NCBI RefSeq assembly: GCF_019649055.1
Contig: NW_026570253.1
Span: forward strand, 806,001 to 870,000
Source of the DNA: Paramacrobiotus metropolitanus
Taxonomy: Eukaryota > Tardigrada > Eutardigrada > Parachela > Macrobiotidae
Direction: 5' to 3'
Length of the DNA stretch: 64,000 nucleotides
The position numbers and the translations under genes are program-made. The notes beneath the pieces are model-generated. The model was given only the letters and a program-made list of their open reading frames with translations, was not told the origin of the DNA and ran no database searches. Positions 1-64,000 of the stretch are shown here, in pieces. The stretch's first letter is position 1, and every line of letters begins with the position of its first letter.

Positions 1-716
1 GTTCCACGTATGAACAGCTTCAGCACAGGAAAATCATCCTTGTTCACGTTGAACCGTTCGGCTAAATCGGCATTCTTTTTATCGCCATAGTCTAAGCAGA
101 AACATTCAGACTTTCAGTTTATTGTGTAAAGTGGTGGGGGAAATTTCCAATTAATCGTTACTGCAGGTGTAAATGTAGAAATGTACGAGTAAAACAGCAG
201 TTAAACGAAACTGTTCATAAACCTGCAGTATTCACTTCTGCAAGCAGTAAATCCGGGTTGGCATGTGCCGCTTCCGCCACTTTAATATATTCGTCGTGCT
301 TGTCGCCGTGCGGGAACACCCTGTCGAATTTGACTAGTGCCACTTTGAACAAGGGAAGGATCTGGAAAAAGTCATTGCTACATCGTATTACATTTGAAAA
401 TTTTTCATAAAACCATTCAATCTACACAAAGAATTCCAACCGCATATGTAATTTTGCCAGCTTCGTGCCGAAATGAATTGCAACTTAACTGCAATAGTAA
501 TGTCATAGTCAAGCATTCAGTCGAGTCTTGCAGTTAGCTCTGACATTAAAAATTATTATTCCATAGTTTATAAATCCAGTGGGCACCTGCCTTGTCAAAC
601 GTCCATCCATCCAGGGGAACAGATCCTTTGGCATCTTTACTCTCGGTTAAACCAGCTGCAATGAAGCAAATGCATGCAAACCAGCAAAACTTAGTTACTT
701 TGCTGCATGTATCCAT
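1..716 (-). CDS. ERP29: ERp29/Windbeutel-like ER chaperone, N-terminal part (gene runs off window start)
   Basis: The model has three exons on the minus strand: 591..716, 223..361 and <1..91. It gives the first ~118 residues. The start ATG (714-716) opens a hydrophobic signal peptide (KFCWFACICFIAAG). The ERp29 N-domain, a thioredoxin fold without a CXXC redox site, follows: GWTFDK, KVALVKFDRVFPHGDKHDEY, DLLLAEV and DYGDKKNADLAERF line up with human ERp29 and Drosophila Windbeutel. Family members are ER-lumen, non-redox, PDI-like chaperones; Windbeutel escorts Pipe out of the ER in flies. Intron 1 (362..590) appears to use a GC-AG donor (GCAGGT), because the nearby GT donor breaks the frame. 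The C-terminal D domain and any ER retention signal lie outside the window. The family call is firm; the exact function in this animal is inferred. Confidence 0.9.
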
Positions 717-1839
717 CGTTAATCAGTTCATATGTTATGTTTATTGTACATCCGCAGAATTCACAATTTAGAACATGGAGGGATTAAGATTGGTTTAACT
801 AATCTAATCCAGCACCTCGCAGTAACTAGAATGCTCCGCATATATACATGCAGTCCCAGGTGTCAGGTGGCGAAGATGCAGTCGATAGTGCCATGCCGCT
901 TTTACTTGCGAAGGTTTGTGGGATGCGCAAAAGGGTACAGTATAAATAAGCGTACGGTGCAAAACGTACCGGCGGAACTGGAGAGAAATGAGGACAACTA
1001 AGTGCATACGCACCAAATGAATGCAGTAGAATTACCATTAAAACGGTGTAGCAATAAAGACACCTTGCAGCAGCCCGGTGCAGTGTCAAAATTAATACTG
1101 ATACACAGCAAAATTATTAGCAGCAATATAATTTTGCTGTTTGCGCCATTATTATGCGCCCATCCAAGAGTACGAGTACAGTAACTGCGGAGGCGGTTAA
1201 ACCCTGATGCCCTTTTATTAAGGAGGGAACTATTTAGCGATTTGCTTGTACAGTACTTTGTATGCGAAAGTTTTTGATTTTTTCGGCATATATAGGACAG
1301 CATTAATGTTCACGTGCAAGATGCAACTTCAGTATTGTTAGGATATGCCAGAGCAAACAGCAAAACTCCACTTATTTAATAAAATACCGAAATACTTTCC
1401 ACTGATCTCAAAGGAACATTTAGTACATATCCGTTCTTTAATACAGTAATATCTGAATTATGAACATTTTTGCCTCCACGTAAAGTACAGCATTCCATAA
1501 GACACAAATAGCAAATAATCTCTCATACAGATCACATACTCTGTTACACATATAAACTCTACATGCAAACCTAAAACTTAAAGGAGCTGCGTTAATCGGA
1601 GATTCCCAAAACGAGGAGATTCCATCAATGAAAAGCAGCACACAGCAGCAAAACGACCAGAGAAACAGGTTAATCACGGATCACAACGACTAAACAGTAA
1701 CAGAATAAAGGCCACCTATGTGGACAGAAATATCTCTTTTTGAGCATTACGGTTGAGGATTGGCTAATTCCCATTTCTGATCCAGTATGCGAATATAATT
1801 CTGTATTTAACGCCTAAGCCATCCGGTCTACAGTTTCGA
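717..1839. other. Intergenic: 3' flank of BCKDK and 5' flank of ERp29-like gene
   Basis: About 1.1 kb of AT-rich sequence separates two minus-strand genes. It should hold the BCKDK 3' UTR and the promoter of the ERp29-like gene. Short ORFs on both strands overlap each other and resemble nothing known. I see no RNA gene or repeat here. Confidence 0.6.
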
Positions 1840-4800
1840 TTATATGCGAAAACTGTCTTTGCTATCATCGAGATGGCGCAGCCTCAGATAAACATCCGTT
1901 CCCAGACCTTGCATTGACTCGATTTTTAACGATCCGCCCAGGTAATCCGCATATGCCGAGGATGTTGGCAGACCAAAACCGAATCTACATTAAAAGCAAA
2001 AGATATTTTTTTCAGATAATAACACGCTGACCGTTTCTATTAAATTTGTTTACAAAGGCAGTATTTGATCCTAAATGAAATGAACTAACCCCGCATATAA
2101 AACGTGACCTGCTCAATAACCAACTAAAACAGATACAATTCACGCAGTGCTAAACAAGGCGCATTCTTCCCAGCCGAACGGGCACGCAACAGTAAAGTGC
2201 TTCTGAATACACAGAGTAAATTAGTTCCGCAACACCAGAATACAATCAAGTACGAACGAACCTGGTGAACTTTGAGCATTATTAGTAGTGTTGCACTACG
2301 CCTTTTAATATAATAATGTCAGGGCAACATGACGGTGTGAAAGCACTCTATCTTATTCCGTATTTAGGTATCACACTTCGCGAACTACATTCCCAACAGA
2401 TTCCATACCCGTGCATGGGTCCTCGCGTCACACCGGGGTTGGCCATGGAAATGAAATCATCCATGAATCCCGGTTCCCGATCGCCGGTCGTATCCGAATA
2501 GAACAACGACGCGGTGGTATAGTGATAATCAAAGATATATGGCAAGTGCCGATGCGGTATACCGGCACCGCGATCGGAAATGCGGATAACAAAATCTACG
2601 TCGTTGTTGGCCAGCATAACATGGACACTGGGGAGAGTGTCCACATCGACGTCCTGGTGATTCTCCACGGTTGCTCTACAAAACATTCACTCGGTGTCAG
2701 TCAAAGACAACGGAAAACGATCACTTGTTCGATGTATACTCGTACCTCATAGCATTTTTAAACAATTCCGGAAGGATATAATCCAAAGGGGCAGAGACAT
2801 ATGGAAACGATGCGGACACGTGTCCGCTGATTTTCACCTGAGGTGTCTTGCCGAATTTATTCAAGCACAACTCTCTAAGAAGCAACAAACGAACAAAATG
2901 AAATAGAAAGAAAAATGCCTGATATTCACTAATGATGCTAACTGATGTTTCCATCTGCTCTTTCTGGTACCACCTCAAACTGTAGTAATATATTTCGGTT
3001 CCTGCTAGCTATATTCCGAGAATGATAAGTAAAAAATATTTCACAATTAAAAAGACAAATCTAATTTAAGAATTTTAATCTGCAGAGAATACCGGCTCGA
3101 ACAACCGCTTCACTGTGCGCCACGATTCTATTAGTCCACCGTACGCTATGCTTCTACTGTAGAATTTCTACAGTACATTATGGATTATTAATTATGAGCG
3201 TGAACACGTTCACAATTGATAAGGCATAATATATAAATACAGTATATCCGTTTGGATGACGCCAGCTATTTGTAGATCATCCAGATTTAATTTATCAGCT
3301 AATTTCAGCGTAAGAATTACAGTATCAGTAAAGTCAACCAACTGCAAACAGTTTGTTCTGAAGTTAATCTGTTCTAAGTGCAGTCTGAACGTTCTTTACT
3401 GAAACAGTTGTACTGCTAAAATGAGTAACCAAATGTTCACGAAGAAAACCATATTAAGTATCCGCACCCGCAGTTGTTAATTACTTTTCAAAGTATGAAT
3501 AACCAGAACGCACCTAGTATATTCCGCCCACTTTTCTACTGTTCGATGTAAATTCATGTTGACGCAAATAACACCGATAAAATTCGGTTTGTCCTCATGT
3601 AACGCCAAGTGATGTTCGGCTAGTAAACGGATTCCTAGACGCGAAGTTAATGTTCGATCCAAAAATGCCTTCAGGGTTTCTTTCTGCAAAGTCATTCACT
3701 GTATTACTCAGAAACAAAACATAAATCACATTTCAACCGGAAAAAATTCAACTTAAACCATATCCTATGAAAATCAATGGCAGACCAACACTCCGAAGTT
3801 CCAAACCATTACGAAATCATAAGTACGTCAAAGGCAACAATTACTGCTACGCTACTATGTATAGCAAATGTAAAACCATACAGAACAGTATACAATACAA
3901 ACGCTCCATACTAATGTTAAAATCAACGCTAATTTGAATTCATACATTAGCCGCATTATTCGGTTACGTATAACTATAAATCCCGGTGCAGGTTACAACC
4001 AATTCGTACCGACATGTATTGTCGAGAATCCTTAAATCCTTCCGCCAATGTGGTCACAACATCGCGAAATTCATGTAACAGTTCCCGAATGATATTGCTG
4101 TACTTCTTTTCCGCTTCAAAAGTCTCAATCTGCAAAACTCGATGCGATAAGCAATTGAACCGAATCACATACCGCGAAAAAAGATAATTGCACTTACCGG
4201 AGGAAAACTGTTTAGGATATGGAACGCCCGAATGTACAGCTCGTGCACTTCGGCAATGTGCGGATTGCATCCGACGATAAAAGGTAGTGAGCGGAAACCA
4301 GCCACGCGATGAGCTAACCGCACTGGTAATTCTCTATGCAGATACTGTGCCGATCTCTGCAATGGGCAAAGACATCATTTAACAAAAATGGGACAAAGGA
4401 AGGTATCGGAGGTCGAAAAACTCTTACCAAGATGTGGCTTTTTCCATCCCGACTTTTCCCAGCGTATAGCAACGTCGAGGGTCGCAGTCGCACGGATTGC
4501 TGCAATATAAATGCATTTTTTACACCATCAACATGCCATGATCACAAGAATCAAACCACGCGGCTGCTAAATACATTCAACTATCAACATAATGGCAAAG
4601 TTTAGTCCCAAATATACGCAATGAATTTAAGTACAATACAATTTATGCACTTACTGTATGTACTTATGCACTTATTTACTTATGCAATTTATGTACTGTA
4701 GCGATAGTATTTGTACGATCGATAAGACCGCCCAGTTATGATTTATTCCATCGCGTTATGAATTTGTGTCCACTTTACCGGCTAGTTTCCTTTCTCATGA

Positions 4801-5808
4801 ATTTCTAGAATTCAGTCTTGTGCACAGCTTGCTACAGCTTGCATCTACTTGATTGTTCCTCTTGCTGAAACCCTTGCTTACAACCTTGCTGCGTTCTTGA
4901 TTCCCTTGTCATTAAACATGCCTTGAGTTACGTTGTTGCGTTTGACCGCTTGGGATGAACTAGCGTCATCCCAATCGGAGCCACCTGTGTAATTGCGTTA
5001 CATCTGTAAGAGCGTCCTCGGCCAGCATCGTTGCCGGCCGTGCCACCTTCCACACCAACAGCCGCTTAATCGTGGTAAAGGCTGATCGCCACCCCACTAG
5101 AACAGTAGCCAGATAGGCCACCCACTGTTACAGTACAATGCAATCTAGACGCTAACGCTATGCACGGTAGTTAGAAAGTGACACATTGGCCAAGAAGAAA
5201 TGAAAACAGATTGACGAATATATCAAACTCCGATCAGATGCAAAGATATTAAAACTAAGCATTTGTAATGCGTGCATTTACAACACGAACTCTACTAAAA
5301 CTTTGAAGCGAAAAGCTACTAAAATATTTTAACACTTTTAACGGATCACCTTTAATCCACGCAGTAAAGTAAGTAAATATTTATCAATTAATCCCGATCC
5401 CGTACCACACAACTGAAACCACTGTTCCTGTACTTCAAAAAGTACTGGATTTATTTAGCGATCTGAACGTGAATGCAATCCATCAGTCCGTTTTAGTAGC
5501 TTTTCGTTCAAAGTTGTAGTAGAGTTTCGTGTTGCAAATGCACGTATTGCAAATGCTTAGTTTTACGATTAATATCTTTGCATCTAATCGAAGCTTGATC
5601 CACAGCGAAATCGTACCTTTGCAGCCGCAGTATCCAAGGCAGGATCGTTGAACCAGGTAGATTTCGGGCCGAATTTGGTGTTTTTATCGAAGAGATTCTC
5701 CGATGGAGGCCGTTCGGATGATGCGCAGCGTATCAAGGACAACCACGCGGGGCCATTGCGAGCCATAGGAGCTCGGAGAGGACAGCACACTGCACACACC
5801 AGAGCCAT
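1840..5808 (-). CDS. BCKDK: Branched-chain alpha-ketoacid dehydrogenase kinase, mitochondrial
   Basis: Eight exons on the minus strand: 5617..5808, 4428..4499, 4198..4356, 4010..4129, 3514..3683, 2746..2874, 2409..2675 and 1840..1984. They encode 417 aa, close to the ~412 aa of human BCKDK. Residues 1-30 (MALVCAVCC, few acids, several Arg) look like a mitochondrial presequence. The N-terminal four-helix domain shows [20 protein letters not shown] and VHELYIRAF. The GHKL ATPase domain shows the N box ([14 protein letters not shown]), the G1 box (ISDRGAG) and the G2 box ([11 protein letters not shown]). The C-terminus [20 protein letters not shown] matches the family end. The enzyme phosphorylates the E1-alpha subunit of the branched-chain ketoacid dehydrogenase and slows leucine/isoleucine/valine breakdown. 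Specific BCKDK features, not just those of PDH kinases, are present throughout. Intron 1 carries a foldback element. Confidence 0.96.
5222..5599. repeat. Foldback element (~100-bp inverted arms) in BCKDK intron 1
   Basis: The arm at 5222..5324 is repeated in inverted orientation at about 5490..5599, with a few mismatches and small indels. Shared blocks include GATGCAAAGATATTAA, AAACTAAGCATTTG and CGAAAAGCTACTAAAA. About 165 bp of unrelated sequence separates the arms. The element ends ~17 bp from the exon 1 donor, with no coding capacity. This looks like a non-autonomous foldback transposon (MITE). I could not identify a clear target-site duplication. Confidence 0.75.
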
Positions 5809-6495
5809 TCCATCCACGACCAAGTTAATCTGTTAAACGCTGCAATCCGGAAAGAACTCACAGTCAACGAGAACTTGTTACCGACAGGAGGCAGTACAGC
5901 TAATTACTTATAACGATTTACAAACAACTCAATGTCAAGTTCAGTCTCAGATGAGGTTGTAAGGAATCGTAAGTCAGTAAGTATCTGTGTCCCGAACATT
6001 CCCAAGTGTTCCAAATTCAAAAATAGATAAAATTTTATTTCTATTCTTAATATTCTAACACGATTTCAGTAGCAGTCAGGAAAGCTGCAAACATGTTACC
6101 GTGCTTAAAGGTGCCAGTTATTTACTGTTTACAGTATTTCTAGCCAAACTGCCAAACAGTCTAGTAAAAGCTAGAAGTATTACGAAGTAAACGTTTATTC
6201 GTTAATAAACCTTGTGAAGTCTCTTATACTTAAAGAAGTTAAGTTAAAGTACAGAGCGTTTTTGCTTTGTTCCAGTGGTACTTACCAAGTTACCAAAATC
6301 AGTTAACAATGTCAATCTGCAAAGGATTTACGGCTGTTGACAGGTCGACCCAGAAATCCCAGTTCAACGATCATCTCGCGAACTTCTTGCGAGTAAAAAC
6401 GGAAATTATGCGCCAGAACTAACACGAAAATCAGTAATTGGACCTTTTCTAGAATTTTGCAGTCAGGAAGGAGCAGCACAAGAAGGGCGCTGCTG

Positions 6496-6503
6496 TGACG
6501 TCA
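6496..6503. promoter_or_regulatory. CRE-like palindrome TGACGTCA
   Basis: A perfect consensus CREB/ATF site lies within a locally GC-rich patch (GCTGTGACGTCAGCGCGG). It sits between the divergent BCKDK and GTSF1-like genes, about 0.6-0.7 kb from each start codon. An 8-mer can occur by chance, so a regulatory role is only an inference. Confidence 0.25.
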
Positions 6504-6710
6504 GCGCGGAACTACAGGGATGGTTATGGAACAACGCGGTTTTCCACCTTTGCCGATAATGCACCAAAATGATCAGTCTTCCTTTTAAGTTAGAAAATTA
6601 CAAAATCTGAAACACGTTACACGAAGGAAGGGTACGATTGTCCTGTTCTGAATATGTTGAATTTTTCTGCTATAAGAAAATATACCAAGACAGCTAAATT
6701 GTTGACATTC

Positions 6711-6749
6711 AAAACTGAAAGTCGAATTAATAATTCGACTTTCAGTTTT
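6711..6749. repeat. Perfect 39-bp palindrome (19-1-19)
   Basis: The left arm AAAACTGAAAGTCGAATTA is followed by one A and then its exact reverse complement. It is AT-rich and non-coding. It may be a collapsed inverted-repeat element or a hairpin-forming site. No function is assigned. Confidence 0.85.
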
Positions 6750-7116
6750 AAACGTTATGGTGCAGTAATGATACTACGAGTAGTACTGTATGTGCTGCAA
6801 GGCGCGGTATTAGTAATTTACCCTTTAGGTCATAAGTGATACAGCCTTTTAATTCCCTGTTCAGGTTGTTTGTCCATACTGCTGCAGTAGTGACTGCAGT
6901 CGGAAATCTGCCATTGTTCGTTGAATCTTGAAGTTCAAACTTAAAAGATGTAATAATAGTTGTTGACCAGTTGACGGGAACACAAATTTCTATTTTTATT
7001 TCAGTTTTCCTATTTCAGCTTGGTATTTACTATTTATGGTTTATCTGCGCCGACTTATTAGTTTGTTTGGCATACTTTACGCCTTGTATCAGTACTTCTA
7101 AACGATATTCAGCGAA

Positions 7117-8973
7117 ATGACCGAAAGAAAAGAAGCATCGGAAAACTCTGAAAACTCTGATGATGGCGGAGAAGACGCAATTCTGAAGCGATTCTGGCAG
7201 TTCGATGATGATGCGCGATACGCTTGTCCGTACGATTCCACGCATAAAATCCGTCGATGCCGCTTGGAACGACATCTCATGTCTTGCCGTCAGGTGCGAA
7301 AATACTCTGGAAGAAAATGTGACCATACGCATACTGTAATGGAAACCGCAGGAAATGATTGCGTTTCCTGCATTTTCAGTAGCCATTCTTGTCGTTTAGC
7401 CAAATAATGCAAATTCCTGACGTTTTCTTTAACATGTCTTTGGCAATCTCTGCTTGCATATGCTTATCTTATTTTACTAACTATCATCATCATCGTCATA
7501 ATAAATTATGTACTTTTACTGATTTGTCTACTGACTCTACTCTTAACCCAACTTGTCTGAAACGGTGATGCTGTGTTTAGAAGCATCCGGACATGGTGAT
7601 GGCCACGTGCCCCTACAATGCCACCCACGTGCTGCCCCCGAAAACCTACGTTAAGCACATTCTCGGGTGCCCGGACATGCGCATCCTCGACAAAGACCAG
7701 GGTCAGGTCAAGTCGCGATGGGCCGCGAAAAGTCGCCCCTTAACGGGTACGTCCATTTTTAATTTCTAATGGGTTGATACTTGATAGGGAAAACGCTGTT
7801 GTTGTTGTTGTTGTTTGTCTGCAGGTTCCGTGAGCATGGGAATGGGAAATTCCTTTAATGAGCCGCATCTGCTCGACAACATTCAACTCGGCTTCGGGTA
7901 GGCGGAATATTTAAGTATAACCTTCGGCTTTTTCCGTAGATTCGTATGCCACTCAGTTGATGGCTACTGTAGAATGGCGCAAATCGAAGTTGGAGCCATG
8001 CCAGCGGTGTCCCAAGTGAAAGTGGCCGTGCAGCCTTTTGCGCCACCGCCGCAGCCGCCGAGCCCGGAAACGGGTGAAAATACGGCCACACCTACTCCGT
8101 CTTCGCGATCTGGTTCATTAAGGTGAGACGTTTGCACAGACTAATGAAACCACCCAGTTGGAATTATTATTGAGGTTAAGATTGAGGTTAAGACGAAAAT
8201 GAATGATTTGCATTCATGCATACGGTCAGTTGGATAATTCCACAAAAATATTGCCGTGCACGAGTGCGCTGTACAGTGCAATAAATAATAATAAGTATTA
8301 CTACATATCGAGAAATAAATTCTTACACTAGTATTACTTACTTGTATGCTTTTTCAGTGAACAATATATTGAAGCACTAGCAATGGGCTTCCACGAGCGG
8401 ATTAGGCTCAACATGGCCCAACAGCAGGGTTTGGCCTTGGTGGATCGGTTCAAGAAAGAGAGCGTTATCAAAGGAGGAGTGACATCGCTCTATTCTTGCG
8501 GAGGACAAATGCCGAATGGTAATGGCGTTAAGCTTAAGGATTAGAAAAGTCCAGCTGATTTTAAAATTAATACTCCTTGTGTACATTCGGAAACGGCTTC
8601 TTTCAGATTGTGCTCACTGGCTGTGCCTGAATTGTATTGAACCTGTAAACCAAAATTCCATAAAACAGTAGTATGATAATAATTAATACATAGAACATGG
8701 CTGGGATAGGGTGCAACATGGGTTGTGTTTTGTAATAATTTAACCGAACTACAGTCCCGATCACTGTTTTTAGTTCCGAAAAGTGAGAAGGAGGAAGCGG
8801 AAGATTCCAGTAGCTTGCGTTCCGAGAGCATTAACATAGGAACTGATTATGAGGGCATGTCGACGGGTGAAAGATATTCCAAACGACTGGAACAGTATTT
8901 CTATCGTAGCCAGAGCGCTGTTCGACCAGATTCCGCTCGTTCGCTGGACACCGACATGTCTGCTCCATTCTAA
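7117..8973 (+). CDS. GTSF1: GTSF1/Asterix-like double CHHC zinc-finger protein with long C-terminal extension
   Basis: Six exons: 7117..7293, 7581..7746, 7825..7897, 7973..8122, 8358..8518 and 8774..8973, giving 308 aa. Two U11-48K-type CHHC fingers stand near the N-terminus. The first (residues ~36-58) is CPYDSTHKIRRC then H-x3-C; the second is CPYNATHVLPPKTYVKHILGC. The spacing and the linker KHPDMVMATC match GTSF1. In flies and mice GTSF1 proteins assist nuclear Piwi/PIWI slicing and transposon silencing, with the fingers binding RNA; a similar role here is inferred. The usual family length is ~165 aa, so the last ~190 residues are an extra tail. The tail has a Pro/Gln-rich stretch (PFAPPPQPPSPETG), a helical segment (EQYIEALAMGFHERIRLNMAQQQ) and an acidic Ser-rich end. 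All splice phases close. Confidence 0.88.
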
Positions 8974-10957
8974 ATGTCACACTGCCGCTACAAAATGGAG
9001 TTAGCCGGTGTTCAATTCGGAAACTTTTCTGACTGATCCTTTTTACTGACCAGTTTTTCTTACTTTATTCTTGCTGTACTGGATGGAAGGCAAAATAGAA
9101 CAAAAGATCTCGGCGCAGTTTAGCTGTTACATAGTGGAAACGGTGGTGACAGTGTTATGTGTAAAGCTCTTCTGACTTGAGTTATTTCACTTATTTGCTA
9201 ATAGTGGTGGTCGTCTGTTAGCATTCTGTGTTCATGCGAGACGTAATCGCGAAATAGTTTTGTACAGGTTGTTGCTTTGTTTTATTTCTGTTGATTGTTG
9301 ATTTAACAAAGAAAATCCTGATACGGTGTGCATGTTAAGTTTTATGCCGATGTTACTGATGATGTGACCACACGGTGACCTGGCAGACCGACAAAACGTA
9401 CAGTACTTGCATTACGGTACTTTAATACAGTACGTACAGTACAGTACTTGCAGACCGTCGGCATTTCCGGTATGATGGTATCCTAATAATCCTACCATCT
9501 GGTATCGTAGTATCAGTAGATAATAATTATTCGTACGTCCAATTCGACACCATGCGCCCGCGCTGGTAAATGTTGCACGAAGCCTAAATTGATTCAGGTT
9601 TAAACATTAAAATACAAATAGAATTGTTTGTTTGCGCTGTGCGATACTATAAACCGTGTGTTCTTTGTATCCAAAACAATAGACGCGCTCCTCCTTACGA
9701 CAGGCTCTGGAGGATGTCGTAAGGACTAACAATAAGGAGGCATACTATGTACTTATTGTGGAATGTGGATCCACAGGCAACAGCGACCGAAGCATTTTTT
9801 CCGGCAACGATATTTGTCAAATGTCCATACAGATTCGAAAAGAAAATACCAAGACTTCTTGCTGCGGTAGTTTCATATTATCATTGATTTTAATTTTTAT
9901 TTAGTGGGAATTTTTGTTTACTGCGGGATGCGGGTAGTCCATTGATTCTTACGATTGTTTGTTTTATGTTCTTTTATATTTTTCTAATTTTCTTGTTTTG
10001 TCCAGTTTTCAGTACTGCTGCGGTTATATTTTAAATTTTATTATTAAATACTGACTACTGTATAATATTTTATCCAGGCCCGTCTTTAGCTTTTTGGAAG
10101 GGGGGTGCGCAAAACCTCGCGCCAGCTGCGCCAGTTGGGAAATGGCCGAAAATTTCAGGAAAAACGTAGAAAAGTGGCTGAAAATAAGCCACTTTTCTAC
10201 ACTTTTCTATTGTGATTTTCGGTGCGCCAGCGCCAGTGCGCCCGCGCCAGTCGCATTTTCTTGCGCCAGCGCCTGCTCCCGGCACACCATTTTCCCCTTT
10301 TCTCCCTCCGGGAGGCACGCCCCCCCCCCTTAAAGACGGGCCTGATTTTATCCAATATAAACCTTTTAAAATACACAGTATTATATTGCTTTAATTTTCT
10401 TGCTTTAAGTTTAGTACAGATGCGCTTAAGTCTACTTATTAGCCGGGCGGGCTCCGTAGTCTACACTCTGCACACAAAATTAGCGTCAAAATTCAAACTG
10501 CGGTCGATATGTCGCGATACCGGGAAGTTTGAGCGCGCAGTAATTGTTTTTTATCTAGGATATTGAACAAATCTATAAGTCTAGTACACGATCTCCTGTT
10601 CTGCTTTCTTCACAGATGTTTTAGGCGCGCATTTCGCATTGCCCATTTCGTAATACCATGGTAATACTACCGTGGTAATCAAAAATCATTTTGTCAGCAT
10701 TTGTATTTTATAATTTTTTACATTTTCTTTTTGAGATTGAAGTTTTGCATTGAGCGCCATTCAAATTAGAGTGATTTTTTAGAATTCGTCTCCTGCGTCA
10801 GATCAGACTGAAATGCTTTCATAAGTTGTTGCAGTATCCATGAATATAAGGGTGGTATTCATTATAATGTGAAAGTTTCCTGAAATCAAAGCTGACGCTC
10901 TGTTCCTTTCTTGCGGTACTTCACTCTTCAGCACAAATTGCAAGTGCAGCAGAAACC
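8974..10957. other. Intergenic: 3' flank of GTSF1-like gene, hAT-type MITE, 5' flank of NSD gene
   Basis: Two kilobases hold no recognisable gene. At 9395..9450 the word GTACAGTAC/CAGTACTTGCA recurs several times. The main feature is the MITE at 10075..10344. The small ORFs at 10070..10333 come from that element. Confidence 0.6.
10075..10344. mobile_element. Non-autonomous hAT-type MITE, 270 bp, with 8-bp target duplication
   Basis: The element has perfect 14-bp terminal inverted repeats, CAGGCCCGTCTTTA and TAAAGACGGGCCTG. It is flanked by identical 8-bp duplications, ATTTTATC, at 10067..10074 and 10345..10352. An 8-bp duplication and a CAGG start are typical of hAT transposons. An internal hairpin (10166..10179 against 10187..10200) lies near the middle. 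The interior is GC-rich, with repeated GCGCCAG words, unlike the AT-rich surroundings. No transposase is present, so movement would need a source elsewhere. Confidence 0.9.
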
Positions 10958-13900
10958 ATGCCAACCATGCCAAACGAGGACTGCATGGACATGGAAGTGT
11001 GCCAGGAGCCAGCCAAACCTGATCCAGTTGTGCGGAATGAATGCGAAGAGGAATGTCTTGCAGTATCTTCTGTTGGGAATAAACAGCAAACCGAGATGGT
11101 GGCCACAAAAGACCCTATTTGCGAATGTGCCGTGCTGCAGGATAAAGTTGTTGTCGACGAGTACAAAAGGCTTGATAATTGTCAACAGGTAAGTAAAAAC
11201 AAGCGATTAATTTTTGTACCTTGAATTCACTTTAGTAGCTTGTCGATACCTGCATCTCATTCCAGATAAGATAATGCGGAGACTTTTCGAAACCCGTGTG
11301 AAAAATTTATAATGCAAAATATTGTATTTGTCGTTGTTGATTGATTTTGGCATATTGTCAGTAAGTGCGGAATTTAGTATTTAACTTCTACAAAATATAT
11401 TAAGAGTCACTCGGATCCATTTTTTCACTGGTAGTCTGGTACATTGCTTCTGAAGAGAATCTAACCATTATATTTATGTTTAATAGCTCACTGATATAAA
11501 ACATTCGTACATAAATTTTTTTGGTGATGAGCATGTTAGTGATGAGCATGTTACAAGCGCTCCTACAAATTCTTGCATCCAGATTGCACACTTTGGTCGT
11601 TAGTGGAAATCGGTGAATTTTTTTTTAGTTTTTGAAAAATTCTTTTGTTACACAGCATTTTATCAGCGAACTGAATGGGATTCTGAATTCCTCTCAAACT
11701 TTGTTCAGCGGAAACTCCTACGAACAAGTGCGACAATCAAAGGAAGCATCCCGAAAGATTGGCGATGGGTCACTGAAACTCGATGCTTTGCTGAAGTATG
11801 GTGGCTTTCTTTATGTTAATGCTTTCCGGGGTACACCTTGTTTTTCTCGCACACCTGACAGATTGACCAAAGGTCTCCACCCGACGTGTTCCCAGGCTCC
11901 AGTTCAACGTGCAGACGATTGTGCTTCGCCGGAACTCTCGGGTTTACCGCTTTGCCATGACATTGCCGACGGTATCGCTGAACATTTGGAGGTGCGGGTG
12001 CATTTCTCGTGCCTTTCTTATTTCTCCATCCCTGTTACGAAAGCTCGTTTAGCGGTGCATTGTTTGCAGTCTTTGTATTCTCGTCGAACCGCTGGGCCGA
12101 TTCAGGAAACGAACAATTCTTTAATTTCCAAAGATCTACCAGCACCTGTGATTGTAAGAATTGTTTTGAGGGAGATTGTCTGCGTTTTAACTAATACGTC
12201 TTGCCAGGCGGAGAACATGGATACTGTGGATGCTGGAGAGAAAGTGGAGGAAGTTGCGAATGTGCCAATTCTTCCAGAAGTAATGCTCAGTTAGCTGTTT
12301 TCATTTTTTTTTATTTCTAACGGGTTATCTTCCATGCGATAAATTGATAAAATACGACATGTTTGCAATTGATATCGGTTTGTTTGAATTGGGTCGATAT
12401 CTTGCAACCCTGGCACACCCTGTATTTTGATTATTCTCGTTTAGGAGCCTGTGCCGTCTCCAAAAAGCCAAGCCAGTGAGCAGACGGAAAGTACGGAAAA
12501 CGGCAAAGAAAACGATGCGAAAAAGCGCAAACATCGCGATTCGATTACCAATTGCAACGTATGGCTTGGTTTTTATTCTGTTCTGCTTGCGATTGATTAC
12601 CTTTGTTTTATATGTAGATGGAATCTCTTTTACCTGCTGATCTTACTGCGAATAAATCGCTTGTTCCACTGGAAACTCCGGTAACCACGCTAAACAGTCA
12701 TGTATAATATTTGTTTATTATTACTGACACCGGTCGACATTTTTAGAAACGACGCAAACCCAACCGCCTCTATAACGACGACAACCCATATCCACTAAAA
12801 CAGCTAGCAAGAGAGTCTTTTATAATTGTCGCTGAGCCGAAAGATGTGTGCATCTTTTGTCTGGATGACGTCTACCATCCGGACGATGATAAACGTTTGT
12901 TAAAATGCCATGGTCCTTGCCGGCGCACTTTCCACTACCAGTGTTTCGATGTGGAGGACGAAGTCAATCCAGCAGAATATCGGTGTCGCGAGTGCGAGAG
13001 TGGTCAGTTCCGTACATGTTTTCTTTTCATGTACATTGGTTCCTGTTCAAAAGTTTCCTTGAAATTGCCTTGTAAGAAGATTGCAGCAGATATAATATTG
13101 ACAACTGTGGCCTGATTCTTTAGGGCTGCGAAAATGTTTCATGTGTGGCGAAACGGACGAAAATTTAGTGAAATGTCCCATAGCGGAATGCGGGCACCAT
13201 TATCATTTTCACTGCCTAATGGGTGCTAAAGCCGATCCGACCACCAAATTGACACAGTGCCCACAACATTCTTGCTACACATGCCGTTTAGCCGGACGTA
13301 CTCCAAAGATGCCAAAAATGGATAGACTATTGGTGAAGTGCAACAAATGTCCGTACGCCTGTCATTTTAATTTCATGTGCTGTCCAGCGGAAGTTCTCGT
13401 CTGTCCCGACAATCCAGCATATTTGACGTGCTGGAAACATACTGATAACCTGAAACAGGTCAAAAGCAAGCGCGGACCAAAGAGTAAGAAGAGAAGCTCT
13501 GCTTTCAGCCCGAGCAGCACCATGGCAAAGAACTGCCTGTACTGCCATGATGGTAGGCCTTCATTCAGCGAGTGAAAAGTGGTTGCACTGAAATGCAGAA
13601 AATGTTAAGTATTTAATTTAGTGCGTGTTGCAGGCGGTACATTAATGGTATGTGACCAGTGTCCATTTGTGGCTCATCAGAGCTGTCTCCAGCTGGATAC
13701 GGTTCCGGATGGTCCGTGGAGTTGTCCGGAATGTACGAAGGGGCGTCGACCGATGCTGCTGGATATTGTCTGGCATAAGTGTGGCATGCACAGGTATTGT
13801 ACTCAAACATGATATCTACAATATATCTATATACGATAGTTAATAACTTAATACGTAGTATTATGATTATTGTGCTGCTTATTTATTGGCGCTTTATTTT

Positions 13901-16900
13901 ATTGTACTTCAGAGCAGTGTTGTGAAACAAACTTGTTCAATTACAAATTTTAGTTCTTTACATGTACACATGTACCTGTAAAGAATTGAAATTGTGTGTA
14001 TAATCCCACTCCCCTAAACAATGATAATGCTAAACAACGTGTTCTCCCACTAAACAATAATAATGAAGTGCGGTTTTCTGATATTTGTTTCGGTTTTTTG
14101 TTAATCTTTTAAGGGATTTGGCCCGGTACATTACTACATAGCACTGTGTTCATGTACAACCCCTGGAACTTTCGCTGTTGCGCACTCCCAAACACTTTTT
14201 TGCATTGCTTTATGGTATTTTGTAGCCAAAAAAATTGTGTACGTAGGTGTGAAATCCGTTTTCGCGCGCAACATCCGGTTGCGGAGTTATGAGGGCAACA
14301 AAATTCCAAAAAGTTTAAATGCACTCAGGTGTACCAAAAGTCTGATTATGGACCGATCTTCTTTAAATTTTGCTCGTAAATGCGCATAATCATGAAGATC
14401 GTTCTTACACCGATCCACTGTTCTAGCGTGTTTTTCAAATTTTAAAATGAATTTCGAAAATTTTAAAATTCATTTTAAAATTCGAAAAAAATCGTGGAAG
14501 TCTGAATCCGTGTAAGAACGATGTTCATGGTTATGGGCATTTATGTGCAAAATTTGAAAGGGATCGGCCCATAATGAGACTTTTGGTACACCTGAATGCA
14601 TTTAAACTTTTTGGAATTTTGTTACCCTCATAACTCTGCAACCGGATGTTGCGCGCGCAAACGGTTTTCACACCTACGTATACAAATCTTTTGGCTACAA
14701 AATACCATAAAGCAATGCAAAAAAAAGTGTTTGGGAGTGCGCGCGACAGCGAAAGTTCCCGTGGATGTGCACGAATTTGGTGCTATGTACCGGGCCAAAT
14801 CCCTTAAACGTCAACAGATTCTTTGCATTTTTTGTTCTAGATAATGTTTCACTGCAGAACATCAATCGCGTGTTTGTTTTTAGGATATGGCCGTGTCAGA
14901 TAGTACCGGAATCATTGTGCCCACCGGTAATCCAAAAAAGCCATCCAGGAGGCAGTGCATTTACATTAAGATTTATGGGGACTAAAGAGTTCACGTATGC
15001 GTCGACGGCCAGCGTCCTTCCGTACGAAATCTACGATCCGGGCTGGAAAAAATCCAATTCAAAGGATAAACGTTTTCCGGAAGGTAATTTACTTTTTATT
15101 TTTGCGTAGTGTTAATTTCATTTATCTAGCAGCAAACATCAATGGAAAAGATGCGGCAGACGGGCTGAGCAAACGTATTGCGATGTTTTTCAGTTGAATT
15201 GGCGTTTGAGTTTATGAAGATTGGTGTAATACATTATGTGATTTTCTACGGTTTTGGTTAGTGCAGTACTAGATCGCTTAAAATAGTTGTTTTTCTATAT
15301 TTAGTTTTTCGGTTGTCGACTACTGGTAGGTTTCTTGAGTATTGTTGCGTAAACAGGTCTGAGAGAAGCGAAGCAGAAAGGCGAGGAACTGCTGCGAATC
15401 AAAGAGGATTTTATAGCCACCAATTTTCAAGGAGTGCCTCCAGTTTACAAAGCAATTAAGGTGCGTGTTGAAGACTTGTATCTTTCCTACACAGAAAATG
15501 AAGCTTAAGTTTCCAGGGGAATTTTGCCGTTTTACCTGCAAAGTATGGACGTCAATACGGCAAGAAGAACGCAAAACGAGGACGAGCTGATAGTTTCGAG
15601 GACGATAATGTGTGCAATTGCACCTCAGACGATCAGGATCCCTGTGGGCCGTCATCCGATTGTCTTAATCGTGGTATTCATTTTGAATGTGATCCAAAAA
15701 CCTGCCCAGCTGGTGCTAGGTGCGGAAACCAGCGGCTTCTTAAGCGGCAGTATCCGAAACTGAAAAAGTTTTACACTGCTGATCGGGGATGGGCTCTGCG
15801 GGCGGAAGAGGACATTCGTGAGGTACGTCGTTATCACGTGATTGTATTACTTTTGCAAGGTACTATGACGTTTGTAAATTTGTTGTAGAAAATGATTTAT
15901 ATACTGTAATTAAATTTTTAATTATTAAATCCGTACTGCAGCGACAGCAGCCAGCTGAACTCTCTTGAGCTCTGAAACATTAGCCGTAACCTATATGAGG
16001 CTGTTATGTGGATGTCAGATTTCGGTTGCGGTTAAATGCAGTGTACTGCATTTGTGTGTGTAACCGTAAATTAAGTAATAGCAGCGAGTACTTAATTATT
16101 TTTGAGTGGAAATGATTTACGCAGCATATGGCTGGCGGTGTTAGTGCTTGGACATAGCGCCTAGCGGTACAAGAAAATGCACGTTGGCGTGCATTGGAAG
16201 ACCGAAGCGTAGCAGCTTTTCGCTTGTGCGTGTGATAACTAATTTTTAACGTCCTACCAGTAGCACCCTTAACATTAAGATTACCATTAATTTTAACATG
16301 GCAACATAACCAGCCAGCAATATTTTGTAATGACCGTAACGGACAGTGGCGGCGGACACAGACATTTTTGCATTGGCGCTGAATTAGAGGACCTTCGCTA
16401 CGCTCCGGTCGATTATACTTACAATACGGTATTGACACATCAGCCTTTCTGTAAAAGATACCTGTAGATATTGTAGTTTGTAATACTGCTTACAGTACTT
16501 ATTATTAATTTTTACAAATTTTACGTGGCACATTGTAATTATATTCCGAGTTCATGAAAATGATCGTAAAAATGGCGTACAGTGATTAAGCCCCATTGAA
16601 TAGTGCCGGTTAAGGCTGATGGCATAACTGTGCTGTGGCAGAGCATACACTGGCTGCAGTAGACTCGGTCTTCCGACGTCACCGTCCATTGGCCCGCCGC
16701 CGGCATGGTTGCGCTTTGGCGCCTGCACTCTCTGCACATTACCTGGGGACTTTCTCCCGAGATAGTTGGAAAATGAAATTTCCCGTTTTAACTCGGATAG
16801 CCATCTGACCAAACGCCTGGTGTTACAGTGTTTAACTGTGTGGATGGCTTATATAGCACTTTATTTGCGAAATATGATAAATAACTTCTTCAGTGTTTTA

Positions 16901-17649
16901 GCAGTCATGATTTTCGAAGAATTCAAGGCGTTAACATATCGTTCGATATTTTATTGCAATCGAATAATTATTACCGGCATTATCAAGTGCCTAGAACGTC
17001 AAAAAGCAAAAAGGTTGTCCTATGAGCGAAGTTATCAGTGTGCAGGAATTACTGATTGTTTATACTGAACACTGCTTGGCGTTTGCTAGTAAAATCCACT
17101 TGAGTAGTATAGGGGTGCAGTACTTACTCGTAATTTTTGTTGGTACGGGATATATTAAACCGGAATTTGAGAAAGCACAAATTTACGGAAGAAGTACTGC
17201 GTGTGATAGTTAAAGATTTTTTTTTGTTTCTTCAGCGCGAAGTGGTGATCGAATATGTCGGTGAAATCATCACAGTGGAGGAACGCAACCGGCGTATGTG
17301 TGAAAAGTTGCAGTCGGGCGATATTAACTTCTACTTCCTGGATTTGACCAAAGGCCGTGTAATCGACGCTGGCCCTAGCGGAAACCTGGCACGTTTTGCT
17401 AATCACTCCTGCGATGCAAATTGCACATCGGAAAAGTGGGAAGTGGACGGGGATACGCGGATTGGTCTGATTGCACTACGGGATATTCACAAAGGCGAGG
17501 AGATCACTTTCGATTACCGATGGGAATACGAGTGTGGCGTGACGTGCCGAGAGTGTCTCTGCGGTGCGGAGAAGTGCCGCGGCAAAATTGGCGGAAAGAC
17601 GTACGTGTCCAAAGATAATTCGGCGGAGAATTCGAGTGTGGGAGAGTGA
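10958..17649 (+). CDS. NSD: NSD-family histone H3K36 methyltransferase (PHD fingers, PWWP, AWS-SET-postSET)
   Basis: The model has 14 exons: 10958..11188, 11629..11795, 11862..11991, 12070..12153, 12208..12279, 12445..12558, 12618..12680, 12747..13002, 13124..13552, 13634..13793, 14884..15083, 15357..15460, 15517..15822 and 17236..17649. It encodes ~909 aa. The N-terminal third is low-complexity, with basic patches (KKRKH, KRRKP). Then come a PHD finger (~321-371), two more Cys/His-rich PHD-like units, a fourth PHD (CLYCHDGGTLMVCDQCP), a PWWP-type segment (HRIWPCQIVP), the AWS Cys cluster (~703-745), the SET domain (EYVGE, FANHSC at ~826-831, FDYRW) and post-SET CRECLCGAEKC. This order is that of NSD1/2/3 and Drosophila Mes-4, which methylate H3K36 on chromatin. 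Only one PWWP is seen, and no HMG box. The splice between exons 2 and 3 is uncertain because the frame is also open through that intron. Intron 10 holds a 701-bp foldback. Confidence 0.93.
14108..14808. mobile_element. 701-bp foldback element with ~350-bp arms in NSD intron
   Basis: The left half (from 14108) is repeated inverted in the right half (to 14808), pairing almost to the centre near 14460. The outer ends read TTTAAGGGATTTGGCCCGGTAC and its complement on the other side. TTAA stands at both tips, but because it is palindromic it could be either a target duplication or part of the repeat. Both arms yield the same mirrored ORF (starting MHLNFLEFC), an effect of the repeat and not a gene. 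It lies in the intron between the PHD and PWWP exons and would form a huge hairpin in the pre-mRNA. Confidence 0.88.
15823..17235. other. 1.4-kb NSD intron without recognised content
   Basis: This intron separates the AWS exon from the final SET exon. Short ORFs occur on both strands (for example 16004..16438 minus), with no similarity I recognise. No inverted-repeat element was noticed. Confidence 0.5.
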
Positions 17650-18411
17650 TTCGCGTCCGTGGATACGTATTTCACTTTTACCACGTTGCATTTTTGAATT
17701 TTTTTATTTGTTCAAGAGTATTTTGTGTGGCGTTAATTTTCCAGAGCTTCTCAGGGTACGTTTCGTGTATTTGTATATCGTGGTGCAATGTTTTACTGCA
17801 TAGTTGTGTAAGTGTTTTTCTCTTTTGAGTTACTTTTTAAGTTTTTTTTGCATACGCCGCACGTACAGAAGTACGATAAGTATTGTGCGAGTCGTCGCAA
17901 TACTTAAGTTTTAAGTAAATAATACGCAAGTCGTAAAGCATTGAAAAATTCAAAAGTCAACCCAAGACGCATCTACGGTTGGGCATGTACGTAGTAAAAG
18001 TTAAAGGTACTTTGTAGTACGGTATGGGTACGTAGTATTAGGGCGGCCCCATAGTCAACCGTTTTCTGAGACGGAGAAAAAGTTTCTCGACGGGACGGTA
18101 CTGACCGAGTTTCCGTGGTCACGGATTTCCCACGACACGGTCACTCCGAGTCGGAGTCTCCGACTTACCGTCCCGTCGTTGTGTCCGAAAGTTGTTGTCC
18201 GTACTTCGGCTATACGAGTATTCTTTTGACTGGAAGTAGTTAGGCAACCGCCCGTTGCAACGGTTGGAAGTCACCGCCCAGAGCGGTTGAAGGCTGCATT
18301 ATGGCAAGCCGGCATTAGGCTTATGGCAAGCCGAGTATTATAGTAAGTAATGGGTCGTCTTTATTGGGTTATTCGAGTGAACATTGAATAGAAACAAAAT
18401 TACGCGTCACA
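17650..18411. other. 3' flank of NSD gene and left edge of a transposon-rich block
   Basis: The first ~390 bp should be NSD 3' UTR and downstream sequence. At 18042..18055 is GGCGGCCCCATAGT, which recurs inverted at 20521..20534. A direct repeat TTATGGCAAGCCG occurs twice near 18299 and 18321. No gene is seen. Confidence 0.5.
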
Positions 18412-19188
18412 TCATTTCAGTACATAATACACTTCATCCAATCTCTTACCAATACAGAACGTTTCCTGAACACAAGCAGCATTACCCCGCATCAAAGCTA
18501 TACTGATTCTCTGCTTCAGGAATAGAGTGGACCGTTTCTCCTGTGTCCTCTCATAAAGCATCTTACCGAGCGTAGACATCTTACATTTAGATTCTTTACT
18601 CCACACGCCCATTGTTTCAAAAACCAAAGCAGAGAAAATAAAGTTAGCCCGTAGATATGCGTGCTTATTGTTTTTCTTTGCCTCTGCCATCGTGGCGGCC
18701 GCGCCGGCTTCCTGGGACGTCTTGGCAATGTAAGAAGTAGCCATGGTATCCGGGCACGTTACATCCCAAACCCAAGATCTGCCCTGGCTAAAGGGGACTG
18801 AGGTCATACCGTCCGGTCGTTTCAGGGTATCGCGGTACAGTCCTGGCGGCTCCAGAACCGAAGGGATGCTGGCCGAGCCACACGCGCGATGGATAACATC
18901 TCTGATTTCGTTGTGACGGGAAATCTTCGCTTTAAGGCGCTTGCATCCCAAACCGTGATATCCCCACACATCAACAATGCTGCCGCATTTGCACCGGTGT
19001 TCGACACATACTGGAGCGCCGATGCGCTGCGCAATCGATATTCTCACTTCGGTATTTGACAACAAGGTACCAAGGCTTGCCACTGGAACCGCGTTGAGCC
19101 ACAGTCCAGATTCGGGCTGGGACACGGCTAGCAGCCGGGCTTTCTGATTAACGGAGTTGGTTTGACGTAATACTGCTTCTTTCTGCAT
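18412..19188 (-). CDS. Orphan retroelement C-terminal domain (CCHC zinc knuckle plus RPD...D endonuclease-like motif)
   Basis: This intact 258-aa ORF resembles the C-terminal region of retrotransposon reverse-transcriptase proteins that are abundant in invertebrate genomes. A zinc knuckle (C66, C68, H78, C82) is followed by KRPDG at 123-127, WDVTCPDT at 141-148 and QRISIALMRGNA near the end. CCHC followed by RPD and a spaced Asp is the pattern of restriction-like endonucleases of R2-type non-LTR elements; assignment to that fold is inference. No reverse transcriptase lies upstream, so this is either a 5'-truncated insertion or a retained fragment. The reading frame has no breaks. It lies between inverted-repeat elements. 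Confidence 0.7.
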   Translation of the reverse strand: MQKEAVLRQTNSVNQKARLLAVSQPESGLWLNAVPVASLGTLLSNTEVRISIAQRIGAPVCVEHRCKCGSIVDVWGYHGLGCKRLKAKISRHNEIRDVIHRACGSASIPSVLEPPGLYRDTLKRPDGMTSVPFSQGRSWVWDVTCPDTMATSYIAKTSQEAGAAATMAEAKKNNKHAYLRANFIFSALVFETMGVWSKESKCKMSTLGKMLYERTQEKRSTLFLKQRISIALMRGNAACVQETFCIGKRLDEVYYVLK

Positions 19189-19665
19189 GAGAACAACCGG
19201 TGTGTCCCAAGCACGCTGAGTAAGTAATTAATTTTGGTAATAAGTATTAAGTACAGTACATGTCGACTACGAGTAGCGGAGTAGGATCATGAGTAAAGTC
19301 TTTAAAGACTTATTGCAAATTTGCAATAGGTCAAACAACATTTCAACAAGTAATTATGCACTTTATACTGCATAGTTTGTCAAATCTGAGAAACTAAATT
19401 TTTCATAAACTTTCAATTTGGCAATCTACCCACTCACGGTAATTTTCAGCACAAAATACCTCATTAGTAGCTTTCCATATTTATTGTTATCCCCAAAAGC
19501 CTTGCACTGTTTCACACAGCTGCTCTGAATTCCGAGTTATTCGGTATTATTTTTTTTATACTGCTAAATGTTTTACGAGGCATTTTGCTACAATTTAATA
19601 AGCCGATGTAAACTTACGTAAACTTTCCAAACGGCTCACAGATGGAAAATCATGTACTGTATAAT

Positions 19666-19907
19666 TTGCACCGAGCGCGAAGCGCGAGGTGCTGCAATTA
19701 ACTGATCGTCAAGACTACACGCTCCATAGCAGAGTACATACTTCCACAGCAGAGTTGTCTGACGCCAAAAAGCGCGTCACCGTCACCTCTTTCCTATGGG
19801 ATATGTGGAATTCCACAATACTGATTCCATTTCCAGTGGTACGTATCACTTCAAGTGGTACTGGAAATGCGTAACAGATCTGTGGCTATTGCTCGCGCTC
19901 GGTGCAA
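19666..19907. mobile_element. 242-bp MITE with TTGCACCGAGCGCGA inverted ends and TAAT flanks
   Basis: The left end TTGCACCGAGCGCGA and the right end CGCGCTCGGTGCAA are inverted copies. TAAT flanks both sides (19662..19665 and 19908..19911), consistent with a short target duplication. No transposase is encoded. The superfamily cannot be assigned from this alone. Confidence 0.75.
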
Positions 19908-20324
19908 TAATGTGGTTATCAACTACCGCTAGTATGTACTAACTTACAAAATTTAATACGATATGGAAAAATGTACGTACAGATGTAATTATTAATTTTT
20001 AGTAATTAAAATGTCTGTTTAACAAAAAGGGGTTGTGTTAGATGTGCATTTATGTAATAATTAGTACATATGTATACGTACATGATACTGTATAAGTGTA
20101 TTAATAATCTGGGCGTCCAGGTGGGCACTGCGCAGTGGCCGCTTGGACAGACGTATGTATGATTGGGCGAAAAAAACGGAGACTGTATTAGGGAGGAGCC
20201 ATCCTCTCCTACACCGAAGTCGTCGAAACCACGAATTTCGACGTTTCGGTTTCAACACGACCATGTCCCCTCATAGTCATCCGTAAAAATGGGACGGAGA
20301 GTCGGGGAATGGTGTCCTCATAGT

Positions 20325-20475
20325 TACTGTACTGTTACCCTGCACTTGCCGAAATTTCGTCCAGTGTCGCAGTTAGGTGCTGTATGCCGTCTATGTGAAT
20401 CGTGATAGCGATCGTACAACGTACGCCTGGCTGCACTAGCGAAACTTTCGGCAAGTGCAGGGTAACAGTACAGTA
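20325..20475. repeat. 151-bp hairpin element with ~35-bp near-perfect arms
   Basis: The arm at 20325..20360 (TACTGTACTGTTACCC onward) is inverted at 20440..20475 with one extra base. The tips read TA-CTGTACTG and CAGTACAG-TA, so a TA target duplication of Tc1/mariner type is possible. Confidence 0.75.
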
Positions 20476-21978
20476 TTCGAAATTTGGACACCTTTTAGTC
20501 GAAACTGCCGTTTTCGGTGAACTATGAGGCCGCCTTTAGGTAAGGTTGGGCATTCCAAGAGAAACGTCCCTTTGGAATGGATTTTGGATTGGAACGCGGA
20601 TTCCAACTTTGGAATCCAAGATATTCCACGGATTCCATGGAATGCGTTCCAATCCGCGGAATTGCAAGGTACAGTGAAGTTGAACAAATCACGACAACGA
20701 CAACTCCCCACTGCCCAGTGAACAAATCTCTACCGTGAGTGAGTGACCGAGCCACCACTATTCAGTAAACAAAATCGCTAAATAAGTGAGTAACCGAGTT
20801 AAGAGTCCTTGCCTAAGAAGTTTTAAAATAACTGCTAAGGCGATTAGTGCATTTACTAACGAATTAAATGAAATTATGTGTTCAAAGCGGCCGTGGATCA
20901 CAAGAAACGCGGAGGCGACGCCGCAAGTGTTTCTTGTAACAATAACAATGTGTCTCAAAATCTGAGCAGCAAAATCGAATTTCTGTTAAACGTTTCGAAC
21001 AATTCAGAGCGCATATAAAAACATTTCCATTTCCAACAGAAGTGTGTAATTGTTTGCAAATTAATATGGATAATACGGCAAAATATGGGTTGCGAAATAA
21101 TTGTCTTGTGATACGAGTAGAAGTATGCATGATATTTTATGAACACCGTACTAACATAGCGCACATATTCGCTGAAGCTGTTCTTTAAGTTTTGGGAAGA
21201 CTGCATGACTTGTGAATAATGTCTGGGAGCGGAATGTGATTGCGTCAGCCTAATGATCGTTTAGTCATACAAGTAGTACTGTATTATTACCGTAGACTTC
21301 ACAATCGCTACCGCTACAACACAGTGGGGCTGCCGTACACTTAAAGGCGGTACAGCGGCTTGGTCCGACGTGTACGAATGAAAACTGTTATTAGTAAAAA
21401 GAAGCGCGCCACTGCCAGCCGCGCATCTTTAATTCCCGAAACAATTTTATTTAGATATAACTCGTTAATCTTTATGACGTCTTGTGTGTTCGTGGGTTAT
21501 TCCTCATTCCATAATCCATACTATTCCCGCTCGAGCCGTATTCTACCAAATGTATAAGACGACTATCAGGCTATCAGCTTTGTTAGGTGTTCCTAAGGCC
21601 TGATAAGTTGGTGAGATTATATTTTGTGATAGCTATGGGCTTAGAGATTAGGCAATCACGTTGGGAGTGGTGATTTGTGTGTTGTTGCCTGGAGATGTGA
21701 TCGCCTCTGTTTTGGCGTCAGCGATTTATGCTTCGTGTGCTTGCGGTGGTGTTGATCGCTCGGGCAGTAAGTCATGGTGTGATCAGCGCACTTTACTCCA
21801 GCTGGGGTTTCGCTGAGATAACAATCGTAGACTTGCCGTCTTAGAGACGAACTTGATATGACTGCCAGGCACCTTTTTGCAGAGCCTCCACACGCTCACT
21901 CAGCACACTCGTCTTCCTTCTTTTGCATTCCGCTCTCTCAAAGTACTTTACCCGTAGTGTACACCTCTCTGTAAAAAA

Positions 21979-24827
21979 GTGTCTATTCTACACCGTGCTT
22001 ATTACACTGTTCACCGAACCTCACGACGGCGGAGTTCAATGATGCTTTCTTGGTTTAGCTCTGCCTTCGGGGAACCCCATGCCATGGCGGATCCCGTCAA
22101 ACCCTCCCCGGTGTCCGCCGCCGGTGATGCCCTGCGCAAGCAACTCCTCCAGGCGCGCAGCCAATCCAAAGACCCCGCCGTCGCCGCCGTGGAGGATGTG
22201 CCGTTCAATCCGCCGATGCCGTGGTTCGGAATCGACATCGGCGGATCTCTCGTCAAACTGGTCTACTTTGAACCGGAAAACGTCCTCCCCGAGGATGCGG
22301 CCTGCGAGGTGGAGCAGACCAAGATCATTCAGCGCTACCTGACCAGCAACAAAACCTACGGCGACACCGGAATCCGCGATGCGCACCTGGAGATGCGCGG
22401 CGTCCCCATCAACCACCACATTGGAACGCTGCACTTTATCCGCTTCCCCAGCAGTGCCATGGAGAAGTTTATCCATTTGGCTAAATCCAAGGGCCTGTCA
22501 GCGCTGACGACAACGGTGTGCGCCACCGGGGGTGGCGCGTTCGCCTACGAGAAGACGCTGCGACAGGAACTCAATTTGGAGTTGCATAAATTCGATGAGT
22601 TGGACTCGCTGATCAGTGGGATTCACTACATTGAATACAATCACCCCGAGGAGACATTCACCTTTGAGAATCCCCTGGATGAGGGGCAGTGCAAACGGGT
22701 GCCGCACAGTATCCGCGATCTGTATCCGTATTTGGTTGTAAATGTCGGCAGCGGTGTCAGTATTCTGCTGGTGGAATCCCGCACGAAATACCGCCGAGTT
22801 TGGGGCACGAGTATCGGTGGGGGAACGTTTATGGGGCTGTGCTGCTTGCTGACAGGATGTCAGACGTTTGAGGAGGGGATTGAGCTGGCGGCCAAGGGCG
22901 ACCATCGAAATATTGACAAACTGGTAAGGGGAAATTGTTTTTGGTTGTTGAACATGTTTTACAGTGGTGTTAATTAGATCTCACTTTCGTATACGAGCGA
23001 CTTGAGCAGATGTTTGTGAACGGGTGTCAGTTTTCTTTTCTAAAATTGACAAGTTGTCTTCGAATGGTTTTCATTAATTAGCATGTTAATATAAGTATCT
23101 GTAGAAGAGTTTCGCTGTAATCTAGACTACACGTTTTGCAAACTTTTTCAAAAGCACCGATCGTTTAATACCTTACGTGGCTGCTTGTTGATCCATATCC
23201 TGAGTTTTGGCATTTTGCCGATAAAACTGGTCTGTTCGCAGAAAAAGGGACATTTGGCTTTTGCCATTGATTTGGTACAGAAATATAGCAGTCAGTGGCT
23301 TGTGGTTTTGCTTGTTTGAGATGACTGTACCGCCGTAAGGACGTTTTGTCAGCTGAATGTCAATTTGATAGATGGATGATGAATTCGCTTTGTTGCGCTA
23401 TCTCGCATACTTTTGTGGCCTGCTCTGTCTTTCGTTAATTAAGTTCTTTTATCTGTGGTTTTACTACTGATAAGTTTGTGAAAAGTTCACGTTGTTGCTG
23501 AAAATTAAGTTTAAGTTGTAAAACGTCATAGCGTTTTATTTATGTGTAAAAAGTAAAAACACTATTGTGTAGATGCAGCATTATGAAATATGGAACACTG
23601 GTTTGACAAATTGTACGCCTTCTAGTGATTAGCAGTGCCAGTGTTTAATATCTATGCTAATGTAATATATTGTTGTAGAGTAGTTGATGTACGAGTAGCA
23701 CTAATAACTACTCTGGTATGTGTTTTTAAGTTAAGTAGTTAGATTAGGACAAAAGTCGAACTACGATTGCAGGGTCAGAGATAACATGGCTTACTTTTAT
23801 ACGAAAATATTCGTTTCTTCGTTTTCACAAATGTGTTTACAGATGGTGGTTTCAAGCCTTTTTTATTACTGTACATACCTTTAAATGAGAGAATATTTAG
23901 TAATTATGTGCTGTTGATAGTTGTGCGTTACGTTTTTCCTGCTTGCTAATGAATTTAAATTGCATGCGATTCTAACCGTCAGTAAATAACGTTTTACTGC
24001 AGACTATTAGCAGCATTTACAATTAGCAGCATTTGTAGAATTTGTTCATATGAATCTATCATAAACTGTCGTTAAACAGATAGGGTATTGCAGATTTAAT
24101 CGCAGACTATAATTAGTTAGTACTTACTTTGATCACTTTTGCCAGATGGCAAGGACATCTCTATTGGCTGACCTTTATCGGTTATGTAACTGACACTAAC
24201 TGTTATATTTTGAAATTGTAGACTAGACTAAAATGGGTACAATTTCGTGTAAAGGTCGTGTTATCGTATGTTCTTGTTTTTTTTTTATTATTTATGAGCG
24301 CTATCTCATTTACTGCTTCTCCAAGACTGTTAAAAAGATATATATATATATACATGGCACTACTCGAGCAGCTATAGCCAACGGGGATATTAATTAAGAA
24401 CTGTATTATGGTGTGTTTTTTTAAGGTACGAGACATCTACGGCGGTGACTACAGTCGTTTCAATCTTCCCGGCGATACGGTAGCAAGCAGTTTTGCTCAG
24501 ATGATGGATCCGGAGAAGCGGAAGACTGCCCGCAAAGAAGATCTGGCCCGTGCAGTGCTGGTCACTGTGACCAACAATATCGGTTCCATTGCTATGATGT
24601 GCGCCATGAATAACGGCGTCGACAAAGTGGTCTTTATGGGCAACTTCCTCCGCGTCAACGCGATCTCCATGAAGCAGCTGGCCTACGCCATGGACTATTG
24701 GTCCAAGGGCCAATGTAAGGCGCTATTCATGGAACACGAGGGATATTTCGGTGCCGTGGGCTGTCTGCTGGAGTACATGAATCTGGGACGGATAAACCAG
24801 AACAGTAGTGATGCAAAACCAGTGTAG
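21979..24827 (+). CDS. PANK: Pantothenate kinase (animal PANK type)
   Basis: Two exons, 21979..22923 and 24426..24827, encode up to 448 aa. The kinase core matches animal PANKs. It has the ATP-binding [16 protein letters not shown], then [62 protein letters not shown] and [16 protein letters not shown] near the C-terminus. The enzyme phosphorylates pantothenate (vitamin B5), the first and rate-setting step of CoA synthesis, and is usually inhibited by acyl-CoA. The start is uncertain: in-frame Met codons occur at 21979, ~22039 and ~22084. The residues before the core ([18 protein letters not shown]) are basic and could be a mitochondrial presequence or an extra 5' stretch. A poly(A) signal follows the stop closely. 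The single 1.5-kb intron holds nothing recognised. Confidence 0.95.
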
Positions 24828-24832
24828 ACTAC

Positions 24833-24838
24833 AATAAA
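24833..24838 (+). terminator. Poly(A) signal AATAAA of pantothenate kinase
   Basis: A canonical AATAAA starts 5 bp after the PANK stop codon. It implies a very short 3' UTR if used. Confidence 0.5.
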
Positions 24839-25650
24839 TTTGTCTGTGAGATTAGCACAGATTAAGTAGTTGTCTCTTCTGACCGGTAATCTGTGCTGGG
24901 TTAATTTATTGTGAATTTACAACCGTGAGCGGGGATTTTGTGAGAAAGGTCGTCGTGGTGTTGCAGATGTTTTAGTGTTTTTAGCCGTTGATGTTTTTGT
25001 AGATGTTGCATGCTTCCATTCGCTCGGGTATTTGTTGTGAATTATTTTTGTTTAACAAAACTTATGATTTAAACTGTTTATTAAGCAATATTTGGAGGAG
25101 ACTTGTAATAAAAAAGTTGGTAGTTCCTTGCAGCAATGCTACGACATAAATAAGTACTTACTGCTAGCAAAAAACTTACTGGTGGTAGTTACTGTTGTTA
25201 TATCGCCCGCCCCTTTTGCAGTCATTACGTGAGGACAGCCACAACCAGACTGAAAGTGCAAAACTCTAAAGCAGCGAACTACTTGCTACTCGTATGACTG
25301 TGTTTTGGAATCTACTCACTTCTACTGCACAGTTTTTTACGTTCATCCCTGGATTTCAGTTGCGTCAGTTGTGGGAGGACCATCGGCCCGACAGATCGGC
25401 AATAAGCAGTCTATGTTCTTCCTGTTGGCAGTTATACTGGCCGATTGACATTTGTTGTTGTTGAGTACTCGTAGGTAGTTATCCAATGGCAATGGGTGAT
25501 GGTGTGGTCACGATGATGTCACGATCGTGTTGTCGCTTTTTAAGTGATTCACACCAACCATGAACTACTCTTCCACGGATCCTGTCATCATCCTATTTCT
25601 GGGCTTATTTTCCACTTAGTGCGGATTTGCTGTGTGAATTATCTTTTGCT
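24839..25650. other. Intergenic: PANK 3' flank and LRSAM1-like 5' flank
   Basis: About 0.8 kb between two plus-strand genes. I see no gene, RNA or clear repeat. It should contain the LRSAM1-like promoter. Confidence 0.5.
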
Positions 25651-28180
25651 ATGGGTTTAATCTGCCCTGGTGGAGAAATGGCCAATGGTTCCTCTGATAA
25701 TGTCCCCTCTCGTGTTTTATCTCCTGCAGAATACAAACGCAAACTGGAAAATGCCATGAGTCTATTAACTGATCGTCCTGACGGTGTGGCGGATGTTTCT
25801 TCGTGTGGTCTGACGAAGCTTCCCAAAGACTTCTTCCAGATTTGCGCCGTCTACGTGAAAGTGAAAGTTTTGATATCCGACAATCAAATCACTGATTTGG
25901 AAAGCGGTGGGAAAATTGAGGACGTGTCCAGAATCCGCATTCTGGATGCACATCGCAATCGCCTGGAGAAGCTGCCTGTGAATTTTGGCCTTGGTTTCAG
26001 TGCCTTACTCGAGCTGAATTTATCGGATAATCGGTTGAAAACCCTCCCGACCTCCTTCGGGAATCTGCGCGCCCTGCAGACATTATTCCTGGCCAGGAAT
26101 AATTTTTCAGAATTTCCCAATATTATCTGCGAGTGTCGACAGCTGCAGGAATTGGATATTTCCGAAAATTCCCTTTCCAAACTTCCCTTAACGTTCCATC
26201 AGCTGCGTCGCCTGCAGACCTTCGTGTTCGACCACGACAAAGTGCTGTATCCCTCCAAAGACGTCACGGTGCTCGGCGTGGAGGCCATTCTGAAGAAGAT
26301 TTGTCAGGATGACGGCAAAGAGTGGCTGAGCGATGTGCCGGTGTTAAATAATCTGCCGCCAGCGACACGGACTCGTTCCGTGGATTATGGGATGCGCCAG
26401 CAGGAACAGGCCATTGCCGAGGCCCTGTCCAAGTCGGTCAGTTCTGTGACGATTTTGGAGCGATATCGCGAGGAGGAGGCGCGTCTGCAGAATGCCGTGG
26501 CGCGCTACAAGGATGATGATAATATCAAAAAGAAGGAAGTGATGAAATTTCGCGCGGCCATAGAAGAAGACGATAAGCGGCATTTGGAGAGTATCCATAA
26601 AGTGAAAGTGCGCGAACAAGATGTGAGTGCATTAAGTAATTCTTAGTCCGGTAAAAGGAATTTGTTTGCACACAAATCGAAATTAGTGAAAATTAAATTA
26701 GTTTTTTCTGTTGTGCAGGTAATTTTGATTTTTATGGGTTGTTTAATTATTGTTTTGTAAGTTTTCTTGTCTTTTTTTTGCTTTTTCATTGCAGCATTGA
26801 TTTCTTTTCGGATACGGTCTACGTTTGTCCAAAATTCCACTTTTTCGAATTTTATGAATGATGCCTTACTGTGATCTACTCTTAGTGTTCCGCTTACAGA
26901 TTGTGCTATTTCCGAAGCTACTTTGTTTGTGGCATTCATTTGAAATTGCGATGACCGTGTGCTGCATGAATTTGTTTTTCTTTCTGTCTACTTGTTTTGT
27001 GAGATTTGTCAGCATGCACCATTAATTTGACAAGGGTTCACTGTGAATTTTTTGCCTTTGCTTGACTTGCTGTTATTTGTTGCAGATGCTCATGCGCTCG
27101 CTTCAGGAACGAGAAAAAATGGAAGTGGAACTGCAGAAGCTGGCCCTCAACGTGGAAATGGGCAAGCAGTCCCTTCTGGAAGCTCTGCGCAGTATGGAAG
27201 CCCATTCCCAGCGGTTACTGACTCAGTTGACTTCGCTGAGCGAAGAGCGCGCCAAATACTACAAATTCTACGAAGCCGAATCCAAGAAAGCGGATAACGC
27301 CTGGCGCACTCTACTACCGCAGATGGAAACATCGAAACGCGACATGCTTCTCCTCGCTATGAAAGCGCAGTTAGAAGACTCCGAGAAATTCTCCATAATG
27401 TACAAACGATTAATGGACAACCTGCGTGCTCAGAACGATAACGTCATCAACATGTACCGCGCGGAAGAACAATTGTTCCCCTCGATATTAGCTAAACAGC
27501 AAGCTCAACAAGAAAACATCATCAATCACATGCTGATGGATGAGAATGTCCACAAAGAAATGTTCCGTGAGCTCCAGTTGAAATCCGATGCTGTCTATAA
27601 CCGGATAGTCAGTGATCTGATTCTCTTGGAGAATGAACTGGCAACGTTGTCCCTACTGGAGCAGAAGCAGACGGAAGAACGTAGCGTGGTGGTGAAGAAG
27701 TCGTTAGAAGATGAACGGCTGCAGTTAGCTAAAATGTACAAAAAGCTGATGGTCGAGAAGGAACAGCGGGAAGCCCAGCTGAGGCGAATTATGCAGGATA
27801 TGGAAAAAGAAGCAGCCAAACACGCTGAATACTTCTGGTTGGCACAGTACGGCCGCTTGATGGAACTGATGCCGGAGACGTTGAATAAACTCCCGGAGAC
27901 GAAGAAGGTGGAGATCGATCTGGATCCGAGTACATCCAAAGGAAAAGGGGAGCCGCCGAAGGCCACCAGTCCAACCGCGACGGCATTGCCGCAGACACTG
28001 CATCTGGAGACCATATGTAGTGTGTGCATGGAGCGGCCCTCCACCGAAATCTTCCTGCCCTGTGGACACATTTGCTGCTGCAAGGTATGCAGTGAGCCAT
28101 TGACAGAGTGTCCACTGTGCCGGGCGGAAATCGTGCAGAAAATGACGTTGAACAAATCCGGCAACGAAGAGATAGTGTGA
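25651..28180 (+). CDS. LRSAM1: LRSAM1-like leucine-rich-repeat/RING E3 ubiquitin ligase lacking the SAM domain
   Basis: Two exons, 25651..26622 and 27086..28180, give ~688 aa. Residues ~65-190 are leucine-rich repeats (LLELNLSDNRLKTLPTSFGN, LQELDISENSLSKLP). A short spacer and a long coiled coil follow (~260-580, rich in E, K, Q, R), ending EYFWLAQYGRLMELMP, which matches human LRSAM1. The C-terminus is a RING of the CxxC...CGHxCCCxxC...CPLCR type (~634-671). Human LRSAM1 ubiquitinates TSG101 and takes part in endosomal sorting and bacterial autophagy. In the human protein a SAM domain and a P(T/S)AP-type motif lie between coiled coil and RING. Here only a ~40-residue Ser/Thr/Pro linker is present. 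Start codons at 25651 and 25678 are both possible. Confidence 0.9.
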
Positions 28181-28972
28181 CAGCTTATACATTATAGCAG
28201 TTGTTTTTTCACAGTGCGCCGGTGTTTCTTGGTGATTTTTTTGTATATGGTGCGGTCGAATTGGGTCATGTGATTCTTCTGCGCACAGTAGTTTGTCGGT
28301 GTTTTTGGGTTTTGTTTTGTTGGTGATTTAAAGATGTGCATTCAGTAAGTACAGATACGTATCGTACTTGCTGACTCGTATAATGAGTTAAAAAATAGCG
28401 AGTCTGGACTCGATGGATGTAATGATTTGTTTACAATGTTTTGGTCGTTCTTGCTCCGTTTCGATCTAAATAATGAAGTAAGTAATTTACTTATTGGCAG
28501 AACTGTTACTAAAACTACGGTAGTATAAAACTAGTCACTGTGGTATTGTCGACTGCAAAATTCAACCAAAATGCTATTATTTTGTCGATTCTTGTGTGGC
28601 ATGGCATGAACAAGAACTACCGTAACTGCACATGTGATAAAGCCTCCTGTAAGTCCATCCCTAACACTCGCAACCATCCAGGGTTTCTCATCCGGATTTT
28701 GGGGACAAGCTTCTTCGTTCGTACTTTGTAGTGTAGCAACCACATGGGTTTGGTTGTAATAGTGATTTCCATAAGCGTTGATGCAGAACTAAATGCAATT
28801 TAAATACAAACCAGTGTACGCCGCATAGCATAATTGCTGCGATTACTGTATGTTATAAGTGTTTCTAGTACTACGTTTGTACTTATGATATGATACTTAT
28901 TATTAACGGATGATACTTATTATGATACTTATTATTAAAGGTTTACCAGCTGATTACTGTATCTCTTAACGA
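28181..28972. other. Intergenic region with short tandem repeat
   Basis: The region holds the LRSAM1-like 3' UTR and the flank of the next gene. GATACTTATTAT(TAA) is repeated three times at 28892..28938. No gene is recognised. Confidence 0.55.
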
Positions 28973-31490
28973 ATGGAGACATCGGAACAGATCCCATCGT
29001 TTCCGAACACGATGACCTCAGGCCATAGTCTTCCCGACGAAATAGCGGGATTATCGCGGGAAAACACTGCCTGCCACTACTGTGGCATCAGCTACCTCAC
29101 TTATCGTCATTTCTCCGTAAGATTCAAGAAATAAACGATTCTTCAAAAGCTACACATGTACTACTGTTTTTTGAGGTATTTTTAGTTAACCTTGTTTCGT
29201 TCGTGTTCAGATTCTCCAGCAAAAGCTATATAGAGCTTGCGAACTGCTGAAACAAGTTGATCCTGATTTACTAAGTTTGTTAACGGATCAAGAGTGCGCC
29301 ATCCAGTAAGTGATCAACCACAAGCCTTCGAAAAATTAATTTCGTGGATTCAGAGAAAACGTCTACAGAGTAGTATCGATAATCTGTTTTATACCACTGT
29401 AACAACAAACCTTTCGACCAAAAATGTCATTTTTATACACTAACAACAAACCTCCTACGTGTACATTATTGTAATCAGTATAAGTGTTATACTCACTCGT
29501 ATAGGTATCTGTATAGAGTAATTTACACGAGTACGCAAAATGGAACGATAAAGGTCAGCCATGTACGTAATACAGAAAAATACCGAACGAAGCGCAGACC
29601 AAAATCATTGCGCTGAAGCAATCCTTTCACGAGTTTCGCCGTCAAGTCCACAGCAACTTCACCGCCTTCCAGAAAACATTGTCCCTTCAAGCATATCTGG
29701 TAAAAAGCGCCTGCGAGCAGTACTTCCGGCACGTCGACATGGCCCGCGACGAGGCACAGTTCCGCTTCTATCAAGAAGAACTGCGACGCGCCGAAGAGCA
29801 GCGCGCCACTGCGGAATCCTTTAAAACCATGCTGGATCAGGCCAATGTAGAACTGGCGTTGGCTAGAGACATTCTGCGCTCTACCGCTCACGAGGCGGAG
29901 CAACGCCGGCAGGAGCTGGAGCAGCTGCGCCGCGATAACACAATGCTGCAGCAGGCCATGGTGCGCACACAGGTGGTGACCTTTGATCATGAACGCCTGC
30001 GGCTGCAGGTGGCCGAGCTGACCAAGAAGGCGGCGGAGGATCAAGAGGCGATTCAGCGTCTGCGAGAGGAAGTCGAAAGGTCACGCAGTACCAATGGTTC
30101 TGGAGAAAGAAAGCTGGCGATTGAGGTGGACGAAGCTGTTGCAGAGTGTCCAGCGGAGCAATGCAAGTAAGCAGTGCACAAAGCAGTGTGCAACTGACCA
30201 TGAGAGCATGAATAATTATATGTTCGGCAGGACTTTAAACAATCAAGGCGTGCGTGGCCGTTTCCCATGAATTTTATAATATGTATTGCAGGTTTAAGCG
30301 TTGCGGATAAGTGGAAGGAAATCAAAAACATGACACAAAAATTCCACGAAAACCAAATGGAAATAACAGAACGAATTTTTACAATGTTCAGCGTCATCAG
30401 TCAACGCATTACCGATCTTTCTCTCCGTGTTCACAAGGCAAAACAAAGCGTTCTTCTTGCAAAGCAATTGGCCACTACAATACGTAGGGATAAGAAAACT
30501 GCAGACATCGCGGGAGAAAATGATGAACAATCTAACGATCGTAGAGAGGCATACGAAGAAAAAACGAGAATCTGTCAAGAGTTCCTTAAACATATTCAGA
30601 ATGAAGCAGCCGCGGAAAATACGAGGGTAACTTTTTGCGGGAAATTTAGTATTGTGACTGTATTTCCAGTGGAATAGTGTATATCACATCTATAATAAAT
30701 TATATTTTAGTTCCTTACTGCATGTGCTGTATAAACAAATCGAGGCAAACGCCTATCAATATAGCATGAGCGGAACAGCTGGATAGCTTGGACGTTACCG
30801 ACAAATTTTTAGAAACCTAGTAACACATCTCAGTACCTTGAAATTTCACGGAGAGTTCAACTGCTTCTTTTTGACCCAGGCGGCTGTGCGAGAAAAACAA
30901 ATCGACGGTCAGTTGCAAATGATGCACACTGAATGCGAACAACTGCATAAAGAGTTAACGGAAAGGTCAACTATGATCGCCGAGTTGGAAGAAGCCAGGC
31001 TGAGAGAAACGGCTCAATCAGAAAGTCTTCGCGAGCAGCTACGAATTGTAAATTCAACAGTAAGCCAATTACAGAACGACATTACAGGATTACGAACCCA
31101 CACTGCTCATCAACACCAAGAGGTACGTATGCATACTAGAGAAAAGTAGCAACAAACGTCTACTGCGTGCAAAATACACACTGTATACCGCGGTGTATTC
31201 ATAAAAATTTTATAACCTACATTTTATAAATATTAAAAACCTGTTTCAAAATTAGAATAATTTTTTCTTGGAAGCCTCTTAGCAAATTTTGCTGTTTATA
31301 TTTTTCACGTCAAGCACATAATGCAGTGCTAATACCATCCTGGGAAGCATAAAATGCAGGTTCAAATGTTCAGTCTCTTAAATTAAATTTTGTTGTTTTT
31401 TACCTCTAGATAGCCATATTAATGAAGATGGTGCACATGCAGTGCGAAGAACGTTTCCGATTACTTAATATCGGGAACAAGTGCTCATAA
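28973..31490 (+). CDS. Coiled-coil protein with LEKR1-like N-terminus
   Basis: Six exons are modelled: 28973..29116, 29211..29305, 29576..30166, 30299..30626, 30880..31122 and 31410..31490, giving ~493 aa. A stop codon lies in frame just before the ATG. The N-terminal segment LPDEIAGLSREN, then CHYCGISYL, resembles the start of vertebrate LEKR1 (leucine, glutamate and lysine rich 1), a coiled-coil protein of unknown function; I recognise this only loosely. The rest is almost continuous heptad-like coiled coil (EELRRAEEQRATAES, LRLQVAELTKKAAEDQEA). The exon 4 acceptor that keeps frame is an unusual AAG 7 nt after a CAG. The end is uncertain: open stretches at about 31,700-32,200 may be further exons. 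No catalytic domain is seen. Confidence 0.65.
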
Positions 31491-32851
31491 AAGTAAGAAT
31501 TTCAGCTCCGAATCCTAAGACCGTAGCCCAACAGCACAATACTGTAATTTCAGTTTTTTGGTGAAGGTTGCATAGCTCCTCTTTCGGCAGAAATACAGAG
31601 CTAACATTCCTCTGCGGATTTATTAATCTATGAGTTATTCGGAATTTCGGATCCTGCACGGCGCCTGCTGCCGGTTGACCTCCTGTTTTCTCTCTATCCA
31701 GTTGCAATGGAGAAAATAGCGTGGGATAAGCGGCATTCTGATAAAGTAGTGCTTAACCAAACGGTCTACCTTGCCGATTCATCGGTGCCTTTGTCGACGA
31801 TGATGATGCAGCTGATGGTGCAAATGCAGTGATGTTTGACAATTTGAAGCAGTCATATATGAATGCCATGCAGAATCCCGGTGCCGTTTGTCAAAACGTA
31901 TTAAACTTTTCACTACTCACTGACCGCCAAATCGGTATACCACTCCAAATGTGCAAAACAAAGCATCGCTTAGCACTCAGACTAAGTTCAGAATTGTACC
32001 TAATCAACGTTGCGTTCAGTTCGAGGAAGAGTTGGCGCAATTTCATAACATAGGGCTGAACAAAACTTTCAGAGCAGAAAAATATACTTTAGTCACCACT
32101 CACCAGGGTCACCTGGTCAGGTCACGAAGGGGTCAATATTACCGTATTAGTGCTCCCAAGCCCGGACCCATAGCCTTTTTTTCCTCCTCGTCCGGCAAGT
32201 CAGAATAATGCAAACTTCTTCCTTGTAGCACAGTTCGTGGTTCTATTCAACTTTCTGACATGTAAACTTTTACAAAGCAGGAAAGGGCATGTGTGATTAT
32301 GGGGTACGGCTCGCTGCCTTAATTAAGATATAAGCATGCAAGCATGATACGACTTCACGATGGCCAGGCTGTGCTCATAACTTCATACTGGATGTAAGCA
32401 ATATTGTATTTCAAGTACGTCCTATAAAAGCAGTCTACGGGGAAGAACGCTTCCCGACAGGTTAAACCATAATTGTCTATCGTCGATGAACCGCATATGT
32501 TCAAGGTTTCAAGCACCCCAGCGTACAAATTCCATATATACTGTCCAAGCATACAACCGATATACATGTACATCTCAAATAAAAAAGCGCCAAACAATTT
32601 GTCTCCAGGCAGATAACAGTTTGATTACTGACCATTCATATCAAGATTTGCACCAAGAAAACGCAGTTTCCGGTTTTCTTTTATTAATTTTTCCACTTCC
32701 CTTTAACAAAACCATACCAGCAACAATGTGCACGTCAGTCCACAAAATGTCAGCAATTTCTCCCTACCATGAAACTTCGTCATAAAAATAAAATTTCAGC
32801 AGCAAAATTTACTACGAACAACAAACTTCGAACCGGAACAAAACATTTTGC
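31491..32851. other. Convergent intergenic region
   Basis: The region lies between the ends of the coiled-coil gene (plus) and EXOSC10 (minus). Short ORFs at 31829..32208 may be additional 3' exons of the coiled-coil gene or chance. A minus-strand poly(A) signal candidate is at 32680..32685. Confidence 0.45.
32680..32685 (-). terminator. Poly(A) signal AATAAA of EXOSC10 (minus strand)
   Basis: TTTATT on the plus strand reads AATAAA on the minus strand. It lies ~170 nt past the EXOSC10 stop codon, a plausible 3' UTR length. Confidence 0.4.
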
Positions 32852-35800
32852 TTATTCAGGTTTGCGAAATCCTCCTCTAGAAGACATCTTGGCCGGGAAA
32901 GTTGAGCTGATATTCCTCTGTTTGTTGAAAGACTTGTTTGGATCCCGCACTCCGCCGCCCTGCCGGTTCACTTTCTGCTCTTTTCCCGTCGGTTTAGCGG
33001 GCAGAGTGAACTTGGAATAATCCGCATTCTGATAATCAAATGCCACACGTTTGCTCGCCAATTCATCGGCGTCGGCAGGGTGCACAATCAAAGGAGATTT
33101 ACGCTTCTCAACTCGCGGCTTTTGCGCTGCCGTGGCCGGCTTCTTCACTTCCGCCACAATAACTGGCTCATCTCCTTGGGCAACGGTCAGTTTTCCTGTT
33201 TGAGCGATAACGTCGACAGCAGCCTGATCGATGTGGCGGAGGCGTTTGTCCTTTTTCTTTGAAGCAATATCCGCCACGTCAATGACAGGCAGCGGTTTGG
33301 GCGTTGAGGCCGGCACATAAAGGACCGAAGGTTCAGCGGGTTGCTATAAAAAAGCGTGACACAGAATTCGACGCATTGAGATGCTTAAAAAGAAATGCAT
33401 AAACTTGCAGCTACCTGAAAATAATGATGCACTAATACTCCGACCTACGCTTACTAGTCTGGTCAGACTGATAGCTTACAGAGCAGCGAAGCCGTAAACA
33501 GGCTTGGATACTCAACAACGATACGAGATCGTACAGCATTTTTACTCTGTCTACATACCAATACTCAGTTTAGGCTGCTAAGACATTCCAACAGTTGCAA
33601 TAGCGGACGGTTAGTTACAAAGATATGGTGAAATAACCAGAAGAAAGGAAAAACATAAAAAGCGTAATCGGATACCGTGTCGACTTTCTCCGTCGCTTTG
33701 ACAGTCAGTGAGTATTCCCATATCTGCCGGAATAGATCCCATTCCGGATTATGCACTACTTTCGGTGTTCTGCAATCATATATCAACTCCAAATCTCTCA
33801 GTGATGGCTGTTCGTCCAAATGCAGCCGGGCGAATTCAGTAACCGTTAAAGGTCTGGAAACAGGTCGTTCTATAACTTCCTCGGGTTGCTCCTCCATTCG
33901 TACCTGGGCGCCGACTGGCATAGGCACCACACCGGTGAAATTCCTGGCATCTTTTGCAATATTAAGAATATGCTGCATGCGCTGCTTTAGCACTGGCGGG
34001 ACAAATTCCACACAGCGCACCAGATCTTCGGAAGATTTCGGTAAGCTTTCGGCGATGTCAATGCAGGCTTTGGTTGGAAGGACGTACCTACGACAACAAG
34101 CTGTATACAAAGGAGACGTTCAACACAGTAACCACCAAATAAAATTACCCCAAACTTTCGTCCACATCCCGTGCCACCTGATCACGCCACTCCAATATTC
34201 GTTTCAGTGCAAATTTTTGCTGTTCAGAGAAATTTTTGGCAAACTTCCACATGACCAAGGCAAAATCGTTCTCATCCAACTTGGTTTTCTCATAGCGCTA
34301 TAACATATATGAAAACCTCAAATACGACTCTTAATTCTGCAACACATCCAAAGTTACCTTTAGGCAGATCTCTTTACTTTTGCTGTAGACATCAAGTAAC
34401 ATTCGCTTACTGGGATCTTTTGTCAGTAACTCATTACGAATACAGTCATAGATATAAAGCAAATCATGGGTGTCAGAACGTGCGTACTCCAGCATGTCAT
34501 CTGGAAGAGCCCTGCAAAAATAAGCCTCTGTAAAGCAGTAAGTACTCAAAGCAGCAGTAGCATATAAAAACTTTACTTTGACAATACCATTCACCAAAGC
34601 TTTAGAATTGTTTCTCACTAATTTCGGCAATAACTAGCTCCCGGAACAAAAAACCGGACCGGCAGTATTCGCAAGCAGTATTCGCAATGATCACAAAAGT
34701 TAATTCATCATTGGTTATTACCGTAAATCACTTGTTGCCCTAACTTACAAGGTCACAATCAAAAAATGCAGGCGCAAAACACTTCTCAATAAAACATATT
34801 AAGTTACAAAAACCTCCCAGGTTTTCCACTGGGAAAAAAATAAATACCGTATTCTCCAGTCGGACAACTGATGAGTTTTATCCACAGTTTTGCCGAGATA
34901 CCGGGACATCAAATGCGACAAAGAATATCTCGAAAACCCTAATGCACGCGCAGCTTGACCGGTATCGAACATATTGACCACGTAGATCCCGAAATCGCGT
35001 TGCAACCACAGCACATCAGAATCAGCACCGTGAAATACCTGCAAAACATTATTTGAAGTAATTCTTTCCTGTTGGCAATAAAAAGCGATATCACCTTCAG
35101 AATTTCCGAATTAGTGAAAATGTCATTCAGTTCATGCATGTGATTCCGAATGGCAATGGCATCAATGATGTAGTCCTTTGATCGAGAAGAAATCTGGACT
35201 AAGCAAGTGATACCGAGATATGTGCGATAGGAATGATGCTGCAACCAAACAGGAGCCATGAAACGAAACCGGCGTAATCATTATTAAGCGTAAGAAGCAG
35301 ACACATAGTTCTACACTTCAACATCTGAACACACACTCAGTACAAAGATTCGGGCGAGCCAAAATTAACAATGTAATAATAAAACAAAATTTCAATCAAG
35401 ACGCCCATATCTGAGTATTTATCACACTTCGTTACCCTTTGTGCAGAATTTTTACCAAAATCTTCAGATAATATGGTGCAAACTTGACAACCTGACGCGA
35501 ACATTAATTCTCCTTCTAACTGTTCCCTGAAACCAAACGCTAAATAACTGTACCTCCAGGTCAGCGGCAATTTCCTTTACAGATCGCAGTTCCTTCAACA
35601 TTCCGTAGAGTGCTTCGGTGGTATCAACATACACAAACGGAGTATCGTCCGGCGAAGGCGCTGACTGTGGCTCTTTCATAATCTGCGCATTTGGTCCCGG
35701 TTGGAAGACATCCAATTCAAATTCGTACGGATGCGGGGCTTCACCACCGTCCCTCCAGCCTTTCATAGAATAATCTAGGGAGCGCAAGGCGTTGTGTTTC

Positions 35801-36900
35801 GTTTGCAGTTTAGGCACAAAGGGTTTATCGCTGTTGTCAATAATCCAGCCGTGGACAACTTGCGGCCGAGGCACACTGGGAGTTTTGGTTGGGAATTTCT
35901 GCGAGAAGTAAAGACATTAATATTACAAACTTACTATTATCGCTAGATCCATCAGCCGGTAACTGCATAACGAGTGAACGGAAGGAGATTAAGATGCCTA
36001 TGCATGGCCGGAAGCAAGAAACAATTATTATTATTATCATTACTATAAAAAAGAGCGAAATAAATACTTATTTCCTTCACAGTTCACATCAGTGAGGCTT
36101 GATGAATCAAAACACAAAAAAAAGAATTTCCTGATCAAACTAGCACACACAAATATGAAACCAAAATAATATTATTTGGAGTTCCGAGGCCGATAGTATT
36201 ACTTGAACAAAAAATTCTGTTAAAATGTGCACCTGATTTCCTTTTAGCAAAGCACCAGCAACCGGAAATTTGGCCGATGCTTGTTCGCTAACGGAAGCGT
36301 TTTCCTCTTTCACCCGGGCTAACTCATCCATCGTCAGATCCTAACAAGCAATACGGTATAAAGTTCCATTTCCCCAGAATCGCACAGAACGCACCATCCG
36401 TTCTTTGAACTGCTTGGTGGTTTCCTGAATGCCTTGAAGAACCGAGGCTTTATTCGAGGGACTGTCGAACAAGCGATGGGTGACGGAAGGCACGCCATGG
36501 TATATTGACAGCTTCTTCAACCTGCAAACAATCGCACTTCATCATACGTCCAAGCAAACTGTAAAGCAAGACGTTTACATCTGCGCTATGTGAATGGTGG
36601 CCGCTGATGCGCGTTCCTCGAAGTCGGGATAAGTACTGCAGATTAAATAGTTCATTTCGCCTTGGGGAATCGTCTGCGAGGCCTCCACGATGCCAGTTAG
36701 CTTCTTCCGAAGACTCTACAGAACAGCAATAAGGCACGAAAGGTAGGGGATAAACAGAACATACGCACCCGGACAAATTGGTTAACGTTAGGATAGCGAC
36801 CAAATCCGAGTTCTTCGGGATGGTCGCTGCTGGCAGCGGCGCCTGAAGATGTCGAAGGCGTGCCAGCCGGTGGCATGGCGCCCGCGAAGCCTTTTCGCAT
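32852..36900 (-). CDS. EXOSC10: Exosome component 10 / Rrp6 3'-5' exoribonuclease
   Basis: Eleven minus-strand exons: 36769..36900, 36579..36715, 36395..36521, 36233..36340, 35554..35898, 35095..35238, 34848..35038, 34358..34511, 34149..34297, 33676..34087 and 32852..33343. They encode ~796 aa; human EXOSC10 is ~885. An N-terminal PMC2NT region binds the Rrp47/C1D cofactor in other species. The DEDD-Y exonuclease core shows AADLE (D281, E283), HHSYRTYLGITCLVQISSR, HGADSD, VVNMFDTGQAAR, DWRIRALP and YARSD with the catalytic Tyr and Asp. An HRDC domain follows (FALKRILEWRDQVARDVDES). The Lys-rich tail with VAFDYQNADYSKF resembles the EXOSC10 C-terminus. The enzyme trims rRNA and snoRNA precursors and degrades nuclear RNA as the nuclear exosome catalytic subunit. 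All four acidic catalytic residues appear intact. Confidence 0.96.
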
Positions 36901-37252
36901 AATCAGAATTAATTTGTGAGGTGCAGAAAAACTCCAGAACAAGATCGACAAACTGTAAATCAACAAACTAAACGATTACGCAATACAATATCAAGTACAT
37001 GAATTATCAGTTTATCACCAAAGACTGGCAAAGAGTGACATTAGTGATATCTCAAATGGCAAGTCTGCACTCTGCAACTCTGGTCTGCGGCCACCCACCG
37101 CCTCAGGTCGTCGCTTGCGTGCATTTCTGATTATAAACTGGTACTATTATAAAAAAAACAGCTGATTCCTGTGCTGATGGCACTGGCTTTCTTTGTGCAC
37201 TGTTTTATTTTTGGGATAACGCATCGACGCTCTAATCAAAAATTAAACAAAG
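36901..37252. promoter_or_regulatory. 352-bp divergent promoter region, EXOSC10 / epoxide hydrolase
   Basis: Only 352 bp separate the two start codons. The interval must contain both 5' UTRs and core promoters and is likely a shared bidirectional promoter. No TATA box stands out at a convincing position. Confidence 0.5.
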
Positions 37253-39545
37253 ATGGCAAAGCGCCGGAGTCCATTTTATCTAAGTCTGAAAGCCAAATTC
37301 TTCCTGTTCACCATCTGCACCGGCGTGCTGCTGGCCATCTTCGCTTATCAAATCGAGAATGTCTTGCACTACGTCCGCCCTCTCTCCCGCGTGGATGCGG
37401 TGTTCCCCTTCACTCCCCAAACGTGGACGCTTGCCCCAGAAGCCCCCTCCGACCGCATCGAACCTTTTGTCGTCCAGGCATCTGACGAAGTCCTCGCTGA
37501 TCTCCGCTATCGTCTGCAGCACACGCGCTTCGGCCCGCCGTTGTCCGGTGTGAATTTCCAGTACGGTTTCCCTTCCACTTACCTGCGCGAGGTAAGCATC
37601 TGCGGTGTGTAAGTCATAGCAGTGTATGCTATTTGTTTTTGAATTTCTGGCGCAGTTTCTGTCCATTCTGCCCAGGTGGTCGATTATTGGTTGAATTCGT
37701 ATGACTGGAAGAAGCAGGAGAAATTCATCAATCAGTATATTCATTTCACAACAAAGATCGAAGGATTGAATATACATTTTGTGAGGGCCGAGCCGAAGGA
37801 GAAAGATGTGCGGATTCTACCAATCATTCTGCTGCACGGTTGGCCCGGATCGTTTTACGAATTGTACAAACTGATACCGCTGTTAACGACACCACAGAAG
37901 AGCAGTTGTGGAGTTTGGCAACAAGTGGCTTTTGAAGTTATTATTCCATCGCTGCCAGGATACGGCTTCTCACAGGCAGCACAGAAGCCAGGTGGGTTTC
38001 TACCATAGAAAGTGGAATAGCCATAGAATATAAATTAGACGGACCGTTGTTTCTACCTTCCAGTTTACGGTAAAATTGCAGTTATAAACCAACCTCGTTG
38101 TTGTGCTGCCTGCGAAATAAAAGAATAGATATTCTGTAATAATAAAAATTAAATTAATATGTATGCTGTAATCTGATTAACAACAAAATCTGCATGAGTT
38201 CAGTTTTTGCCATACTTTTATAAATGCCTGATATCTGTTTTCAATGTCTATAAGTGGTCTGGATCGCATCTTTGGTATGTCTCGAGATTTTATAAATTAC
38301 CTACATTAGTGCAGTGAGACATCTTTCGCTTCTAGGTTTGGATACCGCAGCCATGGCTAGGATGTTCCACACCTTAATGACGCGGCTCGGTTTCCAGAAA
38401 TATTTTATCCACGGCGGCGACTGGGGAAGTCTTATCGGACGAACGATGGCAGTAATGTATCCGGACAGGTACGACTGTTTCTGCTCGTGGTATTTTTTTA
38501 CTTTGGTATGGCACGATCTTCATCCTCCTGAATTGTGTACAGCGTTCATGGCCTGGAATTGACGATGTATCCCATACCGATGATCCCGTCGCTGCTCAAA
38601 AACGCGGTCGCTTCCTTCATCCCATCGTGGTTTGTCGAGCATCACGAAGCGGATAAGTTATTCTTCCATAATGTACCGGCACTGCTGCGGGAAACCGGCT
38701 ATATGCATATTCAAGCGACTAAGCCAGATACTGTTGGTAAGTGAAATCGGTAAATGCAAACATGCACCCCTTCGTCTTCGGATTCTGTGGAAGACGTTTT
38801 CTGTGATTTTACTCTGCCTTTAATTCTTTGCGCTTTTTGGATTACGATGCGTTTTTAGTGTCATTAAATCGTTGGTGTCATAATGCTGCACTTCACAGTT
38901 TTATCAGTCGCTGAATGCAGCGTGTGGACTTTTTTGCAGATTATATTATTAGGAAATTTGCGTACAGTTACGGTTGGCGTTATGTTGAACTCTTGATGTG
39001 TACGAGTTTTTAATTTGTGCTACTATAATGGTTGAATTTTGTTTCATTAGGCGCCGCACTTTCTGACTCTCCCGCTGGTTTGGCGGCATACATTATGGAG
39101 AAATTTTCAACCTGGACGAACGACGACAACATCCAGCATCCCAAGGGAAACCTGGCCAAGTATTTCGACATGGATGATTTAATCAACAATGTGATGATCT
39201 ACTGGATTTCCAACTCAATCATGTCATCGCAGCGATTATACAAAGAAGTCTTCGCCACTGATTACGACACGTACCTTCGGTAAAAGTGATTTCTTATTTC
39301 TCTTAACATTTTGGTTACCGGTTTCACGTTTGTTCAGTTATCCAGTCAAAGTTCCGACTATGCTGTCTGATTTCTTCCATGAACTGCGCGGAGCAAATCC
39401 CCCAACCGAATACGTTCGTCCATATTTTACCAATTTGCTGAAGGTATCGGCACATTCCACCGGCGGCCATTTTCCCGCCATGGAACGACCGAACGATATT
39501 GCCGAAGACATCCGGGCGTTGGGACTGGCGGTTATCAAATGTTGA
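37253..39545 (+). CDS. EPHX1: Microsomal (juvenile-hormone type) epoxide hydrolase
   Basis: Six exons: 37253..37591, 37676..37991, 38336..38468, 38543..38736, 39051..39279 and 39338..39545; 472 aa. Residues ~9-33 form a hydrophobic membrane anchor (FFLFTICTGVLLAIFAYQI). An EHN segment follows, then the alpha/beta-hydrolase core. That core has the oxyanion-hole HGWPGSFYE (H167), PSLPGYGFSQ, the nucleophile motif HGGDWGS (Asp247), GYMHIQATKPDTVG, DSPAGLAAYIMEKFSTWTN and the catalytic His in GGHFPAMERP (H448). The enzyme hydrates epoxides to diols at the ER membrane. In arthropods the same family includes juvenile hormone epoxide hydrolases, and in all animals it includes xenobiotic-detoxifying forms. 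The sequence alone does not say which substrate is used here. The catalytic residues look intact. Confidence 0.95.
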
Positions 39546-41925
39546 AACTTGAACTTATTGACTTATCCCGAAATACCACCAAAAATGATGTTTTTAGGTA
39601 TACTAGAAAGAAAACCAGTTTTGGTGATTGACTTACAGCAACTGTGATTTTGGCCCCCCTTGTTTTGGGAGTCTGTGCCTTTTAAAAGTGCAATTTTATT
39701 AATTTTTTGTCAAGTTTTTTGTGGCGGAGGTTGACAACGATTGATCCAAGCATTTGACATTTGACAAGTTTTTAGATTTTCTGCTCTCGAATTGTAGAGT
39801 GTTCCAGTACTAAAAGTTTTGCAGTTTTTCGTTAGAAAGGTGGTAACGTGAAGCGCGCGCAAGGATTGCTTGAGTAAAACATTAATAACATACACAGCAT
39901 TAATCATTGGTTGATTAAAGCACTGCATTTTGCAAACAGTAAGTGAATTCGAAGGATGTGTTCGCTAGTTCTGAGAAAATTAAAGGGAAATGTGTTTTCA
40001 TTGATACGTTGTTTTTCTCGATCGAGAGCTGCAAGGTTTTGTTTACATCGAGCTTTTGAATTTATCGTTGTGTGACAAATTAACTTTTTTACTGAGATCA
40101 AATGCAATTTTGTTGGATTAACTGGTTCATTACTCCCTTTGTCGTCATTGCGCAAGCAATGTACAAATCTGGCACCGCGAACAGCGGTTCTGTTTGAGCG
40201 AACGATCATATGGCACAGTTTTGTGACGCTCATAAGTCATAACGGATTCTGTGGAGAACATTTATTCCCACGATCCAGTCCAATTTATTTGTGAATTGAT
40301 CATAAATTTCTAAGAAGTTTGGCCGTCGATGGTATGTATAACTGCACGTAAACACTTTTAAGTACTGCGTAATTTCTGCCGATCAGTGTTGTTTCTCATG
40401 AGCAGGTTGTATGCATGCATCAATTTCATTTCAAAGTTTTGTTTGATTTCGTAATTGATTACCGGAAGTAAGTACCGGCATCATGACGCCGTCGACTTTT
40501 ATCAACTTCGGTGTCCTTTTTTTGGTTCAGAAGTAAGTGGCAGTTTGGACATAATAAACTGAACGTTTCTTTTTCGATGTATGTAATTACACGTAATATT
40601 GTATATTACAGAATATATTTAGTACGTTTGGATTAAAAATATAAATAGTTTAAATTTAAATATATGTAAATAAAAACTTATAATTTATCTGACCAACAGA
40701 ACGCATCGCTGTGAGCGTGTTATTACTAATTTTTCGTAAAGCCTGCAGTGCACTAACCATAAAGTCTAAATGAAATAAATATGAAGAGCAGTAGTCTTTG
40801 TCTCTCGGAAGTGTTATGTCTCCATAGATGCATTCTTTGTTATTAAATTGCAAATCACGACTTCATTTATAACTTGGTTTTATTCTTCGTATGCTCGGCG
40901 ATCTCACTGTATATAGCATGGCGCGCAGAACAGAATTACCATAGAACTATGCAGTACGATACTCATTACGCCATGCAGTCAGCACTGTGGCACCGGAACT
41001 CGAATCATTCTGATCCCGATAAGTTAAATGTTGTGTATTTTGCAAACATTTTTAGTTAAAGGAATATGTAATTGTGCCTTAAATTTGATATGTAGCAGGT
41101 AGTGTAACACCGGCTGTTTTACCAAACAAAAACTCTTTCAGTGTCGTTTATATGGCTTATAACGTTATTCATAATACAGAGGCGCGGCTAATTTTTCCTT
41201 TGAACTTTATTGGTGCTTAACGGATTTTGACGCGCTTAGGCACTTTCTTCACTTTCACTCGATACCGCTGCATAATAAAACAAATCCTAACCCACGAGAT
41301 TTACATTGTTACGGCCTACATTCAATCCTCTAATATCATCAGCGGCACATTCCCACACCGTTATAAAACTTGCGCTCACTTTTGGGGCGTAATTATTTTT
41401 CGGGGGGAATGTGGAACGAATAATAGTTTCCATCACGTACAGTCCGGCAGTGAAAGTGGACGGTTGTCTCTCCTCTCGCTCTCTTTATAACTGACTGACC
41501 ACAGCTACCGGCTCATAAAACTGCCACCGCACCGAGCATAATTACAGAATACAACGCCAGAGAGTGTGTGGATGTGTGTGTATGCATTCATCCACCTTCG
41601 AAGTATATATTCGTCCCTAACCGGGCAAATAAGTGCAGCGCTTGTTGTTTGTTTCATTCTGTGTGTCCAGTTTGTATGAGTGACCCCGGCCAGTCAGCCA
41701 AGGCGAATCGATTTTCCTTTAGGAGCTCTGGACAGTGGATACAACCGGCACCTGTGAATACCGATTCCGCAATATGCTGCATCCGAACGGCATTGTGGAG
41801 TATAATCCGTGGATGGCAGTTTGATGGTTGACAAGTGAAAGAATGCTCTGAACGGATATCTTCGTGATCACAGTTTTTCATGTTTTTCTCGCTGTTGTCG
41901 GATTCTGATGCTTAAATTCCAGTCG
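39546..41925. other. Large intergenic region upstream of the pseudoprotease gene
   Basis: This 2.4-kb region contains only short ORFs without recognisable similarity. It should hold the epoxide hydrolase 3' UTR and, towards 41.4-41.9 kb, a promoter and 5' UTR of the downstream gene. Confidence 0.5.
41484..41490 (+). promoter_or_regulatory. Candidate TATA box (TTTATAA)
   Basis: TTTATAA follows a CT-rich run and lies ~435 bp upstream of the first alternative start codon (41926). It is suggestive only, since no mapped transcript start is available. Confidence 0.25.
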
Positions 41926-41985
41926 ATGATGAAACACGATTCTGAACATTCGCCCATTTCTGCTAAGCCGGACGGTGCGGTCATG
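41926..41985 (+). CDS. Alternative first coding exon (1a) of the transmembrane pseudoprotease gene
   Basis: A 20-codon exon (MMKHDSEHSPISAKPDGAVM) ends at a strong GTAAGC donor in phase 0. The 42826 exon also ends in phase 0, so either can join the exon at 44466. Both would supply a different short cytoplasmic N-terminus. It could instead be an untranslated or chance exon. Confidence 0.5.
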
Positions 41986-42825
41986 GTAAGCAAAATTTTC
42001 GTAAAACCGAGTTAACTATTTACTGAAGTAAATCGCGGTTAACGCTTTAATTCAAGAAATTTCGTTGCGGGATTTTGTTTTAATGATCTGTTTCTGAATT
42101 TTTACAAATTATTCTTATGACAGTATTTAAAGAGTTAGTAGCTTTTCTCTGGCTTTGAATATACATGTCAGTTGATAGATGAGCAGGTCAGCCGAAATCA
42201 GCAGCGAAGGAATTACTACATAGTAGCGATTACGAATTGTTTATCGAAGCACTACGCAATACCGTATACATCTTTAAGCTTAAATGCATAATATCCCCGC
42301 CGGACAATTCTGCTGACTGGATCAGCAGAAAAGGCGTCAATATCCGATGGATAATCGCTCGCGTTTTTTAAGTAGCATATTGCTGGCTGTTCCAAAAAAC
42401 ATAACAATGGAAGATGATTGTTCGTGGGAAGTGAGAGAGCGCGGAAGACATACACACATGACACACACACAGTCTGTTCTTACGAGCACACAATTCGATC
42501 GCGCGCGCGTCGTTGTATTTTCTCCGTCGCCGCTTAATTCACATTCACTTCTCTATCAGCGCCAAGAGTGCCGATAAATGGTTTTGATATGACGCCAGAT
42601 TGCACCTATTACCTTCGCTGGCCATCGTGTTCAGCTGGTCAGTTGTGATTGAGTGGATGCGTAATGAAACGCAGTGCACAATTTAATTTACCCAACGATG
42701 CACGGTGTGCAGTGTGATCTGGCCACCCGGCGTAAATCACGTTGCCCCTTCCCATGAGGTCGCTTCCAGTGTGTTGTAACTTGTGTGGTATTCCTTCCGT
42801 GGCCCTGTTCATTCCGTAACCGACA

Positions 42826-45800
42826 ATGATGGATAATCATGTAGATCCTGTACGAACATTTCGCACATTTCTACCAACATCGGGCGATTATGATCCCGCT
42901 CGTGAGCTGGAAATTTATCAACATTATAGAGTAAGTTACAGCAGTGCTTTCTTTACGATTGCGGTTAAATGAAATGTGTTTGTCGGCCTTGTAAACGGAT
43001 ATAAATTAAACGGACTTTAGATGTTGGTTTTTATGTATTTTAAACGGATCGATTACTGTACTGTTTTTCACAGTCGGACTTAACCAATAAGTAATAACCT
43101 AAGTCAATATTTTTCAAATTTGTGATTAATTTGTTAAAATTGTGATTAATTTGTTAAATGTGCATGTATTTTGCTCAAGGGATTTCATTTGCATTTTAGC
43201 TTTTCATAGTGCTATCATACCTTGTTGCTGTTTACGTTGCGGTTACGAATACCGTCATATATTGATGGAAGTATTTACTTACAAATCGAGGTTTACCATT
43301 TAGGTGTAACATGGATGTTCGTCTCTTAAAAATATTGTTGTTTTAACGTTATCGGAAACCTGGTGTCAGTGTTGTTGGGTGGCATGTTTTTCCCTGCTCA
43401 GAAAACACTTTTAGAGATTGTCCACATCTGTAAAGTTTCTTGTGTAACTTTCTGCTTGTCTAACTTGTGTTGTGATGACTGCGACCTTTGCACCGCATGG
43501 ACGTATATTTCCTAACATATTGACCAGAATGCTAATAATAGTTTCAAGTCGAGTATTTGTGCCAGTTATGGCCATTTGCACCTTGCTGGAAAACATTTTC
43601 GGATGACCACTCGAAATATCCAGTTGCTCTGTTTGCTTTCCGTCTGACTTGATCGATGGAAGCCGGGCTTTATATGCCAGAGTTTATTAGAATCTGCCGT
43701 GGACAGGCCCAATATATGTGCCGTTCACGGTATCAGGTGGATGGGCAGCAGAAAGTGTATCCTTTGTCCTCATCCTATTGCCCGGTTCATTTGGCCTTTT
43801 ATGCATATACGCGCTCGTAATAAGCGCACTGTGAAGGTGGGGTAAACAGGTTTCCCTTCTCTTCCACCTGAAACACCCTCCGACAGCTGACGTTTGCTCA
43901 ATTTTGATTCTCGCAGAAACAGCCATAACTGTCACTTTCCGTAGATTAATTCCAAGGATTATTTATCCATACAGCTGAGCCCGTGAGAAAACTTCTGACC
44001 TTCGGTTGATTACATGCTCTTTAGAGATTATTTATTTTTTTGTAGCAGTTGCTATTTACAACTATCCGTAGACACGTGCGTAACGGTGTGTTAGTCTACT
44101 CTTACAGTTGTTTTTTAAACTGTCTTCCTTATACGGGCGGGTAGTGGCTTAATCCTCATAGATTTCGCTGATAAATGACCGGAAGTGCTGTTGCCTACTC
44201 GCGGTTGACCCAGGAAATGTCCGCACTCGTCATTGATTAAAGCAGTACGCGAATTGGAAGAGCCAAACTGTAGTAGCTAAGAAATGTTTTTAAAATTTCG
44301 CAGCTCAAACCAACACGAAAATTTCCACCTTTTTAAGAGAAGGCTAGCAAAATTCTTATAAACTGTCCAATGCAAGAAGCTAAGCCCTAAGGTTGACAAC
44401 GAGGTTAAATTAGGTTTTTCTTTTATAATATTTTCACGGTTAATTGATGGTGACTTTTGATTTAGAATCCCACGTTCCAAGACAGCATGGATGGACCGGC
44501 AGCGCATCCGCACACGAACGGTTCTACCTACGGTTCGTATCAGACTTTGTCCAATGACAACCCAACCAGAAGCGTATCAACCATCTCTCCGGTTTCAAAA
44601 GCAGATGTCCCCACGTCGGGAAAAACCAACCCGGCATTCGTCCATGAATCCTCCGTGGACACCGACTCAGGCGGTGTGCATGTGTATCCCGAACGCAATG
44701 GTCATTACGTGACCAAACCGTCGTCCCGTCCGCACAGCAAAAGCCCTGCTCATTCCTCCTCCAATCCTCAGTATTCGCCCTCGGAAGACCGGGAAGTGCC
44801 CGCTTACTATATGCCTGTGAATGCCCATAGAAAGCTTCTCAGGTAGGCAACTCAGTGCTTTTATTGCCACATAAGAAAGTTTACATGTTAGTAATTTATT
44901 ACTGTAATATTATGCTGAATATTGCATATGTTTTCGTTTGCATTTTCGTATGTTCAACAGTCTCGCTGAACGATTTAGTTAGCTTACCTTAATGCCTAAA
45001 TATTTTTGCATTTTGTGCTCGTATTTATGCAACGTTTATGAAAAGCTTGAAAACTGGCGAAAAGTGCCATAAGTGTTATTGAATCTCAGTTCCCTTTTAA
45101 GCGGTCGTTTTGTGGCGTGTGTGGTTTTGCCTAGTTAGTCGTATCTTCAAACAAATTACCGATAGATCTGACATCTTGACGGAGCATTTTAAACGGATAA
45201 TCGTTGATCGTTACATGCGCCGTGCCGCGAAAATCTAATTGACCAACCTTGGTCGCCACTTAACCAGCCAAATTATGAGAAGCACTCTCTTGCTGCTCAC
45301 ACATACAGAGTACACACACCAAGTTGTCTCTTCCTGAAAATATTTTAATTATGTGTTTCTCTTTGACTTGCAGAGGGGAAATTCTTTACGTTACCAAAGA
45401 CACCCGCAACAGTGGTGCCAAATGTTGGAGGCGGACAATATGTATTAGCGGCATATGTTTGACTGTGATTCTTGCGATTATACTGGCTAGTCTTGGCGCA
45501 AGTACGTACATTAACACTTTGTACTTGTACTTCAACTGTTTTTTCGTGTTATAATAGTATACTTTGTGTGCTTTGTTTTATAAATGCATAGACCGATTGA
45601 TTAAGGGCAAACAATGCAAGAGAGTCTCTTGTTGACAGATTGTTATATCATAATTGGTGTATAAGGTCAAAGTACCGGCGGTATAATATAATTAGCCGAA
45701 AAAAATTATAATCTAATCAGAGGAACGCGCTGAGGCTTTTTTATGAATACGACCGTGAGAACTTGTCAATGAAACCAGTAATCTGTGAAAAATGAAGTAA

Positions 45801-48800
45801 TACGTACAAATTACTGTTGGCTTTGTTTATATCAAAGCCGGCTTGTGTTGTGTAAGAATATGACGGTGGTGGCTGTCTGTGTTTTTTCTCTCCGGCTGTG
45901 GTAGCAGCGTAAGACATTTGTGTGTCGCTGACGACACCGGAAAAAAACTATCTTCGGACAGGTCAACAATATACCAGAGAAATATTATCACAGTCCAGAC
46001 TGATTGTTATGGGCTGACAAGTCAGCTTTCATTGAATTCTTGGCTCACGGTACAATACTTGATCGTGGCAGTTTTTATAAGAAAATGTTTATACTGGTTT
46101 TGATGGTTTGAACAATTATCTAAAATCTGACGGTTTGCAGCACATTTGTAACATCAAGAAACTTCCAGTAAAAAAATGTGTACTTCTGTTCGTGGTGCAA
46201 GGGCTAATATTCGTGTTATTTTGTTGTTTGTTATGAGCAAAGCCAGCAAGGAAATTATTAATAAGCTTTACTGCTTAATATAAAAGGTTACTTAGTTTGA
46301 ACATATCGTTGAATATATCAAAATTTCTTGCCCGCTTTCCAATGCGCTAGCGCTGATTTTCAGAACTTCGTGATTATTTCATCGAGCACTTTCCAGGAGA
46401 AATACAAAATAATCCGAAGTTAAAATTTTAAGTAACGTTAATTATAACTTTTACGCAGTCCAGTGCAGGCTTTTCTTGTTATTCTGAATTTCTGATGCGC
46501 AGTATGATAGTTATGTGGCATGTTTGATAAAGACTGTGATAACATTATTCAGAGAAATTTTATTAACGATTTAGTGAAATATCTCTGTGTTGTTTCAGCT
46601 GGCGTTATTTTTAATACATCGTCTAAGAAGGAGGAGCTTCGGATGCCGGCATTGCGTAGTCCGGCGGGACTGGATGTCGATGTGCATGAAGTGCAGGAAG
46701 TGGACAATATGGACAACAGTGGCCAGCCCAAGATAGCTGCCGCTGTTATTCCAAGTGCTGTCAGGGAGCCCAAAGCGGATGAGGCGCTGCAAGAGTGGCG
46801 ACGACAACATCCGTTCGAGCTATCCGCCGACAATGGCTCCGTACAGAGCACGCGCCGCCCATCGGCTGGCGGTGTCACACTCGCTGGGCTGGAAGCGGTC
46901 AGTCTCCCGTCCGATGGAGGTACAGTCCAACGCAGCCCAGTGGGGCAAATTAAGTGTAGTTAGTAACCATTTGTTATAGTAAAAATTTATTATAGTTAAA
47001 ATTTTGTTAAAACTATTATATTACTTACTTGTACACTGTTATGCAGCGGATTCGGTCAAATTTTAAAATATTGGATTTGTAGCAAGATCTATTGTATAAT
47101 TGCCATTAATCTTTCTGCATAAAGCATTACAAGTAGTTTTAGAGGTTCAGGTAAGAATCACAGGTAACTTCAGCTGCGAGCTTACCACCGCATCGAATAA
47201 CAAGTGTTATAATAACAAGAACACTATCTTGTCCACGGATAAAAATAAGATCAGCAGACATTATTCTGTGGCTTTGAAATTCGTAGTTTTCTCTCCCTGC
47301 TTAAAACAGTGAGAGGAGTAAACCGCCGCGTATCCGCTGATAAATGTTCGAATGTCCTGGTCGGCAGATAACACCGGCAATCCTGGACGCTGGTTCGCTA
47401 GACCGTGACACCAATTTCAACAAAGCGCCGACGACATGGGCATGTAGAATGCATTATTCGGGGTATAATACGAGTATGTTTCCTAAGCCGACCAGCGCTG
47501 ATCGGGCCAAGATGCGCGTCCTCACGAAAACGTGTTAAATAATCCTTTATAGCAATATTTATTATGCAAAGTGTAAAGACGATTGTGTCTAAGGCGATGG
47601 TATAATACACGGGGCCTTTATCCTTATGTATATATACGTGTTTGTGTATGTTGATAGTGCCTGAAGCCATTGAAGGGGAACTACGCATCATGAACATGGA
47701 CTTCCAAGCGGCACTGGCTGACAGTAAATCCTGGATATTTCAGTACACATCCAACGACCTAACTGTTTACGTGAGTGTTGTCTATCATTAAACACTGCGC
47801 TTTGTCTGCCTGATAAAGAGCGCAGCAGTGAAAACAATTTGACCTTTTTGTCCATATTGAACGGACAGTTGACGCTGGCAGTCAGTGACCTTGTTGTGGT
47901 CGGCATTGCTCTGTTTGTCGTGTATTCTTAAGTTTGTAGCAAAAAAATTAGCGCCATATTATTGTTGTTTCAATACCGGAAGTTTAATAAAAATCGGTTA
48001 TTGTTAAAGATTATACCTAAATTTCGATTTTTATGTATATATTTTTGTCCCTACTGCTACCAGGAACGATAATACAGACAGCAGCAGAGAAATGAATGTA
48101 AATCTCCTGTACTTTTAGATGAACGAATTGTTTGCCAAAGCACTGAATGGAGCGAATTACAATGCTACGAGAATTATGAGCTTGCGGTAGGAAATCGAAT
48201 TTTTCACTGTGTTCAAGTAATGGTTTTAGATACCGACTGATTTTAAGGGACGAAACAATTTTTTATTTACAGTTTAATTATTAGAAAAACTATTACATTG
48301 TTTACTTATTATTTTATTATTCCTGTGTTTATAAAACTTCGTTATTCCATGTTTTCAGGTCAGGAAGTGTGATAGCAAAGTATCAGTCCTTATGGAATCA
48401 AGCACCGCAAAACTGGGATGTTAGTGTTATTGCCATTTTAAACAATCATTTGGATCTCAACAATAACTTCATAGGTGAGTATCGTATATAACGCCGTTTA
48501 CCGTTCGAAAGTAAAGTCTATTGTTTGTTGCAGGAAATTATCTTATTGATCGGAACAGTTTATCGGCAAAAAGTACGATATGGACTACAGGCAAAAAGCA
48601 GACATATGACGCTTTACCACGGGATATGATTTTGCAGGTATTTTTTACACATGTCGAGTGGATAATGGCGGTTGTTCACATTTGTGCGAATTTGACCTAC
48701 TGGAAATGCGACAGTATTGTTTGTGCCCGGATAATAAAACTTTCAAACTAATTAACGGAACCACATGCGTGCGGATCACTGGAGTTGTGGAGCAAGAAGG

Positions 48801-51800
48801 TGAGTTAATTATGGTTTATGTAGCTATTTTAAGAAGCTGGTAAACTCTTTGTGAAAGCATGATTATTTCGACAACTTTTAAAATTTTGAATTGATTCCTG
48901 CATCTGTTGTATTTTGCTTTCTTTCGCTTTTGATTGATTTTGAAGATCGTTTTTGCGTGATGCTTTTATTTTCGGACACGTTTTCGGACTGTATTACGTA
49001 TAAGTATTTTAGCGGGAACTACAAAAGCGCCGAATATGGAATCAGCCACAGCAACGTCTGGTTTAGAGACTCTACCGACGGAACGTAGTACTCACTTAAT
49101 AACTAAAACATCCGTTACCGAACCAGAGACCTCCGGCACAAGATCTTCGACTGCTACAACGGTAAACATCCCTTTCGCATCGTCTTCTTCCGGACAGGAA
49201 CACACCGCAACAACCACAACACTGGTTTCTACTAGCGCGACAACTTTAACCGGCATGACCTTTCCGCTTCTCCAGGACCACACAGTCGCCCTCAACAGCA
49301 CCCCCGGCTTGACCTCGCTATTGCCCGCACTGTCATCCGAATCAGCGTCAGTTACTGTAACAACGGAATCTGTACACACCAACACTTTTCCGCAACCTAC
49401 GGCGACTGCAACGACGGAATTGCTTGTCGCCGCGAGCACTTTGGAAAGCGTTCATACGCCGTCTCCAGCGATGCCGATGGGGCATTTGGACGTGGCGATT
49501 ATCCATCCCAATGAAACTGTCCAGGCGGAATCCACCCATGTTGTCGTGTCCGCTAATTCATCGGCGGCATTTGTGGCATTGCCGGTGGAGTCCACTAGGA
49601 ATGTGTCGGTGGCAAATAACACGTTTTTTGGTTTTGTTCCGCTGGACCAAGAAAATAGTCAGCATGAGGGATGGACGATGCCGCCCAATACCAGCACCAC
49701 TGCAGGTCAGTTTCAGTTATCTTTATAATATAAATTAATTACCGGTTGAATTCCGATTATCAATACAAATACTAAAAATTACTTTGCCGTCATTTCATAA
49801 CAAACAAATTATTCCTTTTTTTTTAATTTTTAAACCTTTTCCCCGATTCTGATGGTTTTCTAAATAAAATGTTGAGGTGGTGTGAACTGAACTATAATTA
49901 CGTACGTCGACAAAATAGATGATGGATCGGACATTCATCATGAATCCATCCTGGCCGTGTCGACAACAGCTGCCGTTGCGACAACTGTACCCACCATTCC
50001 AGATACCTCACCAATGACCTTTGCCACTACGGCAGCATCCCAGCCATTATTAACGGTGACCACAACCGTTCCTCTCATTTTGACGACTGCTCCAGTTACT
50101 CCGCCACCCGTTGCTTCTGTCGCCATCGCAGTTGCGCAGTGTTATAGCGACGAATTTCTCTGCCGTAAGGAGAACCGTTGTGTTCCGCACTTGGTGGTGT
50201 GTAACGGTGTGCCGGAGTGCCAGGATGGCACCGATGAGGCCAACTGCACCGACTGCCATCCCAACTTCCGGTGCTTGTCCGGAGCATGTGTACCCATTGG
50301 GCTTGTGGTCAGTCTCAATGATTACGTATCCTCTTTTCCACAAATATATATAAGATTTCAGTCTTCTGCTGTTGATACGTCAAAGTTTGATAAAACTAAG
50401 AAGTGTACTCTATGCACATTATGCATGAAATGTACTTCTTGTGCAGTGCGATGGTATGGAAGACTGCAGTGATGGATCTGATGAGCTTGGCTGCACACAA
50501 AGCGTCTGCCAAAAGTCGGGAATGTTCCAGTGTATTACGGGATACTGTCTGGAAAACGCTAACCGCTGCGATGGAGCAGGCGACTGCTATTCCATGGGCT
50601 TGCCGGTTGACGAGTTAAACTGCATTGGAACGGATGCTAATCACACTTGCAGTGGTCCCAATCAGTTTACCTGCCAACAGAGCCGACGTTGTATTCCACT
50701 GCACTGGAGGTAAGGGAATGTTTTGTAAACTGCAATTTAGTATTATGCATGGAAGCTCACTAAGTAAACTAACACCGAATCAAAAACGTTTCGGGCATTG
50801 GTTTGATTAACACAAACAGAGTAATAAAACATTGGTGTGTTTCTGATGCATTTGATTTTGCGCTAGGTGTAATGGGCGAATTGACTGTTTGAATCAAGAA
50901 GACGAAGTTAACTGCCAGTGTGATGTCGGAAAAATTTCTTGTGCTGGCGGTGGCGGTTGCATTGATGCGAGGTAAGGAATACATTTTATACGATAAAGTT
51001 TTGGTGACTTTTTAATAATGCATAAGTTCTCAGGTTGCGCTGCAATGGAGTGGTGGACTGTCCAGATGGATACAGCGACGAAACAGACTGCTTCCAGCTA
51101 CAAAATTCTGGATTAGTGCAAGCCCGAATGTTGGATACCGAATGGCACAATCTCTGCACGGACGGATGGAACCAGCGAGCGGCCAATAACATTTGCCAAA
51201 AGCTTGGATACCGGTAAACTCACATTATAGACATTAAACAGCGTCCTTAAATGAAGTAGCACCTCTTCTTATAGTGACATAGTCATGTGCGTTAAGCAAC
51301 TAATTTGACAAACACAACAACATCCGCTTTAAATAGTTATTCCTCTGAGCTAAAAAAGCCGATGTTACCTGACTGTTTGTGATTCGATGTTGCACAATAA
51401 TACTCGCGGTCAGTTAAGAACGAACAAAGTTGCAAACAAAGGTCAATGATTAATCATCCTTTGCGTCATTTTGCCAAATAATTTCAATTACAGTGTTAGG
51501 AAATAAGAATAAATGGTAAACAAACAAACAATTAATAATAATAATAATAGAGTTAAAGTGATATAATTAACATTTATTGCCATACTAAAATATTCCTGTA
51601 CTGTGACACTTTTATAATTTTGATTATTAAAACGGTAATTCAACAATACTGTTTATGCCAATTTTTATATAATAAGTTGATAACTTCAAATGTTCGCATT
51701 AGACCGGCCATGTCAGTGTTCACCGTTCCTGCTCCAGCCACCGATACCGGCAACATTTTCTGGCTGAAACCGGACTTCAATGCGACGCAGACCTTGCTGC

Positions 51801-54800
51801 AGCAGCTGCACATCACCACGCCCAACACCTGCCTCGATCCTAATTCCCGAGCCGGGATCACTTGTGAACGCTTCCGGTGCCAAATCGCCAATGACCCCGG
51901 TGTCGGCAATCAGGTCAAACTGCAATCAGCTATCGTGAAGATTATGTTCGAAGGCGATGCCTTCACGGTCTGCAATGGATACCTGGTGGCACCCATGTGG
52001 ATTCTGACTTCCGCTAGCTGTTTGCAAAATAGGTACTGAACTCATTTATCTTCTAAAAAATAATGTGGATTAGCATTCTGAAAATTCTGTGACGTATTTT
52101 AATTACTTTGTAGCGTATTACAATATTTGGACAACTTTATCTGTAGAGTATTCTTCGCAACTGATTTTCGTGTAAATTGTTTTAGACCGGCCAGTACGAT
52201 AAAGTTGACCTTTTATACCAATACTTTCCACACCAACGTGACTGCGGTGCATCTTCATCCCAATCATTTGACGGTGCGCATGCTGCACAATTACGATTTT
52301 GCTCTATTAAAAGTGGCTGGCGTAGTCCCGGCCAATTTTGTTCCCGTTTGTCTGCCGTCCAATTCCAACCCGTCCTTGTGCAAACTGGCGAAATTGTACG
52401 ATAACAGTACCGTGGTGGCATCGCAGCTGCAACGCGTGGCCGAAATGGACTGCAATTCGAAGCGGAATTATGCCGGATTGGTCAGTGGAAGTATGGAGTG
52501 TTGGCGCAGCTCACTGCCCATGTGTGATGTATGTCGTCTTCTGACAAAAAAATACAGTAACTGTTATTAAACTATTTAAATTCCCATACCAAAATATGAT
52601 AATACTGTAATAATACGTCTTAATTTCGCTTTCCTTATCGCTCTTCGAAAGCTCAGTTTTTAATAAAGGAGTTTTGTCAATAGGTACTCGTATAACAAAA
52701 CACTCGTGAACAGATTTTGCGGACCACTGTAACCTGCATGGCAGAGCCGATCGATAGCTTCCTACATAGTCTGTACTCTGTACCGATGTACTGTATATCA
52801 AAAGCACCCTTGTATGAAAAGCTTCGCATGTAAATCACTGTTTCAAATATTCCGATCCATCTTAAATCACACTTAGAATATGTATGGTATTTTTGTCGTA
52901 AAGCAATTTCAAGTTCAAGTGCAATGTTTTTTTGCAGGAGGACGCCGTGTCGCCGATGATTTGTCAGAGCATCTTAGGTGCATGGGAAATCCGCGGCTTC
53001 CTCAGCTACCAACACCACTGCGGCTACTTCACCCCCAAACCCCTGGTCTTCGCCAATTTGACCTACGCCGTCGACTGGATCCGAGATCTCATCGGACCAG
53101 CGCTGTCCAACGTGCCGCGCACCGATGAATCTGTCTTTTATCCCTACATGGAACCAGTTGCCGCCGACTCTCACGTTATCTTCACTACAACCGCGCACGA
53201 GCTGCACACTACCATCACGCCGCCGATAACGACTGTGACGACGACAGTGACCTCGCGGAAGACTGTGCATTATGATCTGGATGAGGTGACAGCGGAGTAC
53301 GGGAATGACACGTACAATATTACCACGTCGGCACCGGTAGAACTGTCGAATAGCACGACAGCGGGATTCGCCGCGGTATTGTTCAATGTCTTCGGAAATA
53401 TCACCGGTGTGCCGGTGAATACGACTGTGGCCACAATGCTCGTACCGGACACGACGACATCACCATCGCCATTCAAACTGCAGTGTCCTGATGGTATGCT
53501 GTCATGACAAACAATAAATTTCTTTTGTTTTACGATAATTTTGCGACTTATGGTTAGATGTAGTCAGTTGATGATCTCTTATAGTACTAGTAATTTTTTC
53601 TCTTTTTCAAGGCATGTTTTTACCGTCTTCTTACTTCAAAATTATTAAAACATAATTTTGCTTGTGTTTGTGGTCAAGAACTTTTGAATAATTTCAGTAA
53701 TTAAATAAGGGGATAGTTTGATTATGCTTTTTCCGAATATAAAGTTACGTTCCAGCCCCAATGGTTCTGCAAAGTTTTATTAAATGTTTTCCAAGGCCTG
53801 ATTCAGTGCGTTTGTTTGATTTAGGAACACCGCTTCTGACCGAATATTTATGCGACGGAATCTTCCAGTGCAGCGACGGTTGGGACGAGAAGCCGGACAT
53901 TTGCCTGAACATCAGCTGCCCGGCGGCGTCGCACATCCGCTGCACCAACGGCCGCTGCGTGGACAGCCGCACCGTGTGCGATGCGCGCGCCCAGTGTCCG
54001 GCCGGCGCCAGCGATGAAGTAGGCTGTAAAGATTGCAACATGAACACCCACTTCAAGTGTCTGGGAGACCGCTGCATCCCGCTCTCGTGGATGTGTGACG
54101 GCGAGAAGGACTGCCAGTACGGTGACGACGAATCCAACCAGAGGTGCCAAGTGTGCGCCAACGCCACCAATCAGTTCCACTGTACATACGGTGGAGGGTG
54201 TGTCCCGTGGGAAAAGGTGTGCGATGGGGCGTTCGATTGTCCGGATTTCTCCGATGAGAGTCAGTGCGCCCGTGTCAACGGGACGATGGGCGGTGTGGTG
54301 GAGATGCGGGCCCGTGGATCGGAGTGGATGGCGGTGTGTGACAGTGGGACGACGGAGCGGAATGATCAATGGGGCGTTGGATTGTGTCATGATTTGGGTT
54401 TTGATTACGCCAATCGAACGAAGGCGATCGGGGTGGGGAAGCGGCCGGGGTTTGTCATCGGACGGGATGCGACGACGGCCAACGTCAATTTGTATTTAGC
54501 TGCTAAGAATGTCACAACGGAGTGCAACGGATCGCTGGCTTTGTCTGTAAATTGCGGGTTTCAGAGTGAGTCCTACTAGTGCAACTGCATTTTTTCTTTC
54601 TTAAACCTCTATGATTTTTCTTATGTACAATATCTCTTCCTGTTGCATTTTTCAAAAAATAAAAATATTTCCCATGTATATGGTTTGTATACATGATTAT
54701 TATACATGCTTTGACATAATTGGCTCGAATTTTGCGAATGCCTTATCAATTCTGCAGCTAAACTTCGGTTAATAGGTAACGTACTTCTTTAATTCTTAAA

Positions 54801-56278
54801 CACAGAAGGGTTTAAACGCACTTTTGAATGCCTAAATCGCTGATCCCTTTTCAGAACGCGGCAACTGGCAGTTCGATCTGACGGACCTCGACCCATCTGT
54901 GGCATACAAAGCCGCGCCCAACGAGTACCGCCACATTGTCCTCTTGGTGTACTTGAAGGGTGACCTGGAAGATTGCGTCGGCGTTATATTGAATTCGCGC
55001 TGGATTCTGACTTCCTACGAATGCATCTCTCAAGCGTAGGTGGTTGCTTAAATATTTCTCTGATAGCGCTCCAGGTGACCTTTGTGCTTGTACGGTTGTT
55101 CAGGGATCCCACGATGACGCCAGTGGACTGGGCGCTCTTTTCCAATCCCAACTCCATGGATCAGGGCTCCTTCCACTTGATTCGACGGTTCGTCGCCCAT
55201 CCCAGTGTCAAGTTTAATATCTACTTTTCCAAACATGATCTGGTGTTGGTGGAAGCCATGGAAAGCCTAAAAATGGGTTCTAGTTCGGAGGATAATGCGG
55301 CTGTGTGGACGCCGAGAAGTCCAGTCCCGCTCAACGCGTCGTGTGTATCCTATGGATACTTGTACTCAAGTACGTTGAACGAAATAAAAAGTTTGCAAGA
55401 CTCGAAACTTCCTAGATGCTCTGCAGTCTGCGGAGTCATGCCGGCCATCTACGTATGCGAGTTTTGCGGCTGTTGTATGAACTTCTATCATTATTAAAAC
55501 CAGGTTTATTCAAACGTCGTTTTATTTATCGCAAATTTAAGTACAACACGAACTTTGTTACGTAATTTGGGCTGTGAACGAACCAACAGATTGTGCCGAC
55601 TGCGTTCGGACATTCTTGTCCAAGTCCAGTAAATGTGCAATTGTGCATCGAAAGCAAGGTAGATTGACATACTCGTAATTGTACTCGTATACGATCCTGT
55701 GCTGCATGCACTCTTTTGTCCACTTATTGCTATCTCATTAATCTCCTTTGATGGCGAAAATAAATTAGCGTTTGATTACTGATGAGTTTTGTAACTAAGC
55801 TCAGTTTGTTTTGTAGTAACGGAAATTCCTGGCACACGGATGAGTAGACGGTCGGAAGGACAGCTATATTTCTGGAAGACTCCGCTGATATCCCCGGAGC
55901 AGTGCAATCAGGCTAGCAATTACAACGGAATGATCACCGACTCTATGCTGTGTGGCGGTTTCCGCAACACCACGCACAGAAGTCCCTGCATGGTAAAGTT
56001 TGAAACTTGAGTGCGAGTGTAGACCGACTGCAAAACTGATAAAATAACATCGTAAAAACGGAATAATCTGTCGCCAGGGTCGAGTGGATGGCGCGCCGGT
56101 AATTTGTCGGAATGCCAATCAGTTGTGGGAAGTGGTGGGCATCCGCAGTTTCCAGCCGGTGTGTGATTCTCTCTGGATGGCCCCCTCGGTGTACACGGAC
56201 ATTTACCAGCACCGGAAATGGATCGGTGATGTAATCGGTCCTTATCTGACCATGAGCCAAATGACCACGACCGAATAG
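42826..56278 (+). CDS. Type II transmembrane mosaic protein: SEA, EGF, LDLa, SRCR and two inactive trypsin-like domains
   Basis: Twenty-two exons: 42826..42930, 44466..44842, 45374..45501, 46599..46919, 47658..47770, 48119..48186, 48359..48474, 48534..48572, 48638..48799, 49013..49705, 49919..50307, 50447..50709, 50867..50971, 51034..51213, 51703..52032, 52186..52528, 52938..53493, 53825..54565, 54855..55035, 55104..55369, 55817..55992 and 56078..56278; 1,950 aa. Order: cytoplasmic tail, membrane anchor (~183-203), SEA-like region (~310-409), EGF-like domain, long Ser/Thr-rich mucin-like stretch, five LDLa repeats, SRCR, trypsin-like domain 1, Thr-rich linker, four LDLa, SRCR, trypsin-like domain 2. 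The layout recalls corin, enteropeptidase and Nudel. Domain 1 has LTSASC for LTAAHC and DAVSP for DSGGP; domain 2 has LTSYEC and GRVDGAP. Only the catalytic Asp remains in each (NYDFALL, KHDLVLV), so neither should cleave peptides. A receptor, scaffold or decoy role at the cell surface is inferred. No orthologue is named with confidence. Confidence 0.9.
43121..43160. repeat. 20-bp tandem repeat, two copies
   Basis: TTGTGATTAATTTGTTAAA(A/T) is present twice in direct succession inside the first intron of the pseudoprotease gene. It is a simple local duplication with no evident function. Confidence 0.8.
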
Positions 56279-56347
56279 TTTTGTTAGCATAATGTGCAAA
56301 ATGCTCATCCGCTGTTTCGTGTTTGTAAATTTTAAGCAAGTTGTTTG

Positions 56348-56353
56348 ATTAAA
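56348..56353 (+). terminator. Poly(A) signal ATTAAA of the pseudoprotease gene
   Basis: ATTAAA, the common variant signal, lies 70 bp past the stop codon. It falls in the ~360-bp convergent gap before the UBC9 gene. Confidence 0.45.
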
Positions 56354-56641
56354 GTGTGAAAAATTGTATTTTTACTTCAGTACAGCCACAGTCAATTACA
56401 GTATACAAAGAATTCAGTCCATTCACAAACATCGGAGATAAGTTCTTTTAGAAGAAATCTGATACCTCAAATGGAGTAGACTGGGCGTAATACAGATAAA
56501 AGTGGATTTAGAAAATGAACATCAATACGAAGCCTACCAATCAGTCTTATATCATCAGTATACTGAACCGAGATTCGCAGAACATTGCGATAATTAAACA
56601 CTAAACGCAGAGCAGTTGAAGCATCTCCATCCACGCACAGA

Positions 56642-57614
56642 TTAACTCTTGGCAGCTGGTTTAACATTGGCCTGACTGAATTTCTTAGCCTGTTCCTTCA
56701 CTTTGGCCACGTATTCCTCGCGGTTCTTGGTGTAAGCGCCGTACGCTTCGGCCTGCGCCGGATCCTTCTCGTTGGGATTGACCAGCAGATCCTGAATGCC
56801 CAGCAGGATCTCCTTCACCGTGATGCCCGAGCGCCAGCCCTTGTCCTCGTCCAGAATAGACAGACACACCGTGCCGCTCGGATACACATTGGGATGGAAC
56901 AACGGCGGCTCGAAGACGCATTTGGGCGGTGTGGCCGGATAATCATCGCGGAATTTCATCTTCAGATGGTAGTAGCTGCCCGATGGTGGATGCTCCCAGA
57001 TGGAACCCTTGGGGCCTGCCGAAACAGTAGAAGCAAAATTATGCCATCAAAACAATCTATTAAAAATGCAATTTAACAATAAGTCAGATGATTATTGTCA
57101 TCAAACGATAAAAACTTGAATCCACTGCAGGTAAATACTAACATTTTCTGTGCTTCATCAAATGAAACCCGAAAACTTCCAAAAAATATTCTAGGACGAA
57201 GGTAATTCGGCACCTATGTACCTGGAATGAGGCAGTCCCAGATAAACTCGTTCAGGGTGCCATCAGGATTTTCCGTCGGCTTGGCCACAAACCTGGAGGA
57301 GGCTTTTGCCAATTAGTATCAATCATTTAGTGGTTTACAACCAAAAGAAGCGTTTGTACCATAAGGCACAAATACATACCCAAACGGATGATCTTTGCGC
57401 CTAAAAGCAGAAAAAATCCAATTAATTACAGTAAAATGCCAGAGACCGATGTGCACACTGCCCAGAATTTTACGAGTTTCGGCAATTGGTGAGTTGCCGA
57501 CTAATACTATATAGCCTATCCAAGCTATGCAGTAGTGCAGGCTTCTGAACAAAGTCGAGAGATTCCTTACCATGTTTTGCGTTCTTCCCTCAAACGATTC
57601 AGCGCCAGACTCAT
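56642..57614 (-). CDS. UBE2I: SUMO-conjugating enzyme UBC9
   Basis: Four minus-strand exons: 57571..57614, 57380..57400, 57222..57292 and 56642..57015; 169 aa, against 158 aa for human UBC9. Exon 2 is only 21 nt. The sequence follows UBC9 closely: [50 protein letters not shown] with the catalytic Cys at ~96, HPN upstream of it, and [14 protein letters not shown]9 receives SUMO from SAE1/UBA2 and transfers it to lysines in psi-K-x-E motifs, mostly in nuclear proteins. Two differences stand out: a longer loop after GPKGSIWE ([11 protein letters not shown] in place of the shorter GGLFKL), and a tail of ~10 residues ending in [11 protein letters not shown]9 and ASF1 are divergently arranged across ~1.1 kb. 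Confidence 0.96.
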
Positions 57615-58713
57615 GATTACCTTTCAAAAGGAATGCCGATAAATCAGTCTGAAAATGGCTTTGGCTTTATAAACAAAATGATTCATATCTCAAAACTCGA
57701 AACCAGTACTTATCGCGATAGAGCAGAATCAGCCTCAAACATCAGCACCCAAAAAATCAGCAATGATGTCGTTTCCGAAGTGCTCATGAACGATCAGGTT
57801 ACGATACCATGTCTCTTTTCATTTATTTAATATCTTATTCTTCACTTACTTTTTCAGTTATTAATTTTGTGTTGATGCAGTAGGTTGCGCATATAATAAC
57901 AAATCTATCTCCAAAATTAGCCTTTAAGGAAAACAAAAGTATTTATGCAGATCAACTGATCAAGTCAAAAACTGAAAAACTGACCGTAGAGCAACTTGGA
58001 AAGTAGTGTGGAAAACCAGAAAGAGGACAAAAGTGGCAAGCTGCAGCACGCAAGCACAAGTGACAAGTACGAAGAAGTGCCGTACCGTTCCGTAACTTTT
58101 ATAAACATTGCGATATCGGGATGTGCGATTGGTTACCGCGAATTCGTTACGGGACCGAGGGCGGGGCGTGAAGGCCAGCGTCGTTTCGTTTGTGATTTTG
58201 CTAGTTTTTGGAGTTCATCTGTTCGTGGATCTTTCACTGGACTCTGTCTTCCTCAATTTCCTTGGTGCTCCTGGGTTTGGGATTGTTGATTATTGGTTGG
58301 AAAAAGCTAGCCAGAGATTTGTTAAAATCTGGGATCCGAGATTTCTGAATAGATTTCTGATCGACGCAGTTTAGACTCAGGTTTTATTTGCTGTTGAGTG
58401 TTGACTCAGACGACAGAAATTGTTGCCACATTTCTAGATCTGGTTTATCATTCTTCCATGCTGGCCCCTTCCAAGACTGTCAGTCTGTTTTGAAGCACGG
58501 CTGCGTGATTCTTCCGCACGGTAAATAACGGCCGTAATTTCGGAGCTGTGTGCAAAACCCAGCCCAACACGAGATCGGCGGACCCCACTGGATAACGAGA
58601 TAATTCACAAATTACAACTCAGTGACAACTGCTGTAATTTGCAGATTGAACATTTTGATTTCACCATCCTTTGAACTGTGCGACATCTTCGTCCTTTCCC
58701 CACCTGTTCCACC
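57615..58713. other. Divergent intergenic region between UBC9 and ASF1
   Basis: This 1.1-kb gap separates two head-to-head start codons and should contain both promoters. Overlapping ORFs at 57996..58374 are judged non-coding, although one has a hydrophobic stretch. Confidence 0.5.
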
Positions 58714-59997
58714 ATGAGCAAACTAAACATCAGCAACGTGACGGTCTTGGAGAACCCAGCCAACTTCTTCCATCCCTTGGCGTTTGAAATCACTTTCGAA
58801 GCGTACGAAGATCTAAATGAAGGTGAGCGTGTCGCGAAGGAAACTGTCGCTGACTGATGATTGCTGAACCCTTTTCTTGTGGAATCGCTCGTCATTAACG
58901 CACGGTTTGGTTGGTTTAATGGAAGTCACTTTGATGCAGATGTCGAATGGAAGATCATCTATGTGGGATCGGCCGAGAGCATGTCTTTTGATCAGCTGCT
59001 GGATGCGGTTGTCGTTGGACCCATCCCCACGGGGCGCCATCAGTTTATTTTTCGGGTTAGCTGCAGTTTCAATTTCAAACGGTTACATTTTCAACATAAA
59101 ATGATGTTCTACTTCTAATAACATTCTGCAAGTTTTGTTGTTGATAAATCACAACTGGTATTTTAATTACTGTAAGTGTAAGTTAGTAGGTACTGTACTG
59201 CAAATTTGGAAATCCGTGATGCTTTTTTCTGCAGTACATCATTACTGTAGTATTGGACTTTCATTACTTACTTGAGAAATTATTTTGTATGGTATTTTAA
59301 GGTGAAGAATGTTGTAATTTTATAAAAAAATAATAGCTAACACCCAAAAATTAACCGATATGAAAGGAAAAATGAACGGTTGTTAGCATACTTGTTATCT
59401 TGACAGTTTGTGCATTTTTACTTTTAGGCTCCCGCTCCGAATCCCCAGAAAATCCCAGTGGATGATGTCATCGGTATTACAGTGGTGATGATAACGGCCT
59501 CGTATCGCGGGAAGGAGTTCTCTCGTGTTGGATATTACGTGAATATTGACTATGCCGATCCGGAACTGAAGGAAAATCCACCCGCCACTCCGCTTTTTGA
59601 GAAGGTACGCTGGGATGCTGTTTACATGCTTTGATTGGACTAGACTTGAACTTTCCACTTCGTTGTAAAAATCGACTCGTAAAATCGAAGCTTCTTCGGG
59701 AGAAACCAGTTGAAGTGTTGAAGATTTTTAAGATTGTTTCAGATGAAAGGAACAGTGTTTCGTATTATCCAGGAGTCATGAGATATCTTGCGGTCTTTAG
59801 TGTACTGTAAAATCAAAAAGAGCAGAGAATAATCAGTTAATTTTGTTTTTCAACGCTATTTGCAGCTGGAGCGTAACATTCTCTCCAACAATCCCCGTAT
59901 CACCCGCTGCAAAATTGATTGGGACGACAAGCCTCAGATGGATGGCGTGTCATCCAATGCTAATTCCTCTGCGAATATGGTGGTAGATTCCATGTAA
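58714..59997 (+). CDS. ASF1: Histone H3-H4 chaperone ASF1
   Basis: Four exons: 58714..58822, 58940..59055, 59428..59604 and 59866..59997; 177 aa. The Ig-like core is clear: LNISNVTVLENPANFFHPL, FEITFEAYEDLNEDVEWKI, YVGSAES, DQLLDAVVVGPIPTGRHQF, APNPQKIPVDDVIGITVV, SYRGKEFSRVGYYVN, LKENPPATP and LERNILSNNPRITRCKIDW. ASF1 holds an H3-H4 dimer and hands it to CAF-1 or HIRA during replication-coupled and replication-independent nucleosome assembly. The acidic C-terminal tail of many orthologues is reduced here to a short Ser/Asn-rich tail. Intron 1 falls inside the DLxEDxEWK motif region. The assignment is firm. Confidence 0.96.
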
Positions 59998-60990
59998 AAG
60001 TTCGGCATCGGCTGAGGACTCTGATTCTGGTAAATCGTTCACATGGTTGGAACTGTGCGAGACAGCCTATTTTTCTCAGTTTTTACTGCACAGATTTTGG
60101 TGTAAAATTATTTCAGTTGTCTGGCCGCTGTTTAAATAAGTCGTGCTAAATATCAATGTTAATAATTATAGCTGTAAACGGTTGCTACAAAATGTTGCCG
60201 AAATTTCTTGTACCAAGTGCCAACACTGTCTGCGCACGGTGCAAACAGTTTAAAATGTCGATGGCGTTTTTTGCTGATAGAAAAATTCAGTACAGTTTTG
60301 TTCGATTGTCCGTAAATTAGTTCATTGAATTGCCTGGGTGCGAGTTGCTTTTAAACTGAATAATTGACCGTTAATTAATGCCATTTGCGAATGGTATTTC
60401 GATATATTGTGGTCGGTCTTACAGAAAATTATGGCGAAGAAATGTTTGCATGAAATCACGTAAAATTTCTGCAAACGGGATATCCGTTAGCGATCTGCTG
60501 AATCAGATGCTGATTGGTGAATAATATTGTGTTTTCTCCAAGAAAGTCATTTCGTTTGGCTTACAGTGAACTGAGTTCGGCCGAAATTGGCAAGCATTCG
60601 GATGCGCCCAAGTGAGAATTACTAGAGCGCAGAAAACAGAGAAAATGCAGAGCACATGTAATTGACGCCATTGCACATTCTCTGACACTTTTACCAGTGT
60701 CCACCTTTGTCGTCGAGCGAGCATGTTTCACGCAAGGGGCCAGTAATTAGCCGCAATGTCCAACTAATTTCCACCAGCCGATCGGCATGCGTATAACGGT
60801 GTGTGTGTTGTGATCGGATTGCTGCATTAAAATTTGCCTCAACGATCCACTTAAATGCTCAAATTATATTATCAACTGGCTGGTGTTGCCGTTAAGGAAC
60901 TGTTAGGACGACAGACTGGCCGCTCGTGTAACCAGTTTGACTGTTGTTTCTTGTACATACGCTCAAGCTGTTTGTTAGTGTTTGCCGCCG
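59998..60990. other. Intergenic: ASF1 3' flank and formin-like gene 5' flank
   Basis: Nearly 1 kb without a recognisable gene. Short ORFs on the minus strand (for example 60503..60724) show no similarity. It should include the promoter of the next gene. Confidence 0.5.
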
Positions 60991-63900
60991 ATGGCGTATT
61001 CCACAGTGAAAACATTCGGACGGAAGTCGTCTAAGACGGTGCCGTTGAAGGTGAGATCCTGCTGGTAATATTGGTTATTCGTTGGCGCGATTGCTGTCTG
61101 CATTGGAGATTTACCTAATGTCCGGTTTCCTTGTGCAAATACAGCTCAGCCATACCAGCTACTCTGACACCGGCCAACACGCGCTAAAAGTACCGATGGA
61201 TAATGCCACCGGAAGTGATGCGCACGTGGATAGATTGCGACTGCAGTCGGTTGAAAAAAAGTGGGAATCGTTCTTTCGGCAGGTCAGTCAATAATTGGCC
61301 GGCAGACTGCTTGACTTAAGTTAAGCTGTTGCGCAAGCAACATATATTTATCTGTTTATGCTGCTCACCGAACTGATTGTGAACTGCGTCCAGCGTAAAT
61401 ACGAACTCTTGCGTATTGTCCACTTGTACAGATTAGATGTAAGTAAATCATGTACGTAATAATAAACGCACATGTCTGTTGCTGGCTAGTAATAATTTAT
61501 GTGTACGAGTACAGTGTACACATTTTTTTCTTTCAGTAGCAACACTTTGTTACAGGAAAATTCCTTGCTTGTTTTTACTTTGTATCAATTCCAATTTTTC
61601 GCTTTGATACCTGTATTCTTGATAACTATTTGTTGTTTGTTGTGCTATCTGTAGTGCGCTCCTTTGAAGTTCTACATACATCCGGTAGCTTTCAATTTGT
61701 AAATATGGTGGATTCCGAACTATTAGCATATTGAGATACTTATAAACAGATGTACCTCGTTCTCTGGCAGATTTGATATTTGCGCATGGAACCGATGTTT
61801 TACCCGAAACGCAGACTTCCGTGGTAAAAGATGTTTGAAATACTTGTGTACCAGTGGGAGGGGCCAATCCACCCAGATTTTCCAGATTACGTTGGCATTA
61901 GCGCTTTGACCTTTTGAACGGTTTCTCGAAACAAGCCTCCTAACGCTATGGATCTTCCGCTACAGATCCGTACATCATCCTCGCTGCGGCTGTAATAGCC
62001 GTTGAATAACCGCCGATGAAAAAAGCAACACCGAATGCACGTTGTACTTTATGTACACCAGTATTTGCTGGGTACTTTCAAATCAGTTTGCCGCCGCTGC
62101 TGAATAATAACCGGCAGCTAATTAAACATGGGATGTACCAGTTGGCAGCCATCAGCTAACAACCTCTGTGTTGAATATCGCAGCTGTCAAAATTCATGTT
62201 ATTAGTTATTACAGCGCTGCACATATGCCTAACATAGCACAAGAAAACACATCGGCTTGTAATTTGTGATGCACTGCAGCATCCGACGATAATGTGCCGG
62301 CTCTTGAAAGAGCACAGATCATATGCAGATCGCTTAGCTGACTAGCCAGCAGTGTTTATGTGTGTGAATATTTTGTCCCGCTAATTGACGTCTATGATAC
62401 AGTATAACACGGGGTTTGATTAATTTCCCGGTTTTTTGACACTTCGGCGTTTTGCTGCGAATAACGGCGTGCTGTATGTGCAAACTTGTTATACGCATAA
62501 GTACTTACGCTTCTCCAGCTGATGTTACTTTCCTTTCTCTTTTTTCTGTCGCAGGCGGTTTAGAACAGCATATGACATTATTTTGATATGATCCCAGTTA
62601 TCCTCATCGCAGTAGTATTGTAAGTTCCTTTATTTAATAAGGATAAGGGTTTATTATGGCGTTGTAAGTATTCATTGGAATTTCATTGAGTACATGGTAT
62701 TGATATTGGGGTTTGATGCTTGGCTGCACAGAGTTGCCACACCGTGGACACCGGCGAGGAAGCCGCCTTTGAAGCCCATTATTTCATCCAGAATCTTCGC
62801 CGTTCCGCACTCAGCGCGTCGCGTAATTTAATTCCCTTCGGGTCGGTTGCAGCGGATACGCCGGCTCTTTTAACGGAGAAGCGCAGCATACTGCTGTATT
62901 CTTTGATGAAAAATCTCAGAGCCGATTTCAGCATGACTGCCTCCAAGTATGTGCTGCGGTGTGCACGAAGCTTAAATTCCTGCTCTAAATAACTGCTAAA
63001 TCTTGTTAATTCTATGTGCCGGTTTTTTTCTTGTTGTTGTCAATTGGCTGTTGTTAGCAGCAGTACGCAAGGTTTGTTTTAAGCTTTGCGCATTTATAAC
63101 TTTGGATTTCACTGTTTATTGTTTCAGTTTTCGTATGGACTTTATTCAGCAGAACGGCGTGAGCATGCTGTGTCAAGCGCTAAAAAAGCTGCAAGACGAG
63201 ATTGGAATCTGGGAGAACGTTGACGCTAAGGACGATGTGGACGAACTGAAAAATAAAATGGTACGTGCGTCGTGTTACAGTAGTACACAAGTATGCTTTC
63301 TGTATGTTTACTTTTGCAATCTATCGAACCTTAGAACCTTATTCAGTTTAACTTTCACAGGTTTATAGGAAGCTATTCAAGCTAAGCACTGAGACATCAT
63401 TGTTTTATAGGTTGATTGGTTTATTTTCTATTCTCCGTATGCCATTCGATAAATCTTTCGACATCCTTTAACTGCTAAGGAATGTTTTGGCAGTTACGAA
63501 ACGGAAACTCGTAATTCTTGCATGTGTTTTTCTATTATGTTTTGAACCTTCTTATTACAGCAGATAGCTGTTAGCGAGTAAGGAACTTTTTACTTAGGTA
63601 GAAATGGTGGTTTTGAAAGGCTAGAAAAGCTGCTTCACTTATTTCAGTCTACCGACTTGTATACTTGTATGAAAATCGTAGAACACTGGCCATTGAGCAT
63701 TATCTTGTTGAAAGAGTTTGACGTGGTTGCAGCTGACGTTGAACGGTTTACAAACAATTCGAAGTTAATTTTTTAGTTAGTTCGAAGCTTTTTTTGTTCT
63801 GACTTCTCTTGGAAGGAAATATTCTTAGATAATCGTTCTACAAAACATTTCACATCAATCCACGTTACTCAATACCATAGAACGTGTTGCATCATGTTAC

Positions 63901-64000
63901 TTTAGCAAAGAAAATTTTCGACATTGTCGTTGATTATCATTATACCATGTATATTTAAAACTTTAAAACATATCTTTTTTCATTTAAAAAAAGCATACTT
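60991..64000 (+). CDS. Formin-like protein, N-terminal part (gene runs off window end)
   Basis: Four exons are seen: 60991..61050, 61145..61282, 62732..62946 and 63128..63260, each keeping phase, for 182 residues. The last ends at a GTACGT donor, and 63261..64000 is intron. The visible part begins with a basic leader (STVKTFGRKSSKTVPLK). It then reads YFIQNLRRSAL, RSILLYSLMKNLRADFSMTA and FRMDFIQQNGVSMLCQALKK. The pattern of a Tyr-Ile/Val-x-x-Leu helix, a hydrophobic helix, then F...F....GV..L...L resembles the GTPase-binding/FH3 armadillo region of diaphanous-type formins, which nucleate actin downstream of Rho. This is inference from helix pattern; FH1 and FH2 domains would lie beyond the window. 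The 1.45-kb intron 2 contains a minus-strand ORF (61550..61867). Confidence 0.55.

Follow-up and report, generated by a model that had tools for sequence, protein, structure and literature searches.

Within the window (the whole 64,000-nucleotide stretch of a Paramacrobiotus metropolitanus contig that was analysed), a gene for a large mosaic protein is predicted on the forward strand; the neighbouring gene at this locus codes for a UBC-like protein. The model, for which the coordinates are collected in Table 1, starts with the ATG at 42826 and ends with the TAG at 56278, which bears out the extent proposed in a preliminary description of this DNA. All 21 introns have GT-AG boundaries, the phases are consistent and there is no internal stop. 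The segments 51703-53493 and 54855-56278, previously taken to be single exons, consist of three and four exons, respectively.

Table 1. Predicted gene model and encoded features (window coordinates).
Feature	Residues	Position	Strand	Remarks
Whole gene	1950 aa	42826..56278	+	22 exons; predicted model from DNA
Exons 1-4		42826-42930, 44466-44842, 45374-45501, 46599-46919	+	
Exons 5-8		47658-47770, 48119-48186, 48359-48474, 48534-48572	+	
Exons 9-12		48638-48799, 49013-49705, 49919-50307, 50447-50709	+	
Exons 13-16		50867-50971, 51034-51213, 51703-52032, 52186-52528	+	
Exons 17-20		52938-53493, 53825-54565, 54855-55035, 55104-55369	+	
Exons 21-22		55817-55992, 56078-56278	+	
Cytoplasmic tail	1-181	42826..45434	+	exons 1-3; three NPx[FY] motifs
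NPTF, NPAF, NPQY codons		44466-44477, 44628-44639, 44763-44774	+	
Transmembrane segment	about 182-208	45435..46612	+	top hydropathy peak of the protein
SEA domain	about 316-420	47672..48565	+	Pfam SEA 4.3e-8
EGF-like / FXa-inhibition-type domain	428-466	48652..48768	+	Pfam FXa_inhibition 1.1e-4
Ser/Thr-rich stalk	477-781	48799..50139	+	32.8% S+T, no Cys
Five LDLa repeats (module 1)	782-979	50140..51091	+	Pfam PF00057, 5 stretches, 5e-40
SRCR domain (module 1)	about 981-1079	51095..51880	+	Pfam SRCR 1.6e-8, SRCR_2 8.7e-7
Trypsin-like domain 1	about 1080-1299	51881..53102	+	Pfam Trypsin 7.9e-10
Ser/Thr-rich linker between modules	1301-1424	53106..53477	+	29% S+T, no Cys
LDLa array (module 2)	1427-1577	53484..54267	+	four stretches, PF00057, 8.6e-24
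Weak SRCR-like region (module 2)	about 1579-1673	54271..54555	+	SRCR_2 18.2 bits, cutoff 27
Trypsin-like domain 2	about 1677-1938	54855..56239	+	Pfam Trypsin 3.3e-19

The 1950-residue protein is, by its predicted anatomy, a type II membrane protein. The tail and the transmembrane segment are followed by an SEA domain, an EGF-like domain, a Ser/Thr-rich stalk and a first module (five LDLa repeats, an SRCR domain and trypsin-like domain 1), and then by a Ser/Thr-rich linker and a second module (four LDLa stretches, a weak SRCR-like region and trypsin-like domain 2). This is the architecture of the type II transmembrane serine proteases (TTSPs), with an N-terminal tail, a single transmembrane segment, stem domains and a C-terminal S1 fold; the type II transmembrane segment, the stem domains and the S1 domain are shared with TMPRSS2, TMPRSS11D and matriptase. 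The sequence WRR is on the N-terminal side of the transmembrane segment, as in a type II orientation; the segment crosses the exon 3/4 junction and is followed by 30 N-glycosylation sequons. Of the two LDLa-SRCR-trypsin modules described previously, the LDLa repeats, the trypsin-like domains and the first SRCR domain are recognised by Pfam, but the second SRCR domain is weak and below cutoff (best PDB match TMPRSS13, E 0.031); neither the SEA domain nor the EGF-like domain had been noticed, nor had it been seen that both activation sites are lost.

The 181-residue tail has three NPx[FY] motifs, and at least three are reached in 0 of 20000 shuffles, a count to be read with the motif having been picked after reading the tail and with two of the three being NPxF. 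In the same tail, YxxPhi motifs are about as frequent as expected by chance, and there is no acidic dileucine motif. The NPQY motif, together with NPTF and NPAF, corresponds to the cytoplasmic NPxY of LDLR-type endocytic receptors. The YWTD propeller and the type I orientation are also features of such receptors; both are absent here, with no Pfam match for the propeller and with the tail being N-terminal. The Pfam SEA match covers residues 316-384, corresponding to positions 4-74 of the 106 of the profile only, and in the PDB there is only a weak match (1ivz, E 0.56). Inside the Pfam match lies GSVIA (residues 373-377, 48363-48377), which contains the G-S motif of self-cleaving SEA domains and equals the SEA cleavage motif of matriptase, as given in PMC3799725. 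On the basis of only this five-residue motif and the partial Pfam match, an SEA cleavage site is likely. The FXa_inhibition score of the EGF-like domain is 22.7 bits, under the cutoff of 33.4, and in the PDB this region matches an LRP6 chain (E 2.5e-6 when the chain is taken as a whole, 0.0019 for the best stretch).

Judged by their residues, both protease-like domains look catalytically dead. In domain 1, His57 is replaced by Ser1125 (codon 52016-52018, in LTSASC) and Ser195 by Ala1247 (codon 52944-52946, in CDEDAVSP), residue 189 is a proline and the oxyanion residue Gly193 is a glutamate. In domain 2, His57 is replaced by Glu1732 (codon 55019-55021, in LTSYEC), residue 189 is a serine and the Ser loop reads CMGRVDGAP, with Asp1888 at 56087-56089. 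The catalytic Asp102 is kept in both domains, as Asp1167 and as Asp1782 (55237-55239). The triad states given in the preliminary description are found again for both His positions, for both aspartates and for the alanine of domain 1; the Ser loop of domain 2 indeed has no serine, but the replacing residue is an aspartate under one alignment only. The C191-C201 spacing is 11 in this domain, not 10, and the HMMER alignment has Val at 195, with the Asp inserted and Gly193 kept, such that the oxyanion hole is not necessarily lost there. Asp189 and the activation site R/IVGG are missing from both domains, and considered as a TTSP enzyme the protein lacks the triad His and Ser twice. Between 42000 and 57000, none of the frames contains an unsplit motif of the GDSGG-like, TAAHC-like or IVGG-like kind, and it is therefore unlikely that exon choice restores catalysis.

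The fold, on the other hand, is retained. The cysteines of the four canonical disulfides are present in both domains, with a C42-C58 spacing of 16 in each. The stalk cysteine and the Cys122 equivalent form a pair; both are kept in module 1 (FRC and PVCLP) and both are gone in module 2. Two introns are common to both domains, having the same position and phase (C58+3, phase 2; C191+1, phase 0), and the latter sits directly ahead of the Ser loop. With these fold cysteines and intron positions preserved, and without an unsplit catalytic motif, the gene looks maintained and not decayed, in agreement with the earlier view. The top PDB match is TMPRSS11D for domain 1 (2.2e-12) and for domain 2 (6.1e-14), and TMPRSS2 when the SRCR and protease parts of module 1 are aligned together; the NCBIfam profile search of domain 2 gave no match. 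As read from the sequence, the first LDLa of module 2 is incomplete, having four cysteines only, and the predicted structure of exon 18 alone has a mean pLDDT of 35.8. Upstream of exon 18 there is an alternative acceptor, seemingly in frame when judged by eye; its use would make module 2 longer at its start and leaves the protease domains untouched.

No relatives were obtained from the viral_contigs scan (module 2) or the genome_contigs scan (the SRCR-protease portion of module 1). The closest designs are those of two insect proteins, compared here by description. Honey bee SPH54 is listed as TM-LC-EGF-LC-5LDLA-SR-SPH, with His57 replaced by Ser (ASYSC) and with NDEGAP in the Ser loop, lacking Ser195 (PMC1761132, Zou et al. 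2006); its length of 2733 carries a '?', denoting a possible prediction error. It is like module 1 in the order, the LDLa number and the His57 to Ser replacement, but it has one protease-like domain and no SEA in its row. Tenebrio SerPH364 is listed as a proposed type II membrane SPH with SEA, EGF, LDL and SRCR domains and the triad S-D-E (PMC11172050); it shares these domains with the tardigrade protein and the His57 to Ser replacement with domain 1, has Glu for Ser195 and is listed as a single SPH. The order TM-SEA-EGF-LC-5LDLa-SRCR-SPH with a replaced His57, a composite taking the SEA domain from the beetle record and the five LDLa from the bee record, is seen in the first module, but there are two S1-like domains here and not the single one of this design.

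The single-module design is thus already catalogued in bee and beetle. Tandem arrangements are also known: Tenebrio pSerPH608 is listed with two tandem S1 domains, both SPH (PMC11172050), which is like the 1950-residue protein in that all domains are dead, whereas pSerPH608 is secreted, has Sushi domains, has the His in the first domain only and keeps an L/I activation site. The human polyserases share the tandem S1 domains, but as described in PMC1435904 polyserase-1 has two active domains, polyserase-2 has one and polyserase-3 cuts substrates, whereas here both are dead. Nudel and the polyserases had been named as the nearest relatives, but SPH54 and SerPH364 fit the order better; since these two proteins, and also the tandem pSerPH608, are listed as already inactive, double inactivity is less exceptional than had been claimed. 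A two-module SPH54-like protein was not found in the open-access literature searched, and the two-module version, the matriptase-type GSVIA site in the SEA domain and a tail carrying NPx[FY] three times seem to be new.

With catalysis lost in both domains, the protein probably binds partners and does not digest them. We favour, with a probability of about 0.5, a non-catalytic binding receptor at the cell surface with an adaptor-coupled tail; it would work like a receptor built of TTSP parts, its first module having the SPH54/SerPH364 design. The anatomy and the catalytic losses are read from the sequence, and SEA cleavage, ligand binding and uptake are the steps that we infer. The SEA domain would be cleaved at G/S in GSVIA, with the halves held together non-covalently, and the mucin-like stalk and linker would keep the two LDLa-SRCR-pseudotrypsin heads off the membrane. 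The heads may then bind an extracellular partner without cutting it, candidates being proteases, protease inhibitors and matrix components, and the tail could recruit PTB-type adaptors through its three NPx[FY] motifs, by which the complex would be linked to endocytosis or to signalling. Of the receptor, scaffold or inhibitor-like roles suggested previously, the first two stay plausible, but nothing points specifically to an inhibitor. Pseudoproteases elsewhere are cofactors or adhesion proteins, which counts against a receptor. It is rather doubtful that the protein is, more specifically, a double-headed endocytic receptor, of which the heads would mimic a protease and so trap extracellular protease inhibitors or active proteases, with uptake of the complex by way of the NPx[FY] tail; if so, an enzyme family would have been turned into a clearance receptor resembling LDLR. 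In the insect inventories, as far as they are cited here, membrane-anchored dead serine proteases carry no reported function. The present gene, modelled over its full length, adds a case in which the heads are doubled, SEA cleavage is likely and the tail has motifs of its own, by which the binding partners and the internalisation of such proteins become directly testable, and it indicates that catalysis can be lost in both protease domains of one mosaic protein while the fold cysteines stay.

It is possible, as a tentative alternative to the receptor, that the protein organises adhesion or matrix on the surface of epithelia or of the cuticle, where the dead domains would make structural contacts and uptake would play no part. 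The Ser/Thr-rich stalk, the 30 sequons and the mosaic LDLa/SRCR design are in agreement with this, as is the listed expression of a beetle protein of similar order, which is highest, at 52 RPKM, both in larvae II and in early pupae (PMC11172050); the NPx[FY] motifs of the tail, by contrast, suggest adaptor binding. Nudel was rejected as the main reading, as the first domain is dead, the layout differs and DUF1986 is under its cutoff, and it is quite improbable that the gene is a Nudel orthologue that lost the activity of its first protease domain in this lineage. As listed for Drosophila and Tenebrio, Nudel is also an LDLa mosaic in which two protease-like domains, the second one dead, alternate with LDLa in a membrane protein; the second domain of beetle Nudel has T-E-D, the acidic residue at 195 being comparable to the Asp of domain 2 under one alignment (PMC11172050), and the nudel family is reported for both tardigrades, for 0.73 of the arthropod proteomes examined and for none of the nematodes in that set (PMC5531438). 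However, the order given for Nudel is TM, LDLa, active protease, LDLa, dead protease, with no SEA, EGF or SRCR listed (PMC11172050, PMC10036332), and the Drosophila protein, as described, also ends in LDLa, whereas no LDLa follows domain 2 here. The active first S1 domain of Nudel contrasts with the Ser at 57 and the Ala at 195 in domain 1, and the order of the first module fits SPH54/SerPH364 instead. DUF1986, which we take to be a domain associated with nudel, scores 13.5 bits in the exon 15 frame and 16.3 bits in module 2, against a cutoff of 25.2, and is not listed for module 1. The planthopper nudel-like protein is described as carrying a signal peptide and only a single protease domain (PMC4085338), which indicates that the Nudel layout is not uniform.

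It is also improbable that a single-module protein ends in intron 17, module 2 then being part of a different transcript or of a second isoform. Read-through of the exon 17 donor would append GMLS before a stop at 53505, an AATAAA lies at 53513, and the listings for bee and beetle show a single protease-like domain per protein (PMC1761132, PMC11172050). Against this, the junction of exons 17 and 18 is in phase and has GT-AG boundaries, such hexamers are frequent (of 23 between 42826 and 56700, 19 are intronic), and module 2 alone could start at MVLQSFIKCF, which by eye is no evident signal peptide. A decaying gene with drifting protease domains is very improbable, even if the catalytic residues are gone from both domains, the second SRCR is weak and the first LDLa of module 2 is incomplete. 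The frame is open over 22 exons with clean splice sites, the canonical disulfide cysteines and two introns are conserved between the domains, and similar dead proteins are in the bee and beetle lists (PMC1761132, PMC11172050). In addition, GC3 is 0.60-0.71 in exons 15-22 as compared with a GC content of 0.36 in the introns, but it is 0.23-0.58 in exons 1-14.

In the predicted gene model, for which exons were joined at splice sites and the phase was then checked, the gene at 42826-56278 (plus strand) has 22 exons, with GT-AG at 21/21 introns (59-1535 bases). Its single open frame runs over 1950 codons to a stop codon, and its coordinates match those of the preliminary description. An ATTAAA hexamer lies past the stop, at 56348, and an epoxide hydrolase is located upstream, on the plus strand. 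The N-terminal part consists of a 181-residue tail, one transmembrane segment, a SEA domain (Pfam, 4.3e-8, profile positions 4-74 of 106), an EGF-like domain and a Ser/Thr-rich stalk of 305 residues without cysteine. The topology is of type II, because WRR sits on the N-terminal side of the transmembrane segment. The SEA part matches 1ivz in the PDB only weakly (E 0.56), and the EGF-like domain, at 22.7 bits under the Pfam cutoff of 33.4, matches an LRP6 chain (E 2.5e-6 overall, 0.0019 for the best stretch). The C-terminal part comprises five LDLa, an SRCR domain (1.6e-8) and trypsin-like domain 1 (7.9e-10), followed by a Ser/Thr-rich linker, four LDLa stretches, a weak SRCR and trypsin-like domain 2 (3.3e-19). 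Two LDLa-SRCR-trypsin modules had been proposed; both LDLa arrays, both trypsin-like domains and the first SRCR are found, but the second SRCR is below the cutoff (18.2 bits versus 27).

Both trypsin-like domains had been described as dead, and their predicted sequences agree with this, as His57 and Ser195 are replaced and R|IVGG is present in neither domain. When aligned to TMPRSS11D and TMPRSS2, domain 1 has Ser at 57, Asp at 102, Pro at 189, Glu at 193 and Ala at 195. Domain 2 has Glu at 57 and Ser at 189, and retains Asp102 and, by HMMER's alignment, Gly193. Its C191-C201 spacing is 11 and its Ser loop (CMGRVDGAP) is one residue above normal length, so that the alignment decides whether Asp or Val falls at 195 and, with it, whether the proposed change of Ser to Asp holds; in either case C191 to P198 contains no Ser. 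Because the loss affects several sites per domain, residual serine-protease activity of either domain is very unlikely on sequence grounds. A six-frame scan of 42000-57000, which detects only motifs unsplit by introns, yielded no GDSGG-like, DSGGP, TAAHC-like or R|IVGG-like motif, and a loose HC pattern gave two matches, both on the minus strand; restoration of the catalytic motifs by exon choice is therefore unsupported within this locus.

The cysteines of four canonical disulfides (42-58, 136-201, 168-182 and 191-220) are found in both domains, with a 42-58 spacing of 16 in each, at 23% identity between the domains (59/252 aligned positions). Module 1 keeps both the stalk cysteine and the equivalent of Cys122, which form a pair in TTSPs, and module 2 lacks both, as read from the protein and the alignments. 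Two introns are common to both domains, three residues after C58 (phase 2) and one residue after C191 (phase 0), and an extra phase 1 intron, between exons 20 and 21, occurs in domain 2 only. The exon boundary after C191 is trustworthy, because this shared intron falls directly before the Ser loop. Just past the exon 17 donor there are an in-frame stop at 53505 and an AATAAA at 53513 (53505-53518, plus strand), and an early-ending isoform with the first dead module alone could possibly arise at intron 17.

Nudel and polyserases had been named as comparators, but a closer layout is that of the inactive homologues honey bee SPH54, listed as TM-LC-EGF-13LC-5LDLA-SR-SPH with motifs ASYSC and NDEGAP (PMC1761132), and Tenebrio SerPH364, listed with SEA, EGF, LDL, SRCR and the triad S-D-E and, like SerPH570, proposed to be a type II membrane homolog (PMC11172050). 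As compared by listed layout and motifs, not by a tree, module 1 shares with both the part order and the His57 to Ser change, and with SPH54 the LDLa count of five; SYxC and GAP of the SPH54 motifs recur in domain 2. Drosophila and Tenebrio Nudel differ in that their first protease domain is active, and SEA, EGF and SRCR are absent from their listings (PMC11172050, PMC10036332). The planthopper nudel-like protein is given one protease domain (PMC4085338), and Tenebrio pSerPH608 is reported as a tandem protein with all domains dead (PMC11172050). For the SPH54 transcripts that changed in Crithidia-infected bumblebees, one table lists an increase and a decrease and the second table a single decrease, which gives no consistent direction (PMC4302123). 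What seems new, against the open-access literature searched, is the two-module variant of an already known dead-protease design. The architecture suggests a panarthropod origin. No relatives were found in viral_contigs (query module 2) or genome_contigs (query SRCR and protease part of module 1).

The preliminary observation is thus confirmed, and its interpretation as a receptor, scaffold or inhibitor-like protein is partly supported. Judged from sequence, the role is most likely that of a non-catalytic surface binding receptor, the main rival being adhesion or matrix organisation. Uptake or adaptor coupling would be a bolder version of the receptor role. The tail has three NPx[FY] motifs (NPTF, NPAF, NPQY), a number reached by 0/20000 tail shuffles (mean 0.084), but this enrichment is suggestive only, because the motif was picked after the tail was read and is one of three motif types counted; of the others, YxxPhi occurs twice, at chance level (11286/20000 shuffles reach 2), and acidic dileucine does not occur in the tail. 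The SEA domain of matriptase is cleaved at Gly149-Ser150 inside GSVIA and remains non-covalently attached (PMC3799725). The identical five residues occur inside the SEA match here (residues 373-377), which suggests a similar cleavage, after which the parts would be held non-covalently.

Other features in the window
Feature	Position	Strand	Evidence
PHD finger open frame	12747-13112	+	profile match
RNase MRP RNA gene	16574-16818	-	full-length Rfam RF00030, 97.3 bits, E 6e-26
SET domain open frame	17134-17646	+	profile match
271-aa open frame	18415-19227	-	no Pfam match at E 0.01
Pantothenate kinase (Fumble) open frame	21958-22974	+	2.3e-68
Leucine-rich repeats, then RING finger in next open frame	25564-28177	+	profile matches
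E2 ubiquitin-conjugating enzyme open frame, downstream of and convergent with the gene under study	56645-57046	-	1.7e-33

The layout of leucine-rich repeats and RING finger is like that of LRSAM1, and the 271-aa open frame resembles part of an invertebrate retroelement protein. The PHD and SET layout resembles that of an NSD-type histone methyltransferase, and the RNase MRP RNA gene sits between these two open frames.
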